Shown here piece after piece: positions 1 through 64,000 of a stretch of DNA of 64,000 nucleotides; the stretch's first letter is position 1; every line of letters starts with the position of its first letter. The DNA lies in the NCBI RefSeq assembly GCF_003932855.1, contig NZ_RQYZ01000001.1, positions 124,001 to 188,000 of the forward strand. Reading direction: 5' to 3'. The position numbers were made by a program, and so were the translations under genes. The notes under the pieces are model-generated. The model saw only the letters and a list, made by a program, of their open reading frames with translations, had not been told where the DNA came from and searched no databases. The DNA is from Tessaracoccus sp. OH4464_COT-324. GTDB lineage: Bacteria; Actinomycetota; Actinomycetes; Propionibacteriales; Propionibacteriaceae.

Positions 1-2
1 GG

Positions 3-2393
3 ACATTCATCGCTTCGGAGGACAGTGACCTTGAGCGTCGTTATGTCCTCGACATGTTCCCCTATCCCTCGGGCGATCTTCACATGGGGCACGCCGAAGC
101 CTACGCGATCGGTGATGTCGTCGCTCGTTTCCTGCGCCTGCGAGGGTATGAGGTATTGCATCCCTTCGGATGGGACTCCTTCGGGCTGCCTGCCGAAAAC
201 GCAGCCATCAGGAACAACGCGCATCCGGCTGAGTGGACCTACGCGAACATCGAGACCCAGGCGACGTCGCTCAGACGATACGGTTTGAGTATTGACTGGA
301 CTCGTCGCCTGCACACTTCCGATGAGGACTACTACCGCTGGACTCAGTGGCTGTTCCTGCGCTTCCACGAGCGCGGGCTTGCCTACCGAAAGGACTCCTT
401 CGTCAACTGGTGTCCGCAGGACCAGACTGTTCTGGCGAACGAGCAGGTCGTCGACGGGCGGTGCGAGCGTTGCAAGGCAGAGGTGACGAAACGCAAGCTG
501 AATCAGTGGTATTTCAAGATCACCGACTACGCTGAGCGGCTTCTCGCGGACATGGCCGAGCTGGAAGGTGGCTGGCCGGAGCACGTGTTGACCATGCAGC
601 GCAACTGGATCGGCCGTTCCGAAGGGTCCTATGTGGACTTCGAGGTCGCGGGGCACGATCCGGTCAGGGTTTTCACCACGCGCCCGGACACCCTCTTCGG
701 CGCTACCTACCTGGTGGTTGCGCCTGACTCAGAGTTGGCCGCCAGCTTGGTTTCCGAGGAGCAGAGGTCCGCGTTCGAGTCTTACCAGGAGCAGGTTAAG
801 AGAGCAACCGAGATCGAACGCCAATCTACCGAGCGGGAGAAGACCGGCCTGTGGTTGGGCTGTTACGCCACCAACCCCGTCAATGGCGAGCAACTCCCGA
901 TCTGGGCCGCAGACTACGTGCTGGCGGATTACGGAACTGGCGCTGTCATGGCTGTCCCCGCGCACGATCAGCGGGATCTGGAGTTCGCGCTCAAGTTTAA
1001 CCTGCCGGTGCGGGTTGTGCTGGACGTCAACGGTGCCGACCCCGCCAGCACCGGTAAGGCAGCGGAAGGCGACGGAGCCTACGTCAATTCTGGGCTGCTC
1101 GATGGGCTGACTACTGTGAGCGAAGGGGTCTCGCGAATTATCGCAAAGCTGGAGGCCGACGGCACAGGGGCCGGCACGGTGCAGTATCGACTGCGCGATT
1201 GGCTGTTGTCTCGCCAACGTTTCTGGGGTTGCCCGATCCCGATGGTTCACTGCCCGGCGTGCGGTGAGGTTCCGGTGCCCGACAAAGACCTGCCGGTGCG
1301 ACTGCCCAACCTGCGCGGCGAACAGCTGGCGCCGAAGGGAACATCTCCGCTGGCAGCCGCAACTGACTGGGTGAACGTGGCGTGCCCGCAGTGTGGTAGG
1401 GACGCAAAACGCGACACTGACACGATGGACACCTTCGTGGACTCGTCCTGGTATTTCTTCAGATACTGCTCACCCAACTACGCTCAGGGGCCGTTCGACC
1501 CGGAAGCCGTACGAAAGTGGATGCCCGTGGCCCAGTACGTGGGCGGGATCGAGCATGCGATCCTGCATTTGCTCTACATGAGGTTCTTCTCCAAGGTGCT
1601 CCACGATCTGGGCCTCATCGACTTCGACGAGCCGATGCTGAAACTGATGAACCAGGGGCAGGTACTCAACCAGGGGCGGGCCATGAGCAAGTCCCTGGGC
1701 AACGGCGTGGATCTCGGTACTCAGCTGGGGGCCTACGGCGTCGATGCTGTCCGTCTGACGATGGTTTTCGCGGGGCCGCCGGAGGATGCCATCGACTGGG
1801 CCACCGTCTCACCTGCCAGCTCGCTCAAGTTCCTGCAGCGTGCGTGGCGCCTGGCTCAAGACGTCTCCTCCGACCCCGGGGTGGACTACGCAGCAGGTGA
1901 CAAACAACTGCGCAAGGTGACGCACCGGGCCATTGCGGAGATTGGCGATCTGGTCGAAACCGGCAGATTCAACGTCGCCATCGCACGCATCATGGAACTC
2001 GTGAACTCTGTGCGTAAGGCGATCGATTCCGAGGCGGGCCCCGCCGATCCCGCCGTCCGCGAGGCCACGGAGTTCACCGCGCAGGCACTTTCCATGTTCG
2101 CCCCCTATGTGGCGGAGGAGATGTGGGAGAAGCTGGGACGCAAGGCTTCAGTTGCCAACAGCCGCTGGCCAAAGGCGGATGCGGAACTGGCCGCGGATGA
2201 CACCGTGACCATGGTGGTCCAGATCCAGGGCAAGATCCGGGCAAAGATCAAGGTGCCGGTGGACATCACCGAAGAAGCTGCCCTGCAGCTGGCCCTTGCC
2301 GATCCTGGGGTCGGCCGCAGCCTGGAGGGCCGTGAATTGGCCAAGGTGATTGCCCGGCTGCCGAAGATGCTCAGCCTCGTGCCGGGTAAGTAG
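3..2393 (+). CDS. leuS: Leucyl-tRNA synthetase, 5' end outside the window
   Basis: Class I aminoacyl-tRNA synthetase that charges tRNA-Leu in the cytoplasm. The frame is open from base 3, and the first ATG (54) lies inside the conserved [11 protein letters not shown] block, so it is not the real start; only a short N-terminal part is missing. Visible are the HMGH form of the HIGH motif just after that block, Cys pairs of zinc-ribbon type (CERC near 460; CPAC and CPQC near 1255-1395), the editing-domain TRPDT signature (near 685), the MSKS signature loop (near 1685) and an anticodon-binding C-terminus. About 796 residues are visible, slightly short of the usual 830-960 as expected for a truncated entry. 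Confidence 0.97.
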
Positions 2394-2400
2394 ACGTAGC

Positions 2401-2426
2401 CCCGGGCCCCGTTCTCGGGGCCCGGG
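2401..2426 (+). terminator. GC-rich hairpin after leuS
   Basis: Perfect 11-bp stem (CCCGGGCCCCG / CGGGGCCCGGG) with a TTCT loop, starting 7 nt after the leuS stop. No T-run follows, so it is either a non-canonical actinobacterial terminator or an mRNA 3'-end structure. Confidence 0.6.
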
Positions 2427-2491
2427 TGGAGTTGTCCACAGTTGAGTGCGCCGGTGGGCGGTGGCTGGTTTTCGTGACCCCTAATAGGGGC

Positions 2492-3247
2492 ATGAAACAT
2501 CGAGCCCGATCTGTAAGCGATGAGGTGGCGGAAGCTCGTCTGGCGCTGGTCAGCGAGGGAAAGAAACCGCTTGGCGCCGCGCGACGTGCGTTAGACGAAC
2601 TGACGATGCCGGAGGATGACGCCCCGATCAAGGGCTGGCGCGCCAAGATACGCCTCAGTAGAAGCCACCTCCTTGCGTTGCTCCTCATAGGGCTGGCGCT
2701 TGTGGGGATCTTCGCGGTGAACCTCGCCGGGGCGCGCACCGTGGAGGCGGTGCCGATCGGCACGCCCCCGGTCAGCGTCTCGGCCAAGCCGTATAGCCCG
2801 GAGCCTAGCCACCCCCCGAAATTGTTGCGGGTCCACGTGCTTGGTGCGGTACAGAAGCCTGGGGTCTACTCGCTGCTGGAAGGGGCCATCGTCGCCGACG
2901 CCATCAAGGAGGCCGGTGGCATGGCTGAAGGCGCGGTGCCGGGTGAGCTGAACCTGGCCGCGCCGATCGCCGACGGACTGCAGGTTCGTGTTGGCACGAC
3001 GGAGTCAGACAGCCGGACCAGCGCTGCGACGAGCAAGGGGTCAGGCAGTTTGAAGGAGCGAGTCAACATCAATACCGCCACGGCCGAAGAACTGGATCAG
3101 CTGCCCGGAATCGGACCGGCCACGGCCTCGGCCATTGTGCAATGGCGGGAGGAACACGGCAAGTTCAGCAGCCTCGACCAGCTACAAGAGATCTCGGGAA
3201 TTGGGGCAAAGACCGTCGCCAAGCTGACCCCACACGTGACACTATGA
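2492..3247 (+). CDS. comEA: ComEA family helix-hairpin-helix DNA-binding protein
   Basis: Membrane-anchored DNA receptor of the competence type. After a basic N-terminal stretch there is one hydrophobic segment (LLALLLIGLALVGIFAV), a low-complexity linker, an SLBB-like domain (LLRVHVLGAVQKPGVYSL) and a C-terminal double HhH domain (NINTATAEELDQLPGIGPATA...). I chose ATG 2492 because the upstream in-frame GTG (2426) overlaps the leuS hairpin. The stop overlaps the comEC start (ATGA at 3244), so the two are translationally coupled. Together they suggest a DNA-uptake apparatus, although natural competence is rarely shown in this group. Confidence 0.88.
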   Translation: MKHRARSVSDEVAEARLALVSEGKKPLGAARRALDELTMPEDDAPIKGWRAKIRLSRSHLLALLLIGLALVGIFAVNLAGARTVEAVPIGTPPVSVSAKPYSPEPSHPPKLLRVHVLGAVQKPGVYSLLEGAIVADAIKEAGGMAEGAVPGELNLAAPIADGLQVRVGTTESDSRTSAATSKGSGSLKERVNINTATAEELDQLPGIGPATASAIVQWREEHGKFSSLDQLQEISGIGAKTVAKLTPHVTL

Positions 3248-5523
3248 GCCACGACTGGCGGCTGGTTCCTGCTGCCGTTTCTGCCTGGGCGGGTGCAGCT
3301 AGTGGAATCGCAGTGGGCCGTCCGTGGATCATGGTTTGCGTGGCGATGTTCGTCGCCGCAGCTCTCCTGCGGCGTTGGCCCGCTGTAGTGGTGGCACTCG
3401 TGGCCTTCGGCCTGTTCGGAGGGTACGCCGCTGCGCTGGCCACCCTTCGGGAGGAGTCGCCACTTTCGGAGCTGGCAGAGAAGAGAGCGAGCGTCCGCCT
3501 TGAGATCCGGCTGTTGGAGGAGCCAAAAGTCAGCGGAGCTACACCACCTCGCTTCTATGCCGCAGCGGAGACCAGCCGCATCGAGGCGCACGGGGCGGCC
3601 AAGGAGCAACGGACGCGCATCCTGTTGAACGGAAATGGTGATGAAGGGCAGCAGCTGGCACAGTTGAAGGTGGGCGCGACCTACTCCGTGACGGTTCGGC
3701 TCAAATCAGCCGCGAGTACGGAACCTTTTGCCGCAGTCGCCAACCTGAATGGTGTGGCCGAGGAATTGGTTCCTGCGGGTTTCCTCCACCGCATCGCGGG
3801 CAGCCTGCGTGCCGGATTGCGTGCCGCCATGGAGTTTTCGCCACCCGACCAGGCGGCACTTGTGCCGAGCTTGGTGGTCGGAGACACCTCAAGAATCGAC
3901 GACACGACCCGCGAACGGTTCCGCACCACCGGGCTAACCCACCTCATGGCGGTGTCCGGCGCCAACCTTGCCTTGATGCTGGGCGTGGTGCTCGCCGCAG
4001 CTCGGGCCATCGGTTGCACGGCTTGGGTGATGCGGGTCGTCGGCTTGTTGGGAGTAGGCGGATTCATCATGATCTGCGGCCCTGAACCATCGGTGTTGCG
4101 TGCGGCCGCGATGGGCATCGTGGCAACTGTCGGCATCGGGGCGGGGAAAGGCCGGCGCAGTCTTCGCACGCTCGCTGTGGCTATCGTCGCGCTGCTCGCC
4201 TTCGACCCGTGGCTCAGCTGGGCGGCCGGCTTCTGGCTGTCCGTTCTGGCCTGCCTGGGCATCGTGTTGCTGGGCCCGTTGTTCGTCGAGCGGCTGACGC
4301 GATGGCTACCTCGCTGGCTGGCGGAAGCAATCGCCATTCCGCTGGCCGCTCAACTGGCCACACAGCCCGTGGTTACCGGGCTGAGCTCCCAGGTCTCGTT
4401 GGTGGGGATCCTGGCCAACGTCGCCGCCGGCCCTTTCGTCGGACCGACGACGGTTCTCGGCTTTGCGGCCTCCTTGCTGAGCATGTTGCCCCATGTCTCG
4501 CCCGGTGTGGGCTGGGCCGCGGGTTGGTGTTGCGCCCCCATTCTGTGGCTGGCGAACTGGTGTTCCAGCTTGCCGCAGCCGAGCCTGCCAGCCCCCGGCT
4601 GGCCCGGTGTCGTGCTCGTCACTCTGGGCGGACTCCTGCTGGGATGGTTGCTTCTGCGTTGCCTGGACAGTTGGCTGGTCACCAGCGCACTCGGGGCGCT
4701 GCTGCTTGTGCTGATAACGGTGCGGGAGCCGAACGCTACTGTGCCAGCCGACTGGCAAGTTGCCTTCTGCGACGTGGGCCAAGGGGACGCTACGGTGCTG
4801 CGAGCCGGCCCGGATTCGGCGGTGCTCGTCGACAGCGGCCCAGAGCCTCAGCCGCTCACCGACTGTCTGGCCGAGTTGGGCGTGCGCAGCCTGCCGCTTG
4901 TGGTGCTGACCCATTATCACGCTGACCACGTCGGTGGTTTCGACGTTGTTCGAGACTTCAAACCGGAGCTTGTCCTGGTTAGCAAGCTGCCCAGCCCCGT
5001 CAAAGCGGCTCGTCGAGTGGCGCAGGCCAGCGAACTGGACATCCGAACCGCGGCGGTGGGTGAGGAACTGAAGGTTGGGCAGGTACACTGGCAGACCGTT
5101 AGCGCATGGGAGCCGCCGGACGGGGACGCCGAGGCAGAGGGGGAGTCGTCGCGAGAAAACGATGCCTCCGTCGTGGGGGTCGCGACGGTGGGAGAGCTCA
5201 GGCTGCTGCTGCCGGGAGACTTGGAGGTGCCCGGCCAGCTGGAGGCGCTGCGTACCGCGCGGCAGAACGGAACGAACCTCAACGTGGATGTGCTCAAGCT
5301 GCCGCACCACGGCTCAGCAGGAGTAGTGAGGTCCTTCCTGGCGGCCAGCGGGGCCAGGCTTGCGGTGGTCAGTGCGGGCGCAGGGAACGAATACGGTCAC
5401 CCGAGCAAGCGCGCACTGGACTACGCCCACTCGCTCGGCATGCAGATCATCCGGACCGATCTACAAGGTACCCTCGTTCTTTCGACAGCTCGAGGGCTGA
5501 CCGCGCATCCGCTCGGCAAATGA
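3244..5523 (+). CDS. comEC: ComEC/Rec2 family DNA-uptake channel with metallo-beta-lactamase domain
   Basis: Polytopic membrane protein expected to move single-stranded DNA across the membrane. Order: short N-terminal TM pair, OB-like soluble region, Competence domain with about eight TM segments (the LTHLMAVSGANLALMLG signature near residue 230), then a C-terminal metallo-beta-lactamase domain with FCDVGQGDAT and the THYHADHVGG metal motif. Length 759 aa is normal for the family. The start is ATG 3244 in the ATGA overlap with comEA; the frame is open further upstream, but that part lies inside comEA. Confidence 0.93.
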   Translation: MSHDWRLVPAAVSAWAGAASGIAVGRPWIMVCVAMFVAAALLRRWPAVVVALVAFGLFGGYAAALATLREESPLSELAEKRASVRLEIRLLEEPKVSGATPPRFYAAAETSRIEAHGAAKEQRTRILLNGNGDEGQQLAQLKVGATYSVTVRLKSAASTEPFAAVANLNGVAEELVPAGFLHRIAGSLRAGLRAAMEFSPPDQAALVPSLVVGDTSRIDDTTRERFRTTGLTHLMAVSGANLALMLGVVLAAARAIGCTAWVMRVVGLLGVGGFIMICGPEPSVLRAAAMGIVATVGIGAGKGRRSLRTLAVAIVALLAFDPWLSWAAGFWLSVLACLGIVLLGPLFVERLTRWLPRWLAEAIAIPLAAQLATQPVVTGLSSQVSLVGILANVAAGPFVGPTTVLGFAASLLSMLPHVSPGVGWAAGWCCAPILWLANWCSSLPQPSLPAPGWPGVVLVTLGGLLLGWLLLRCLDSWLVTSALGALLLVLITVREPNATVPADWQVAFCDVGQGDATVLRAGPDSAVLVDSGPEPQPLTDCLAELGVRSLPLVVLTHYHADHVGGFDVVRDFKPELVLVSKLPSPVKAARRVAQASELDIRTAAVGEELKVGQVHWQTVSAWEPPDGDAEAEGESSRENDASVVGVATVGELRLLLPGDLEVPGQLEALRTARQNGTNLNVDVLKLPHHGSAGVVRSFLAASGARLAVVSAGAGNEYGHPSKRALDYAHSLGMQIIRTDLQGTLVLSTARGLTAHPLGK

Positions 5524-5565
5524 AGCGGACTCGAAAATGTCGGGCGCCGGTGGCAGGCTTGGACG

Positions 5566-6531
5566 GTGAGTGTTTTTGGCAGCGCATTACTGGTCACCGG
5601 CAGCGAGTCTCTCCTGGCCGAACGGGCCGTGGCCGAGCGGAAGAAAGCCGCCTTGAGCGAGATGCCCGACGCCGAGGTGAACACCGTGCGTGCCGACGAG
5701 CTGGGGGAGCGGATGCTCAGCGAAGTGGTGGGGGGGTCTCTGTTCGCCAGCCACGTAATCGCTGTCATTGAGGACCTGGGGTCATGCCCAGCTGAAGCCA
5801 TTGATGCCCTCGTCGCGGCCGTGAAGTCGCCCGTACCGGAGAGCTGCCTGATCCTGGTACATGGCGGTGGGAACAAGGGCAAGGGCGTTGTGGAGAAAGT
5901 AAAGAAGGCGGGGGCCGAAGTGGTCGCCGTCAAAGCCCCGAACGCCCGTGGGCTGCGCGACTTCGTGCTCCGGGAGGCCCGCAACCACCGGCTAAGGATG
6001 GACGGGGAAGCCGCCGAGACGCTGCTGGCAGCCGTTGGAACAGACCTTCGGGCCATCGCCGGTGCAGTCAGCCAGCTGGCGCAGGACTCTGAGAGTAGGG
6101 AGATCGACTCTTCCCTCGTCAGACGTTACTTCGCTGGCCGGGCCGAGGTCACCAGTTTTGCTGTGGCCGACGCCGCACTGGCCGGGCGATCGTCGGCCGC
6201 CATGGAGCAACTGCGCTGGGCGCTCGGAACCGGGGTCGCGCCTGTCCTGATCACGTCGGCGATGGCCGGAAACTTCCGCGGCCTGGGAAAATACCTCGAA
6301 CTCAGCGGCAGGAGATCCTCCGACGGCGACCTCGCGGCCCGCCTCGGGGTGCCGTTCTTCAAGCTGCGTACCTTCGCCGAGTGCTCCAGATACTGGTCTG
6401 TGACCGGTGTCGCCGAGGCACTGCAAGCAATCGCGCAGGGCGACGCGGAGATCAAAGGCGCCGCAACCGACGCGGAGTACGCGCTGGAGAAGATGCTGTT
6501 GACAGTGCTGGCCCTGCGCGACCGACGCTGA
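5566..6531 (+). CDS. holA: DNA polymerase III subunit delta
   Basis: Clamp-loader delta subunit (321 aa) that opens the sliding clamp. It has the family pattern: an N-terminal region (LLVTGSESLLAERAV) related to AAA+ proteins, a middle lid domain and a C-terminal helical collar (LRWALGTGVAPVLITSAM...). The start is GTG 5566 with little Shine-Dalgarno signal. It lies 42 nt after comEC; the comEA-comEC-holA-rpsT neighbourhood is widely conserved in bacteria, which supports the call. Confidence 0.92.
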   Translation: MSVFGSALLVTGSESLLAERAVAERKKAALSEMPDAEVNTVRADELGERMLSEVVGGSLFASHVIAVIEDLGSCPAEAIDALVAAVKSPVPESCLILVHGGGNKGKGVVEKVKKAGAEVVAVKAPNARGLRDFVLREARNHRLRMDGEAAETLLAAVGTDLRAIAGAVSQLAQDSESREIDSSLVRRYFAGRAEVTSFAVADAALAGRSSAAMEQLRWALGTGVAPVLITSAMAGNFRGLGKYLELSGRRSSDGDLAARLGVPFFKLRTFAECSRYWSVTGVAEALQAIAQGDAEIKGAATDAEYALEKMLLTVLALRDRR

Positions 6532-6548
6532 GCATGAGGACAGCAAAC

Positions 6549-6580
6549 AGCGCCTCGGCTACCGAGTATGCCGAGGCGCT
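6549..6580. terminator. Bidirectional terminator between holA and rpsT
   Basis: Perfect 11-bp inverted repeat (AGCGCCTCGGC / GCCGAGGCGCT) with a 10-nt loop, placed between two convergent genes. On the minus strand it is followed by a short T-containing tract (GTTTGCTG), so it probably ends rpsT transcription and may also end holA. Confidence 0.75.
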
Positions 6581-6594
6581 TGTTGAGCGCTGCG

Positions 6595-6861
6595 TTACTT
6601 GCTCAGCGCAGCGGTTGCCAGGCTGAGCGCAGACTTGCGGTTTGCGGCCTGATTGGCGTGGATGACGCCCTTGGAAACGGCCTTGTCCAGCGCGCGATTG
6701 GCCACCGCGGTCAGCTCGGCAGCCTTCGCAGCATCGCCCTCAGCGATCGCCAGACGGGCATTGCGGACGTAGGTGCGCAGTTGCGACTTGACCGCTTTGT
6801 TGCGCTGACGCGCCTTCTCGTTGGTCTTGATGCGCTTCTGCTGAGACTTGATGTTTGCCAC
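6595..6861 (-). CDS. rpsT: 30S ribosomal protein S20
   Basis: Small basic protein (88 aa) that binds 16S rRNA early in 30S assembly. The N-terminus [19 protein letters not shown] and the C-terminal [16 protein letters not shown] block are classic S20. It starts at GTG with AAAGGA nine bases upstream. It is convergent with holA and divergent from lepA. Confidence 0.97.
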
Positions 6862-7003
6862 GAATGAAATCCTTTGCGTACTCGGTACAGCGTCAAGTAG
6901 ACGCGACGCTCAACTGTACACTCCAACCAACGAACTCGCAAAGCTCCAGGCAATTTGAGAAGATAGCCGGGCAACAACCACTCTTCAGCACAAGGAATGA
7001 TGC

Positions 7004-8830
7004 ATGGCTCGTCCCGGCAAGACTGACCCGTCGATCATCCGCAATTTCTGCATCATCGCGCACATCGACCACGGCAAGTCCACACTGGCCGACCGGATGT
7101 TGCAACTCACCAAGGTGGTGGACGAGCGGCAGATGCGTGCGCAGTACCTCGATCGCATGGACATCGAACGGGAACGCGGCATCACCATCAAGTCGCAGGC
7201 GGTACGCATGCCCTGGGACGTAGACGGCGTCACACACGTGCTGAACATGATCGATACTCCTGGCCACGTCGACTTCAACTATGAGGTATCACGCTCGCTT
7301 CAGGCCTGTGAGGGCGCGATCCTGCTGGTCGACGCAGCTCAGGGCATTGAGGCCCAGACCCTCGCCAACCTATATCTGGCAATCGAAGCCAACCTGACGA
7401 TCATCCCGGTGCTTAACAAGATCGACCTGCCCGGAGCGGATCCAGACAAGTACGCGGCCGAGGTGGCAGGCATCATCGGCTGTGACGAGAGCGAAGTGCT
7501 TCGCGTTTCCGGGAAGACAGGTGTTGGTGTTCCGGAGCTGCTGGATGACGTGGTGGCCCGCATCCCGGCTCCGGAAGGGGACGCGGATGCCCCTGCCCGG
7601 GCGCTGATCTTCGACTCGGTGTACGACACGTTCCGCGGAGTCGTCACGTACGTGCGCGTGGTGGATGGTTCGTTGCGGCACCGAGACCGGATCCTGATGA
7701 TGTCCACGAACGCTGAGCACGAGCTGCTTGAGGTGGGTGTGATCGCCCCGGAGCCAACCAAAGCAGACGCCATCGGCGTCGGGGAAGTGGGTTATCTGAT
7801 TACTGGGGTCAAGGACGTTCGCCAGTCCCGGGTGGGCGATACCGTGACCACGGTCACCAATCGCGCTCGCCAGGACCTGGGCGGCTACGAACCGCCGGTT
7901 CCCATGGTTTACGCGGGCCTCTACCCGATTGACGGAGACGACTTCTCCGAGCTGCGAGAGGCGCTGGATAAGCTGCAGTTGAATGACGCCGCGCTGAGCT
8001 ACGAGCCGGAGACATCCAGCGCCCTCGGTTTCGGATTCCGGGTTGGCTTTCTCGGGTTGCTGCACATGGAGATCGTGCGAGAACGGCTCGAACGAGAGTT
8101 CAATCTGGATTTGATCTCCACCGCACCCAGCGTTGTGTACCGCGTGGTGATGGAGGATCATTCGGAGCACATCGTCACCAACCCATCGGAGTTCCCATCT
8201 GGGAAGGTGGCCGAGATCTTCGAACCCGTGGTGAACGCCACAATCTTGGCCCCGAGTGACTACATTGGCACCATCTTGGACCTGTGCCAGACCCGTCGGG
8301 GCATCCAGAAAGGCCTGGATTACCTGTCGGAGGACCGCGTCGAGATCCGCTACACGCTGCCGTTGGGTGAGATCGTGTTCGATTTCTTCGACGCCTTGAA
8401 GTCCCGCACCAAGGGGTACGCCTCGCTCGACTACGAACCGGCGGGGGAACTGGCGGCCGATCTGGTGAAGGTGGACATCTTGTTGCACGGTGACGCGGTG
8501 GATGCGTTCTCCGCGATCGTACACCGGGAATCGGCTTATTCCTACGGCTTGAAGATGGCCTCTAAGCTGAAAGAACTGATTCCGCGTCAACAGTTCGAGG
8601 TGCCCATCCAGGCCGCCATCGGAACGCGCGTCATCGCCCGCGAAACCATCAGAGCCATCCGCAAGGATGTGCTCAGCAAGTGCTACGGCGGCGATATCTC
8701 ACGCAAGCGCAAGCTTCTGGAAAAGCAGAAGGAAGGAAAGAAGCGCATGAAGATGGTTGGGCGCGTCGAAGTGCCACAAGAGGCCTTCGTCGCGGCCCTA
8801 TCCACCTCTGAGCCTCCGAAGAAGAACTGA
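7004..8830 (+). CDS. lepA: Elongation factor 4 (LepA), ribosome back-translocase GTPase
   Basis: Translational GTPase (608 aa) acting on stalled ribosomes. G1 is [15 protein letters not shown]3 is DTPGH and G4 is NKID; the EF-G-like domains II, III and V follow, then the LepA-specific C-terminal domain ending in a Lys-rich stretch ([16 protein letters not shown]). ATG 7004 has AAGGA nine bases upstream. It is divergent from rpsT (142-bp gap) and convergent with the malate dehydrogenase gene (16-bp gap). Confidence 0.97.
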
Positions 8831-8846
8831 TCTGGGAGGCGCGGAT

Positions 8847-9830
8847 TCAGCTGGGCAGCAGGCCCAGCCTACGCACCGCCTCTGCCTCCGCCTGCAGCTC
8901 TCCCACCGAGGCGTCGATGCGTGAACGCGCCAGGGCGTTCAATCTGAGCCCCTCCACGACGGTGTGGTCGCCGCCGCGGCAACGCACCGGAAACGAGCAC
9001 ATCAAACCCTCCGGGACTCCATATTCACCGTGGCTGTACACCGCCATCGATGTCCAGTCCCCGGGCGGTGTTCCGCGGAACCAGTCGCGGGCGTGCTCGA
9101 GGGTCGCATTCGCGGCAGAAGCCGCCGACGACTTGCCGCGGGCCGCGATGACCCCCGCACCTCGTCGGGCAACGGCCGGCGCGAAATCGAGGCTCAACCA
9201 GCCCTCGTCCACCCAGCTTGTGGCTGGGGAGCCGAGTATCGTCGCGTGGTAGGCGTCTGCGTACTGGGTGGCCGAATGGTTGCCCCAGATAGTCAGCTGC
9301 CGAACATCCTGCGGCCGTTGACGCACTTTGCGCGCCAACATTGCCCGCGCCCTGTTGTGGTCCAGCCGGGTCAAGGCCGTGAACCGCTCTGGTGGCACGC
9401 CACGGGCGTGCCTGGCAGCGATATAGGCGTTCGTGTTGGCGGGATTCCCCGTGACCACCACCCGTAGGTCATCTGCTGCGACCGCGGCGAGAGCCGCTCC
9501 CTGTTCAGCGAAGATGCTGCCGTTGGCGCTCAGCAGTTCAGAGCGCTCCATTCCCGCCCTGCGCGGTGCGGCACCAATCAGCAGCGCCAGGTTTACGCCG
9601 TCGAACACCCGACGAGGGTCAGAACCGATCTGCACATCTACCAAGGCTTTGGGGGCACAGTCAACGAGTTCCATGACCACGCCGTCCAGGGCCTTCAACG
9701 CTCCCTCGACCTCAAGCAGGCGCAACTCGATCGGCCGGTCTCCGCAGAGATCACCTTGGACGATTCTGGTGAGGATCGCGTAACCGATTTGCCCGGCGGC
9801 GCCCGTCACCGCAACCCTGAGCCGGTTCAT
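8847..9830 (-). CDS. mdh: Malate dehydrogenase, coupled to the end of the Pdu operon
   Basis: NAD-dependent malate dehydrogenase (327 aa) interconverting malate and oxaloacetate. The Rossmann loop is GAAGQIG (residues 10-16). The substrate loop APRRAGMER carries the malate-type Arg90/Arg91. GNPANTN lies near 128-134, RLDHNR contains Asp157, and WGNHS gives the catalytic His185. All catalytic residues are present, so it should be active. Its ATG overlaps the pduP TGA (ATGA at 9827-9830), which implies co-translation with the Pdu operon. It starts directly with the Rossmann strand and has no encapsulation-type N-terminal helix, so it is probably cytosolic. It is not a known core Pdu gene. Confidence 0.93.
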
Positions 9831-11242
9831 CGGACGTTCAGATCCCCGACGAGGACGCAGCGGCGCCGGCGAGCGAAATTGCGGGCCCGGGTGAGCCCCT
9901 CGCCCGTCGGACCTGCGATGGTGAACGTGGAATAGCCCTCGCCTCCGATGCCGATTCCGGTGAACGACGACCCGTTCTTCACGAAGATCGTGGTCTGGAT
10001 CAGCTTGCCCATCAGCGTCAGCTTGGACACGTCGCGCGAGTGCATGATCGCAGTGTGCCTGTTACCGTGCTCCAGCTTGCAGGCCAAATCGATCGCTGCA
10101 TCCACGTCCGGCACCCGAACCAACCCGATGATCGGCATCATCATCTCCTCCACCACGAAAGGATGGTCCTGTGCTGCCTCGAACACCAGCAGCCGCACCC
10201 CTGCTGGGGCAGTCACGCCGATGGCTTCCAGAATCTGCGTCGCGGGCTTGCCCACCCAGTCAGTTGCGGGGCCCCTCTTGCCCAGGAGAATCCCTTCCAG
10301 ACGATGGACCTGCTCCGCAGCCAGCTCGAAGGCGCCGTTCTTCACCATGTTGAACTTCAGCAGGTCAGCGATGGCGTCGACCGCTACGATCTCCTTCTCG
10401 GAGGTGCAGGGCAGGTTGTTGTCGAAACTCGCCCCATCAACGATGCACTTGGCTGCGTGCTCCAGATCCGCCGTCGTGTCCACCACGACAGGAGGATTGC
10501 CTGCTCCCGCGCCGATCGCTTTTTTGCCCGAGGACAGCACGCTGCGCACGATGCCGGGACCGCCCGTGGCCACGAGCAACCGAACGTCTGGGTGCGCCAT
10601 CATCGCCTGGGTGTTCTCGATCGACGGTTCCGCCACTGTTACCACGAGGTTCTCAGGTGCACCGACTGCGCGCAACGCCCGGTTGATGACCCGCACCTGC
10701 CAAAGTGACAAGTCGCGGGCACGAGGATGGGGACTGAAGACCACCGCGTTGCCGGCCGCCAACATCCCGATGGTGTTGCAGGTGATGGTCTCGGTCGGGT
10801 TGGTGGTCGGTGTGATCGCCCCGATGACACCATAGGGTGAGTACTCGACGGTGGTGAGCCCATCGTCTCCCGACCAGGCCTCGGTCACCAGATCCTCGAC
10901 GCCAGGCGTCAACTCTGCGGCGGCCTTGTTCTTGAGGTATTTGTGTCCGACGTCGCCCATCCCAGTCTGGAGCACGGCTTGGCTCGCCATGTGATCCAGG
11001 TGATCGGGCTCCAGCATGGCCTCGCGGATGGCCGCGACAAAGCGCCTGCGATCGGCCATCGAGCAGCGCAGATACTCCCGCCAGGCCTGGTCCGCGGCCG
11101 CTACGGCCTCATCCATTGATGGAAAGACCCCGTCGCTGTACTCGGCTTGCGCGCCCGAACCTTCGTTCGAGCTGAGTTGGCTTGGGAGCCGCTCCAGCAC
11201 CTTCCTGATCGTCTCTTCCAGCAGCGTGGGATCCAACATCAT
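9827..11242 (-). CDS. pduP: CoA-acylating propionaldehyde dehydrogenase
   Basis: Converts propionaldehyde, CoA and NAD+ to propionyl-CoA and NADH inside the microcompartment (471 aa). The N-terminal amphipathic helix ([15 protein letters not shown], residues 7-21) fits the encapsulation peptide described for PduP. An aldehyde dehydrogenase fold follows ([14 protein letters not shown] near 136-149), with catalytic Cys279 in NLPCTSEK. The start is the first ATG of an ATGATG pair overlapping the pduO stop, with AAGGAG seven bases upstream. EutE is the close alternative, but the setting is Pdu. Confidence 0.95.
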
Positions 11243-12234
11243 TCCTCATCTCCTTGTGCGTTTGTCCAAGCGAGCGCGTACTCGGCGATCAGGCAGTCCT
11301 CCTCGACCGTGCCGCCGGAAACACCCAACCCTCCCAGCAGGTGGCCGCGCTCATCGAATAGGGGGAAACCACCGCCGAACAGCACCACGCGCCCCTGGTT
11401 GCCGTCGGCCAGGCCGGGGAGCACCGTCGAGGCGGCCTCGCCCAGATTGGCGGTGGTCTGCTTGAAAGCAGCCGCCGTCCATGCCTTGTTCAGTGCGATA
11501 TCAGTGCTGGCCAGCAGCGTGTCGCTCATGCGCTCGAATGCCACTAGCCCGCCTCCGGCGTCCACGACAGCCACCGCTACGGGCACGCCCAGCGCACGCG
11601 CTTTGTCCTGGGCGCGCGCGACGAGCAGCTGGGCACGGGTCAAAACCGTGTCGTTGGGAAGGACCGTCAGGTGTTGTTTGACGGCCTTTCGGACGATCGC
11701 CTCGATGCGTTGCGCGTCTGCCCAGGATTCGCTCAGCCTCGCCAGCGCGTACACCGCGTCCGAGAGCCGATTCAAAAACTTGATCAACTCCGCGCGGACC
11801 TGCTCGTGTGCCGACAAGGTGAGAGTTCGTCGCTCGGCGCGGCGCACGATAGTGCGGGCAACATGGAAAACCGCGGAACGGGTGTCTCTTCCGGGAACCA
11901 CGAACGCGCGCTGTGGGCCGGTAACAGCCAGGCAGTCGTCAATGAGGTTCTCCAACTCGACGATGTCGTGAGCGTCAATTCGACCGTCGAGTTTCGCGGC
12001 CCCAGCCTCGTCGCTGGCCAACTCAGCGGCCAAGACAAACAAACGGTGCTGGATCCGGTGCACCCGATCGCGCCAATCGCCCTCCGGCAAGAGCGTCTTG
12101 GCTGCTCCCAAGGCAGAATTCGCCTCGTCCACCGCGCCGTAGGCCTCGACGCGTAGGCTGTCTTTGGCGACCCGGGAACCGCCGAACAGCCCCGTGTCTC
12201 CGGCGTCACCGGTGCGCGTGTAGATAGCAGGCAT
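11239..12234 (-). CDS. pduO: Cob(I)alamin adenosyltransferase PduO with C-terminal HbpS-like domain
   Basis: Adenosylates reduced cobalamin to make coenzyme B12 for PduCDE. The N-terminal PduO-type adenosyltransferase domain (about residues 1-180) begins AIYTRTGDAGDTGLFGG and contains the FVVPGRDTRSAVFHVARTIVRRAER block. The C-terminal DUF336/HbpS-like domain covers about 195-330 (VLTRAQLLVARAQDKA...). An in-frame ATG four codons upstream (12246) overlaps pduN by 11 nt, but I chose ATG 12234 because it has GAGG six bases upstream and matches the family N-terminus. It lacks an encapsulation-type leader helix. Confidence 0.95.
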   Translation of the reverse strand: MPAIYTRTGDAGDTGLFGGSRVAKDSLRVEAYGAVDEANSALGAAKTLLPEGDWRDRVHRIQHRLFVLAAELASDEAGAAKLDGRIDAHDIVELENLIDDCLAVTGPQRAFVVPGRDTRSAVFHVARTIVRRAERRTLTLSAHEQVRAELIKFLNRLSDAVYALARLSESWADAQRIEAIVRKAVKQHLTVLPNDTVLTRAQLLVARAQDKARALGVPVAVAVVDAGGGLVAFERMSDTLLASTDIALNKAWTAAAFKQTTANLGEAASTVLPGLADGNQGRVVLFGGGFPLFDERGHLLGGLGVSGGTVEEDCLIAEYALAWTNAQGDEE

Positions 12235-12235
12235 C

Positions 12236-12508
12236 TCACGCCTCATCTATCTCTACAGCGTCCACGATGCCCACTATCGTGGCGTCCAGGGGAGCCTGCG
12301 GTTTGTCCGCGCCGAAGCGGGCGCTGGAACCCTTGGTGATGATCACGGTTTCGCCCCGGCCCGCACCGACGGTGTCCACGGCCACCTCTGGAGCCGCGCA
12401 CGCATCGCCTTCCTTGTCCAGACGCTGGGTCAACAACAGTTTGAACCCAACCAGGCGCTCATCCTTGGTGGTGGATACTACCGTTCCGATGACTTTCGCG
12501 AGATACAT
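12236..12508 (-). CDS. pduN: Pentameric microcompartment vertex protein
   Basis: EutN/CcmL-family BMC-P protein (90 aa) that caps the vertices of the icosahedral shell. The N-terminus MYLAKVIGTVVST, the VDTVGAGRGETVIITKGSSAR block and DATIVGIVD near the C-terminus are characteristic. The AAAGGAG ribosome site lies within the end of the preceding gene, with a one-base gap between the two. Confidence 0.95.
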   Translation of the reverse strand: MYLAKVIGTVVSTTKDERLVGFKLLLTQRLDKEGDACAAPEVAVDTVGAGRGETVIITKGSSARFGADKPQAPLDATIVGIVDAVEIDEA

Positions 12509-12509
12509 T

Positions 12510-13238
12510 TCAGCTCCTTTGCTGGAAGGTGATGTTTCGCTTGTGGGCTAGGTCTCGTGCTAGATCCGTCACGATGGCGCGCGGGGCAATCCCAAGCGTC
12601 GAACCTTCCGGGGCTAGCGCGACGGTGGCTTGCGTGACCAGTCGCAACTCCTCTTTCGCTGGCTTCTCCGAGGCCGGGGACCGCCCGGGGCTGATGTGGC
12701 CCAGTACCGCTTCGTCGAGGAGAGTGGCGGGAGTGAGGGTCACCCCAAAACTCCGAATCATTTCGAGATTTCGGTGCAGCATCGCCTGGTAGGCCGCGGG
12801 CATGTTGGGAAACCAACCGCGCTTGGCCTCGGAGTCGGGGCAGGCACCGTCAACCACGGCAATCACTGGGCGGTTCGACATGATGAACTCCGCCATGAGG
12901 TTGGAAGCCAGGCAGTCGCCGATTCCGTGCGCAACTTTCGCGAAAAGATTGACCGTGGCGGTGGGCACTATGAGCAGGTCATGGGCCGTGGTGAGCGAGT
13001 CAGCAGCTGGCGTCATTCCGACGTCGGCAATCCGCTGCTCATCCAGGATGCGCTCGGCGCTAGGAGTCCGAGTCCAATCGAGTTGGACGGCGTCCGTGAG
13101 GCGTCGCAACGCCGCCAACGAGTCATCGAAGCCGAGTAGCGCGCCAGTGAACAGCACGAGTGCCCTGGGCCGTCGAGCCGGCAGCCCAAACTCGGCCAGC
13201 ACGCGGCGAATGATACGTTCGATCTCTTGTTCGGTCAT
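12510..13238 (-). CDS. pduM: PduM-position protein with a flavoprotein-like (HFCD) core
   Basis: 242 aa. The first 19 residues (MTEQEIERIIRRVLAEFGL) form an encapsulation-type amphipathic helix. The middle (about 27-165) resembles FMN-binding HFCD flavoproteins: DLLIVPTATVNLFAKVAHGIGD followed by RPVIAVVDGACP. The C-terminus (PRAIVTDLARDLAHKRNI) resembles the end of PduM as I remember it from enteric bacteria. PduM there is about 160 aa, so this protein is longer. The place between eutJ and pduN is the usual pduM slot. It overlaps the preceding gene by four bases (ATGA). It may be a shell-assembly protein, a flavin oxidoreductase or both; the symbol is by position and similarity. Confidence 0.65.
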   Translation of the reverse strand: MTEQEIERIIRRVLAEFGLPARRPRALVLFTGALLGFDDSLAALRRLTDAVQLDWTRTPSAERILDEQRIADVGMTPAADSLTTAHDLLIVPTATVNLFAKVAHGIGDCLASNLMAEFIMSNRPVIAVVDGACPDSEAKRGWFPNMPAAYQAMLHRNLEMIRSFGVTLTPATLLDEAVLGHISPGRSPASEKPAKEELRLVTQATVALAPEGSTLGIAPRAIVTDLARDLAHKRNITFQQRS

Positions 13239-14050
13239 GGTTGACCTTTCAAAGCGGTACCTAGGGGAGTGGGGAAAAGCGGGTGGGCGGGAGCCTCCAC
13301 CGGCCTACCGAGAACGGCGGAGAACACCCTCGTCGACTCGGGGAACGAAGTGGCGCCGCCCACCAGGAACACCTGATCCACCTCGCGCCCGGCCAGGATG
13401 CGTTTTGCGATGCTGGCCATCTTCTCCATCGTTGGGCGGATGAGCCCGAACACGAGCTTGGACTCAGCGGGGTCTTTCTTCAGTGTCTCTGCGGTGTCGT
13501 AGTCGAGGCCCAGCGCCCCGGAGAGCACCAAAGTCATGTGGTGGCCGCCCGTCGGTTCGTCGTCGGAAACGACGCAATTCCCATCTGCGAGGATGGAGAC
13601 CCCGGTGGTGCCGTGACCGACGTCAATGACGGCTCCGCTGCGGATGCCGAGAGCCCGGGCGGCGGCCACGGGTTCATCCACGATCTCGGCAACGCTGAGT
13701 TGGCAGGCCTCCACCACGTTGCTGAAGATTCTTGCGGTTGCCTTGTCAATTCCCGGTGGGACTGCGATGGCCGCGGAGTTGAACTCGTGGTTCAGCTTTG
13801 CCTGCAGCTCTGCCAGGAGCTGTTGCACCGTACGAACCGCGCCCAACCAGTCCACGACAATGCCGTCGCGCACCACCGTCGACGAGCGCCAGGCCCCGGC
13901 AACCGGCTGGCCGTGCAGGTCCGCGACGGCGAGCACGATGTTGCCGGTGCCGAGGTCGATGCCCAGCCGTAGGGGCCCTGTGACCTTGGCGGTTTCTCCC
14001 GAACCAACGAGATGGGAGAACTGCGCCAGTCGACGATGATGCGGATCCAT
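13235..14050 (-). CDS. eutJ: EutJ family actin/Hsp70-like ATPase
   Basis: 271 aa protein of the actin-like ATPase fold. Seen are the phosphate-1 loop LGIDLGTGNIVLAV (residues 28-41), a second phosphate loop AVIDVGHGTTGVSIL near 140 and the adenosine motif VFLVGGATSFPE near the end. It is thought to act as a chaperone for microcompartment enzymes, but the role in Pdu loci is unproven. Firmicutes-type pdu clusters carry a eutJ-like gene at the same place (after pduL), to my knowledge. It ends in an ATGA overlap with the next gene and follows pduL by two bases. Confidence 0.88.
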   Translation of the reverse strand: MDPHHRRLAQFSHLVGSGETAKVTGPLRLGIDLGTGNIVLAVADLHGQPVAGAWRSSTVVRDGIVVDWLGAVRTVQQLLAELQAKLNHEFNSAAIAVPPGIDKATARIFSNVVEACQLSVAEIVDEPVAAARALGIRSGAVIDVGHGTTGVSILADGNCVVSDDEPTGGHHMTLVLSGALGLDYDTAETLKKDPAESKLVFGLIRPTMEKMASIAKRILAGREVDQVFLVGGATSFPESTRVFSAVLGRPVEAPAHPLFPTPLGTALKGQP

Positions 14051-14052
14051 GG

Positions 14053-14688
14053 TTACTTCCCGAGGATTGTGGCCCAGTCGCCGGTGCTTGCTCCGATGGC
14101 GTTGCCCTCATCGGTGTCGAGATGCAGTTCCAGGAGGAAGGACGGTTTGACACGCACTAGGAAATGCTCCAAGATGCCGCCACGTTCGCCGTCGAATTGC
14201 ACACGGACTCGGTCCTGGTCGTTCAGGCCGAGCGCGGCCGCGTCGTCGGGGCTCATGTGGATGTGTCGCCCCGCGACGATGGCCGCGTGCTCCATCTGGA
14301 TGCGTCCCGCCGGGCCGGAGATTTCGATCGGACCAGCGTTTTCGAGTTGGCCCGATTGCGCCATCGGGGCCGAGACACCAAGCGCATAACAGTCGGTGCG
14401 GGAGAGTTCCACCTGTGTTGCGGGCCGGTTAGGGCCCATGACCCGCACCCGTTCCATCGAACCTCGGGGGCCATGCAGCGTCACGACTTCCTCGGCCGCG
14501 AATTCGCCGCGCTGCCGAACATACTTCTTCACCTTGGGGGCCTCATAGCCGAACAAGGTTCGGAAGTCGGCGTCGCTCAGGTGAACGTGCCGGTTGGATA
14601 TGCCGACCATCACTCGGTGGGGGTTGGCCTCGTTCAGCTGGGACAGCACGCGCGACGCGATCTCGGAAATCAGTTGCTGCTCGTTCAT
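14053..14688 (-). CDS. pduL: Phosphate propanoyltransferase PduL
   Basis: Converts propionyl-CoA and phosphate to propionyl phosphate, releasing CoA inside the compartment (211 aa). An N-terminal helix (NEQQLISEIASRVLSQL) fits an encapsulation peptide. The two beta-barrel domains carry the zinc-binding His motifs NRHVHLS (His34, His36) and RHIHMS (His142, His144), and the C-terminal LHLDTDEGNA. It is not related to Pta. The kinase that would make ATP from the product (PduW) is not in this window. Confidence 0.95.
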   Translation of the reverse strand: MNEQQLISEIASRVLSQLNEANPHRVMVGISNRHVHLSDADFRTLFGYEAPKVKKYVRQRGEFAAEEVVTLHGPRGSMERVRVMGPNRPATQVELSRTDCYALGVSAPMAQSGQLENAGPIEISGPAGRIQMEHAAIVAGRHIHMSPDDAAALGLNDQDRVRVQFDGERGGILEHFLVRVKPSFLLELHLDTDEGNAIGASTGDWATILGK

Positions 14689-14690
14689 GG

Positions 14691-14963
14691 TCAGGCCTTG
14701 GGCAGCAGTTTCTCGACGTCACTGTGTGGGCGCGGGATCACGTGCTGGCTGACGAGTTCACCCACCTTGGCTGCTGCGGCGGATCCGGCGTCCACAGCCG
14801 CCTTGACCGCGCCGACGTCGCCGCGCACCATCACGGTCACGAATCCGGCACCGATCTTCTCGGATCCGACGAGGGTGACGTTTGCGGATTTTGTCATGGC
14901 GTCGGCGGCCTCGACGGCCCCGACGAATCCCTTGGTCTCAACGAGACCCAGTGCTTGGCTCAT
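14691..14963 (-). CDS. pduJ: BMC-H hexameric shell protein PduJ
   Basis: Canonical single BMC-domain shell subunit (90 aa) forming hexagonal facets. It is nearly the same as the PduA encoded at 21368-21646 (about 85% identity by eye). The pore loop reads [10 protein letters not shown], with Ala39 where enteric PduA/PduJ carry the pore Ser40. I call it PduJ by its position after pduK. ATGA overlap with the upstream pduK stop; gap of two bases to pduL. Confidence 0.93.
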
Positions 14964-15448
14964 GCTTGCTTCCTCCTCGAGGTGGTTGTCTTGGCGGTGG
15001 TCGCCATGGCCGCAGCGGGCGCTGCGGTGATCTTGGGCGTCGGATGCTGGGCGGCCCGCGGTGCGGGCGACTCAGTTTCGGCGGATTTTTTGGTTAGGTC
15101 GGGGTTCGCCTCCTTGGCCGGCGGCGCAGTTTTCTTTGGCCGCTCCACGGGCTTCGGCGGCCGGTAGCCGACGGTGGAGTTGTTGTGCACAAGGCTTTCG
15201 ATCTGCTCGTTGGGTCTGGGTATCACGTGGTGGCTCACTACCCGCGAGATTCGACTCGCTGCGGTGCAGGCGGCGATGACCGCTGCCTGCACCGCGCCCA
15301 CCTGCCCGAGTACCTTGATGGTCACGTACCCGCCGCCCTTGGCGAGTTCGTAGCCAACCAGCTCCACGTTGGCGGTCTTACAGGCGACGTCGGCGGCCTC
15401 TATTGCAGCCACTAGCCCGACAGTCTCCACTGTTCCAAGTGCTTGCAT
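14960..15448 (-). CDS. pduK: BMC-domain shell protein PduK with long basic tail
   Basis: Residues 1-85 are a BMC-H domain ([20 protein letters not shown]; pore loop AKGGGYV). Residues 90-162 are a low-complexity, Pro/Ala/Thr/Lys-rich tail ([15 protein letters not shown] ... [13 protein letters not shown]), probably disordered. The tail has no cysteine, so it cannot carry an iron-sulfur site. It may face the lumen or cytoplasm and recruit partners. The start overlaps the pduH stop by one base (TAATG). Confidence 0.88.
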
Positions 15449-15813
15449 TACTGGTTCCTTTCGGTGAATCCTCGGAGCGGGATTCGTTTCACGATCCGGG
15501 CGGCGTTGGAGCCCAGCAGACGGGCGGCCTCAGCCGAGGTTGATTGGACGACGATGTAGGGTCGAGCCTCAGGCAGCTTGTCGAGGGTGACCACGGCATA
15601 GTCGAGGGACATACCGATGCCCACGCCTAGCCGGGACGAGGTGGCTGCGCTTTTCGCGAGCACCAGGGGATTCAGCTCCTCCCGATGGCTGACGACGCAC
15701 GGCACGCCCTCTTCCTCGACGCCGAGGAGAACCGCACTCAGCTGCCTCTCGTCCAGCCCGGTGGCGGCGAAAAGCTCGATGGTGGGGCTCTCAGCAGGTG
15801 GAATCCGCATCAT
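15448..15813 (-). CDS. pduH: Diol dehydratase reactivase small subunit
   Basis: Small subunit of the chaperone-like factor that releases damaged cobalamin from PduCDE (121 aa from the chosen start). The family fold is visible in PTIELFAATGLDERQLSAVLLGVEEEGVP and in LGVGIGMSLDYAVVTLDKLP. A TTG four codons upstream is possible, but I chose ATG 15813 because it forms an ATGA overlap with the pduG stop, as is common in this operon. Confidence 0.92.
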   Translation of the reverse strand: MMRIPPAESPTIELFAATGLDERQLSAVLLGVEEEGVPCVVSHREELNPLVLAKSAATSSRLGVGIGMSLDYAVVTLDKLPEARPYIVVQSTSAEAARLLGSNAARIVKRIPLRGFTERNQ

Positions 15814-17621
15814 GACCCCATCCAACTGAGGGCCAGACCGGTGGCAACGGCGTTACGGGGCCCTTCGGTGCCGCGGATGTTTGCGCGTCCGGCGACCACG
15901 CGGTATTCGGCCAGCGCCTTCGTCACCAGCTGCGGGATCTCGAAGTCGAGGGCGGAGCCGCCGACCAGCACCACGAAATCGATGCCGCGGATGTTGTCGG
16001 TGGGGCTCACTCGACGCAGCGCGCGCAACGAGTTGGTGACGAATACACGCTCCTTAGCCCGAATACGCACCTGGCGGATGGTCTCCACCGGCAGATCGAT
16101 CTCTAGCGGAACCATGCCGTCGGGTTTCAGAATCACCACCCGCGCGTACAGGTGAGGGGGCAGCGGCTCGTCGAAAAACTGCACGGTGCCGTCCTCATGC
16201 CGGATGTTGAACACCGTTTCCACCCGGGCCAGCGGATAACGCTTGACGTCCTCTGCGGTGTCGAACAGCTCCAGACCCAACTCGGACTGGATCATCAGCG
16301 TGACCATGTCTCCAGCACCGGCGAGGTGGATGGAGGTCCCGCTGCCGTCTGCCCGCATGATGGAGGCATCCGTTGACCCCGCGCCCATGTCTAGGATTGC
16401 AATGGGTGCGGCAGTACCGGGGGTGGTCAGCGCGCCGCGGATGGCCATGTCGGCCTCCACTCCTCCCACCTCAACCGGCACACCGAACTGCGCCGCCATC
16501 TCGTTTGCGAGGCGTTGCATCTGCAGTCTGTCGGTTTTCACCATCACGGCAATCCCGACGGCGGCCTCCATCGCGAACTCCTCGGCCACGCCCCCGGCCA
16601 CTCGCCGCGGAACATGTGTGTCGACGGCCAGCAGATCCGTGATCTTCACCGATTTCGGGTCGAGGTTGGTCAGCCCGCCCATGGTGACTCGCACCTTTTC
16701 CATCATGCCGCCGACGTTGGTGCCCGGCTGGCCGGTGATGTCGTCGACATCTGGGTTCTTCGCCAGGGCGGTCATGATGGCCTCGGCGCCCTCATCAACA
16801 TCGACCTCTACTGTGCGCTGCACGCTCTGGAAGCTGATCTTGCCCGCAGGGATCCTGCGCTCCTTCACATCGCCTTGCGGGGTCTTGATCACCACTGCTG
16901 AGCGGTTGCCGACGAGCGAGCGGGCGAGCGGGACGACCTGCTTTGTGTCGTCTGCATCCAAACCGAACAGGGTGGCGATCCCGAACGGGTTGGACAGGGT
17001 CTCGACGATGCGTCCCACTTCTGCGACCTCGACGGCCGCCAGCATTCCAATGGGCACCTTCTCGATATGGGCCACCTCATCAACGATCGGAATTTTGTTG
17101 GTCAACCGGTTATGCACCAGCACACCGTCGTCAAGTTGCAGGATCGCTCCGGCGACGGGTATTCGGTCAACCGCCTCGTTGATCAGGCGGGCCACCTCCT
17201 CGAAGGAGCGGCTGCGATCAGCCACGATGATCACAGGATCAGTCCCGCGCCAGGTGGGCAGGTCGGCCAGCAGCACCGTGCGGCCGACGCCGATGCCCAA
17301 GCCTCCCGGGGTCGCAGGGTTGTGACCGATCATCGTCGACTCGGTGATGATGGTCTCCGTGATGGTCTCCATCGCGACATCACCGATGACGGGGGCGGCC
17401 TCGTTAATCCGCACCAGATCCAGATCCGTCATCTTCAGGCCGGCCCGCTCCAGCGCGACGCTCAGGGCTTGGAAGACGCCCTTGATGTTCGCGTCCGTTC
17501 CCTTGATCCCGGTGGTGGGGATCGTGGCGGAGGCCAGGAAACGAAGGGAGTCGCCGGTGCGCTCGGCGAGCGCAACCTCAGTGCTTGCATTGCCGATGTC
17601 GATCCCGGCGACGATACCCAT
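15810..17621 (-). CDS. pduG: Diol dehydratase reactivase large subunit
   Basis: Hsp70/actin-like ATPase (603 aa) that works with PduH to exchange inactivated cobalamin in the dehydratase. The first phosphate loop is VAGIDIGNASTEVALA at the N-terminus; the second (APIAILDMGAGSTDASIM) is near residue 410, and the C-terminal motif is DFVVLVGGSALDFEIPQ. Length equals the family norm (about 605-610). Fifty bases separate it from pduE, the largest gap in the dehydratase block. Confidence 0.95.
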   Translation of the reverse strand: MGIVAGIDIGNASTEVALAERTGDSLRFLASATIPTTGIKGTDANIKGVFQALSVALERAGLKMTDLDLVRINEAAPVIGDVAMETITETIITESTMIGHNPATPGGLGIGVGRTVLLADLPTWRGTDPVIIVADRSRSFEEVARLINEAVDRIPVAGAILQLDDGVLVHNRLTNKIPIVDEVAHIEKVPIGMLAAVEVAEVGRIVETLSNPFGIATLFGLDADDTKQVVPLARSLVGNRSAVVIKTPQGDVKERRIPAGKISFQSVQRTVEVDVDEGAEAIMTALAKNPDVDDITGQPGTNVGGMMEKVRVTMGGLTNLDPKSVKITDLLAVDTHVPRRVAGGVAEEFAMEAAVGIAVMVKTDRLQMQRLANEMAAQFGVPVEVGGVEADMAIRGALTTPGTAAPIAILDMGAGSTDASIMRADGSGTSIHLAGAGDMVTLMIQSELGLELFDTAEDVKRYPLARVETVFNIRHEDGTVQFFDEPLPPHLYARVVILKPDGMVPLEIDLPVETIRQVRIRAKERVFVTNSLRALRRVSPTDNIRGIDFVVLVGGSALDFEIPQLVTKALAEYRVVAGRANIRGTEGPRNAVATGLALSWMGS

Positions 17622-17671
17622 CGTTGGATTTCCTTCCTTGCTTGCTCAAACTGGCCGAGATCGGCCGGTGC

Positions 17672-18196
17672 TCAGTCGATCCGCAGACGATCCCGCTGCT
17701 CGTAGACGTCCGCAGCCTGCCGCACGAAACCGGCGGAGACCTTGGCCTGGTACTTCTGGTCCAGCTCGTCGGCGATGGCGTAGAGCTCGGCCTTCGTGGA
17801 GCGGTACGGGCGCAGCGCGTTGTAGATCTCCAGGAGCCGCTCGTCGGGTACGGCGACGAGCTCGGCCGCCCGGCGCATGTTGCGTGCCAGCGGGGCGCGC
17901 CCGGTGTCGTCCGCCACCTGGGCCTGCAACTCGAGGGTCTCCGGGGTGATCCGGAACTCGCTGGGGGACAGCGTGCCCGCCTTGACCTTGTCGAACTCCA
18001 AGTCGGTGAGGCTCAACCCGCCCGGAGTGGAGACCATCTCAGGATGCTTCTCCGCAAGCGGATAGTGTTCCTTGCTCACCTTGGTCGCTCGGCCAGGCGT
18101 GCCGGCGGGTTCCTTCTTCTGGAAGGAGACCTGCTGCTGGCCGAGATCCTTCATCACTTCGGCCATGATTTGGCGGATGAGTTGTTCTTGATCCAT
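17672..18196 (-). CDS. pduE: Propanediol/glycerol dehydratase small subunit
   Basis: Gamma subunit (174 aa) of the coenzyme B12-dependent diol dehydratase. The N-terminus MDQEQLIRQIMAEVMKDLG is an encapsulation-like helix. The core TGRAPLARNMRRAAELVAVPDERLLEIYNALRP is highly typical of PduE/DhaB3. AGGAG precedes the ATG. Nine bases separate it from pduD. Confidence 0.95.
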   Translation of the reverse strand: MDQEQLIRQIMAEVMKDLGQQQVSFQKKEPAGTPGRATKVSKEHYPLAEKHPEMVSTPGGLSLTDLEFDKVKAGTLSPSEFRITPETLELQAQVADDTGRAPLARNMRRAAELVAVPDERLLEIYNALRPYRSTKAELYAIADELDQKYQAKVSAGFVRQAADVYEQRDRLRID

Positions 18197-18205
18197 GGCG
18201 GTCTC

Positions 18206-18871
18206 CTAGACGTACGCGATTTGCAGGGCCGATGCCTTGCGCCGCTGGTCGGTTAGCTTGGTCTCCTTGTTGTGCAGCAGCGCTGCGACGGCCTGGTACT
18301 TCGGCCGGGCCATCTGGTCGTTGCGCACGGGCACCGGGCTGGGGGACTGGCCCTTCGCGTAGAGGGCGGCGTTCTTGCCGATTGCGCGGAAGGTGTCGAG
18401 ATCCAGCAAAGGAGCCTGCGAGAACAACTCCAGGTTGGAAAGCGGCGGCAGGTCTTTCTGATGAATCACCGTGGTCCCCCGGGACTGGATGCCGATGCCG
18501 ATGCCGGAGCCGGAGTGCTTGGCCGCCTCGTGGGCGATGAACCCGACGTCGGCGGTGCGGTAGACCTTGATGAAGCGGTAGTTCAGGCCCTCCTCCTCGA
18601 TGCCGGCGGTGATCTGTTTCAACACGTCGCCGTGCTTGAGTCCGGTGATCGTTTCCATGATCTGGGTGCTGAACGCGGGCGATAGCGCGACCACCACCTC
18701 CTTGGGGTCGGATCCGACGGCGGCCTCGCCTTGCTCGGTGAGGCGCACCGTTGCGCTCGGGTTCACCTTCACCGGGGCCTGCTGGGGAGTGGGCTGGGCG
18801 GTCTGCTCGGCCAACACCTCCAAGATCACCTTCTGGATCAGTTCCTTCAAAGTTGCTTGATCGACGCTCAT
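18206..18871 (-). CDS. pduD: Propanediol/glycerol dehydratase medium subunit
   Basis: Beta subunit (221 aa) of the diol dehydratase, part of the B12-binding region. The N-terminal helix (TLKELIQKVILEVLAEQ) is the kind shown to target the dehydratase to the compartment lumen in enteric bacteria. The conserved core is VVVALSPAFSTQIMETI then GIGIGIQSRGTTVIHQKDL. The start is ATG 18871, preceded by a strong GGAGG that lies within the end of pduC; an upstream GTG (18925) lies inside pduC and is rejected. Confidence 0.95.
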   Translation of the reverse strand: MSVDQATLKELIQKVILEVLAEQTAQPTPQQAPVKVNPSATVRLTEQGEAAVGSDPKEVVVALSPAFSTQIMETITGLKHGDVLKQITAGIEEEGLNYRFIKVYRTADVGFIAHEAAKHSGSGIGIGIQSRGTTVIHQKDLPPLSNLELFSQAPLLDLDTFRAIGKNAALYAKGQSPSPVPVRNDQMARPKYQAVAALLHNKETKLTDQRRKASALQIAYV

Positions 18872-18873
18872 GA

Positions 18874-20535
18874 TCACACCTCCTCCGGGCTGATTGCGGA
18901 GCGCACCTGCTTGATCTCGTCCCAACGCTGGTCCGTGATCAGGTATCCGGTCTGCGGGCCGTGGTAGTCGTTCGGGTAGTTCACTGCGGAATTGACGTTG
19001 AAGCTCTCGTCAAAGATCGCGGAGGTGTGCAGGTAGTCACCTGCGACGCGCCGCTTCAGCAGGTTGAAGACAGAGCTGGCCACGTCGTCGAAGCCTCCAC
19101 GGGAGAGGGCCAGCGCCACGTCCATGCCGGTGGTTCCCCGCTTCATCATCTCTTCGGTTGCTTTGAGATCCTCGACGACGTTGCGCTTGGGCATGTCCTT
19201 GGAGCCGTGCGCATAGGTGGCCGCCTCGACCTCCTCGTCGGTGATCTCGGTGAGGCCGAGTTCACGGAAAGCCGCCTGCGTTGCCCTGGCAGCCTTGTTT
19301 CGCACACGCACGACTTCCTCTTCGAGCGCCGGGGTGAGGCCGCCGTCGACATGCAGGTCGCGCTGCAGGATGTTCCAGTCGTCGTAGTCCTCGGCGTCCC
19401 AGTTGGAGCCCGCGAACATGTTGTCGTAGTTCGGGGTGGCCGAGTAGCCGGAGCAGATGAAGTCGGTGCCAGGCACGAACTGCATCAGGGAGCGGGCCAC
19501 GCGGCGCAGATCGGAGTGTGTGAAGGTCTGGTCGTTGGATGAGGCGCATTCCAGGTCGAGCATCATCGCGATCAGGTTCTCGGCCAGGATCGCGCGGATG
19601 CCCTGCGGTACTGCGGCGGGAACACCGACACAGCTGACGGAGCCGTTCTGAGTACCCTGGGAACCAGCGGCCTTCGTCACGAACAGGCAACGAGCCTCCA
19701 GGTAGAGCATGGACTTGCCCTCGGCGAAGCCCATCTGCACTTCGGAACCGGTGCCCGAGGTGAAACGCATCTTCAGCCCGCGCGACGCGTAGCAGGACGC
19801 GAGAAATGCCTTGGACCACGGCGTATCGTCGCCGTCCATGAAGACATCCTCGGTGCCGTAAACGGAGACGGTCTCGGCGTAGGCGGTGAGGCCGCGCATT
19901 CCGAGGGTCAACTCGGTGGCTTCCTCAACGGCGCACTGGGTGAGAGTTCCAGGTCGACCAACCTGGGAACCGATGAGTAGAGCCAATGCGTTGAACGGCG
20001 CGTAGCGCACGATGCCGACGGTGGTCTCCATCTCTGCGAATCCGCGGATGGCCGCTTCGGCGGCGTCTGCCGCAATCTGGACGGGGTTGTCCGCGAGGTT
20101 CGTCACGTGGCACTGGTTGGCGGGGGAGCGTCGGGCGCGAAGCTTGGTTACTGCGAGCATCATCTCCAGCACACTCATGTGATTAACGATCTCGGTCAGC
20201 TTGGCCGGCGTCATGGCTGTGGTGAGTGGGATGATTTCGGAGCGTGGCACGTTGATGTCGCAAAGTCTGCGGGCCATCTCCAGGGAGTCTATGGCCATCG
20301 CCTGCTCAGCCAACTCCAGGTTGATGCCGTAGGAGGCGATGAAGGTGTCCAGCATGTCGAACTCGGAGCATGACTTGCCGTCAAGTTCGGTCACGTGACC
20401 GTTCTCGATCCGGATGGAGGGCGTCGGGTCGTTCGGCGACTTCATCGCGATCAGCCCGACCTCTGCCCACTCCGTGACGAAGCCGTCTTGGTTCACTGGG
20501 CGCGCATCGAGCGCCTCAAATCTCTTGGAACGCAT
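18874..20535 (-). CDS. pduC: Propanediol/glycerol dehydratase large subunit
   Basis: Catalytic alpha subunit (553 aa; family about 554) holding the radical active site of coenzyme B12-dependent diol dehydratase. The family blocks are collinear throughout: RSKRFEALDARPVNQDGF at the N-terminus, ANQCHVTNLADNPVQIAADAAEAA near 140-163, RFTSGTGSEVQMGFAEGKSM mid-protein and a C-terminal NDYHGPQTGYL. Nothing is missing. Sequence alone does not decide between preference for 1,2-propanediol and glycerol; the shell genes argue for propanediol. Confidence 0.96.
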   Translation of the reverse strand: MRSKRFEALDARPVNQDGFVTEWAEVGLIAMKSPNDPTPSIRIENGHVTELDGKSCSEFDMLDTFIASYGINLELAEQAMAIDSLEMARRLCDINVPRSEIIPLTTAMTPAKLTEIVNHMSVLEMMLAVTKLRARRSPANQCHVTNLADNPVQIAADAAEAAIRGFAEMETTVGIVRYAPFNALALLIGSQVGRPGTLTQCAVEEATELTLGMRGLTAYAETVSVYGTEDVFMDGDDTPWSKAFLASCYASRGLKMRFTSGTGSEVQMGFAEGKSMLYLEARCLFVTKAAGSQGTQNGSVSCVGVPAAVPQGIRAILAENLIAMMLDLECASSNDQTFTHSDLRRVARSLMQFVPGTDFICSGYSATPNYDNMFAGSNWDAEDYDDWNILQRDLHVDGGLTPALEEEVVRVRNKAARATQAAFRELGLTEITDEEVEAATYAHGSKDMPKRNVVEDLKATEEMMKRGTTGMDVALALSRGGFDDVASSVFNLLKRRVAGDYLHTSAIFDESFNVNSAVNYPNDYHGPQTGYLITDQRWDEIKQVRSAISPEEV

Positions 20536-20546
20536 TGCTGTAACTC

Positions 20547-21353
20547 TTAGATGTACGGGGTGGTGGCGGACGTGGGCACGGAACCGAGGGCGCCCAGGAG
20601 GCCGATACCCACCTCTCGGGCGGCGATGATTGCCTGGCGGACAGCTCCGGAGTCGCCGCTGAAGGCCGAGATCACCTCGTTGCTGAAGCTGGTGCCTTTG
20701 GCGGGGCTGGAGTAGGCGATCACGTCAATGGTGGACGCCTTGACCGCGGTGTCGGCGAGAACGACGCCGATCGCCGCCGGTGCGCCAACCGTGATGCCGA
20801 AGCTCTTGCCGAGGGGGGCACCGAAGGCCATGTTGAGCGCGTAGGAGGCGCGAGCGGTGTACTGGAATTCGAGATGGCCGGCCTCGTTGGCGTACACGTC
20901 GCCAAAGGTCCGATCCAGCTCGCCCAGCGTCACCTCAACGGCGCGACGGGCGTCGGACACGTCCTCAGCGCCGAATACGATCAACGAGCCGTGGCCCGCA
21001 CCGCCCTGCGTGTCGCGGGGGAGCTCGATTTTCAGCACCTCAGAGTTGGTGGCCTTGACGGCTTCGTCCGCCGCGAAGATGTGCGGCCCGGCACCGGTGC
21101 GGGCGCCCACGATGCCGATGGAGCGGTACTTCTTGTCGAGCTCCATCATCTCGTGCAGCTTGGGATCCACGTTGGCGATCACCAGGCCGATGGTCTCCCC
21201 GATCGCGGTGCCCACGAATTCGGTGCAGGCAGGACGGGCGGGAGCAGCTGGGGCTGCTGGGGCCGCGGGGGCGGCTTGCGCTGGAGCGTCGACCGTCCCG
21301 CCGAGCTGCTTCATGACCTCGGCCATGACCTTGTTCATCAGTTCGTCTTGCAT
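20547..21353 (-). CDS. pduB: BMC-T trimeric tandem-domain shell protein PduB
   Basis: Two fused BMC domains that trimerize into a shell tile with a gated pore (268 aa). The N-terminus (MQDELMNKVMAEVMKQLGG) is followed by an Ala/Pro linker (about 20-38). In enteric PduB this N-terminal segment links shell to cargo. I chose ATG 21353, with GGGGAG five bases upstream; the GTG at 21371 lies in the pduA stop region. A PduB' internal start (seen in Salmonella) is not clearly present: no Met with a good ribosome site is evident in the linker. Confidence 0.93.
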   Translation of the reverse strand: MQDELMNKVMAEVMKQLGGTVDAPAQAAPAAPAAPAAPARPACTEFVGTAIGETIGLVIANVDPKLHEMMELDKKYRSIGIVGARTGAGPHIFAADEAVKATNSEVLKIELPRDTQGGAGHGSLIVFGAEDVSDARRAVEVTLGELDRTFGDVYANEAGHLEFQYTARASYALNMAFGAPLGKSFGITVGAPAAIGVVLADTAVKASTIDVIAYSSPAKGTSFSNEVISAFSGDSGAVRQAIIAAREVGIGLLGALGSVPTSATTPYI

Positions 21354-21367
21354 GTTCGCTCCCCAAC

Positions 21368-21646
21368 TCACTTCGCGTTGACCGGCAAGATTTTCTCGAC
21401 GTCGGTGTGCGGGCGTGGGATAACGTGCACGCTGACCAGCTCGCCGACCTTGCTCGCGGCAGCTGCGCCGGCGTCTGCGGCGGCCTTCACCGCACCGACA
21501 TCCCCGCGGACCATGACCGTGACGAAGCCGGCACCGATCTTCTCGCTACCGACCAGTTGTACGTTGGCCGACTTCACCATGGCATCCGCTGCCTCGACAG
21601 CACCCACGAAACCTTTCGTCTCGACCATGCCAAGTGCTTCTTGCAT
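21368..21646 (-). CDS. pduA: BMC-H hexameric shell protein PduA, first gene of the operon
   Basis: Major hexameric shell subunit (92 aa). [24 protein letters not shown] at the N-terminus and [15 protein letters not shown] at the C-terminus are textbook PduA. The pore loop is [10 protein letters not shown]; Ala39 replaces the pore Ser40 of Salmonella PduA and Ser34 replaces its Tyr. AAAGGAG lies upstream of the ATG. It is the promoter-proximal gene of the roughly 13-kb minus-strand operon. Confidence 0.96.
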
Positions 21647-21663
21647 GTTTGACTCCTTTGTCC

Positions 21664-21689
21664 AGGAAGCGCCTACGGCGCCGCTTCCT
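21664..21689 (-). promoter_or_regulatory. Inverted repeat in the pduA leader
   Basis: AGGAAGCG (21664-21671) and CGCTTCCT (21682-21689) form a perfect 8-bp inverted repeat around a 10-base GC-rich loop, 17 bases upstream of the pduA start. In mRNA it would form a stable stem just before the ribosome site. It could stabilize the transcript or act as an operator; I cannot tell which. Confidence 0.5.
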
Positions 21690-21708
21690 CTACAGGGTAG
21701 GCAGGGTT

Positions 21709-21739
21709 TGTGTACACGGAACGAGCCACGTGTTACACA
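21709..21739. promoter_or_regulatory. Near-palindrome in the pduA/pduU divergent control region
   Basis: TGTGTACACG (21709-21718) and CGTGTTACACA (21729-21739) form an imperfect inverted repeat with a 10-base spacer, one base off perfect. It sits centrally between pduA and pduU, the only intergenic region able to drive both arms. On the plus strand TTGTGT and TGTTAC are 17 bases apart and could be -35 and -10 elements. The best guess is a PocR or Crp-family site. Confidence 0.45.
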
Positions 21740-21806
21740 TTTCGACCCTTCCGGCGCTCGTGGAGCTTCCTGGGGTTAGGGTTGGGTACCGAGCAGGGAG
21801 TTGAAC

Positions 21807-22154
21807 ATGGACGTTCAGGACAAGCAGCGCATCATCCAGGAGTTCGTTCCTGGCAAACAGGTGACCTTGGCCCACATCATCGCTAACCCGGACGAGGCGC
21901 TTTACGCGAAGGTCGGGTTGACGACCCAGACGCGTGGCGCTGTTGCTGTGCTCACCATCACGCCCGGCGAGGCAGCAGTGATCGCCGCCGATATCGCGAC
22001 GAAGGCTGCAGGGGTGCACTTGGGCTACGTGGATCGTTTCTCCGGATCGCTGTTGCTGGTGGGCGCACTGGCGGATGTCGAATCCTCGGTCCGGTCCATC
22101 GTCGAGACGCTAGAGCAACTGGGTTTTACCCCGGCACCGATGACGAGAACGTGA
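21807..22154 (+). CDS. pduU: BMC-H shell protein PduU (circularly permuted type)
   Basis: EutS/PduU-type shell protein (115 aa). The N-terminal KQRIIQEFVPGKQVTLAHIIANP strand would form the beta-barrel plug typical of PduU. A permuted BMC domain follows (AVAVLTITPGEAAVIAADIATKAAGVHLGYVDRFSGSLLL). I chose ATG 21807, which has AGGGAG six bases upstream, over TTG 21801. Its TGA overlaps the pduV ATG. It is transcribed away from the main operon. Confidence 0.93.
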   Translation: MDVQDKQRIIQEFVPGKQVTLAHIIANPDEALYAKVGLTTQTRGAVAVLTITPGEAAVIAADIATKAAGVHLGYVDRFSGSLLLVGALADVESSVRSIVETLEQLGFTPAPMTRT

Positions 22155-22594
22155 TGTACCGGCCGACTCTTCTGGTGGGCAGCGTGGGCGCGGGCAAAAC
22201 GACGTTGCGGCAGCGGCTGTTGGGGGAGGAAATTGAGTACGCCAAGACTCAGGCGATGGACGTCGTCGGAAACATCGTCGATACGCCCGGGGAATACCTG
22301 GACCACGGCCGGCTGAATCGGGCACTCACCATCAGTGCATACGACGTGGAGATCGTGGTTCTGGTTCTGGATCCAACTGCGGACAACTCCCGCTTCAACC
22401 CGGGGTATGCAGCGGCCCTCAACCGCCGGACTGTTGGCGTGGTGACCAAACGCGATGTTGCCACCGTGGCTCAGCTGGCGGATGCGCGGGAGAATCTGGT
22501 GCGGGCGGGGGCTGAGCGAGTGATCGTGGTGAGCGGTGTCACAGGACAAGGGATCAACGAACTGAAGGAGGCGCTATGCAGCACGTCGACTTGA
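22154..22594 (+). CDS. pduV: PduV/EutP family small GTPase
   Basis: Ras-like P-loop protein (146 aa) reported to bind the outside of the microcompartment and to help position it. Motifs: G1 GSVGAGKTTL (residues 9-18), G3 DTPGEY, G4 TKRD. The start overlaps the pduU stop; the 3' end overlaps pocR by 19 nt. A GTG three bases upstream (22151) is an alternative start. Confidence 0.9.
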   Translation: MYRPTLLVGSVGAGKTTLRQRLLGEEIEYAKTQAMDVVGNIVDTPGEYLDHGRLNRALTISAYDVEIVVLVLDPTADNSRFNPGYAAALNRRTVGVVTKRDVATVAQLADARENLVRAGAERVIVVSGVTGQGINELKEALCSTST

Positions 22595-23919
22595 GCGGTT
22601 TCGATCCCGGTCTGCTCGACCTGCGCAGGCTGATCGATATAGAGAAACTGCAGGCGATTCAGGAGGAGTTCGCGCGCGACACCGGGCTCGCCATGATTAC
22701 CGTCGATGCAATGGGCACTCCCGTCACCGAGGCTTCCCAGTTCACTCAGCTCTGTGAGTTCTTGCGCCGAGACCCGGAGATCCGTAAGCGTTGCTACAGC
22801 TGCGACGCGCACGGTGGATTCCAGGCAGCCCTCGAAGGGCGCCCCTTCATCTATCGGTGCCATGCCGGGCTGGTGGACTTCTCGGTGTCCATCATGGCGG
22901 GCAAGCACTTCCTGGGGGCCATCATGGCCGGCCAGGTGATGCTGCAGAAGGGCATGGATCAGCTCGACAGGATAATCAGCATTTCGAGCGGGCTCTCCGA
23001 CGACGAGGTGGGGGAGCTGTACGACGGAATCCGGGTGGTCGAGTTGGCCAAGCTGGAAAGCGCAGCGCAGCGGATCATCAGCATGGCAAATGATGCGCTG
23101 GGCAAGCAGCAGGCCTATTTCGATTTCTCGGCGACCGCCGGAACCTACTTGGGGCGGGTGCAGCCCTACCCAGCGGAGGGGACGGGTCGCCTGCTGGCGC
23201 CGATCGTCGCTTCCCGGGCCAAGGAGGCCCCGCTCATCCCGATTGTTCCGTCGCCGGTGGAGGCGGAGGCGGAACTCAACCCCACCGAGTGGGCGCAGAA
23301 CCTGCGCCGACGCAACGTGGCGGCCAACCTGGAACTCCTGAACGACTTCCTCGACACGGTGATGCCCCGATGGAGCCTCAAGATTCCGGTCAGCGTGTTG
23401 GGTCCGCTGGAGGACATGCTGATCGGGATCGCTTCGAGCGAGGGCGTGCGGTATGGAAAGGAAATATCGCAGTCTGTAATCACGCAACGCAAGAAACGCA
23501 CCGCACCACTGAATAGGTATGCAGCCCAGGTGTACTGCGAGCGGCTGTTGATCCAGTTGCACGATTTGATTGAGCCGGAGCTACCGCCGGGCGAGCGCAG
23601 CATCGCCACGTTGCTGAACGAGATCGAGAAGGAGCCAACGGCGTTCCTGACCTGTGCGAAAGCCGCGGAGTTCCTGATGTGGAGCGAGTCGCACTTCTCC
23701 AGGCAGTTCCGCAAGCACACCGGTTACAGCTTCAACCAATACGTCACGAGGAAGCGTATTGAGCGCGGCAAGTTTTTGCTGGTGCACACTGACAAGCCCG
23801 TACTGCGCATTGCTGCGCACCTCAAGTTCCAGCCGCTGAACTATTTTTCGCGCGCGTTCAAACGCGAAGAGGGCGTCACCCCGTCGGAATATCGGGACAG
23901 CCACCGCACAGAGGAGTGA
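22576..23919 (+). CDS. pocR: PocR-type AraC family transcriptional regulator
   Basis: Activator expected to switch on pdu (and often cobalamin) genes in response to 1,2-propanediol (447 aa). Residues about 12-165 form a PocR sensory domain, including RCYSCDAHGGFQAALEGRPFIYRCHAGLVDFSVSI with its conserved cysteines. A middle helical part is followed by a C-terminal AraC pair of helix-turn-helix motifs (residues about 350-445: TCAKAAEFLMWSESHFSRQF ... PLNYFSRAFKREEGVTPSEYR). Cobalamin synthesis genes are not in this window. Translationally coupled to pduV and pduQ. Confidence 0.93.
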   Translation: MQHVDLSGFDPGLLDLRRLIDIEKLQAIQEEFARDTGLAMITVDAMGTPVTEASQFTQLCEFLRRDPEIRKRCYSCDAHGGFQAALEGRPFIYRCHAGLVDFSVSIMAGKHFLGAIMAGQVMLQKGMDQLDRIISISSGLSDDEVGELYDGIRVVELAKLESAAQRIISMANDALGKQQAYFDFSATAGTYLGRVQPYPAEGTGRLLAPIVASRAKEAPLIPIVPSPVEAEAELNPTEWAQNLRRRNVAANLELLNDFLDTVMPRWSLKIPVSVLGPLEDMLIGIASSEGVRYGKEISQSVITQRKKRTAPLNRYAAQVYCERLLIQLHDLIEPELPPGERSIATLLNEIEKEPTAFLTCAKAAEFLMWSESHFSRQFRKHTGYSFNQYVTRKRIERGKFLLVHTDKPVLRIAAHLKFQPLNYFSRAFKREEGVTPSEYRDSHRTEE

Positions 23920-23921
23920 TG

Positions 23922-25022
23922 ATGCAGGAGTTCCGCCTGAACACAACCGTAAAGATGGGTTTCGACTCGCTGACCGCGCTGCAGGCCTACCGTGGGAAGG
24001 CCGCACTTGTCGTCACGGACGATTTCCTGTCGAGCACGAAGCTATTCGACGAGATCCGCTTTCACCTGGGTGGGGAGCCGACGGTGTACTCGGGCGTGCT
24101 GCCGGACCCGACGGTCTCCGTGGTGAAGGAAGGGGTGGCCCGTTACCTGGCGGCTCGCCCTGACGTGGTGGTTGCCTTCGGCGGGGGATCGGTGATGGAT
24201 ACCGCGAAGGCCATGCACAAGGCCGCGGTCGACAACGACTTCGGCGCCCCGGAGGGCATCGTCGCCATTCCGTCGACGAGCGGATCGGGCTCGGAGGTGA
24301 CCTCGTTCGCGGTGCTCACCGATGAGCAGACGCACACCAAGATCCCCCTCGTCTCTGCGGACATGGTGGCGAAGGTCGCCATCTTGGATCCCGACGCGGT
24401 GCTCAGCCTGCCGCCAAGGATCACGGCCGATTCGGGGCTGGACGTGTTGACGCACGCCCTGGAGGCCTACGTCTCGGTGGACGCCAGCGACTTTTCCGAC
24501 GCGCTTGCCGAGAAGGCGGTCGAGCTGGTCTTTGCCCACCTGGAAACGGTTTTCCGTGACGGCTCAAACGCGGAGTCGCGCACCAGGATGCACAACGCCT
24601 CCTGCATGGCGGCCATGGCCTTTGACAACTGTGGGCTGGGGATCACCCACAGCCTGGCCCATGCGCTCGGCGGACATTTCCACATCCCCCATGGCCGATG
24701 CAACGCCATGCTGCTCCCACACGTCATCGAGTACAATTCGCGCTGCCCGCGCGCGGCCGAGCGCTACGCCCGGCTGGGCCACATGCTGTCGCCTTCCGCG
24801 ACGGGTAGGGCGGCGGTGACCGCTCTCGTCGCCCGGGTGAGGAAGCTGAATCAGGCTCTGGAGGTGCCCGAAACCGTGCGGGAGGCGGGAATCAGCTTGG
24901 CCGAGTACCGACAGTTGATCGAGGAGATGGCCGCGACGGCCGCCGCTGATGGCTGCACTCCGACCAACCCCATTCGCCCCAGCCACGAGGATCTTGTCCT
25001 ACTGTTGCGCAAGCTGGGCTAG
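23922..25022 (+). CDS. pduQ: Iron-dependent propanol dehydrogenase PduQ
   Basis: Reduces propionaldehyde to 1-propanol with NADH and so recycles NAD+ for PduP (366 aa). Group III Fe-ADH features: the nucleotide loop FGGGSVMDTAKAMHKAA, IPSTSGSGSEVTSFAVLTD, and the metal-binding His residues in GITHSLAHALGG and HIPHGRCNAMLLPHV. I chose ATG 23922, five bases after GAGGAG; ATG 23919 overlapping the pocR TGA is equally possible. Its TAG overlaps the stop of the convergent ABC permease gene (CTAG, 25019-25022). Confidence 0.92.
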   Translation: MQEFRLNTTVKMGFDSLTALQAYRGKAALVVTDDFLSSTKLFDEIRFHLGGEPTVYSGVLPDPTVSVVKEGVARYLAARPDVVVAFGGGSVMDTAKAMHKAAVDNDFGAPEGIVAIPSTSGSGSEVTSFAVLTDEQTHTKIPLVSADMVAKVAILDPDAVLSLPPRITADSGLDVLTHALEAYVSVDASDFSDALAEKAVELVFAHLETVFRDGSNAESRTRMHNASCMAAMAFDNCGLGITHSLAHALGGHFHIPHGRCNAMLLPHVIEYNSRCPRAAERYARLGHMLSPSATGRAAVTALVARVRKLNQALEVPETVREAGISLAEYRQLIEEMAATAAADGCTPTNPIRPSHEDLVLLLRKLG

Positions 25023-25834
25023 CGCAGGCCCGAGGTGGTGAAGCCGCGCACGAGGTAGCGCTGCAGAAACAGGAAGACCAGCAGCATGGGGGCGACGGCG
25101 ATCAGCGTGCCCATGAACAGCTCGGGCAGCTTCACCCCCTGGCTGGTCATGAACTGGCTGATCGCCACCTGGAGGGTCCGGGTGTTGTTTCGTCCGACGA
25201 GGCTTGGCCAGAGGAAGGCGTTCCAGGAGCCGATGAGCACGATTGTTCCGACGGCGGCGACGATTCCCTTGCTGTTGGGCACCACGATGCGCCAGAAGAC
25301 TCCCCAGGGGGAACAGCCGTCAACGGCGGCGGCGTCTTCCAATTCGACGGGGAAATCCAGGAAGAACTGCCGGAACAGGTAGGTGGCGAAAGCCGAAAAT
25401 GCGCCTGGAATGACGAGCCCCCGGAAGGTGTCAATCCAACCAAACTGCGCCGTCATGATGAAGGTGGGCACGAAGGTCATCGTCGCGGGCACCATCAGGG
25501 TGAATACGGTCAGCCCCAGCAGTGCGCTGGCCAGGCGGTGCGTCCAACGGGCCAGCGCGTAGCCGGCCATCAGCGTGACGAAGATGGTGAGGGAGGTCTG
25601 GGTGAGCGCCATGATCGTCGAGTTGAGGAACGCCCTACCGATGCCTACTGAGTCATTCTCCAACAGGCGGTAAAGGTTGGTGAGGTCGAACTGATTGGGT
25701 AGCCAGTTCCAGGCGGGAGACGCAATGTGGCGCTGGGTGGAGAAAGCGTTTCGGATGATGATGTAGAAGGGCAGCAGGAAGAAGGCCGCGAGGATGATCA
25801 GCAGGGCGTATCGAGCGATTGTCCAGAACTTCAT
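25019..25834 (-). CDS. CUT1-type sugar ABC transporter permease (MalG/LacG-like)
   Basis: Inner-membrane permease (271 aa) with six predicted TM segments and the EAA loop EDAAAVDGCSPWGVFWRIVVP near residue 185 that contacts the ATPase. Second of two permeases; its ATG overlaps the TGA of the partner. No ATPase gene is present, so it probably shares a general MsiK-type ATPase encoded elsewhere, as is common in actinobacteria. The sugar is unknown. Confidence 0.9.
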   Translation of the reverse strand: MKFWTIARYALLIILAAFFLLPFYIIIRNAFSTQRHIASPAWNWLPNQFDLTNLYRLLENDSVGIGRAFLNSTIMALTQTSLTIFVTLMAGYALARWTHRLASALLGLTVFTLMVPATMTFVPTFIMTAQFGWIDTFRGLVIPGAFSAFATYLFRQFFLDFPVELEDAAAVDGCSPWGVFWRIVVPNSKGIVAAVGTIVLIGSWNAFLWPSLVGRNNTRTLQVAISQFMTSQGVKLPELFMGTLIAVAPMLLVFLFLQRYLVRGFTTSGLR

Positions 25835-26757
25835 CGGGCCAACTCCGCACGATTTGCCCGATTCAACACCCGGTTTTGGATCAGGGAGAAGATGATGATG
25901 ATGCCCGCCAGGATCATGGTTCCGGCTCCGCCCACCCCGAGGTCCTGCCCGCCCGAGCCGAACGAGAGCACATACAGGTGCACCAGCGGGGGACGAGCAT
26001 AGGGCGGATAGGAGCCGAGAGAGCCCAGCATGTTGTAGAACTCGTCGAAGGCTTGGAACGCGTTGATCAACAGCAGCATGATGACCGCTGCGCTGGTCGC
26101 GCGCAGTTGGGGGAGCGTGATGTGGCGGAGCATCCGCCAGCCATGTGCCCCGTCTAGGGCCGCCGCCTCATAGGTTTCGTGGGGGATGCGCTGGAGCCCG
26201 GCGATCAGCAGGATCATGTAGAAGCCCACCTGAAGCCACAGCCGGACGGAGACCAACGCCACCCAATAGAGTCCGTTGCCGCCGCCCAGCCAGTTGACTG
26301 GGGCGCCGCCGGTGGAACTGATCAAGGAGTTGAGCAGGCCGAAGCGGGCGTTGTTGAAGAAGGCCAGGCGCCAGACGATCGCGGCCACAACATAGCTGAC
26401 GGCTGCTGGCAGGAAGAACACCGATCGGAAGAAGGCTTGGCCCCACCGCAGGTTGTTCAGCAGCAGGGCCAGCCCCAGGGAACAGACGTAGGTCAGTGGC
26501 ACGATGGCCACGGCGAAGAGCACGAAGACGAGAAGCGAGTCGCGAAAGAGCTGGTCGTTCAGCAGGTAGGTGTAGTTTTCGAAGCCGACGAACTTGGTCG
26601 GCGTGATGGTGTTTCGCGCCTCGAAGAACGACAAGTAGGCGCTCCACGCCACCGGCACGTAGACGAATACTGCCAGGCCGACGAGAAAGGGTGCGACGAA
26701 CACCAAGAACCACACGTTTCGTCCCTGGTGTCCGCGCACCCTTTTCCACAACTGCAT
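25831..26757 (-). CDS. CUT1-type sugar ABC transporter permease (MalF/LacF-like)
   Basis: Inner-membrane permease (308 aa) with a basic N-terminus, six TM segments and the EAA loop YEAAALDGAHGWRMLRHITLPQL near residue 205. One-base overlap (TGATG) with the upstream binding-protein gene and a 4-base overlap with the downstream permease. Confidence 0.9.
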   Translation of the reverse strand: MQLWKRVRGHQGRNVWFLVFVAPFLVGLAVFVYVPVAWSAYLSFFEARNTITPTKFVGFENYTYLLNDQLFRDSLLVFVLFAVAIVPLTYVCSLGLALLLNNLRWGQAFFRSVFFLPAAVSYVVAAIVWRLAFFNNARFGLLNSLISSTGGAPVNWLGGGNGLYWVALVSVRLWLQVGFYMILLIAGLQRIPHETYEAAALDGAHGWRMLRHITLPQLRATSAAVIMLLLINAFQAFDEFYNMLGSLGSYPPYARPPLVHLYVLSFGSGGQDLGVGGAGTMILAGIIIIFSLIQNRVLNRANRAELAR

Positions 26758-28040
26758 CAGCCAGCGAGTTTCTTCAGTTCGGCCGCCGCCAGATCAGCGA
26801 ATCCGGCGAAGGCCTCCTTCGGGTCCTTCCCGCCCACGATCACCTTGCTCACCGCAGCGCCGTAGGCCTCCCCCAGGGCGCCGGACCACATGATGTCGTT
26901 GGCGAAGCCGTGATCCGTGACGAACTTGGCCGCGTCCGCGCCCGGGCCGGACTTGAACTTCTCGGACTGAGCGGCCAGCGCGTTCTTGGCCGGAATGTGT
27001 GTGCCGTAGGAGGCGGAGAAATCGACCTGCTTATCTTCTTGGTCGATCCAGAGCCATTTCACGAACTTCTTAGCCTCCTCGACGTGCTTGCCCTTGGCAT
27101 TCACGCAGGCGCCGAACGCGCCGAAGGGAACGGCGGGCCGGCCGGTGGGGCCGAACGCGGGGAAGGGCAAGACACCGAAGTCGTCGCCGATGGCCTCTTG
27201 GATCTGTGGCATCGACCACAACCCGCCCCACTGGAAGGCAGCCTCGCCATTGGCGAAAGCGTCGGGGGCAAACCAGTCGTTGGATGCGCCGGCGACGACG
27301 GCTCCGGACTGCACGAAGCTGCGGTAGGCGGCGAGGGCGGCGTAGAACTCGTCGGTGAGGAAGGCGGCCTCCGTGCGTTCCGGGTTCAACTGGGCGTGGC
27401 CAGAGGCCCAGATGAACATGGTGCCCAACACGCCCACGCCGGAGTCGTTGCCTGCGAAAAACCCGCCAATCGAGCCCTCCTGAACGGCCTGCGCTGCGGC
27501 GACCAGCTCGTCGAAGGTCTTGGGCGGCTGCAGGCCCTTGGCCTCCAGCAGCGACTTGCGGTAGTAGAGCAACTGCATGTCGATGGTTTGCGGAATGCCG
27601 TAGACCTTCCCCTGGAAGGTGAAGCGGTCCATCACCGGTTTGTTGAACTGATCCCGAACGGGCGCGACGAGATCGGTCAGGTCGGCGAGTTGGCCGGCTC
27701 GGATCATGTCCAGGGAACCACCCTGCTCGTATTCGAAGACGTCGGGGGCCTCGGGCGTGAGCAGTGCGGCGCCGAGGATTTGCTTGTACTCACCGGGGGT
27801 CCAGCTCACGCTCACTTTGGCGTCAGGGTAATCGGCGGCGTACCGCTCGACGGCTTCCTTGACCCCCTGCTCGCCGTACTCGTGGTACCACTGGTTGAGG
27901 GAAACGGTGGCATCCGGGTTGGTTGAGGGGCTGCCCGTGGGCGTTGGTTGGCCGTCGAGGCCCGAGTTGTTGCCGCAGGCGGCAAGCGTGGCCGCGGCGG
28001 CGAGTCCGCCGCCCAGAATGAGTGTACGTCGGTTCAGCAT
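26757..28040 (-). CDS. Extracellular sugar-binding lipoprotein of an ABC importer
   Basis: Solute-binding protein family 1 (427 aa). Signal peptide with RR at residues 4-5 (NRRTLILGGG, possibly Tat-dependent) and lipobox LAAC with lipidated Cys22; a Thr/Pro-rich linker follows, then the substrate-binding domain (SLNQWYHEYGEQGVKEAVERY; AFQWGGLWSMPQI; KKFVKWLW). It leads a three-gene operon with the two permeases. Lying next to the Pdu locus, it might import a deoxy sugar (fucose, rhamnose) that yields 1,2-propanediol, but no such catabolic gene is nearby. Confidence 0.9.
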   Translation of the reverse strand: MLNRRTLILGGGLAAAATLAACGNNSGLDGQPTPTGSPSTNPDATVSLNQWYHEYGEQGVKEAVERYAADYPDAKVSVSWTPGEYKQILGAALLTPEAPDVFEYEQGGSLDMIRAGQLADLTDLVAPVRDQFNKPVMDRFTFQGKVYGIPQTIDMQLLYYRKSLLEAKGLQPPKTFDELVAAAQAVQEGSIGGFFAGNDSGVGVLGTMFIWASGHAQLNPERTEAAFLTDEFYAALAAYRSFVQSGAVVAGASNDWFAPDAFANGEAAFQWGGLWSMPQIQEAIGDDFGVLPFPAFGPTGRPAVPFGAFGACVNAKGKHVEEAKKFVKWLWIDQEDKQVDFSASYGTHIPAKNALAAQSEKFKSGPGADAAKFVTDHGFANDIMWSGALGEAYGAAVSKVIVGGKDPKEAFAGFADLAAAELKKLAG

Positions 28041-28171
28041 GTCTCAACCTTTCCATGGAACATCTGCGGATGCGCGAAAATTGGTTGGTTAACTCTACGC
28101 CGACAGCGAAAGGAAGCGCTCTTCGAGCGTGCGCCGACGGCCCGGCTACCGGTGGTGGGGGCTGTTTTCTG

Positions 28172-28177
28172 TAGGAT
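28172..28177 (+). promoter_or_regulatory. Likely -10 element of leaderless hemW
   Basis: TAGGAT ends six bases before the GTG start. This TANNNT-N6-start arrangement, without a Shine-Dalgarno sequence, recurs at several genes in the window and fits transcription starting at the start codon. No convincing -35 is seen. Confidence 0.45.
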
Positions 28178-28183
28178 TCGTGC

Positions 28184-29362
28184 GTGGTGGTGAAGAGCGA
28201 ACCTGGCCAGTGGGTCGAGGACATTTTGCCTGGGGGGACGACGAACTCCGGGCCGCTGTCGATCTACATCCATGTTCCGTTCTGCGCGACGCGGTGCGGC
28301 TACTGCGACTTCAACACCTACACGGCACAGGAGCTGGGTGGCATGTCGAGTTCGACGTTCGTGGCCTCGGCTCATGAGGAGCTGCGTATCGCCCGGACGG
28401 TGTTGGGGCAGCGTCCGGTGCAGACCGTCTTCTTCGGCGGCGGGACGCCTTCGTTGTTACCGGCCGGGGAGCTGGTGGATTTGCTGCGCGGTATCCGGGA
28501 GGCCTTCGGCCTCACTCCGGATGCGGAGGTCACCACGGAGGCCAATCCGGAGAGCGTGAGCCGGAGTTACCTCGATCAGCTGCGCGAGGGCGGGTTCACG
28601 CGCATCTCGCTCGGGTTCCAGTCGGCGGTGCCGCACGTGTTGGCCACGCTGGAGCGCACGCATACGCCGGATCGGGGGCTGCGCGCCGCCCGGTGGGCCC
28701 GGGCAGCCGGGTTCGAGCATGTGAGCTTGGATCTGATCTACGGCACCCCGGGGGAGACGTTGGCTGACTGGCAGTTGAGCCTCGACGCGGTGACGGCGAC
28801 CCCGGTCGATCATGTGAGCGCGTATTCGCTGATCGTTGAGCAGGGGACCCGCCTGGCGAGACAGGTGCGCCTCGGGCAGGTTCCCATGCCGGATGAGGAC
28901 GACGTGGCCGACAAGTATTTGTTGGCCGACAGTTTTCTGCGGGCGCGGGGTTTCCGCAACTATGAGACGAGCAACTGGGCGCTGCCGGGCGGCGAGTGCC
29001 GGCACAACCTCGCCTATTGGCGGGGCGCGGACTGGTGGGGCGTCGGGCCTGGCGCACATAGCCACGTGAACGGCGTCCGGTTCTGGAATCACAAGCACCC
29101 GGCCGCCTACGCAGCGCGGTTGAGCGCTGGGCGGCTGGCGGTTCAGGGGCGAGAGATACTCTCCGCCCAGGAGCGCCGCGTGGAGCGGGTGCTTTTGGAA
29201 CTCAGGCTGGCCGAGGGCCTCGACCTGGGGGTCCTCACGGACAGCGAACGCGCTCGGGTGCCGGACCTGGCGGAGCGTGGTCTGGTCCGGGTTGCTGGGG
29301 GGCGGCTCGTCGTGCTTGAGCGGCTCCTGGCCGACGGCATCATCCGAGAGCTTCTCGACTGA
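28184..29362 (+). CDS. hemW: HemW-type radical SAM protein (heme chaperone)
   Basis: Radical SAM protein of the HemW family, formerly called oxygen-independent coproporphyrinogen oxidase (392 aa). The 4Fe-4S cluster motif is CATRCGYC (CxxxCxxC) followed by DFNTYT; IYIHVPFC precedes it, and FFGGGTPSLL and SLGFQSAV follow. HemW is thought to insert heme into respiratory proteins. It begins at GTG 28184 with no ribosome site but a TAGGAT hexamer six bases upstream, which suggests a leaderless mRNA. Confidence 0.92.
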   Translation: MVVKSEPGQWVEDILPGGTTNSGPLSIYIHVPFCATRCGYCDFNTYTAQELGGMSSSTFVASAHEELRIARTVLGQRPVQTVFFGGGTPSLLPAGELVDLLRGIREAFGLTPDAEVTTEANPESVSRSYLDQLREGGFTRISLGFQSAVPHVLATLERTHTPDRGLRAARWARAAGFEHVSLDLIYGTPGETLADWQLSLDAVTATPVDHVSAYSLIVEQGTRLARQVRLGQVPMPDEDDVADKYLLADSFLRARGFRNYETSNWALPGGECRHNLAYWRGADWWGVGPGAHSHVNGVRFWNHKHPAAYAARLSAGRLAVQGREILSAQERRVERVLLELRLAEGLDLGVLTDSERARVPDLAERGLVRVAGGRLVVLERLLADGIIRELLD

Positions 29363-29376
29363 GTTTGGGGAAACCC

Positions 29377-29405
29377 TTGACAGCGCTGTCCTGCGCAGCT
29401 AGTGT
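29377..29405 (+). promoter_or_regulatory. Sigma-A type promoter of the GntR-ABC operon
   Basis: Perfect -35 TTGACA (29377-29382), 17-base spacer, then -10 TAGTGT (29400-29405). The -10 overlaps the adjacent palindrome, as expected for a repressed promoter. Confidence 0.7.
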
Positions 29406-29422
29406 ATTAAGTAATTAATACA
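29403..29422. promoter_or_regulatory. Palindromic operator of the YtrA-type repressor
   Basis: TGTATTAA (29403-29410), spacer GTAA, TTAATACA (29415-29422): a perfect 8-bp inverted repeat. It overlaps the -10 and the start of transcription and lies 19 bases upstream of the regulator gene. AT-rich palindromes of this kind are typical for GntR family proteins, so autoregulation is likely. Confidence 0.7.
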
Positions 29423-29441
29423 GCAGTACGGGAGGTGCGGG

Positions 29442-29810
29442 TTGCAGTTCGACAACAGCTCACCAATCTGGTTGCAACTGGTTGACGAGAGCATTCGCCG
29501 GGTAGTTACCGGCCGGTGGCCCCCCGGCGGGCGAATCCCGGTGGTGCGTGACCTGGCCGTCGAGTTGGGTGTGAATCCGAACACGGTGCAGCGCGCGATG
29601 GCGGAACTGGATCGGATGGGAGTCACCATCGCGGATCGAACGCGGGGACGGTGCGTCACGGAGGACCTGTCCCGCATCGAGGAACTGCGTGAGGAGATCG
29701 CGGCCGCTCGGACCGACGACTTCGTCGGCTGGGCGCGAGGCGTTGGTCTCTCCCTAGCCGCAGTAACAGAACTGTTGGAGGCCCGGTGGCGGGCCATGGA
29801 AGGAGAGTGA
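29442..29810 (+). CDS. YtrA-subfamily GntR transcriptional regulator
   Basis: Short GntR protein (122 aa): an N-terminal winged helix-turn-helix (PIWLQLVDESIRRVVTGRWPPGGRIPVVRDLAVELGVNPNTVQRAMAELD-type, residues 8-57) and a short helical dimerization tail without a ligand domain, as in YtrA. The start is TTG 29442 with GGGAGG six bases upstream. First gene of a three-gene operon with an ABC ATPase and permease. Members of this subfamily often respond to envelope stress or antibiotics, which is inference here. Confidence 0.88.
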   Translation: MQFDNSSPIWLQLVDESIRRVVTGRWPPGGRIPVVRDLAVELGVNPNTVQRAMAELDRMGVTIADRTRGRCVTEDLSRIEELREEIAAARTDDFVGWARGVGLSLAAVTELLEARWRAMEGE

Positions 29811-29812
29811 AA

Positions 29813-30520
29813 GTGACAGCCATAAAGGTTGAATCGCTGGTCAAGCGCTACGGCGGGTTCGCCGCGCTCAACCAGTTCAGCCTGCAGCTTGAACCCGGTC
29901 AGGTGGTGGGACTGCTGGGCGAGAATGGCTGCGGCAAGACCACCCTGCTCAAGATTTTGGCGGGCGTGCTGATGCGCTACGAAGGCCAGGTGGAGATACT
30001 GGGGCAGCAGCCGGGGCCGGAGACCAAGGCTCAGGTGAGCTACCTGCCGGACCAGAGCTTCCTGGCCGATGGGGACTCGATCGAGAGATGCGCCCGGCTA
30101 TTCGCGGACTTCTTCTCGGATTTCAACCGGGCGAAGTTCGACGACCTGATCCAGTTCTTCGGCCTGGAGACCAAACGGAAACTTGTCGAACTCTCGAAAG
30201 GAATGAGGGAGAAAGCACAGATCGCGCTTGCCATGAGCAGAGACGCGAAGGTGTTTCTGCTGGACGAGCCCATCTCGGGCGTTGACCCGGCGGCCCGCGA
30301 GGTGATCATGCGGGCAATCGTGCGCAACCTGGAACCGGATTCTCTGGTGCTGTTGTCGACCCACCTGGTGCACGACGTCGAACCCATCCTGGACCGGGTG
30401 GTGATGATGCGCTACGGGCAGGTGCTGATCGATGGTCTGGTCGACGAACTCCGTGCCGAGCGCGGCATGGGCATGGAACAACTGTTCAAGGAGGTATACC
30501 AGTGGTCGGAAAGCTACTGA
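29813..30520 (+). CDS. ABC transporter ATP-binding protein
   Basis: ATPase subunit (235 aa) of an ABC-2 type exporter. Walker A GENGCGKTTLL, signature LSKGMREKAQIAL and Walker B VFLLDEPISGVD are all intact. I chose GTG 29813, six bases after AGGAGA; an upstream ATG (29786... frame) lies inside the regulator gene. It overlaps the permease gene by 19 nt. Confidence 0.92.
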   Translation: MTAIKVESLVKRYGGFAALNQFSLQLEPGQVVGLLGENGCGKTTLLKILAGVLMRYEGQVEILGQQPGPETKAQVSYLPDQSFLADGDSIERCARLFADFFSDFNRAKFDDLIQFFGLETKRKLVELSKGMREKAQIALAMSRDAKVFLLDEPISGVDPAAREVIMRAIVRNLEPDSLVLLSTHLVHDVEPILDRVVMMRYGQVLIDGLVDELRAERGMGMEQLFKEVYQWSESY

Positions 30521-31296
30521 AGTTCGAGTTCCAACGCACCCGCAGCATGCTGGCTATGCTCTGGCTGGCGACGGCTGGGCTGCTCCTGCTGAGCTACGCG
30601 CTGTGCTTCGTGAATTCGGCTCTTGCTGGTGTCGTGTTCGTGCCTGCGGGTCTGCTCTGGTTGCTGCTGCCGGTAGTGGTGCAGCTCTACCTGGCCTTCG
30701 AGGCCTACCGTTCCAGCTTCGGCAGGCGGGGCTACTTCATGCACGTGCTGCCGGTCAGGGGCGGGACGCTGGTGCTGACGAAGTTGGGCTACATGGTCCT
30801 CATTTCCGCTATTTCTCTGGCACTGAGCGTTGTGTTGCTTCCGCTGACCACGCATGTCGGACATGAACTGAAGATCGTCCCTGAGATAGGCCTAGGGGAT
30901 GTCTGGAAGCTGGTCTCGGAAAGCGGCGGCCCGGCCTACTTCTTCCTGGCCTTCGTCGTGCTGTCGATCGTCGTCTTCACGCCCCTCCAATACCTGTTCT
31001 GTGTCTGCGTTGGCGCGGAATCCTGGATCAGCCGCACGGGTGGGTTGGGGCCCTTCCTCACCTACCTGCTGCTCTACGTAGCACAACAGGTGGTCATGAC
31101 GCTGGCGCTCCTCCTGCCCGTCTCGCTCGACATGATCACCGGGGAGATCGTTTTTGGCAGCTCTATCGGCATGGCCTGGGGAGGTTATTTCGGGCCCTAC
31201 TTCCCCTTGGGCATAGTGATTGCGGTAGTGGCGATCTGCGTCGCTCTGCTGTGGCGCACGCTGCTGAGCGTGACTCGCAAGCTTGAGCTTCGCTGA
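30502..31296 (+). CDS. ABC-2 type transporter permease
   Basis: Membrane subunit (264 aa) with about six hydrophobic segments, for example AMLWLATAGLLLLSYALCF, GVVFVPAGLLWLLLPVVV and a C-terminal GIVIAVVAICVALLW. It starts at GTG 30502 within the ATPase gene. The substrate is unknown; the YtrA-type regulation hints at envelope stress. Confidence 0.85.
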   Translation: MVGKLLKFEFQRTRSMLAMLWLATAGLLLLSYALCFVNSALAGVVFVPAGLLWLLLPVVVQLYLAFEAYRSSFGRRGYFMHVLPVRGGTLVLTKLGYMVLISAISLALSVVLLPLTTHVGHELKIVPEIGLGDVWKLVSESGGPAYFFLAFVVLSIVVFTPLQYLFCVCVGAESWISRTGGLGPFLTYLLLYVAQQVVMTLALLLPVSLDMITGEIVFGSSIGMAWGGYFGPYFPLGIVIAVVAICVALLWRTLLSVTRKLELR

Positions 31297-31305
31297 CCAG
31301 CCGAT

Positions 31306-31339
31306 CTGAGGGGGAGCCCCGCGCAGGGCTCCCCCTCAG
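31306..31339 (+). terminator. Strong hairpin after the GntR-ABC operon
   Basis: Perfect 14-bp stem (CTGAGGGGGAGCCC / GGGCTCCCCCTCAG) with a 6-base loop, 9 bases after the permease stop. No T-tract follows. Confidence 0.75.
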
Positions 31340-31394
31340 CGGTGCGTCCGGACGGATCAGGGGCGCTAACATCGTCGGGCGAGGAGGGTTTTGA

Positions 31395-32237
31395 ATGGAT
31401 CGCTACCCCAAGGATGTGCTGGCCGAGGGCTGGCAGAAAGCGCACCTGAAAAAGACGCGCGACGTGCCCGTCGAGCTCGACATGGTGATTGAGGTGAACG
31501 ACTACTGCGGTGCAGTGGTCGGCTGGGAGAACGGGATCGTGATCCTTGAAGACCGCAAGGGCAGGAGACGAGGCTTCCCATTTGGGCCCGGCTTCCTGAT
31601 GGAGGGGCAGCCGGTGGCGTTGCGGCCACCGCTGCGGCAGGGGGCGAGCAAGCCACGCTACACGGCGTCGGGTTCAAGAGCACCCTCGGAGCCGGAACGG
31701 GCCAAAGTGGCGTTGCCCAGCCGAATCTACGTCGAGGGCCGCCACGACGCCGAGCTGGTGGAGAAGATCTGGGGCGACGACCTGCGCCACGTCGGGGTGG
31801 TGGTCGAATACCTTGGCGGTATCGACGATCTGCCGCGCATCGTCGAGGAGTTCCGCCCGGAACCCGGGCGGAGGCTCGGGGTGCTGGTGGACCACCTCGT
31901 TGCGGGCTCGAAGGAGTCCCGGATAGCGAGACAGATCCGGTCCGCGGGCTATGCCGACACCGTGCTGATCCTCGGCCACGAGTTCGTCGACATCTGGCAG
32001 GCGGTACGCCCGGAACGCATCGGTCGCACAGCCTGGCCCACTGTGCCGCGCGACGTCGACTTCAAGCTGGGCACCCTGGCCGCGCTCGGGCTACCGCACG
32101 CCAACCAAGCGGACATCGCCCGGGGCTGGCAGGCGATACTCGCGCGGGTGCGCAACTACCGCGACCTAGAGCCGCAACTCAACACAATCGTCGAGACGCT
32201 GATCGATTTCGTCACTCAGGATCACCACGACCAATGA
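31395..32237 (+). CDS. DUF3097 family protein (actinobacteria-specific)
   Basis: 280 aa conserved actinobacterial protein of unknown function. Two parts: an N-terminal SH3-like region (VIEVNDYCGAVVGWENGIVILEDRKGR) and a C-terminal region (IYVEGRHDAELVEKIWGDDL ... GVLVDHLVAGSKESRIA) that looks Toprim-like: the IYVEGRHD segment recalls the Toprim Glu and LVDHL its acidic motif. I infer a possible nucleic-acid role. GGAGGG precedes the ATG. Confidence 0.85.
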   Translation: MDRYPKDVLAEGWQKAHLKKTRDVPVELDMVIEVNDYCGAVVGWENGIVILEDRKGRRRGFPFGPGFLMEGQPVALRPPLRQGASKPRYTASGSRAPSEPERAKVALPSRIYVEGRHDAELVEKIWGDDLRHVGVVVEYLGGIDDLPRIVEEFRPEPGRRLGVLVDHLVAGSKESRIARQIRSAGYADTVLILGHEFVDIWQAVRPERIGRTAWPTVPRDVDFKLGTLAALGLPHANQADIARGWQAILARVRNYRDLEPQLNTIVETLIDFVTQDHHDQ

Positions 32238-32261
32238 ACTGGTTTCGCTAAGGTTGAGCGC

Positions 32262-33032
32262 ATGGACCTCGAAGGGATCGCCGAACTGATGCGGGAAACC
32301 GCTCACCGGGCCATCAACCCCAGATTCCGGCAACTCGCCCAAGGGGACATCGACGAAAAACGACCCGGCGACCTCGTTACTGTGGCTGACCGCGAGGCGG
32401 AGAACATCCTGGGCGAGCTGCTGCTCAGAGAATACCCGGAGGCACACGTGGTGGGCGAGGAGAGCGTTTTCGCCGGCACCACATCGCTGACCGAACTGGC
32501 GGCGGGCCACGTCTTCGTGATCGATCCGATTGACGGCACCCGCAACTTCGTCGAGGGACGCAAGGAACACGGAGTGATGCTGGCCGAGGTGCGCGCCGGG
32601 GAGACGGTGCGCGGCTGGATCTGGCAACCGCAGTACGAACGGCTCTACACGGTGGAGCGCGGCACCGGCGAAGTCCTGCTGAACGGTGAACCCGTCGAGA
32701 GGAGAGCGCGGCACCCATTGCCGCAGGGCGCGGCCGGTCAGCGGCGACGATGGGGGTACACCGCGGGGGGCAAACTGGCGCCCGTGCGGCGCAGCTCCGG
32801 CGCGGCATGCTTCGACTACCCACACACCGTGACCGGGGAGATCGACTTCATGTACTACACCAACGCCCACCCCTGGGATCACCTGGTGGGCTGCCTGATG
32901 CTGGCCGAGACCGGCGGGGTTGGGCGGATGCTCAGCGGAGAGGACTACGTCGTGGGCACGCAGGGCCGGGGGCTCCTGGTGGCTCGCACCCCGGAGATCT
33001 GGGACCTGGCGGCGGCCGACTGGGAGCCCTGA
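32262..33032 (+). CDS. Inositol monophosphatase family protein, possibly histidinol-phosphatase
   Basis: Mg-dependent phosphatase (256 aa). The family metal motifs are GEES (near residue 67), DPIDGTRNFVEG (near 88) and WDHLVGCLMLAETGG near the C-terminus. In actinobacteria this family includes HisN, but no his genes lie nearby, so the substrate is open. TAAGGT seven bases upstream of the ATG and no ribosome site suggest a leaderless mRNA. Confidence 0.85.
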   Translation: MDLEGIAELMRETAHRAINPRFRQLAQGDIDEKRPGDLVTVADREAENILGELLLREYPEAHVVGEESVFAGTTSLTELAAGHVFVIDPIDGTRNFVEGRKEHGVMLAEVRAGETVRGWIWQPQYERLYTVERGTGEVLLNGEPVERRARHPLPQGAAGQRRRWGYTAGGKLAPVRRSSGAACFDYPHTVTGEIDFMYYTNAHPWDHLVGCLMLAETGGVGRMLSGEDYVVGTQGRGLLVARTPEIWDLAAADWEP

Positions 33033-33056
33033 CAGCCTGCTGCGAAAACGTCGAGT

Positions 33057-33074
33057 GGGCGGGACTCTCCGCCC
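33057..33074. terminator. Small hairpin between convergent genes
   Basis: GGGCGG / CCGCCC, 6-bp stem and 6-base loop, between the phosphatase and metallo-hydrolase genes. Weak and without T-tract; kept because of its position between two converging stops. Confidence 0.35.
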
Positions 33075-33101
33075 GGACCGGGATAGCCCCCGCGACCTGC
33101 C

Positions 33102-33878
33102 CTAGACCAACGGCAGTCGCTTGCGCGGCACCACGCCCTGGGACGTCAGCTCGGCGACGATGAACGGGATCGCCGAACGCACCGTCGACTCGGCGAACGG
33201 CCACTCTGCCACGGCCTCATACAACTCGGCCTCCCCGGTGCCCGTGCTGTACAACTGCTCCACCGTCGAGTAGAGGAAACCGAGCTTGCCCCCACAGAGC
33301 ATGACGTCCTCGCGGGAACCGGGAACGCCGTGACCGGGCACGAACAGGGTGTCCGGACCGGCAGAACCCAGGGCGCTGTCCAGCACGCCGGGCCACTTGC
33401 TCGGCAAGGAATCCTCGTCGAACTGCGGCTCATCCTCCAACAGATCGCCCACCGCGATGACGTCCTTGCTGGGCACGATCACCACGACGTCCGAGCGGGT
33501 GTGCGCGGGGCCGAAATGGACGATCTCCACGAAACAATCGCCCAGGTCCAGCGCGTGCACCAGGCTGAAGGTCGTCGTAGGGCGCAGCTCATCCGGTACG
33601 TCGGGCGAGGCCAGGGACTCGTGTGCGATGGACTCGACGTCGGTCATGCCGGCGAGCCCATGCCAGTGATCGTAATGGGCGTGGGTGATGACGATCTGCT
33701 CGACTGGGACCGGCGACAGCCTGCGCGCGCTAGCCAGAAGCTCGGCCCCGACCTCGGCAGTGCCCCCGGCATCCACCAGCAGCGCCCGCTCGCGCCCGGC
33801 GATCAGCAGGACGTTCGCATCGTCGGGCTGGGTGACGGCCAGCCACACGTCGGGCTTCAGCTGTTGCCAATTGATCAT
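33102..33878 (-). CDS. MBL-fold metallo-hydrolase
   Basis: 258 aa metallo-beta-lactamase-fold protein. The metal motif is HAHYDHWHG (near residue 64), followed by a later His (HFGPAHTRSDVVV) and Asp (AVGDLLEDEP), and PGHGVPG near the C-terminal part. Substrate unknown. The ATG is preceded by TATGCT six bases upstream and no ribosome site. Confidence 0.85.
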   Translation of the reverse strand: MINWQQLKPDVWLAVTQPDDANVLLIAGRERALLVDAGGTAEVGAELLASARRLSPVPVEQIVITHAHYDHWHGLAGMTDVESIAHESLASPDVPDELRPTTTFSLVHALDLGDCFVEIVHFGPAHTRSDVVVIVPSKDVIAVGDLLEDEPQFDEDSLPSKWPGVLDSALGSAGPDTLFVPGHGVPGSREDVMLCGGKLGFLYSTVEQLYSTGTGEAELYEAVAEWPFAESTVRSAIPFIVAELTSQGVVPRKRLPLV

Positions 33879-33884
33879 GCGCCC

Positions 33885-33890
33885 AGCATA
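33885..33890 (-). promoter_or_regulatory. Likely -10 element of the leaderless metallo-hydrolase gene
   Basis: TATGCT on the minus strand ends six bases before the ATG at 33878. Same TANNNT-N6-start layout as hemW, recO, uppS and gltA. Confidence 0.45.
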
Positions 33891-33948
33891 GGCGCTGAGC
33901 GAGCCGCGCGGTCTCGCCCGGTTTTCCCATTTCTCGGTTCGGGGTAAG

Positions 33949-33975
33949 CTGGCACTCGGTCTGGGTGAGTGCTAG
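33949..33975 (+). promoter_or_regulatory. CIRCE operator upstream of hrcA
   Basis: CTGGCACTC, nine-base spacer, GAGTGCTAG. This matches the CIRCE consensus (TTAGCACTC-N9-GAGTGCTAA) at all but the outer positions, and the spacer length is exact. Its right end touches the hrcA ribosome site (AGGAGG), so HrcA would autoregulate. Confidence 0.88.
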
Positions 33976-33983
33976 GAGGTGTG

Positions 33984-34985
33984 ATGCTCGACGACCGCAA
34001 GCTCAACGTGCTCAAGGCAATCGTCACCGACTACGTGGCTAGCAGGGAACCCGTCGGTTCCAAGGCCTTGGTGGAGCGCCACCGGCTCAACGTGTCGGCG
34101 GCCACCGTCCGCAACGACATGGCCGTGCTCGAAGAAGAGGGCTACATCACGCAGCCGCACACCAGCGCTGGCCGGATCCCCACGGACAAAGGCTACCGGC
34201 TGTTCGTGGACAAACTGGCCCGCATCAAGCCGCTGTCGGCTGCCGAGCGGCGCGCGATCTCGTCGTTCCTCGACGGCAGCCTGGACACGGATGACCTGGT
34301 GGCCCGCACCGTGCGGCTGCTGGCGGAACTTACCCACCAGGTGGCGATCGTCCAGTATCCGGTGACGCAGCGCGGGCTCATCCGCCATGCCGAGTTGGTC
34401 ACGCTCAGCCCGGAGCGTGTCATGGTGATCATCGTCACGGCGTCAGGCAGGGTGGATCAGGCGATGGTGGAGATCTCGATTCCCGCGGAGGCCCTCGGCG
34501 ACCTGCGTGCGAGCATCGTCGGATCGGTGATCGGCCGCACACCAGCCGCCGCAGCGGACGCGCTCGGCAAGGCGCTGGACGCCGTTCGCCCGGAATATCG
34601 GCCGCTCGCGACGCGCCTCATCGCCACCACGCTGGAACTGTTGGCGGCGGAGCCCGCGACGCACGTCGTCGTGGCCGGGGTGCCGAACCTGGCAGGTGGG
34701 GTCTTCGACAACCTGCGTCCGCTGCTGGAGGCGCTGGAAGAGCAGGTGGTTCTGCTGCGCCTCCTCGCGGAGGCGGCGAGCGACGACATCACGGTGCGCA
34801 TCGGTCAGGAGAACACCGCCGACGGCTTCCAGACGACCAGCCTGGTGGCTAGCGGCTACGGCCCCGGCGGCGGGCTCTCGGCCAGCCTCGGCGTCGTCGG
34901 ACCAACCCGGATGGACTATCCGGCCACCATTGCCTCCGTGCGCGCAGTCGCGCGCTACGTGAGCCGTTTCCTCATGGAAGGTTGA
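33984..34985 (+). CDS. hrcA: Heat-inducible transcription repressor HrcA
   Basis: Represses heat-shock genes by binding CIRCE; needs GroEL for activity (333 aa). N-terminal winged helix ([40 protein letters not shown]), then the GAF-like domain ([22 protein letters not shown]). I chose ATG 33984, four bases after AGGAGG, over an in-frame start at 33969 that lies inside the CIRCE. Followed by dnaJ, the typical actinobacterial hrcA-dnaJ2 order. Confidence 0.95.
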
Positions 34986-34995
34986 TTCACGAACA

Positions 34996-36179
34996 GTGAG
35001 CATGAAGGACTACTACGCCATCCTGGGCGTCGAGCGTGACGCCAGCCCCGAGGCCATCAAGAAGGCCTACCGCCGTAAGGCGATGAAGGTGCACCCCGAT
35101 GTGGCGCCGGACGACGAGAACGCCGCCGAAAAGTTCAAAGAACTGAGCGAGGCCTACGAGGTGCTGAGCGATCCCAACAAGCGTGCAATCTTTGATCGAG
35201 GCGGCGACCCGACGCGCTCGGGTGGGGGCGCGGGAGCCGGGTTCTCCGGCTTCGGCGGCGGTTTCGCGGGCGGCTTCGACTTCTCGAACCTGGTCGATGC
35301 CATGTTCGGCACGCAGACGGGGCGCGGAGGGCCGCGTTCCCGAGTGCGACGCGGTAAGGACGCACTCGTGCAAGCTCGGCTGGAGCTGTTCGAGGCAGTC
35401 TTCGGCACCACGAAGACCATCAAGGTGGACACCGCAGTCGTTTGCCCGAAGTGCACGGGCGCGGGTAGCGAACCCGGCTCCGAGCCGGTCACCTGCAAGA
35501 CCTGCGACGGGCATGGCGAGATCATGCAAATTCAACGCAGTTTCCTGGGCGACATCCGCACCACGCAGGCCTGTCCCCAGTGCCGTGGCTTCGGGACGAT
35601 CATCCCCAGGCCCTGCTCCGAGTGCTCCGCAGAGGGCCGGGTCAGGCAGACGCGCACGATATCGGTTCGGATTCCGGCGGGCGTGTCGACGGGCAACCGG
35701 ATCCATCTGGAAGCGCAGGGTGAGGTCGGCCCGGGCGGCGGACCCGCGGGGGACCTGTACGTCGAGTTGCGGGTTGCCGGACACGAGACCTTCCGCCGGG
35801 ACGGGGACAACCTTGAGGCGGTATTGAGTGTGCCCATGACCGCTGCCGCGCTCGGCACGACGGTGGAGCTCGCCACGCTGGAAGCCGAATGGGAGAAATC
35901 CGATCCGGCACAGCGCAGCGTGAACGTCGAGGTTCCGGCCGGGACCCAGTCGGGCACCCGAATCGCGATCAAGGACCGTGGCGTTCCCCGGTTGCGCGGG
36001 ACGGGGCGCGGCGAGCTCGGCATCACCATCCTTGTTCGGACGCCCACAAAACTCGACGAGAAGCAGCGCGACCTGTTGCGCCAGCTGGCCGAGGCGCGAG
36101 ACGAACTGGATCCGGCCTCGTTCGGCAACCGCGAGCAGCGCAGCGGCGGATTCTTCGGCTGGATGAAGGACAGACTGTC

Positions 36180-36183
<4 letters not shown>
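34996..36183 (+). CDS. dnaJ: Chaperone protein DnaJ (DnaJ2 type)
   Basis: Hsp40 co-chaperone (395 aa) that stimulates the DnaK ATPase. J domain with the HPD motif (residues about 35-37), Gly-rich region ([18 protein letters not shown]), four zinc-binding CxxCxGxG-type repeats ([32 protein letters not shown]; the last has A for G) and a C-terminal substrate domain. Start GTG 34996 or ATG 35002; I took GTG because MS-x-DYY is the usual N-terminus. Overlaps rsmE. Confidence 0.95.
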
Positions 36184-38101
<1,918 letters not shown>

Positions 38102-38179
38102 GCGCAGGTCAGGGCGCTGATGGCTTGAGAATCGCCCGAACCGGTGCGCCGCAACCTGGTGCGACTTTCGCAGCAAGGC

Positions 38180-38641
38180 CTAGCGGGCGACGTCGGTCTC
38201 CTGCACGCCGAGCGCGGTGAGGAAGGCCGTCGGGTCATCGATCGAGAAAGCGATTCGACGGCCGTCTGCCAGCTTGAGAGTGACCTCTTCCCCGGACGCT
38301 CGCCACATGTGGTCTCCGCGCCCTTCGTGTCGTCTGCCCCAGCCATGGCCGACCCCGGAAAGGTGGTAGCCGCCGCGTGCAGCCGTGATGAACTCGACCG
38401 GGATGCGATACGGCGGGCCGAACAACAACGAGCCGCGCAGGACCAAATCCTCCGCGTTCAATTCGACGACGAGGCGGGTTCGCCAGATGATCGCGCCGAG
38501 AGCACCGCCCACCGCAATCAGGATCAGACCGGAGGGGATGCTGTTTGGCAGAAGAAGCGCGACGACACCGAATATGGTAGCAACCAACACCGCCAAGAGT
38601 TTGGGTTCTCGACCGACATGAATGACCGCTCTGTACCTCAT
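38180..38641 (-). CDS. Small membrane protein with a PH-like domain, function unknown
   Basis: 153 aa. Two adjacent hydrophobic segments (KLLAVLVATIFGVVALLLP and GLILIAVGGALGAIIW) are followed by a beta-rich domain (RLVVELNAEDLVLRGSLLFGPPYRIPVEFITAARGG...). Typical of short actinobacterial two-TM PH-like proteins. The ATG overlaps the TGA of the upstream transporter gene (ATGA), so the two are coupled. Confidence 0.7.
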   Translation of the reverse strand: MRYRAVIHVGREPKLLAVLVATIFGVVALLLPNSIPSGLILIAVGGALGAIIWRTRLVVELNAEDLVLRGSLLFGPPYRIPVEFITAARGGYHLSGVGHGWGRRHEGRGDHMWRASGEEVTLKLADGRRIAFSIDDPTAFLTALGVQETDVAR

Positions 38642-39345
38642 TCTGGGACGCTTTCGAGTCGTCTGCCGTAGGTTGGTTCGTGTGCTTTCACGAGGCTGAT
38701 CACTCGGTACGTGATGGGCAGTACGGCCACCTCGACCAGTACTTTGTAGGTGTAGCCGAGGACGATGTAGTTGAGCATCGTGCCGCCCGAGATGATGCCG
38801 TAAAAGGCCACCATGCAGAACACGGTGGTGTCCGCAGCTTCGCCCACCAGGGTAGAACCGAGGAGCCTGGCCCAGAGCCCACGACGGGGCGCCAGTTCCT
38901 TCAGTCTGACCAGCACCCACGCGTTGAGCGCCTGCCCCACCAGATAGCCGAGCATGCTGGCCACCACTATGCGCGGCACGAAGCCTAGAATCGCATCGTA
39001 AGCCTCCTGGTTGGGCCAATCGGTCGCCGGCGGTGCGATGCCGACGAGCAGGAAAGTGAAGGAGGCGATCAGCGCCATCACAAAGCCTGCGAGGATGGCT
39101 CTTCGCGCTCCACGCAGGCCGTACACCTCGGCCAGGACATCGCCGATCACGTAGGTCAGCGGGAACAGAAGCGCTCCACCGTCGGTGATGACGGGTAACA
39201 CCGGGAAACCGAACAGTTCCAGCTCCGGGCCGAACTGAATCAGCTTCACTGCAGCGACATTTGAGATAAGCAACAACCCGACGAAAGCCACCACCACAAG
39301 GTCGTAAGCTCCACGAGTAGGCCTGGCGAAACTCATTCTTTCCAT
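38638..39345 (-). CDS. yhhQ: Queuosine precursor transporter (YhhQ family)
   Basis: Polytopic VUT-1/YhhQ-family protein (235 aa) importing preQ0/preQ1 or queuine. Family features: LLLISNVAAVKLIQFGP, DGGALLFPLTYVIGDVLAEVYGL and the EAADTTVFCMVAFYG segment. The neighbouring tgt supports the substrate. The start is ATG 39345 or ATG 39336 (three codons downstream, preceded by GGAAAG). Confidence 0.88.
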   Translation of the reverse strand: MERMSFARPTRGAYDLVVVAFVGLLLISNVAAVKLIQFGPELELFGFPVLPVITDGGALLFPLTYVIGDVLAEVYGLRGARRAILAGFVMALIASFTFLLVGIAPPATDWPNQEAYDAILGFVPRIVVASMLGYLVGQALNAWVLVRLKELAPRRGLWARLLGSTLVGEAADTTVFCMVAFYGIISGGTMLNYIVLGYTYKVLVEVAVLPITYRVISLVKAHEPTYGRRLESVPE

Positions 39346-39421
39346 CGATGGAATCCTAAGCCAATGCGCCCGAATTGCCGACTCTGCCCCACGGCTGGGC
39401 TGAAGATGGCAGGATTGATGT

Positions 39422-39832
39422 ATGGAAGGCGACGAAGCATCGGATCGCGACGAATACGAGGTGGATCAGCTCCAAGCGGCTGATACGCTCATTGATCGCG
39501 GCGTGGACGACGTACTCGACGAGGGCTATGTTGCGCCGGATGGTTGGAGCCCGGCGCAGGGCTTCGGCAACACCCTCGCCGAGATGAGGCAAGGCGAGAG
39601 CTTGGACATGCGGGTCAAGCAGGAGGAGCCAGAACACGATCCGCAGCGCCTAGAAGGCCACTGGAACCCGCTGTACGAGGACCGCGAGGTGGGCGTTCAA
39701 CGCGCCGGGCGTCTGGTCGTGGGCGACGACGGCACTGTTGGCCACGACATGGGTTTCTCAGGTGGCGCGGCCTCTGCAGAGGAAGCAGCGATGCACGTCA
39801 TCGATCAAGAAGCACAACTCGAAGACGATTAA
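39422..39832 (+). CDS. DUF5709 domain protein
   Basis: Acidic 136 aa protein: YEVDQLQAADTLIDRGVDDVLDEGYVAPDGWSP is the DUF5709 hallmark; the C-terminus (AASAEEAAMHVIDQE) is also conserved. Actinobacterial, soluble, function unknown. Five bases before the PhoH gene. Confidence 0.85.
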   Translation: MEGDEASDRDEYEVDQLQAADTLIDRGVDDVLDEGYVAPDGWSPAQGFGNTLAEMRQGESLDMRVKQEEPEHDPQRLEGHWNPLYEDREVGVQRAGRLVVGDDGTVGHDMGFSGGAASAEEAAMHVIDQEAQLEDD

Positions 39833-39837
39833 GCTAG

Positions 39838-40875
39838 GTGCGACGACGAGAGCCGTCGTACCTGCTTGCGAAAGGCAACGCCCTGTCCCGCCTCACCGAA
39901 CAGCCCGGCACCCGCGTGGTGACCGTGCCGCCCTCTATCGACATGATCAGCCTCTTGGGCCCCGGCGACTCCAACCTTCGGGTGCTGGAAGCTGTGCTGG
40001 CCGCCGATCTGCACGTCAGAGGAAGCCAGATAACTCTGTCCGGGTCCACTGCGCAGGTTGCTCTGGCTGCGGACGTGTTAGCGGAACTGATCGCAATCCT
40101 GCGCACTGGCCAGGGCCTGAGTCCGGAGACCGTGGCTCGCGTCGTCGAGTTGGCCGATGAGCCGGGGGCCTCAGCGGTGGAGGTGCTAACCCATGACATC
40201 GTCAGCGCCCGCGGCAAGACGGTGCGCCCCAAGACGCTCAACCAGAAGCGTTACGTAGACGCCATTGACCGACACACCATCGTCTTCGGGATCGGACCCG
40301 CCGGGACCGGGAAGACCTACCTTGCGATGGCGAAGGCCGTGCAGGCGCTGCAAAGCAAACGCGTGAGCCGCATCATCCTCACCCGGCCGGCGATCGAAGC
40401 CGGGGAGAAACTCGGGTTTCTGCCGGGCACGCTGAGCGACAAGATTGACCCGTACCTGAGGCCCCTTTACGACGCGCTGCACGACATGGTCGCGGCGGAC
40501 TCGGTGCCCAAGCTGTTGACCTCGGGCGTCGTCGAGGTTGCGCCGCTGGCGTACATGAGGGGCCGTACGCTGAATGACGCGTTCATCATTCTTGACGAGG
40601 CCCAGAACACCTCGGCTGAGCAGATGAAGATGTTCCTCACTCGGCTCGGCTTCGGCTCGAAGATCGTGGTCACGGGCGATGTCACCCAGATTGATTTGCC
40701 GAACGGTACCCGTTCCGGACTCAAGCTGGTCCAGGGAATCCTCGACGGGGTGGAGGACATCGCCTTTTGCGAACTCACCGCCCGCGATGTGGTGCGGCAC
40801 CAGCTGGTGGGGCGCATCGTCGCGGCCTATGACTCCTACGACAGTGCCCAAGCAGCTAGAAAGGTGCCTCGATGA
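39838..40875 (+). CDS. PhoH family ATPase (PhoL type)
   Basis: P-loop ATPase (345 aa) with an N-terminal KH-like region (RVLEAVLAADLHVRGSQITLSG) and Walker A GPAGTGKTYLA, Walker B FIILDEAQNTS and sensor VVTGDVTQIDLP. Probably takes part in RNA or ribosome maturation with YbeY, encoded next (overlap ATGA). Start GTG 39838. Confidence 0.92.
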   Translation: MRRREPSYLLAKGNALSRLTEQPGTRVVTVPPSIDMISLLGPGDSNLRVLEAVLAADLHVRGSQITLSGSTAQVALAADVLAELIAILRTGQGLSPETVARVVELADEPGASAVEVLTHDIVSARGKTVRPKTLNQKRYVDAIDRHTIVFGIGPAGTGKTYLAMAKAVQALQSKRVSRIILTRPAIEAGEKLGFLPGTLSDKIDPYLRPLYDALHDMVAADSVPKLLTSGVVEVAPLAYMRGRTLNDAFIILDEAQNTSAEQMKMFLTRLGFGSKIVVTGDVTQIDLPNGTRSGLKLVQGILDGVEDIAFCELTARDVVRHQLVGRIVAAYDSYDSAQAARKVPR

Positions 40876-41327
40876 TCGACCTCAACAACGAATCCGGTGT
40901 GGCCGCCGATGAGCAGGGCTTGATCAGATTGGCGCGCTTCGCGCTCGATCAACTGCGGATTCATCCGCAAGCTGACCTGTCGATCTTGCTGGTGGATGAG
41001 GAAACCATGAGCGACTATCACACGCGCTTCATGGATCTCCCTGGGCCGACGGATGTGCTCAGCTTCCCGATGGATGAGCTGCGCCAGCCAGGCGACGATG
41101 AGGAACCGCCGCTCGGTATGCTCGGTGACATCGTGCTCTGCCCGGCAGTGACCGCTCGACAAGCGGCCGAGAACGGCCGCGAGCCGGATGCGGAAGCCGA
41201 ATACCTGCTCATCCATGGGCTGCTTCATCTGCTCGGCCATGATCATGTGGAACCGGACGAGAAGGCCATCATGTTTGGGTTGAACGACAAGATCATCGCT
41301 GCTTGGGCGGTCGCCAGGAACGCTTGA
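40872..41327 (+). CDS. ybeY: Endoribonuclease YbeY
   Basis: Zinc-dependent RNase (151 aa) for 16S rRNA 3'-end maturation and rRNA quality control. The metal motif HGLLHLLGHDH is intact. Start overlaps the PhoH stop; the phoH-ybeY-CBS protein-era order is conserved in many bacteria. Confidence 0.95.
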   Translation: MIDLNNESGVAADEQGLIRLARFALDQLRIHPQADLSILLVDEETMSDYHTRFMDLPGPTDVLSFPMDELRQPGDDEEPPLGMLGDIVLCPAVTARQAAENGREPDAEAEYLLIHGLLHLLGHDHVEPDEKAIMFGLNDKIIAAWAVARNA

Positions 41328-41389
41328 GGGATGCCCGGAGCGCCGGTGCGGCGTTCGCTGAGCGGGAATAGTTAGGGAGAAGAAGCAAG

Positions 41390-42685
41390 TTGGAGTGGCT
41401 GGAACTCGGGACCGCGTTGGCGTTCGCCATCGTCGCAAGCGTCCTCGCCGCCATCGAGATGGCCGCGACTGTGACGACGAAGAGGAGAGCCGAGCGCTTG
41501 GCTGAGGACGGGGTACGTGGAGCACAACGGATCCTGCTGATCGCGCAGGACCCGGCTCCGACGATCAACTCCGTCATGTTCGCCCGGATGGCCTCGGAGA
41601 TTTCTGCAATCACCATCGCGGGTCTCGTGGTCTACCAGCATTTCACCGCGAACTGGTCCCGAGTGCTCACCACGGTGGGCATTATGCTGATCGTCTCGTT
41701 CATCCTCTGGGGGGTGGCCCCCCGAACCCTCGGAAGGCAGCACCCCGTTCGGGTCCTGCAGCTGTTCGGCCCGCTAATCAGCGTTTTGACGGCATTGCTC
41801 GCTCCTGTGGCGCAGCTGATGATCCTGATCGGCAATCTGCTGACTCCGGGCCGTGGGTTCGCCGACGGTCCCTTCGCCACCGAAGCGGAGTTGCTGGATC
41901 TGGTGTCGGCTGCGGAGGAACAGGATTTGATTGAGGCCGACGAGTCCAAGATGATTCACTCGGTCTTTGAGTTGGGCGACACCATCGTCAAGGAAGTCAT
42001 GGTCCCTCGAACCGACATGGTGTTCATCAAATCGGGTCGGACGCTGCGACAATTGCTCAGCCTCGCGCTGCGCTCTGGTTTCTCCCGCATCCCGGTGGTG
42101 GGAGAAAGCAACGACGACATCCTGGGCATCGTTTACCTGAAGGACGTCTCGAAGCGGATCTACGACAACCCCGATGCGGAGCGCGGTGAGAACGTCGATT
42201 CAGTCATGCGCCCCGCCGCATTCTGTCCTGATTCCAAACCGGTTTCCGAGCTGTTACGCGAGATGCAACGCGACCGAAGCCATATGGTGGTGGTGGTGGA
42301 CGAGTTCGGGGGCACGGCCGGGCTGGCCACGATCGAGGACATCCTGGAGGAGATCGTCGGGGAGATCGTGGACGAGTACGATACCGAGATCGAGAGGGTG
42401 GTTGATCTGGGGGACGGGGTTTTCCGTGTTTCCTCGCGGTTGCCCGTGGATGAGATGGGCGAGTTGTTCGATCTCAAGCTCGATGATGAGGACGTGGAGA
42501 CGGTGCTGGGGCTGATGGCGAAGCAGCTCAACCTGGTTCCCATTCCCGGCTCCAGGACCACTTATCAAGGCATCGAGATGGTGGCCGATCGCGCAGTCGG
42601 GCGCAGACATCAGATCGGCACCATCGTCGTGCGCCAGTTGCCCGAAGGGCAGGCGGAGGAAGTACAGGAGGAATTGGATGACTGA
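41390..42685 (+). CDS. CNNM/CorC-type CBS-domain membrane protein
   Basis: Membrane protein (431 aa): N-terminal CNNM/DUF21 domain with about four TM segments (LEWLELGTALAFAIVASVLAAIEM-type start), two CBS domains (VMVPRTDMVFI; SRIPVVGESNDDILGIVYLKD; MVVVVDEFGGTAGLATIEDILEEIVGE) and a C-terminal CorC_HlyC domain. Such proteins are linked to Mg2+ homeostasis. The start is TTG 41390; overlaps era by eight bases. Confidence 0.9.
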   Translation: MEWLELGTALAFAIVASVLAAIEMAATVTTKRRAERLAEDGVRGAQRILLIAQDPAPTINSVMFARMASEISAITIAGLVVYQHFTANWSRVLTTVGIMLIVSFILWGVAPRTLGRQHPVRVLQLFGPLISVLTALLAPVAQLMILIGNLLTPGRGFADGPFATEAELLDLVSAAEEQDLIEADESKMIHSVFELGDTIVKEVMVPRTDMVFIKSGRTLRQLLSLALRSGFSRIPVVGESNDDILGIVYLKDVSKRIYDNPDAERGENVDSVMRPAAFCPDSKPVSELLREMQRDRSHMVVVVDEFGGTAGLATIEDILEEIVGEIVDEYDTEIERVVDLGDGVFRVSSRLPVDEMGELFDLKLDDEDVETVLGLMAKQLNLVPIPGSRTTYQGIEMVADRAVGRRHQIGTIVVRQLPEGQAEEVQEELDD

Positions 42686-43598
42686 GCACCGCTCCGGATT
42701 CGCATGTTTCGTGGGCCGGCCCAACGCGGGCAAGTCCACGCTGACCAACGCTTTGGTGGGGCAGAAGATCGCGATCGCGTCTTCCAAGCCGCAGACCACC
42801 CGACACACGGTTCGTGGCATCGTCACTCGTTCGGATGGTCAACTGATCCTGATTGACACGCCGGGGCTGCACAGGCCGCGGACGCTGCTCGGAGAGCGGC
42901 TCAACGCGCTGGTTTACGACACGTGGGCCGAGGTCGACGTGATCGGTGTGTGCCTACCCGCCAACGAGAGGGTTGGCCCGGGAGACAAACACATCATCAG
43001 GGAAATAGCGGCTCTCCACCACCGCCCCACGCTGCTGGCCCTGGCCACGAAGATCGACACCGTGAGCAAGGAACGACTTCTGGAGCACCTCGCCAGCATC
43101 GACGAGGTTGCCCGGGAGGTGGGCATCGAGTGGGCCGCAGTTGTACCGGTGTCCGCCGCGTCCGGGGAACAGGTGGACGTCGTTGCGGATCAGTTGCTCG
43201 CGCTGCTGCCCGAGGGCCCGGTTTACTACCCCGACGGGGAGATCACGGACGAGCCGGAGGAGATTCTGATCGCGGAGCTGATCCGCGAGGCAGCCCTGGA
43301 GGGGGTGCGTGACGAATTGCCGCACTCGATCGCGGTGCAGATTGACGAGATCATTCCTCGCGAGGGGCGCCCCGCGGACAAGCCCCTGCTTGACGTGTAC
43401 GCCTCCATCATCGTGGAGCGGGACTCGCAAAAGGGCATCATCATCGGCCACAAGGGTTCCCGACTGCGCGAGATCGGTTCTGCTGCCCGCCTGCAGATAA
43501 ACAAGCTCCTGGGCACCCGCGTGCATCTGCAGATCCACGTGAAGGTGCTGAAGGAGTGGCAACGTGACGCCAAGCAGCTGGGCAAGCTGGGCTTCTGA
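42678..43598 (+). CDS. era: GTPase Era
   Basis: Ribosome-assembly GTPase (306 aa) binding the 16S rRNA 3' end. G1 GRPNAGKSTL, G3 DTPGLH, G4 TKID; C-terminal KH domain with KGIIIGHKGSRLREIG. Overlaps the preceding CBS gene by eight bases and is followed by a strong hairpin. Confidence 0.96.
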   Translation: MTEHRSGFACFVGRPNAGKSTLTNALVGQKIAIASSKPQTTRHTVRGIVTRSDGQLILIDTPGLHRPRTLLGERLNALVYDTWAEVDVIGVCLPANERVGPGDKHIIREIAALHHRPTLLALATKIDTVSKERLLEHLASIDEVAREVGIEWAAVVPVSAASGEQVDVVADQLLALLPEGPVYYPDGEITDEPEEILIAELIREAALEGVRDELPHSIAVQIDEIIPREGRPADKPLLDVYASIIVERDSQKGIIIGHKGSRLREIGSAARLQINKLLGTRVHLQIHVKVLKEWQRDAKQLGKLGF

Positions 43599-43600
43599 GG

Positions 43601-43638
43601 TCGACGGTGGGTCCACCGCTCGGCGGACCCACCGTCGA
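43601..43638. terminator. Bidirectional hairpin between era and leuA
   Basis: 14-bp perfect stem (TCGACGGTGGGTCC / GGACCCACCGTCGA) with a 10-base loop, between convergent genes. No T-tract on either side. Confidence 0.75.
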
Positions 43639-43639
43639 T

Positions 43640-45370
43640 TCAGCCGCGGATCGCGCGGTTGACCGCGCTCAGGATCGCCTTCAGTGAGGAGTTGGTGATG
43701 GACGGGTCGATGCCCACACCCCAGAACACCTGGGCGTCCGCCTCCGGGCCGATCTCACACTCGACGTAGGATGCAGCCTGCGCGTCGCCGCCTGCGGTCA
43801 GTGCGTGTTCCTTGTAGTCGAGTACCCGGATGTGCAGGCCCGCGCGGGTCATCGCGTCAATGAACGCGGAGACCGGACCGTTGCCCTCACCCGTGTACAA
43901 CACGTCGACGCCCTTGTCATCGTTGACGATCGCGGTCAGCATGAACTGCCCATTCTGGTCGGTGGACTTCACCTTGGACAGGCTCCAAGCCCCCTCCGCC
44001 AGGTATTCAGCGGAGAAGATATCGAAGATCTGCTGGGGCGTGACCTCGCCGCCCACCTGGTCGGTGTGGGACTGCACAACCCGGGAGAACTCCATCTGCA
44101 ACCGACGTGGCAGATCCATCTTGAACTCGCTCTTCATCAGGTAGGCCATGCCGCCCTTGCCCGACTGCGAGTTGACCCTGATCACGGCCTCGTAGGTGCG
44201 GCCCACATCGTGTGGGTCGATGGGCAGGTAGGGCGCCTCCCAAGCGATCTCGTGCATCGACAGGCCCTGCTCCTCGGCCTGCCGCTCCAAGTCCTCCAGG
44301 CCCTTCTTGATGGCGTCCTGGTGGGAGCCAGAGAACGCGGTGTATACCAGGTCGCCGGCGTAGGGTTGGCGGGCGGGAACGGGCAGGCCGGTGCAGTATT
44401 CGACGGTTCGCTTGATCTCGTCGATTCTGGAGAAGTCGAGCATCGGGTCCACGCCCTGGGTGTACAGGTTCAACGCCAGCGTCACCAGATCCACGTTGCC
44501 GGTGCGTTCCCCGTGGCCGAACAGGCAGCCCTCGACGCGATCCGCGCCGGCCATCTGCCCCAACTCGGCGGCAGCCACCGCCGTGCCACGGTCGTTGTGC
44601 GGGTGCAGTGAGACCGCGACGAACTCGCGATGCTTGACGTTGCGGATGAAGTACTCGATCTGGTCTGCGTAGGTGTTGGGCGTGGAGCGCTCCACTGTGG
44701 CCGGAAGATTGAAGATGATCTCGCGCTCCGGGCCGGGTTGCCACACGTCGCTCACGGCGTTGCAGACCTCCACCGCAAAATCGGTGGGGGTCTGGGTGAA
44801 GATCTCTGGAGAGTACTGGTAACCGAACTCGACGTCTCGCAGGTACCGGTCAGCGTACTTCATCACGAGCTCGGTGCCGAACACTGCCAGATCCTTGCAG
44901 TCGCTCTCCGACATGCGAAACACTACGCGCCGGAACAACTCGGCCGTGGCGTTGTACAGGTGGATGGTGGCGCGCTTGGCGCCGACGATGGACTGAGCCG
45001 TGCGCTCGATCAGGTCGGCCCGGGCTTGGGTCAGGACGGATATGGTGACGTCGTCGGGCACCAGATCGTCCTCGATCAGCTGACGCACGAAGTCGAAGTC
45101 GGTCTGCGAGGCCGAAGGGAACCCGACTTCGATTTCCTTGTAGCCGATGGCGACTAGGAGTTCGAACATGCGACGTTTGCGGCTGGGCGTCATGGGGTCG
45201 ATCAGGGCCTGGTTGCCGTCGCGCAGGTCGGTGCTCAGCCAGCGCGGGGCTCGCTCAATGCGCCTGCTGGGCCAGGTGCGGTCGGGGACATCGACGGGGA
45301 CGAACGGCTTGTAGCGGGCCCAGGGCATCGGGCTGTGCTGTTGAACAGGCTTGGGTTGCGGGCGGGTCAT
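43640..45370 (-). CDS. leuA: 2-isopropylmalate synthase LeuA
   Basis: First enzyme of leucine synthesis: condenses 2-ketoisovalerate with acetyl-CoA (576 aa, the long actinobacterial form). DLRDGNQALIDPM catalytic motif, LHPHNDRGTAVAAAELGQMAGADRVEGCLFGHGERTGN-type metal His block, and a C-terminal LeuA dimer (allosteric) domain. AGAAGGAA precedes the ATG. A leader peptide and attenuator lie upstream. Confidence 0.96.
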   Translation of the reverse strand: MTRPQPKPVQQHSPMPWARYKPFVPVDVPDRTWPSRRIERAPRWLSTDLRDGNQALIDPMTPSRKRRMFELLVAIGYKEIEVGFPSASQTDFDFVRQLIEDDLVPDDVTISVLTQARADLIERTAQSIVGAKRATIHLYNATAELFRRVVFRMSESDCKDLAVFGTELVMKYADRYLRDVEFGYQYSPEIFTQTPTDFAVEVCNAVSDVWQPGPEREIIFNLPATVERSTPNTYADQIEYFIRNVKHREFVAVSLHPHNDRGTAVAAAELGQMAGADRVEGCLFGHGERTGNVDLVTLALNLYTQGVDPMLDFSRIDEIKRTVEYCTGLPVPARQPYAGDLVYTAFSGSHQDAIKKGLEDLERQAEEQGLSMHEIAWEAPYLPIDPHDVGRTYEAVIRVNSQSGKGGMAYLMKSEFKMDLPRRLQMEFSRVVQSHTDQVGGEVTPQQIFDIFSAEYLAEGAWSLSKVKSTDQNGQFMLTAIVNDDKGVDVLYTGEGNGPVSAFIDAMTRAGLHIRVLDYKEHALTAGGDAQAASYVECEIGPEADAQVFWGVGIDPSITNSSLKAILSAVNRAIRG

Positions 45371-45409
45371 GGGGCTTCCTTCTCGTTGTGGGTGCCAGCA
45401 CGGCGATCA

Positions 45410-45453
45410 CCGCAGCGAGCAGGCCGGCTAATCAGGACGGGGCCTCGCTGCGG
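45410..45453 (-). promoter_or_regulatory. Attenuator hairpin in the leuA leader
   Basis: On the minus strand CCGCAGCGAG (45453-45444) and CTCGCTGCGG (45419-45410) are perfectly complementary (10 bp). The first arm lies within the leader-peptide reading frame, just after the Leu codons; the second lies before leuA. Ribosome stalling at the Leu codons would mask the first arm and change the fold. There is no T-tract, so termination or translation control are both possible. Confidence 0.6.
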
Positions 45454-45479
45454 CAGACAAGGAGAAACAGGTGTGCCAC
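45432..45479 (-). CDS. leuA leader peptide (15 aa)
   Basis: GTG at 45479 opens a 15-codon frame reading (f)MAHLFLLVCRSEAPS then TGA. It has three Leu codons within four (CTG TTT CTC CTT), the pattern of leucine attenuators. TAGATT lies seven bases upstream (45487-45492) without a clear ribosome site, so the mRNA may be leaderless. It sits 61 bases before leuA. No protein evidence; the call is by composition and position. Confidence 0.65.
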   Translation of the reverse strand: MAHLFLLVCRSEAPS

Positions 45480-45582
45480 GAGCCTCAATCTAGCAGCGGG
45501 GCGGGTGCGCGGGTGCTGCTTCCGCACTGTGGACAGCACGGTTCCGGGGTAGGGGTCCAGTTGCTGAAATGGCTCACCACTC

Positions 45583-45602
45583 AACTACTACGGCAAGTAG
45601 TT
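45583..45602. promoter_or_regulatory. Perfect inverted repeat on the gltA promoter
   Basis: AACTACT, six-base spacer, AGTAGTT. Its right half overlaps TAGTTT (45598-45603), a -10-like hexamer that ends six bases before the gltA ATG. A regulator bound here should control citrate synthase; which one is unknown. Confidence 0.55.
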
Positions 45603-45609
45603 TTGGTGT

Positions 45610-46926
45610 ATGAACGAGCAAGCTTTCCTGGAAGTTGACGGCAGGACCGTGGCGCTACCCATCGTCGAAGGCACGGAGGGCGAGCGGGCTCTCGACATCT
45701 CCAGGCTTCGGGCCGAGACCGGCCTGATCACCCTGGACGATGGCTACGCCAACACCGGATCTTGCCTGTCCGGCATTACTTTCATCGACGGCGAGCGTGG
45801 CATCCTGCGCTATCGAGGCATCCCTATCGAGCAACTCGCTGCCCACTCATCCTTCATTGAGGTCGCCGAGCTACTCGTCTTCGGCGACCTGCCATCGGCG
45901 GAGGAACGTCAGGAGTTTCGTCGCCTGCTTGAGGAGAACTCGGCCCTACACCGAGACATGCGCAAACTGTTCGACGGGTTCCCCTCCGACGCGCACCCCA
46001 TGGCGATCCTGTCAGCAGTGATCAACGGGCTGCAGGCCTACGACCTGCCCAGCATCGATATCGACGACGAGGCCAGTTTTCGCCGCGCCTCGGCCCTGCT
46101 GATCTCCAAGGTTCGCACGCTGGCCGCGGCAGCGTATAAGTCGCACTTGGGCCAGCAGATCGTCTACCCGCGCTACGACCTGAGCTATGCGGAGAACTTT
46201 CTCCACATGATGTTCACTCAGCCCTACAAAGAGTACGAGCCGAAGCCCGAGGTGGCGCACGCACTCAACATGTTTCTCGTGCTGCACGCCGACCACGAAC
46301 AGAACTGCTCCACGTCGACTGTACGGATGGTGGCCTCCGGCGGAGCAAACCTTTACGCCTCGGTGTCCGCCGGGGTGTGCGCACTCTGGGGCCACAAGCA
46401 CGGCGGCGCAAACATGGGGGTTATTCAGATGCTGGAGCAGATCCGCAGCGGGGGTTACACCGCCCGCGGCTACATCGAGCGCGCGAAGGACAAGCGTTCC
46501 GGGGTGAAGCTGATGGGCTTCGGGCATCGGGTTTACCGCAACTTCGATCCCCGGGCGCGGGTGCTGAAATCGGCTGCCGATGACCTACTCGACAAGATGC
46601 GTATCACGGACCCGCTGCTGGATATAGCGCGGGAGGTGGAAGCGGCCGCGTTGAGCGACGACTACTTCATCGAGCGCCGGCTGTACCCAAACGTCGACTT
46701 CTACTCCGGAATCGTTCTGCGGGCCATCGGAATCCCGGTTGACATGTTCACCGTGTTGTTCGCCATCGGGCGCACGCCGGGTTGGATAGCGCACTGGAAG
46801 GAAGTCACGGACAACCCGACCCAGCGGATCTATCGGCCTAGGCAGGTGTACGGCGGCAACCAGCTCACCAACTGGAAGCCAAAGGCCGAGCGCAAACCTC
46901 GGTTCGGCTGGCGTCTGAGAGGTTAG
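45610..46926 (+). CDS. gltA: Citrate synthase (type I)
   Basis: Condenses oxaloacetate and acetyl-CoA (438 aa). Active-site residues are within [14 protein letters not shown] (His), [14 protein letters not shown] (His) and [11 protein letters not shown] (Asp). N-terminal small domain typical of hexameric type I enzymes. No ribosome site precedes the ATG, which fits the leaderless layout. Methylcitrate synthase is a less likely alternative. Stop overlaps that of uppS (TTAG, 46923-46926). Confidence 0.93.
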
Positions 46927-47687
46927 GCGGAACCAAACCGACGATCTCGGGTGGCGTACTGTTCGACGGCGGACCACAGGTCGCGGCGATCGAAGTCGGG
47001 CCACAGCCGGTCCAGGAAGATCAGTTCGGCGTAGGCCGACTGCCAGAGCAGGAAGTTGGAGGTGCGCTGTTCCCCGGAGCTGCGCAGGAAGAGGTCCACG
47101 TCGGGGATCTCTGGCTCGTCCAGGAACTTGGCGAAGCGCGCCTCCGTGAGCCGCTCGGGGTCCAGCTTTCCTGCGCTGGCCAGGCGTGCTATCTCGCGCG
47201 CGGCATCAACGATTTCAGCGCGTCCACCGTAGTTGACGCAGAATTGCAGCGTGAGCGTGTCGTTGCGTTTGCTCATCTCCTCGGCCACTTCTAGTTCCCG
47301 GATCACCGAGCCCCACAGCTTCGGGCGTCGTCCCGCCCAACGGATGCGCACGCCCAGCTCGTTCAACTCGTCGCGCCTGCGGTGGATCACGTCGCGGTTG
47401 AACCCCATCAACCAACGCACCTCCTCCGGGGACCGCTTCCAGTTCTCGGTGGAGAACGCGTAGGCCGACAGGTAGGGAATGCCCAACTCAATGGCGCCAT
47501 GGATAACGTCGAGCAACGCGGCTTCGCCCTTGGCGTGGCCCTCGGTACGCTTCAACCCGCGCTGCTTGGCCCAGCGCCCGTTGCCGTCCATGACGATGGC
47601 GACGTGGCGCGGCAGGGTTTTCGGGGCGATTACTGGCGCTGTGGCGCCGCTCGGGTGAGGCGTGGGGCGTCGGCGAGGCTCAGGCAT
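46923..47687 (-). CDS. uppS: Isoprenyl (undecaprenyl) diphosphate synthase
   Basis: Cis-prenyltransferase (254 aa) making the lipid carrier of cell-wall synthesis. Motifs: [17 protein letters not shown] near the N-terminus (catalytic Asp), [15 protein letters not shown], and [18 protein letters not shown] near the C-terminus. The start is ATG 47687; TACGCT six bases upstream suggests a leaderless mRNA. The frame is open upstream, but only across recO. The recO-uppS neighbourhood is usual in actinobacteria. Confidence 0.94.
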
Positions 47688-47693
47688 GAACTC

Positions 47694-47711
47694 AGCGTAG
47701 CCGCCTAGAGT
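47694..47711. promoter_or_regulatory. Face-to-face -10 elements of uppS and recO
   Basis: TACGCT on the minus strand (47699-47694) for uppS and TAGAGT on the plus strand (47706-47711) for recO, each six bases before its start codon, in a 30-bp gap. Only six bases lie between the two hexamers. Confidence 0.45.
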
Positions 47712-47717
47712 GGTCGC

Positions 47718-48440
47718 GTGCCTACCTATCGTGATGAAGCCGTCGTATTGCGCACCCAGCAGCTGGGTGAAGCCGACCGCATCGTCACCTTGCTCTCCCG
47801 CCGGCATGGCAAGATTCGGGCGGTGGCGAGAGGGGTCAGGCGTTCGTCCAGCAAGTTCGGTGGCCGACTCGAACCCTTCAACCATGTGGATATCCAGTTC
47901 GCCACCGGTCGCGGCTCCCTGGAGGTGGTGGCCCAGGTGGAGGCGATCCGGGCCAGCCGATTGGGCGGCGACTACACACGCTTCACCGCAGGTCAGGTGC
48001 TCGTCGAGACGGCCGACCGCCTGGTTTCCGAGGAGGGCTCGCCGGCCCAACAGCAGTTTCTGCTACTGGCGGGCGCTCTGTGGGCGCTGGAGCACAATCG
48101 TTACCCGGCTGCGCTCATCGTCGATTCATACCTGCTGCGTTCGCTTGCGCTGGCCGGCTACGGGGTGGCGTTGGGCGAGTGCGGCGGCTGCGGCGACCAC
48201 ATCGTCGGCTGGTTCTCTCCGCGGGAGGGTAGTGTGTCGTGTTCGAACTGCCGCCCGTTCGAAGCCGAGAGGCTGTCCGAAGCGGAACGAACTCACCTGG
48301 GCGCGCTGATCGCCGGGGACTGGCCCAACGCTTGCGCAGCGGAACTTGCCGTTGCACGTCGAGTCGACCAGCTGGTGGTGTCGTACGCCACCTGGCACCT
48401 GGACAGAGCCCTGCGTTCCCTGCCCTACTTCGAGCGCTAG
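47718..48440 (+). CDS. recO: DNA repair protein RecO
   Basis: Recombination mediator (240 aa) loading RecA with RecR. N-terminal OB fold ([36 protein letters not shown]) and a C-terminal zinc site ([13 protein letters not shown] and SCSNC). GTG start; stop shares CTAG with the convergent zur gene. Confidence 0.94.
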
Positions 48441-48826
48441 GCGGAACAGTTTCGACAGAGTCCGAAAAGCTCCACCTCGTGGCCAGCATTGGTGAAGCCG
48501 TGCGCAGCGGCCACCTCCCGTGCCCACTGCTCGACGCTCTCCGCCTCGATCTCGACGGTGTAGGCGCAGCTTCGGCAGACGAGATGGTGATGGTGCCCCG
48601 GAGTGCACGCCCGATAGGCAGCCTCGCCGTCGGGAGTGCGGACCATGTCCACCTCGTCGGCGTCAGCCATCTGCTGCAGTGCCCGGTACACGGTGGCCAG
48701 ACCGATCTTATCTCCGACGGCTCGAAGCTCAGCATGAACCTGCTGGGCCGTTTTGAAATCCTCGGTGCTCGCCAGGAAGTCCCGCACTGCGGCCCGCTGC
48801 CAGGTGTTTCGCTTAGTGCTCGTCAT
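48437..48826 (-). CDS. zur: Fur family regulator, most likely Zur
   Basis: Zinc-responsive repressor (129 aa). Winged helix (QRAAVRDFLASTEDFKTAQQVHAEL; GLATVYRALQQMAD), metal site HHHHLVCRSC and structural zinc Cys pairs CRSC and CRNC. It ends a znuA-znuC-znuB-zur operon, which settles Zur over Fur. Overlaps znuB by 14 bases. Confidence 0.9.
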   Translation of the reverse strand: MTSTKRNTWQRAAVRDFLASTEDFKTAQQVHAELRAVGDKIGLATVYRALQQMADADEVDMVRTPDGEAAYRACTPGHHHHLVCRSCAYTVEIEAESVEQWAREVAAAHGFTNAGHEVELFGLCRNCSA

Positions 48827-49802
48827 AGTGGTCTCCGTGCCTGGCGTGGCGATGGCCGCCGTGAACGTAGTCGATGTGATCGCCGTGTTGGATCACTTTG
48901 CCACGTTTTGCTCGGCGATGGGCGCGATCATCGTGTGGTTCCGCAATTTGATGCTGCTGGTGGCCGGAATCCGCGACGTAGGAGATGAACCGCCACGGAC
49001 GGCGCAAATATCGGCCGAAAAGCCAGGACAGCGCCAAGAGGGCGATAGCGGCGACGACGATGGTTGCTCCGGTGGGGGAGTCGAGCGCGAACGAGGAGAA
49101 GGTGCCGAGCACGGCCGACACCACCCCGAAGAACATCGCGCCGTAGAAAGAGCCGCGGAAGCTGACGAAACACTGCTGGGCGGTGGCCACGGGAATAATC
49201 ATCAACGCGGAGATGAGCAGCAGCCCCACGGTGCGCATGGCAAGGGTCACCGCTGTGGCGGCCAATACGACGATGAGCAGGTTAAGCCAGCGCACCCTCA
49301 CCCCGAGGGTGCGGGCGTAGACCTCATCAACGCTGACTGCGAACAGCCGGGGATAGAGGCCGATCGTGATCGCCAGCATCAGGGTGGCCAGCACGACTAT
49401 CAGCCAGATGTCCGTGGCACTGACCGACGTGAGCGAGCCGAACAGGAACGCGCTCAACCCGGCCGCACCCTGGCCGGCGATGCCGGCCATCAATACTCCG
49501 GCGGCCAGCCCCCCGTAGAACAGGATGGCCAAACCGAGATCTCCCGACGCGCGGCCGCTCTGCCGCAGCAACTCAACGACCACGGCACCGACGACGGTCG
49601 CGACGATGGCCACCGGCAGCGGGGATTGGCCGGTGAGCAGCGCGAGCCCCACGCCCATGATTGCGACGTGCCCCAGACCGTCGCCGAGGAGGCTGAGCCG
49701 TTTCTGCACGATGTACACGCCGACGCTCGGCGCAAGCAGGCCACTCAGCGTCGCAGCAATCAGAGCACGCTGGAAGAAGGGATAGGACAGAATCTCGATC
49801 AT
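48813..49802 (-). CDS. znuB: Zinc ABC transporter permease with histidine-rich tail
   Basis: ABC-3 family permease (329 aa) with about eight TM segments (RLSLLGDGLGHVAIMGVGLAL; ALMIIPVATAQQCF). The last 50 residues are a hydrophilic cytoplasmic tail with about a dozen His (IQHGDHIDYVHGGHRHARHG), not usual in ZnuB, and probably metal-binding. Start overlaps the znuC stop by four bases. Confidence 0.9.
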   Translation of the reverse strand: MIEILSYPFFQRALIAATLSGLLAPSVGVYIVQKRLSLLGDGLGHVAIMGVGLALLTGQSPLPVAIVATVVGAVVVELLRQSGRASGDLGLAILFYGGLAAGVLMAGIAGQGAAGLSAFLFGSLTSVSATDIWLIVVLATLMLAITIGLYPRLFAVSVDEVYARTLGVRVRWLNLLIVVLAATAVTLAMRTVGLLLISALMIIPVATAQQCFVSFRGSFYGAMFFGVVSAVLGTFSSFALDSPTGATIVVAAIALLALSWLFGRYLRRPWRFISYVADSGHQQHQIAEPHDDRAHRRAKRGKVIQHGDHIDYVHGGHRHARHGDHYDEH

Positions 49803-50533
49803 GTGCTTGGGAAGGAGTCGAGGCCCAGGGGGCCCTGGTCGGCTTGGTCATGGGTGGGCTGGGAATCGGCGTGGACCACGGTGGTCACGCGGCCCTCGCA
49901 GAGGGTGACCGTGCGGTCAATGGCGACGGCCCCGGTTTCGTGAAGTACCACGAGCAGCCCGCGCCCGCCCTGGACGAGCGAGTCCAGTAGCGCGCCGATT
50001 CCGGCCTGAGAATGGATGTCCACGCCTGCCATCGGCTCGTCCATCAGGAACAGATCTGGCTCGGTGGCCAGAGCTCGGGCGATGAGCGTGCGCTGCTTCT
50101 GGCCGCCGGAGAGGGATGCGAAGGGCCAGTGGGCGCGCTCGGCCAGGCCCACCGTCGAGATCGCGTGCCGGATGGCGGCGCGGTCGGTGGCCCGCATCCG
50201 CAGGAAGGGGCGTCGGTGCGGGATGCGGCCGGAGGAGACGATCTCCTCTACGGTGGCGTTGAGCAGGGAGATCTGTGAGTGCTGCGGCACGTAGCCGATC
50301 CGTCGCCACTGGGTGAAGCTCGCCAATGGCTCGCCGAATAACTCGACGGAGCCCTCCTGGTGGGGCAGCGCGCCGATCAGTGCGCTGATCAACGTCGACT
50401 TTCCGGAGCCGTTGCCGCCGACGAGCGCCACAGTTTCTCCGGCATCCACGTGCAGCGAAACGTCGCGCAGGACAGGGTTGCTGCCCCGCGCGACGTACAG
50501 GTGGTCGGCCGTGAGGAGCCGCTCAGCAGCCAT
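49799..50533 (-). CDS. znuC: Zinc ABC transporter ATP-binding protein
   Basis: ATPase (244 aa). Walker A GGNGSGKSTL, signature LSGGQKQRTLIARAL and Walker B DLFLMDEPMAGVD are intact. Start overlaps the end of znuA by 11 bases. Confidence 0.93.
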   Translation of the reverse strand: MAAERLLTADHLYVARGSNPVLRDVSLHVDAGETVALVGGNGSGKSTLISALIGALPHQEGSVELFGEPLASFTQWRRIGYVPQHSQISLLNATVEEIVSSGRIPHRRPFLRMRATDRAAIRHAISTVGLAERAHWPFASLSGGQKQRTLIARALATEPDLFLMDEPMAGVDIHSQAGIGALLDSLVQGGRGLLVVLHETGAVAIDRTVTLCEGRVTTVVHADSQPTHDQADQGPLGLDSFPST

Positions 50534-51542
50534 TCGCGGTCTTCAACTCCGACAGGTTGGCCCGCATGATGGACGGGTAGTCCTTGCCGGGAGAGTTGGC
50601 GGTGATGCCTTCCAGCGGATCCAGGACAGCTGTTTTGAGGCCGAGATCGCCGGCGATCGCCTCGGATACGGCCGGGCTGGTCAGGGTCTCGAAGAAGATC
50701 GTGGTGACGTTGTGCTCCTTGGCGAGGCGCTGCACCTCCGCGATTCGCGCGGGTGAGGGCTCGTCGTCGGGGTTGATCCCGGAGATGCCAATCTCGGTCA
50801 AGCCGTACTTCTCGGCCAGGTAGTTGAAGGCCTGATGGGAGGTGATGAAGGTCTTCCGCTCGCAGCTGGCCAGGCCCTTCGCAAACTCTCCGTCGAGGGC
50901 GGTCATCTGGTTGCTGAACTCGCTCGCGCCCTTGGCGAGTTGCTCCTTCAACGCGGGGAACCCATCGCCGAGCTTGTGGGCGATGGCGTCGCCCACCTGG
51001 GCGAGACGGAGCGGATCCTGCCAAAAGTGGGGGTCGAAGTCGCCGTGGTCGTGGTCGTCTTTGTGGGTGTCGTGGTCGTGGTCGTCTTTGTGGGTGTCGT
51101 GGTCGTGGTCGTCTTTGTGGGTGTCGTGGTCGTGGTCGTCTTTGTGGTCAACGGGCAAGAGTTTTACCACTTCGGAGACATCGAGCACCTTGGGGTTGCC
51201 AGACTGAGTGATCGCCTCGTCGACCGCGGGCTGGAATTGCTTCAGATACACCACCAGGTCGGCCTCGGTGATCTCCTTCAACTGACTTGGCTTCAGTTCG
51301 GTGCCGTGCGCGTCGGCTCCGGGTGCGGTCAGCATGGAGATGTTCACCAGGTCACCGGCCACCTGGTTGGCGGCGTATTCGAGGCCGTAGAACGCCACCA
51401 CAACGTTGGGTTTGTCCGCCGAATTCGCGGCGCTGGACTCCACGCGCGCGCTGGGGCTGGCGGTTGGTTCGCCTGCGCCACCGGAACAGGCGCCGACAGC
51501 AAGCGATACGGGCAACAGAAGCAGGGCAAGGGCTTTCTTCAT
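50523..51542 (-). CDS. znuA: Zinc-binding lipoprotein ZnuA with a DDHDHDTHK repeat
   Basis: Cluster A-I metal-binding protein (339 aa). Lipobox VGAC with Cys19; conserved metal His residues include the one in HGTELKPSQL and TSHQAFNYLAEKYGL. A His/Asp-rich loop of about 40 residues contains three perfect copies of the nonapeptide DDHDHDTHK. I chose ATG 51542: it starts the signal peptide (MKKALALLLLPV) and abuts the Zur box; the upstream start at 51578 would put the operator in the coding region. No ribosome site, so probably leaderless. Confidence 0.92.
   Translation of the reverse strand: MKKALALLLLPVSLAVGACSGGAGEPTASPSARVESSAANSADKPNVVVAFYGLEYAANQVAGDLVNISMLTAPGADAHGTELKPSQLKEITEADLVVYLKQFQPAVDEAITQSGNPKVLDVSEVVKLLPVDHKDDHDHDTHKDDHDHDTHKDDHDHDTHKDDHDHGDFDPHFWQDPLRLAQVGDAIAHKLGDGFPALKEQLAKGASEFSNQMTALDGEFAKGLASCERKTFITSHQAFNYLAEKYGLTEIGISGINPDDEPSPARIAEVQRLAKEHNVTTIFFETLTSPAVSEAIAGDLGLKTAVLDPLEGITANSPGKDYPSIMRANLSELKTANGC
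51043..51148. repeat. 27-bp tandem repeat inside znuA
   Basis: Three perfect 27-bp copies (51061-51087, 51088-51114, 51115-51141) with partial copies on both sides. In frame, so copy-number change would lengthen or shorten the His/Asp-rich loop of ZnuA by nine residues. Confidence 0.9.
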
Positions 51543-51556
51543 GAGAATGATTGTCA
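51542..51556 (-). promoter_or_regulatory. Zur box at the znuA start
   Basis: TGACAATCATTCTCA on the minus strand, an inverted repeat of the Zur/Fur type (TGA-N-AAT-N-ATT-N-TCA). It overlaps the T of the complementary start codon. GACAAT within it could be the -10, with TTGCCT 17 bases upstream as -35; transcription would then begin at or next to the ATG. Confidence 0.7.
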
Positions 51557-51646
51557 CCCACAGCAGGGTCAAAGGCAATTCGCGCTGGTGGGGTGATTCT
51601 TCGTCGGGCGTTGGCCAGAAGCCGGATCCCCGTGTTGAATGGACGC

Positions 51647-51937
51647 GTGATCACCTTCATCCGGTTCCGCAATGGCGACGAACTCCTCACCGAGCTGGAA
51701 GCCGTTGCCGAGTACTGGCGAACCAAACCCGGAAACATCAGTGTGGAGTTGGTACGCAGCGTCGACGAGCCCTCCCTGATGGCGTTGATCGGCCGCTGGG
51801 AGAACATCGGGTCCTACCGGAGGGCCCTGGGCGGGCAGGAAGGCAAGCTGCTGCTCACCCCGGTGCTGCTGCATGCGGTGGATGAGCCAACCGCGTACCT
51901 GCCGTTGGGGGAGGCGGAGGCGCCGCTCACGTTCTGA
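51647..51937 (+). CDS. Antibiotic biosynthesis monooxygenase-like protein
   Basis: 96 aa with an ABM-like ferredoxin fold (VITFIRFRNGDELLTELEAVAEYWRTKPG ... LMALIGRWENIGSYRRALGG). I chose GTG 51647; TTGAAT lies six bases upstream, again leaderless-like. The upstream part of the open frame has no family look and overlaps the znuA control region. Function unknown. Confidence 0.7.
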   Translation: MITFIRFRNGDELLTELEAVAEYWRTKPGNISVELVRSVDEPSLMALIGRWENIGSYRRALGGQEGKLLLTPVLLHAVDEPTAYLPLGEAEAPLTF

Positions 51938-51997
51938 GCGGCTTGGGCCGATCGGCCGGTCGGCGTAGACTCTTGCGGTCGCAAGGAGGAACAACCC

Positions 51998-53140
51998 ATG
52001 GTCGCACCGCTCAGACTGCACGCCCCGAGCCGAAAGGACGCAGTGGTCGTCGACCTACCGGTGGTTCTGGCTCCGATGGCGGGGGTCACGAACGCGGCCT
52101 ATCGCCAACTATGCCGCGAGCAGGGGGCCGGGCTGTACGTGTGCGAGATGATCACCTCACGCGGGCTCGTCGTCGGAGACCTCAAAACCCGGACCATGCT
52201 GCAGTTCGACCCGGGCGAGCGCACCCGGTCGGTACAGCTCTACGGTGTGGACGCGGACGCGATGGCTCAGGCCGCGCGAATCCTGGCGAGGGAGTTCGCC
52301 GTCGACCACATCGACCTGAACTTCGGCTGCCCGGTCCCCAAGGTCACCCGCAAGGGCGGGGGTGGGGTGCTGCCCTACAAGCGTGATCGGCTGCGCGCCA
52401 TCGTCCGCGCCACCGTACGGGCAGCTGACGAGTTCGGCGTTCCGGTCACCATCAAGACCCGGATCGGCATTGATGACGAGCACGAGACCTTTCTCGACGC
52501 GGGCCGGATCGCCCAGGAGGAAGGCGCGGCAGCCATAGCGCTGCACGGCAGGACGGTCCAGCAGGCCTACTCGGGCGAGGCCGACTGGAGCCGTATCGCC
52601 GAGCTCAAGCAGGCCGTCACCATCCCCGTGCTCGGCAACGGCGACATCTGGGAGGCCGAAGACGCGCTCAGGATGATGGAACAGACGGGTTGCGACGGCG
52701 TCGTGATCGGCAGGGGATGCCTCGGCAGGCCCTGGCTCTTCCGGGATCTGGCAGCCGCCTTCGCGGGCGAAAGCACCCGCAACCGCCCGACGCTCGGCGA
52801 AGTGGGCCGCATGATCATCCGCCATGCGGAACTTCTCACCTCGGTGATGGGCCCGCGCGGGATTGTCGACCTGCGCAAGCACATGGCCTGGTACTTCAAG
52901 GGATATCCGGTGGGGGAACTACGCAGACGGTTCGCGATGGTCTCCACCATGGAAGAACTCCGCGAGCTCGTTGACCGGCTGGACGCCGATGCCGAGTTCC
53001 CGGTTTCTGAGCTGGGCACGCCACGCGGACGGCAGGGGAGCCCCCGGAACAAAGTGGTCCTCCCGCATGGCTGGTACGACGACACGTCGGGTATGGGACT
53101 GGACCTTGGGGAAGCCGAACTCGATGTCAGCGGAGGATAG
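51998..53140 (+). CDS. dusB: tRNA-dihydrouridine synthase
   Basis: FMN-dependent enzyme (380 aa) reducing uridine in tRNA D-loops. LAPMAGVTNAAYRQLC, LNFGCPVPKVTRKGGGGVL (catalytic Cys), ALHGRTVQQAYSGEADW, and VLGNGDIW then GVVIGRGCLGRPWLF. AAGGAGG precedes the ATG. DusB/Dus of the actinobacterial type. Confidence 0.93.
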   Translation: MVAPLRLHAPSRKDAVVVDLPVVLAPMAGVTNAAYRQLCREQGAGLYVCEMITSRGLVVGDLKTRTMLQFDPGERTRSVQLYGVDADAMAQAARILAREFAVDHIDLNFGCPVPKVTRKGGGGVLPYKRDRLRAIVRATVRAADEFGVPVTIKTRIGIDDEHETFLDAGRIAQEEGAAAIALHGRTVQQAYSGEADWSRIAELKQAVTIPVLGNGDIWEAEDALRMMEQTGCDGVVIGRGCLGRPWLFRDLAAAFAGESTRNRPTLGEVGRMIIRHAELLTSVMGPRGIVDLRKHMAWYFKGYPVGELRRRFAMVSTMEELRELVDRLDADAEFPVSELGTPRGRQGSPRNKVVLPHGWYDDTSGMGLDLGEAELDVSGG

Positions 53141-53141
53141 A

Positions 53142-54248
53142 GTGAGCGAGCCATTGCCCAGGGCCAAGTTGTGGGCCGCCACCATGACGGGACACGGCGA
53201 CGGCGTGGTCACCGCGCACGCCACGTCCAGCGCCCGGATCCGTGCGGCGTCGGGCGTGCGGCGCGAGGCGCGCGAGGAACGGGAGCGGGCGATGCTGGCC
53301 CCCGGGGCCGCGCTCGCGTCCGGGGGCGGCAAGAGGGCGGTGGCGGAGGAACCAGATCCTTACCGCACCTGTTTCGAGCGTGACCGGGACCGCATCGTGC
53401 ACTCGACAGCATTCCGCCGCTTGGCGGGGAAGACGCAGGTGGTGGTTTACCCAACCGATCACCAGCGCACGCGACTGACTCACGCACTTGAGGTGGCCCA
53501 GTGCGCCATCGCGATGGCTCGCGGCGTCGGCGCCAACGTGACGCTCGTCGATGCCATGGCGCTGGGTCACGATTGCGGCCACGGCCCGGGCGGTCACGCG
53601 AGCGAGGATGCCTTCGACGAGTTCATCCCGGAGGGCTACGATCACGGGCCGTGGGGAGCCGACGTGGTGCTCGCCCCGCTGAACCTGTGCGCCGAGACGC
53701 TCGATGGGATTCGCAACCACTCCTGGTCCAGGCCGGCACCGCAAACCATCGAGGGCGAGATCGTCAGCTGGGCCGATCGGATCGCCTACTGCGCGCACGA
53801 CCTGGAGGACGCGATTCACGCGGGGATAGTGCGCCCAGCCGAGGTTCCAGAAGTGGTCCGCGAGGTGGCCGGGCTGGAGCGGCGGGTTCAGTTGGCAACG
53901 TTCCTCAACGGCGTGATCGAGACCACCGTAGAGACGGGTCAGGTGGGCCTCGACGCTCGCCGTGCGGAGGCGCTGGCAGAACTGCGCCGGTTCAACTACG
54001 AGCGAATCTACACCCGTCCCGAGTCCGTAGAGCAGTCCAAGACTGTCGTCGCGGTGCTGCGCGCACTGGTGAACTACTACCTCGACAACCCTGCAGCGCT
54101 GCCCGCCGAGTACCACCAGGCCGAACTGGTTCGCGGTGCCGTGACCTATGTCGGCGGCATGACGGACCGTTTCGCCTTCGAACAGGCCGCCAAGCTGCTG
54201 GGTTGGGATCCCAAGCGGCTGCCCAGGGGCATCGGGCGGGGCGCCTGA
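53142..54248 (+). CDS. dgt: Deoxyguanosinetriphosphate triphosphohydrolase-like protein
   Basis: HD-domain dNTPase (368 aa). THALEVAQ (His), [15 protein letters not shown] (HD) and [16 protein letters not shown] (Asp) give the HD metal site. I chose GTG 53142, five bases after GGAGG. Just upstream of dnaG, a common actinobacterial order. Likely tunes dNTP pools. Confidence 0.93.
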
Positions 54249-54265
54249 ACGCTAGGATGCAACAC

Positions 54266-56071
54266 GTGGCGCGGTTCAGGGAGGAAGACATCGCGACGGT
54301 CCGGGAGCGGGCCCGGATTGATGACGTCATCGGTGAGTACGTCATGTTGCGCAACGCAGGCGGGTCGCTCAAGGGGCTGTGCCCCTTCCACGACGAGAAG
54401 ACCCCCAGCTTCCACGTCACCCCGTCGCGTGGTTTCTTCTACTGTTTCGGCTGCGGCGAAGGAGGCGACGTTTTCACCTTCCTCCAGCGCAGCCAGAACC
54501 TGACCTTCGTCGAAGCGCTGCAACTGTTGGCGGATCGCTACCAGGTTGAGTTGGTCGTCGAGGACGACGGACAGACCACGAGCCAGCCGGGGCTGCGCAA
54601 GCAGATTCTGGAGGCGAACGCCGCCGCCCAGGATTACTACGCTGGACAGCTGACCTCAACGGAAGCCCTTGCCGCGCGAGTTTTCCTGGACCAGCGGGGA
54701 TTCACCCGAGAGCACGCGGAACACTTTGGGCTCGGCTACGCGCCCAAGAACGGCCAGGCCCTCGTGCGGGTGCTCGGCGGCCGATTCGGTCTGGATGTGC
54801 TCAAGGCTGCGGGGTTGGTTCGCGACAACGGGCGCGACTTTTTCGTCGGGCGACTGCTGTGGCCGATCCGTGACTCTGGCCAGAGTGTGCTCGGCTTCGG
54901 CGCGCGGCGCATCCACGACGACGACCGATTGCCCGCGAAGTACCTGAACACGCCCGAGACGCCGGTGTACAAGAAGTCGCAGGTCCTGTATGGGCTGGAT
55001 CTGGCCCGTCGCGAGATCGGCAAACGCTCGCAGGCGGTGATCGTTGAGGGCTACACCGACGTGATGGCGGCTCATATCGCGGGGGTGGAGACGGCGGTCG
55101 CGTCGTGTGGAACCGCATTCGGCGACGACCACGCCCGAGTGTTGCAACGGTTGCTGGGCACCTCCGATGGCCTGCACGGCGAGGTGATCTTCACCTTCGA
55201 CGGTGACGCCGCAGGTCAGGCCGCGGCGCTGAAGGTGTTTAAGGGAGACCAGAACTTCATCGCGCAAACCTACGTGTCCGTTGAGCCCACAGGGCTGGAC
55301 CCGTGTGACCTGCGGCTCCAGCATGGTGACGCGGCGATCCGCGACCTGGTGGCGCGTCGAATCCCGTTGTACCGCTTCGTGATGGAGAACATCGCGCGCT
55401 CCTACGACCTGGACCGTGCGGAGGGACGGCTGGCAGCGGCACGTGAAGCAGGGCAGCTGGTGAGTTCGATCAGGGACAGGTCACTCGTCGGCCAGTATCT
55501 GCGGGACCTGGCCCGGATACTGGGTATGGATCTGGATGAGCTGCGCCAGGCCATCCAGCGGCCGCGTTCCGTGCCGGGTCCGGAGGGGACGAATCTCGCG
55601 CCTAGCAGTGAGCAATGGCCGAATCCGAACGATCGGTCGCTTCGGCTGGAGCGAGACACCCTGAAGCTAATGCTGCAGCATCCGACGACATTCGACGCGG
55701 ACTGGAACGGCGTGAAGCCCGAGGATTTCTCCCACCCGGGCTACGTCGCGGTCATGCGCCTGATCAGGTCTCAGCCCTTCGGAAAAGGTTGGGATTCCAG
55801 GCTGCGGTCTGCCGCGCCCAGCGAGCTGTGTCAGCAGCTTCTGGTGTCTCTTCTCGTGGAGCCTTTGCTGCGCGAGCCGAGCGAGTCGTATTCGTTGATC
55901 CACTCGGCCCGCCTGCAGTTGGCGCGTTTGGGACGCGAGATTGGTGTGCTGAAGTCTCGGCTCAGCCGGATGGATCCCACGAAAAGCGCCGACGAGTATC
56001 AGTCGGGTTTTGCTCAGCTGGCTGAACTGGAAAAGGAGCGCAAACGGCTCACCCAGATCAGCATGTCGTAG
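54266..56071 (+). CDS. dnaG: DNA primase
   Basis: Makes RNA primers for replication (601 aa). CHC2 zinc ribbon ([13 protein letters not shown] ... [10 protein letters not shown]), Toprim core ([29 protein letters not shown]) and a C-terminal DnaB-binding domain. GTG 54266 is preferred: TAGGAT lies seven bases upstream in the leaderless layout, and VARFREEDI fits the family N-terminus. ATG 54257 is the alternative, and would overlap that hexamer. Confidence 0.94.
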
Positions 56072-56232
56072 GTCCTGTTTCGAAAGTCGTGCCGGGGACG
56101 CGGCGCACCGGATCGGGTGAGAAGAACCCTCAGCATCCTGGCCTGTACACTCAGCACGGGAGGCAGCTGCTTCAGCGCCCACCGCGCATCCTGTCCGGAG
56201 CGTCCCGCCCCGAGACACTTTCGTGAGCAGGC

Positions 56233-56985
56233 CTATCCGGCCAGCAGCCTCTGGGTGGTGCCCTGCGGCAACCTCACGGTGTGGTCCTGCTCAAGGAGCT
56301 CACGGGCGCGCTGTAGGGCATGACGCTCCCAGCGGGAGATGGTCGAGGCCGAAACACCGAAGCGGGCGGCGAGCTGCTTGTGGCTCTGCGCCTCACAGCC
56401 GATGCCGAAGCGGAGCCTGAGCAACTGCTGAGAATGGCCGTCGAGTAGTTCCAGGAAGTCGATGCTCGGCGTGTTGATCTTCTCGAAGGGGTCCCGTGGG
56501 TCGGCCAAATGATCGATTGGGGCGTGCACGGCACGCAGGGCTGCTGCGCCTTCCACCTGGCCACCTGTTGCCCGTGCTTGGCTGCGCAGCCGCCGAGCAT
56601 GACGCGACGAGATGACCCAGCCACCGGTGGTCTCAACATCACGTATGCGGTACAGAATCGTGTCGTAGGCGTATGTGGACAAGCGCAGACCTGCGTCGGG
56701 GCGGAAGGCGCGGATCGCTTGGCGCAACGCGATGCAGCCCTCCTGAAACAGGTCATCGAAGTCTTCGTTCTTCTGCACCGCCACCTGGTGGGCCAGCCTG
56801 GCCACCAACCTCAAGTTGCAGCACCAGAGAGCTTGTTCGGCGGTCAGACCGATCAGCGCTAGCTGCCACAGGCGGCGAATCGTTGGATGGTGGCGCAGCA
56901 GTTCCCGGGCAGGAACGATGAGCTTGACCAGTCGGCAGAGCAGTAGTTGTTGTTGGGCGGAGAGAACGGGGTAATCAAGTTTCAT
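56233..56985 (-). CDS. Divergent sigma-70 family factor
   Basis: 250 aa. Region 2 is visible (NLRLVARLAHQ; DFDDLFQEGCIALRQAIRAF; GLRLSTYAYDTILYRIRDVE), as is region 4 (LLRLRFGIG; HKQLAARFGVSASTISRWERHALQRARELL). Region 3 is very short. The paired Trp of primary sigma region 2.3 is replaced by Tyr-Asp, so promoter melting may differ. Convergent with dnaG; no anti-sigma gene nearby. Neither an ECF nor a clear primary factor. Confidence 0.75.
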   Translation of the reverse strand: MKLDYPVLSAQQQLLLCRLVKLIVPARELLRHHPTIRRLWQLALIGLTAEQALWCCNLRLVARLAHQVAVQKNEDFDDLFQEGCIALRQAIRAFRPDAGLRLSTYAYDTILYRIRDVETTGGWVISSRHARRLRSQARATGGQVEGAAALRAVHAPIDHLADPRDPFEKINTPSIDFLELLDGHSQQLLRLRFGIGCEAQSHKQLAARFGVSASTISRWERHALQRARELLEQDHTVRLPQGTTQRLLAG

Positions 56986-57102
56986 GATCCCAGTGCACCG
57001 CGGCCCGGGATCATCCAGCAGCGGAAACGGACTTTTCCACAGGCCGTCAGCTCACTGGGGCGGAGAAGCGGCAGTTTGCCCACATCGGGCACACTGGTTG
57101 CC

Positions 57103-57579
57103 ATGACGGCCAGTACCGACCTTCCCAAGCAGTTCCGCGTGGACAAGCCGCTGGTGCGAGCCACCGGGCCCGACGTGGTGCTGGTCGGCAGCAGAACGCA
57201 CCTGGGGCTCTTCACGGGGGGAGCCTGGCTGGTGTTGGGTTGGCATGAGATTGAGCGTGGCTCCTGGAACGGGGAGACGAAGACCTTCAAGTGGCTTGAT
57301 CTGAGCGGGACAGCTCAGACGGTCCGGCTTGACGCTGCCGGGCGAATGCCGGAGCTGTTTCAGGAGAGGATGCATGCTTCCACGGTCTTCACCTTCCACT
57401 ACGACCTCGATCATGGTGCGGTCAGCATCGTCGGGCGCAGGTCGTTGGCCGACGGGACGGTGCGCTGCTATGCGGTCCCCAGCGGGGGCGCGGACTTGAC
57501 CGATCCGGCCACTGCCCGATTCGTTGTGGCGGAGACGGACAGGCTGAGAAGCGAGTATGGGCTCGATTGGCGTTTGTGA
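57103..57579 (+). CDS. Conserved hypothetical protein
   Basis: 158 aa, soluble, beta-rich (PDVVLVGSRTHLGLFTGGAWLVLGWHEIERGSWNGE ...). I do not recognise a named domain; similar proteins sit near tRNA-Asn in actinobacteria, to my recollection. I chose ATG 57103; a longer frame begins upstream but reads across the sigma-gene promoter region. Confidence 0.65.
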   Translation: MTASTDLPKQFRVDKPLVRATGPDVVLVGSRTHLGLFTGGAWLVLGWHEIERGSWNGETKTFKWLDLSGTAQTVRLDAAGRMPELFQERMHASTVFTFHYDLDHGAVSIVGRRSLADGTVRCYAVPSGGADLTDPATARFVVAETDRLRSEYGLDWRL

Positions 57580-57620
57580 TTGCGGGCTGCTAAAGTTCTT
57601 TCTCGTTGGTTCGCCAACGA

Positions 57621-57696
57621 TCCCTGGTAGCTCAATTGGCAGAGCATTCGACTGTTAATCGAAGGGTTACTGGTTCGAGTCCAGTCCGGGGAGCCA
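57621..57696 (+). tRNA. tRNA-Asn (GUU)
   Basis: Complete cloverleaf: acceptor TCCCTGG / CCGGGGA, D-loop AGCTCAATTGGCAGAGC, anticodon loop CTGTTAA with GTT, T-loop GGTTCGAGTCC. The CCA end (57694-57696) is encoded. Confidence 0.97.
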
Positions 57697-57702
57697 GGCC
57701 GA

Positions 57703-57744
57703 GTGGCCCCAGCCCATGATTCGGGCTGGGGCCACTTTGTTTTT
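57703..57744 (+). terminator. Rho-independent terminator after tRNA-Asn
   Basis: 13-bp perfect stem (GTGGCCCCAGCCC / GGGCTGGGGCCAC), 7-base loop, then TTTGTTTTT. The clearest classical terminator in the window. Confidence 0.95.
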
Positions 57745-57807
57745 CGTGTCGCCCTCGCCGAGATGCCGGGGAACCCTCGCCCGTGGGGAAGGGAATCCCC
57801 GGAACGG

Positions 57808-58104
57808 TCAGTAGCCTCGGCGGCGGTTCTCGTTTTCGATCCACAGCCAGTAGAGGACGTTCCCGACGCCTCCGGTGAACATGAAAAGGAGAACATGCAG
57901 GCCGATGGAGTGCTCCTTGCGCGGCAACCGGTAGGGGTAGCCGGGTGCGATCGGCGGTACCGGATACTCGTAAGGCGGTTGAGGGGGAAATGGCTGTTGG
58001 GCGTAGGGGGTATTTGGGAGCCCCGCGCCGTAGTCTGGTGAACTGGGCGGCGGGTAGTAACCGCGGTCGTCGTCTGGTAGGGGGTGCGCGTGCGGCGAGG
58101 TCAT
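57808..58104 (-). CDS. Small proline-rich membrane protein
   Basis: 98 aa. N-terminal 55 residues rich in Pro and Tyr (YYPPPSSPDYGAGLPNTPY), then one TM region (IGLHVLLFMFTGGVGNVLYWLWI) and a short basic end. Reminiscent of small TM2-like actinobacterial proteins. I chose ATG 58104 with AAAGGA six bases upstream. Confidence 0.75.
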   Translation of the reverse strand: MTSPHAHPLPDDDRGYYPPPSSPDYGAGLPNTPYAQQPFPPQPPYEYPVPPIAPGYPYRLPRKEHSIGLHVLLFMFTGGVGNVLYWLWIENENRRRGY

Positions 58105-58138
58105 CCATCGTCCTTTCTGCGAAGGCCTGCCTCCCATG

Positions 58139-59527
58139 TTAGCCAGTGTTTCCAGCGAGATCTGTGAGGAAACTCTCTGCCCAGCGGTCGATGGTGTGCG
58201 TCGATACCTGTTTTTTCAGGGCCCGCATCCTTCGGGAGCGTTCGCGATACGAGTCGGTGAGGGCCTGCATGAAGACATTCTTCATGTGGTTCAGATCGTA
58301 GGGGTTGACGCTGTAGGCCTGGCGGAGCTCCTTCGCTGCACCGGCAAACTCGCTCAGCACGAGTGCACCGCCGTTGCTCGGGTGGCAGGCCACGTACTCC
58401 TTGGCAACCAGGTTCATGCCGTCGCGCAGCGGGGTGACCAGCATCACGTTCGCGATGCGGTACAGCGCAGCCATCGTGTGGCGTGGATAGCCGCGATGCA
58501 TGTAGACGATGGGGGAGCGCCCCAGGCCTGCGGCCTCCGAATTGATTCTCCCGACCAGCAGGTCGATGTCGTCTCTCAGTCGCTGGTACTCTCCTACGCC
58601 TTCGCGCGACGGCGTGGCGACTTGGACGTAGACTGTGTCCTTTGGATCAAGACGGCCCTCGCTGAACAGTTCGCCCATGGCGCGGATGCGTTGGCGGAGC
58701 CCTTTCGTGTAATCGAGGCGATCCACGCCGAGGAACATGTTCTTGGGTTGCCCCAGGTCGCGATGGAGTTGCTCGGCCTCTGCCAGGGTGTCCGGGTGGT
58801 TGGCGAGTTCGATGAACCCCGCGGTGTCGATGGAAATGGGGTATGCGCGCGCCGCGCAGTATCGGTCGTCGACGGAGACCCTGCCGGATTCCACGGGAAG
58901 TTTCAGCCGAGTGCGCGCCAAGCGCAGGAAGTTGGCGGAGCCACCGGAGGTCTGGAAACCGACGAGATCGGCGCCTAGCAGCCCCTGCAGGATCTCACGT
59001 CGCCACGGCAGCTGGGCGAAGATCTCGGTGGGTGGAAATGGGATGTGTAGAAAGAAGCCGATGCGCAGGTCCTGTCGCAGTTCGCGTAGCATTTTGGGGA
59101 CCAACTGGAGCTGATAGTCCTGGACCCAAACGGTTGCCCCGGGTGCAGCCACATCTGCCGCGGCTCGGGCGAAGCGTGCGTTCACCGAGACGTAGGAGTC
59201 CCACCATTCCCGGTGGAACTCGGGGAAGGCAACCGTGTCGTGGTAGAGCGGCCACAGCGTCGCGTTGGAGAAGCCTTCGTAGTATTCCTCGACTTCCAGG
59301 CCGCTCAGAGCGACGGGGACCACGTCGTAGCCTTCGTGCCGAAAGGGAGACACGAGCTCGTCGGGAGCGCCGTGCCAGCCTATCCACGCGCCGCCGCGCG
59401 CCCGCATTACGGGCTCGAGCGCGGTCACGAGTCCACCCGGTGAGGTGCGCCACGTTTCGGCTCCGGAAGCGTCGTGAACTCGGTCGACAGGCAAGCGGTT
59501 GGCTACAACAACGAATGAAGCTGACAT
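58139..59527 (-). CDS. otsA: Trehalose-6-phosphate synthase OtsA
   Basis: GT20 glycosyltransferase (462 aa) joining UDP-glucose and glucose-6-phosphate. [12 protein letters not shown] near the N-terminus, [37 protein letters not shown] and [19 protein letters not shown] precedes the ATG. Divergent from otsB across 58 bases. Confidence 0.95.
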
Positions 59528-59585
59528 GTTCCTCCTTGCTCGTCTTCCACCCTAGCGAAGACGATTCCGTGAAAAGGTGGTAAGC

Positions 59586-60389
59586 ATGAAGTTTTTTTCA
59601 ACGAAGTCCGGGTGTGCATCCGAGTTCGTGGCCGAACACCGCGCGGATCCGGGTGGAACGCTTGTAGCGCTAGATTTTGATGGCACGCTGGCCGAGATCG
59701 TGCCGAACCCGGAAGAAGCGACCATCCATCCGGGCGCACGGCGACAGCTGGCCCGGCTGGTGGCGCAAGCGGGCCACGTCGTGATCATCACCGGGCGTCC
59801 GGTGGACCAGGTCCGTCGGCTCGGTGACTTGGACGATCTGCTCGATCGCCTAGTGGTGTTCGGCCAGTACGGATCGGAGCGGCTGGACGCCTGCGGGCTG
59901 CACCTACCGCCCACTCCTGCTGGGGTGGAGAGGGCTCGGGCGGGGTTGGTCGAGATAGCGGAGAAGAACAGTGGGGTATTCGTCGAGGACAAGCGGATCG
60001 CGGTGGCCGTGCACACCCGGCGGGCCGCGCCAGGGACCCTGCAGCGGATTTCCGACGAGGTGCTCCGCTTGGCAGCCGACTGTGGACTGCGGGCGGAACC
60101 CGGGCGCGAGGTGATCGAGTTGCGTGCACATCGGGTGTCGAAGGGCGACACCCTGCGTGCGCAACTCGCGGAGCTTGCGCCACGAAGGGTAGCGATGGTG
60201 GGTGATGATTTGGGTGATCTACCCGCTTTCGAGGTGGTTTCCGAAGCACGACGACGCGGCCTTCGGGGAGTGAACGTCGTGTCCGGTTCTGCGGAGCGTC
60301 CCGAGCTGGCAAACCTCGCCGATGTGCTCTGCGCTGGCCCGGCTGGTGTGGCGGGTTGGTTAGCGGAATTGACCGCAGCTTGCTTTTGA
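59586..60389 (+). CDS. otsB: Trehalose-6-phosphate phosphatase OtsB
   Basis: HAD-superfamily phosphatase (267 aa) completing trehalose synthesis. Motif I ALDFDGTLAEI, motif II IITGRPV, motif III Lys in RVSKGDTLRAQL, motif IV MVGDDLGDLPAF. ATG 59586 has AAAAGGTGG five bases upstream; GTG 59577 is the alternative. Confidence 0.94.
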   Translation: MKFFSTKSGCASEFVAEHRADPGGTLVALDFDGTLAEIVPNPEEATIHPGARRQLARLVAQAGHVVIITGRPVDQVRRLGDLDDLLDRLVVFGQYGSERLDACGLHLPPTPAGVERARAGLVEIAEKNSGVFVEDKRIAVAVHTRRAAPGTLQRISDEVLRLAADCGLRAEPGREVIELRAHRVSKGDTLRAQLAELAPRRVAMVGDDLGDLPAFEVVSEARRRGLRGVNVVSGSAERPELANLADVLCAGPAGVAGWLAELTAACF

Positions 60390-60419
60390 CCCCATGTTGT
60401 TCGGTAGGCTGTGTGGCCG

Positions 60420-60493
60420 GGGGCGTTAGCTCAGCCGGTCAGAGCAGGGGACTCATAATCCCTGGGTCGCGGGTTCGAGCCCCGCACGCCCCA
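60420..60493 (+). tRNA. tRNA-Met (CAU)
   Basis: Acceptor GGGGCGT / ACGCCCC, D-arm AGCTCAGCCGGTCAGAGC, anticodon loop CTCATAA with CAT, T-arm GCGGG TTCGAGC CCCGC. No initiator features (no run of G-C pairs typical of fMet, and a paired first base). An Ile2 (lysidine-modified CAU) tRNA cannot be excluded by eye. CCA is not encoded. Confidence 0.9.
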
Positions 60494-60497
60494 CACA

Positions 60498-60525
60498 GCC
60501 CCGGGTGGTCCTGGTCACCCGGGGC
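60498..60525 (+). terminator. Hairpin after tRNA-Met
   Basis: Perfect 10-bp stem (GCCCCGGGTG / CACCCGGGGC), 8-base loop, followed by a weakly T-rich stretch (ACGTTCTGTCT). Confidence 0.7.
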
Positions 60526-60558
60526 ACGTTCTGTCTCCGGATCGAATGGCATCCGTTT

Positions 60559-60576
60559 AATACCCCGGGTAGTATT
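60559..60576. promoter_or_regulatory. CsoR/RcnR-like operator with -10
   Basis: Core TACCC-C-GGGTA (60561-60571) inside AATACCCCGGGTAGTATT. G/C-tract palindromes of this form are typical of CsoR-family metal regulators. TAGTAT (60570-60575) may be the -10, seven bases before the GTG of the next gene. Confidence 0.45.
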
Positions 60577-60582
60577 CGCTGG

Positions 60583-61071
60583 GTGATCCGCTTTCTAGCC
60601 AAGGCCCGACAGGGGCTTAAACTTTGGAGTCTCCGGCAGTGGCTCGTGGCACTCGCCGGCGGCCTTGGGTCGGCGCTGCTGCTTGGCCTGGCCACCGTGT
60701 TGATCCCGAATCCCGTCTTTGGGCGCGACATCGCCCCGGTGTGGTGGAACTATCCTGTCTGGTTGCTCACGACCGCGCTGATGGGCATGCTGTTGGCCAC
60801 CTACTTCGCTGACAGCGGACTGGGCTCCAGGCGAGAAAGAAGAACGACCAGGTTCGGGATGATGGGTTCCGCGCTCGCATGGTTCGCGGTTGGGTGCCCG
60901 GTCTGCAACAAGATTGCGCTGCTTGCTCTCGGGTATTCGGGAGCCATTGCGTGGTTCGCCCCAGTGCAGCCGTTCCTGGGCGTGTTGGCGGTCCTCCTCA
61001 CCGGCGGGGCTCTCGTCGTCCGGCTGGGGGGCGCCGTCGAGTGCCCCGTCGATCCGGGCCTGACCAAATGA
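60583..61071 (+). CDS. Membrane protein with a CPVC motif, function unknown
   Basis: 162 aa, about four TM segments (LVALAGGLGSALLLGLATVL; VWLLTTALMGMLLATYF; a third containing FAVGCPVCNKIALLALG; and FLGVLAVLLTGGALVV). CPVC could bind a metal or do thiol chemistry. I chose GTG 60583, directly after the palindrome; an upstream start would place the operator in the coding region. Convergent with the next gene. Confidence 0.65.
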   Translation: MIRFLAKARQGLKLWSLRQWLVALAGGLGSALLLGLATVLIPNPVFGRDIAPVWWNYPVWLLTTALMGMLLATYFADSGLGSRRERRTTRFGMMGSALAWFAVGCPVCNKIALLALGYSGAIAWFAPVQPFLGVLAVLLTGGALVVRLGGAVECPVDPGLTK

Positions 61072-61083
61072 GCTGGTAGAGGG

Positions 61084-61896
61084 CTAAAGCCTGCGGTTCT
61101 TGGTGGGCTCCCCGCTGGTGGACTGGCTGGGATCGGGGGTGCTGGAGTCTTCGCCACTCGGGCTAGCGCTGTCCGGGGACTCGAACTGTGGGGAGCCGGA
61201 GGGGGGAGAGCCGCCTCCCACCGGTGGCGGGGGCGAGACCAAGGGGGCGTTCTGGAAGGCTAGCAATGCCAGCAGCAGGGCCAACGCACTCAGCAGAAGC
61301 ATCAGCAGCCAGGAAACCAGGATGGAAAGCCAACCGTCGCGATCTTTTCGCCCGGGCCAGGCCAGCGGCCAAATCCGTGTTCGGCCGGGGTTCGTGGCCT
61401 CAGCCCAGTGCAGGGCAAACTCCGGGCCACTGGGCTCGCCCAGCGGGGAAGATGCGGCCAGATCGACCGCGTTCAACACCCGCAAGGCCTCGCGTACGGC
61501 CTCCGTGCTGCCGTCGAAGGCGAGCGCCGCCCAGGGCGCCAGGGGGGCGAGGCCAGCCAGCTGGGGGTCCTCCCGAGGCCGGAAACGAACCGCCAGCCTA
61601 CCCTCGTCCTGCCCCTGGCCACCCCGTGCGATGACCGTGTCGATGTCCATGGAGTTGATCTCGCCGGCAAAGCGCGAACGGGCGGCTGCGTCCGCGGCGG
61701 CGCCTTCGCTGAGCAGGAGGAGCATGACGCTGTGCCCGTCGGTTTCGTGTGCCGAGTAGGCGACGCCTGCGGGCGTCGCGGCCAACCGGGAATCCAGCCA
61801 GTAGTCGTCGAGGCGCACCGGGTCGCTGCTCTCCAGCGGCAGATGCGCGCGGAAAGGATCGCGGTCGGCGGGGTTCTGGCTTTCTCCTGTGCTCAT
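61084..61896 (-). CDS. Hypothetical protein with one TM segment and a Ser/Pro-rich tail
   Basis: 270 aa. Soluble N-terminal 190 residues (DDYWLDSRLAATPAGVAYSAHE ... PGRTRIWPLAWPGR), one TM segment (ILVSWLLMLLLSALALLLALLAF), then an extracytoplasmic tail of Pro/Ser/Glu. Divergent from moxR. I chose ATG 61896; GTG 61914 is the alternative. No recognised domain. Confidence 0.6.
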   Translation of the reverse strand: MSTGESQNPADRDPFRAHLPLESSDPVRLDDYWLDSRLAATPAGVAYSAHETDGHSVMLLLLSEGAAADAAARSRFAGEINSMDIDTVIARGGQGQDEGRLAVRFRPREDPQLAGLAPLAPWAALAFDGSTEAVREALRVLNAVDLAASSPLGEPSGPEFALHWAEATNPGRTRIWPLAWPGRKDRDGWLSILVSWLLMLLLSALALLLALLAFQNAPLVSPPPPVGGGSPPSGSPQFESPDSASPSGEDSSTPDPSQSTSGEPTKNRRL

Positions 61897-61988
61897 CAGG
61901 GTCAATCTCACCACACCTGAACGGGCAGATGCGACCCAGGGGCGGTGGCCCTGAAGTATTGCACAGCGAACGGCGGTATCGTGTGCAC

Positions 61989-63077
61989 GTGACCTACGGG
62001 AATGAGAACAAGGAAGCCGAGCAAATCGGGGCGCAGCAGCAGCTGCCGCAAACAGTCGCCGAGGCGTCGCAGCTGTTGGGCAGGGCTATCAGCCAGGTGC
62101 AGCGCGTCATCGTCGGGCAGGAGCACATGGTGCAGCAACTGATGGTGTCGCTCCTGGCCAAGGGGCACTGTTTGCTCGAGGGCGTGCCGGGGGTGGCTAA
62201 GACGCTGGCCGTGCGCAGCTTCTCGGATGTGGTCGGCGGTGAGTTCGCCCGCGTCCAGTTCACCCCGGACCTAGTACCATCCGACATCGTGGGCACACGG
62301 ATTTACTCCGCTAAGTCTGAGACCTTCGAGGTAGAACTAGGCCCGGTTTTCGTCAACTTCGTTCTTGCCGACGAGATCAACCGTGCCCCGGCGAAAGTGC
62401 AGTCGGCGATGCTGGAGCTGATGGCCGAAAAGCAGGTGTCGTTGGCGGGCAGGACCTACCCAGCGCCCAACCCCTTCATCGTTATTGCGACGCAGAACCC
62501 GGTTGAATCCGAGGGTGTCTATCCTCTGCCCGAGGCGCAGCGCGACCGTTTCCTGCTGAAAGTCGACGTGCCCTACCCGCGTGGCAACGAGGAACTGGAG
62601 ATCCTTCGCCGGATGTCGGTGACGCCGCCGAAAGCTCACCGAGTGCTCAACCCGGAGTTGATCCGGCATCTGCAGCAGATGGCGGGCAACGTCTACGTAC
62701 ACAACCTGGTCGCCGAGTACATCGTGCGCCTCGTGCTGGCCACCCGGGAGCCTGCGGACTTCGGCATGGCTGATCTGGGGGACGTGATCCAGATCGGATG
62801 CTCACCGCGCGCCACGCTGGGCCTGGTGGCGGCGTCGCGGGCGCTCGCGCTCATCAACGGCAGGGACTACGTGCTACCCACCGACGTGCAGGCAGTTGCG
62901 CGCGACGTGATGGCGCACCGTCTGGTGTTGGGTTTTGACGCGCTGGCGGACAACATCAATCCGGTGGACGTGATCGAGCGGGTGGTCGCCATGGTACCTG
63001 CCCCCACCCCGGTCTGGAATCAGAACACCCGAGCTGAAGCACTCAAGCAGCATGCGCACGAGCCGGGGCGCGGCTGA
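61989..63077 (+). CDS. MoxR family AAA+ ATPase
   Basis: Chaperone-type ATPase (362 aa). Walker A region EGVPGVAKTLAVRSF (an atypical GVPGVAKT loop usual for MoxR), Walker B VLADEINRAPAKVQSAML, sensor 1 IATQNPVESEGVYPLPEAQRDRF. GTG 61989 has TATCGT six bases upstream, no ribosome site. Pairs with the DUF58 protein next. Confidence 0.92.
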   Translation: MTYGNENKEAEQIGAQQQLPQTVAEASQLLGRAISQVQRVIVGQEHMVQQLMVSLLAKGHCLLEGVPGVAKTLAVRSFSDVVGGEFARVQFTPDLVPSDIVGTRIYSAKSETFEVELGPVFVNFVLADEINRAPAKVQSAMLELMAEKQVSLAGRTYPAPNPFIVIATQNPVESEGVYPLPEAQRDRFLLKVDVPYPRGNEELEILRRMSVTPPKAHRVLNPELIRHLQQMAGNVYVHNLVAEYIVRLVLATREPADFGMADLGDVIQIGCSPRATLGLVAASRALALINGRDYVLPTDVQAVARDVMAHRLVLGFDALADNINPVDVIERVVAMVPAPTPVWNQNTRAEALKQHAHEPGRG

Positions 63078-63079
63078 TC

Positions 63080-64000
63080 GTGGTTTCCTTCGAGCCAGCA
63101 GATACCCTGGGCGCGGCCGAGTCGGTTCTTCGCCCGCCCAGCGGCCCGACGCTGCCACTCAGCCGCTTGGCGCCCGAGGCTGCGCTCAGGCGCCTTGAGT
63201 TGACGGTGGTTCGTCGGCTTGAGGGGTTCCTGCAAGGCGATCACCTTGGGCTGCTGCCCGGTCCGGGCACGGACACGAACGACGCGCGTGTCTACCAGCC
63301 AGGGCAGGACGATGTCCGAATGATCGACTGGGCGGTCACCGCCCGCACGGGGACCCCTCACGTGCGCGACACGATTGCTGATCGGGAGCTGGAAATCTGG
63401 GCGCTGCTCGACCTGACGCCGTCGATGAACTGGGGAACCGCGGGCATCACCAAGCGCGATCTGGGCATCGCTGCGATCGCGACCATCGGCTTTCTCAGCC
63501 AGAAGATGGGCGACCGCTTTGGCGGGCTCCTGATGCGCCCCGACGGCGTGACCCGCCGCCCGGCGCGCAGCGGACGGATGGCGCTGTACGGTCTGCTCCG
63601 TACGATGCTGGAGGAGCCGATCGTCGAGGACGTCTCCTCAGCCAAGTTCGAGCTGGGTGACGGCATTGAGCAGTTGTCGCGCATGCAACGCAGAAGAGGC
63701 ATGCGGGTTGTGGTCAGCGATTTCCTGACCCCGGGTGAGGCCGTCGTTGATGCGAACTCGCCGCCGCCTTGGGAACGGGCATTGCGCAGGCTCGGCGTGC
63801 GGAATCAGGTGCTCTGTGTGGAAGTGCTTGACGCCGCGGAACTGGACTTCCCCGACGTGGGAGAACTGCTGATCCGCGACCCGGAGACGGACTTCGCCCG
63901 CTACATTAACACCTCTGATCCCGCTGCCCGCCAGCGCATGAACGCGGCAACTAGAGCGCAGCGCGAACGGGTGGCCGCAGCTATCCGACGTGCGGGCGCC
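63080..64000 (+). CDS. DUF58 domain protein, 3' end outside the window
   Basis: Frame open from GTG 63080 to the window end (307 codons seen). N-terminal LRRLELTVVRRLEGFLQGDH, then the DUF58 motif GQDDVRMIDWAVTARTGTPHVRD and a von Willebrand A-like region with ALLDLTPSMNWG (a variant of the DxSxS metal site). Partner of MoxR in an expected moxR-DUF58-vWA operon. Partial. Confidence 0.9.
   Translation, partial: MVSFEPADTLGAAESVLRPPSGPTLPLSRLAPEAALRRLELTVVRRLEGFLQGDHLGLLPGPGTDTNDARVYQPGQDDVRMIDWAVTARTGTPHVRDTIADRELEIWALLDLTPSMNWGTAGITKRDLGIAAIATIGFLSQKMGDRFGGLLMRPDGVTRRPARSGRMALYGLLRTMLEEPIVEDVSSAKFELGDGIEQLSRMQRRRGMRVVVSDFLTPGEAVVDANSPPPWERALRRLGVRNQVLCVEVLDAAELDFPDVGELLIRDPETDFARYINTSDPAARQRMNAATRAQRERVAAAIRRAGA

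Follow-up and report, generated by a model that had tools for sequence, protein, structure and literature searches.

Background

The CoA-acylating propionaldehyde dehydrogenase PduP makes one NADH per propionyl-CoA, and in the usual balance half of the propanediol goes to propanol. In the Salmonella-type PDU1 operon pduP is followed by pduQ, pduS and pduT. The return of NAD+ to microcompartment enzymes is a central question for metabolosomes, and for Pdu the known answer is that PduQ recycles it internally: in the available sections of PMC3471927, Salmonella PduQ is reported to co-purify with the compartments, to bind PduP directly and to recycle NAD+ internally.

The nearest precedent for a malate dehydrogenase in such a setting is found in the accessible part of Axen et al. 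(2014, PMC4207490), where a gene of the lactate/malate dehydrogenase family was predicted to regenerate NAD+ in PVM loci, and was considered for the same task in MIC1 loci, as a substitute for the core alcohol dehydrogenase. A full-text literature search, covering titles and the beginnings of abstracts, with supplementary locus tables and subscription papers outside its reach, returned no recognisable report of mdh in a pdu locus. The term "malate dehydrogenase" is used twice in PMC4207490, for the PVM and MIC1 loci, and twice in PMC7650540, where it does not concern pdu, and the word "malate" is absent from the main text of PMC8217296 and PMC6620236. The pair described below may sit unremarked in PMC4207490, because Propionibacterium sp. 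oral taxon 192, which is among its genomes, carries it.

Here we describe a pdu operon of Tessaracoccus sp. OH4464_COT-324, contained in the window (the whole stretch of 64,000 nucleotides that was analyzed), in which the gene directly behind pduP encodes a malate dehydrogenase (MDH). On balance we lean towards regarding this enzyme as a pdu-dedicated, NAD-type paralogue, recruited once, that would consume the NADH of PduP by way of oxaloacetate, alongside a PduQ-type alcohol dehydrogenase.

Results and discussion

The pdu operon of the window

The operon is complete and lies on the minus strand, from pduA to mdh, its last gene (Table 1). It contains the genes of a PDU1-type locus: PduCDE and PduGH (PF02286, PF02288, PF02287, PF08841), shell proteins of the BMC-H, BMC-T (PduB) and BMC-P (PduN) classes, and PduP and PduL with targeting helices, recognized by hydrophobic moment only. 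With the Salmonella-type PDU1 operon it shares the dehydratase, reactivase, PduL, PduN, PduO, PduP and shell genes and the presence of an oxidoreductase gene behind pduP, but here that gene encodes a malate dehydrogenase, and the alcohol dehydrogenase gene is divergent from the operon, beside the PocR-type gene. No model named PduQ matched this iron-containing alcohol dehydrogenase (Fe-ADH), PduS and PduT had no match in the window, and pduW was not noticed when the open reading frames of the window were inspected by eye.

Like the PVM and MIC1 loci, as described in the accessible part of PMC4207490, the window holds an Ldh_1-family dehydrogenase gene within a compartment locus. Unlike the window, according to the same text, PVM has an aldolase and MIC1 no recognised signature enzyme, and whereas their dehydrogenase was proposed to stand in for the alcohol dehydrogenase, the MDH of the window is an addition to one that is retained. 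The MDH is thus not the only NAD-recycling oxidoreductase besides the aldehyde dehydrogenase, as it would be in a PVM-type locus, since the Fe-ADH gene lies beside the operon.

The gene after mdh, lepA by eye, is convergent and 16 bases away. Within the same island, the stretch 25019-28040, between the Fe-ADH gene and a hemW-like gene, looks by eye as if it encoded an ABC transporter of the sugar type, with a binding lipoprotein and two permeases.

Table 1. Positions of the pdu genes of the window and of related genes in other Propionibacteriaceae
Feature	Position	Strand	Basis
mdh, pdu-type malate dehydrogenase paralogue, 327 aa, last operon gene	8847..9830	-	model match
pduP, CoA-acylating propionaldehyde dehydrogenase, 471 aa, N-terminal encapsulation-type helix	9827..11242	-	model match; hydrophobic moment
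pduO, cobalamin adenosyltransferase with HbpS-like domain	11239..12246	-	model match
pduN, BMC-P (EutN/CcmL) vertex protein	12236..12508	-	model match
pduM-like flavoprotein-fold protein, N-terminal amphipathic helix	12510..13238	-	assignment weak
eutJ-type chaperone-like ATPase	13235..14050	-	model match
pduL, phosphate propanoyltransferase	14053..14688	-	model match; helix test
BMC-H shell protein (PduA/J type)	14691..14963	-	model match
BMC-H shell protein with C-terminal extension (PduK type)	14960..15448	-	model match
pduH, dehydratase reactivase small subunit	15448..15825	-	Pfam Dehydratase_MU fold; pduH by position
pduG, diol dehydratase reactivase	15810..17621	-	model match
pduE, diol dehydratase small subunit	17672..18196	-	model match
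pduD, diol dehydratase medium subunit	18206..18925	-	open reading frame; true start probably internal
pduC, diol dehydratase large subunit	18874..20535	-	model match
pduB, BMC-T shell protein	20547..21371	-	model match
pduA, BMC-H shell protein, first operon gene	21368..21646	-	model match
PocR-domain AraC-type regulator, divergent from operon	22576..23919	+	model match
Fe-ADH, PduQ candidate, divergent, after PocR-type gene	23916..25022	+	model match
Orphan pdu-type mdh, putative relic, G039	L151:9584-10600		truncated open frame
Orphan pdu-type mdh, putative relic, G106	L152		truncated open frame
BMC-Tdp shell gene after mdh, genus g17, G113	L098:10036-10686		
BMC-Tdp shell gene after mdh, genus g17, G096	L153:528-1175		

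Identity of the mdh product and its junction with pduP

The product of mdh can be firmly assigned as a malate dehydrogenase (MalateDH-SF1/PRK05442), because it exceeded the curated cut-offs of two models, NF003916 (455.3 bits against 271) and TIGR01759 (410.9 bits against 345.65), matched both Pfam Ldh_1_N and Ldh_1_C, and had malate dehydrogenases (4tvo, 5kvv) as its nearest solved chains, with matches over nearly the whole length. The pduP product exceeded the cut-off of the aldehyde dehydrogenase model PRK15398 (677 bits against 403), which we take to represent the PduP/EutE type.

The initial annotation had described all catalytic residues of the MDH as intact, and the alignment agrees: R90, R96, N129, D157, R160, H185 and S234, which in MDH biochemistry are the substrate arginines, the Asp-His pair, the substrate Asn and the Ser, are present in the window protein, in all 17 pdu-type copies and in all 56 non-pdu MDHs. 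A changed substrate was rejected for the pdu MDH, the substrate-binding arginines being unaltered. The acidic beta-2 residue, which is linked to NAD preference, is E40 in the window, and is E in 14 and D in three of the 17 pdu copies. The pdu MDH thus resembles the actinobacterial housekeeping enzymes (4tvo, 5kvv) in fold family, catalytic residues and NAD-type residue, but differs from them in forming a separate, faster-evolving clade, whose genes were met in pdu operons, as relics, or at a contig edge (G096). At the 160 near-invariant columns defined by the 56 non-pdu MDHs the window copy departs 25 times, the other pdu copies 8 to 29 times.

The start of mdh and the stop of pduP share the four bases ATGA (9827-9830, minus strand), so that the coordinates of both frames bear out the overlap first noticed in the sequence. 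The junction recurs on unbroken contigs of 15 other genomes, and across a contig break in one more, its spacing ranging from four shared bases to no more than nine intervening ones. The two genes overlap in the ATGA manner in the window, G112, G113 and G057, and by TGATG in G159 and G095; the remaining junctions have gaps of nine bases or fewer, measured from the ATG or GTG nearest the conserved start. This recurrence argues that the junction is more than chance, and its form suggests that the two genes are translationally coupled.

Distribution of the pair

Among 197 Propionibacteriaceae genomes, 59 contained a PduP match at E 1e-60. Of the 58 besides the window, 46 had other pdu genes beside pduP (only pduO on the shortest contigs), giving 47 pdu loci with the window, and 12 had a lone aldehyde dehydrogenase with no pdu match nearby (eight in genus g14, two each in g4 and g22). 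Malate dehydrogenase is encoded directly behind pduP in 17 of the 47 loci: in the window and G112, G124, G194, G189, G174, G070, G143, G155, G159, G095, G190, G172 and G184 of the same genus, in G113 and G057 of genus g17, and in G196, where pduP is cut at a contig edge and the 3' end of a pduP, with mdh immediately behind it, lies on another contig. By genus, these are 15 of the 17 pduP-bearing genomes in that of the window and two of six in g17. The two exceptions in the genus of the window, G129 and G192, had no match for PduL, EutJ, PduM, PduN or a PduJ-type shell gene. Their pdu operons (L095 in G129, Arachnia propionica OH2822; L096 in G192) are reduced and without mdh, yet the dehydratase, PduO and PduP are present.

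A wider scan with the window PduP, across genomes from 84,980 species, yielded 205 relatives, and among the best 80 of these mdh was found in seven loci, all belonging to the 17 genomes above; they include Tessaracoccus sp. MC1679, [Pseudopropionibacterium] massiliense and Propionibacterium sp. oral taxon 192 F0372. The other 73 loci, which include other Propionibacteriaceae, Firmicutes and Proteobacteria and of which some lie on short contigs, gave no MDH match in the fetched DNA (tblastn, E 1e-5). Absence carries less weight in several of the mdh-less loci because they end shortly after pduP (199 bases in L118).

The comparison across the family proposed in the initial annotation thus found mdh beside pduP in 17 genomes, not in a single one, and a strain-specific accident was rejected, since the pair recurs in family genomes and in the named loci. 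In several genomes the genes downstream of mdh are unrelated, so mdh moves with pdu; no gene consistently follows it when open reading frames are intercompared (few of them named), and hence no partner such as fumarase or malic enzyme tells the direction of the reaction. These data support the view that mdh belongs to this pdu operon as a dedicated and conserved gene.

A different arrangement occurs in genera g14 and g4, where a lone pduP-like aldehyde dehydrogenase gene lies about 440 bp downstream of the single housekeeping mdh (L062-L068, L070, L071). This spacing was seen in seven of the eight g14 and both g4 genomes with that dehydrogenase, the genes being about 13 kb apart in G013. It was rejected as an instance of the same pair because no other pdu gene had a match nearby, the spacing is about 440 bp and the match begins only at PduP residue 28-37.

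Second mdh, phylogeny and selection

Another mdh, as the initial annotation had advised looking for, is present in the genome of the window (G000:C185:111467-112435), 61% identical to the pdu copy and next to genes that by eye resemble folD and purU. The possibility that the mdh of the window is the sole housekeeping gene was rejected on this ground. In the 38 genomes of the genus, the window included, two mdh copies were found in 14, one in 23 and none in G147 (E 1e-40). All 14 two-copy genomes carry pduP, and none of the 21 genomes without a PduP match has a second mdh. G147, which lacks any malate dehydrogenase match at this threshold, is given as 100% complete.

A tree of 75 MDHs unites the 17 pdu copies with two relics in a single clade (100/99), which nests within the MDHs of Propionibacteriaceae (100/95); the 18 MDHs taken from other families of the class lie outside. 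This tree omits five near-identical g14 housekeeping rows and 12 of 30 class loci, and both MDH trees omit the partial G096 gene. In a 62-row tree without outgroups a branch (100/99) separated 43 housekeeping rows from the pdu copies and relics; midpoint rooting put G159 and G095 on the housekeeping side, and some labels differed in this tree, G196 and the relics being labelled housekeeping. In the PduP tree (49 rows, 45 from the family, without G175 and G196) a single clade of 19 rows (100/99) takes in all 16 mdh-bearing loci along with the mdh-less G129, G192 and G026, and genus g17 is divided between this clade and another. The simplest reading would be that mdh was gained once and lost at least twice, and that the unit as a whole passed between genera. 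By the evidence of these trees, malate dehydrogenase was recruited once by the pdu lineage and mostly kept behind pduP.

The relics are pdu-type mdh genes in G039 and G106. The surrounding 16-19 kb gave no match to any pdu gene, and the open frames of the relics lack the N-terminal part that carries the nucleotide-binding motif. Their neighbours are TetR and ABC genes that have homologues behind mdh in G057, and the relics are therefore best read as remains of a lost pdu operon, probably through one event common to these related genomes. A pdu operon of the other type lies elsewhere in the genome of G106. The genes from pduL to mdh are retained in G174, in whose genome no diol dehydratase (PduC) was found. 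In that locus (L086, Tessaracoccus sp. MC1679) pduL to mdh and a partial Fe-ADH gene lie between lepA- and hemW-like flanks, as in the window, and PocR, the dehydratase and the first shell genes had no match there. In G096 the end of a pdu-type mdh lies at a contig edge, with no PduP match.

The ratio dN/dS was 0.12-0.24 for the pdu MDH (10 pairs from five related genomes, the window not among them), 0.08-0.20 for PduP and 0.04-0.09 for the housekeeping MDH of the same five. Purifying selection on the pdu MDH is shown by these ratios to be close to that on pduP in the five relatives. The pdu MDHs evolve faster than the housekeeping ones, and within this fast-evolving group the window protein, whose branch is one of the longest, belongs to the most diverged. 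Since it also lies outside the dN/dS set, constraint on mdh may be reduced in this strain.

The faster evolution, together with the three loci of the mdh-bearing PduP clade that do without mdh, is what would be expected if mdh were a hitchhiker, or a dosage copy, that does nothing specific to pdu. We regard this as very unlikely, given that the junction is conserved in 17 genomes at several genomic sites, that the gene is under purifying selection, that all catalytic residues are kept, and that no second mdh without pduP occurs among the 38 genomes of the genus.

Alcohol dehydrogenase, PduS and the position behind pduP

The initial annotation had suggested that MDH might act in parallel with or instead of PduQ. 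The second alternative is not supported, because the divergent Fe-ADH gene had a match in the window and in each of the 10 further mdh-bearing loci long enough to include it (some matches are cut at the edge of the fetched stretch and that of G174 is partial; in the other six loci the contig ends first). From its presence in all 11 checkable loci, mdh would add to PduQ and not replace it.

A PduS-type electron-transfer flavoprotein is encoded behind pduP in five of the 30 mdh-less loci (L077, L107, L116, L117 and, start only, L118), three of which, in family relatives, also have PduT. PduS was found in no mdh-bearing locus, and 25 of the 30 mdh-less loci have neither. The recognised redox protein behind pduP is therefore PduS or MDH, never both, and most mdh-less loci leave the position empty.

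Location relative to the shell

The lack of an encapsulation helix had been taken to suggest that the enzyme works outside the shell. The first part of this stands: in the intact pdu copies listed only 5-10 residues precede the first Rossmann motif, with no encapsulation-type helix, and the hydrophobic moment of the window MDH N-terminus is no better than that of shuffled sequences (share as high, 0.61; 17 proteins, uncorrected). The corresponding shares were 0.024 for PduP (whose best stretch holds a proline), 0.038 for PduM, 0.048 for PduL and 0.022 for PduB; PduD (0.33) and PduE (0.12) did not stand out, although their helices look similar by eye. The second part is weak, because the Fe-ADH N-terminus has no such helix either (0.51), because Salmonella PduQ binds PduP, and because a shell gene follows mdh in two relatives.

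That gene, the next after mdh in G113 and G096 (whose contig begins inside mdh), encodes a CcmP/HO-5816-type shell protein (BMC-Tdp). Proteins of this type have large gated pores. They occur away from pduP in 13 more of the 197 family genomes, and none was found in the genome of the window. In the portion of the 2021 catalog (PMC8217296) available to us BMC-Tdp proteins are assigned to PDU1D loci and to no other PDU type, and a figure legend describes gated pores as conduits for larger metabolites.

An MDH inside the compartment or bound to PduP could recycle a private NAD+ pool of the lumen, with oxaloacetate and malate crossing the shell. Its gene would then occupy the position of pduQ in Salmonella and of pduS in five relatives, the shell gene of G113 and G096 would fit, and the NAD+ regeneration predicted for PVM and considered for MIC1 (PMC4207490, accessible part) would be a precedent. 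We consider this doubtful, since there is neither a targeting helix nor room for one at the N-terminus, the C-terminal ends exceed those of the housekeeping enzymes by only a few residues, and the shell gene follows mdh in just two genomes, no such protein having been found in that of the window.

Proposed role of the MDH

The equilibrium of the MDH reaction strongly favours malate formation. An extra MDH tied to the NADH-making PduP suggests a dedicated route of NADH disposal, which is plausible. The MDH would spend the NADH of PduP in reducing oxaloacetate to malate, the direction being our inference, and the malate would feed the reductive arm of the Wood-Werkman cycle via fumarate and succinate. 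Propanediol carbon could then become propionate, with a gain of ATP, where otherwise half of it would end up as propanol. The MDH would complement the PduQ-type alcohol dehydrogenase and not replace it. The genome encodes, side by side, two proteins of the methylmalonyl-CoA mutase family, presumably the two subunits, as well as two PYC_OADA proteins with open frames of 1135 and 503 codons, presumed from these sizes to be pyruvate carboxylase and the 5S subunit of transcarboxylase. Enzyme type, NAD-type residue, reaction equilibrium and Wood-Werkman-type genes fit the proposal.

Several observations speak against an NADH sink. A source of oxaloacetate would be required, and it is not obvious that propanediol by itself provides one; mdh is missing from 30 of the 47 family pdu loci, 25 of which lack PduS too; three mdh-less loci lie inside the mdh-bearing PduP clade; and mdh is kept in G174 without a diol dehydratase, and its end is found in G096 without a PduP match.

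The same mutase-family and PYC_OADA genes would also serve a cycle running in reverse, in which propionyl-CoA from propanediol and oxaloacetate give methylmalonyl-CoA and pyruvate, followed by succinate, fumarate, malate and oxaloacetate, with the MDH oxidising malate; extra regeneration of oxaloacetate would be needed exactly when propionyl-CoA is abundant. This is unlikely in our judgement, because it goes against an equilibrium strongly in favour of malate and adds NADH to an NADH-producing pathway, so that an electron acceptor would be needed, and because the position beside PduP is held in Salmonella by PduQ, which oxidises NADH (function from the available sections of PMC3471927).

Conclusions

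The favoured reading, an MDH that disposes of PduP's NADH, has a further-reaching form, in which the Pdu compartment itself runs on malate. The MDH would work with PduP in or on the compartment, NAD+ would be recycled by oxaloacetate, propanediol oxidation would be hard-wired to the Wood-Werkman cycle with no half lost as propanol, and some relatives would have added a large-pore shell protein for the passage of dicarboxylates or cofactors. We hold this form to be doubtful. A conserved Pdu variant with its own MDH would link the compartment directly to the central fermentation cycle, and this could explain the use of propanediol without loss of carbon to propanol, with a bearing on propionate production.
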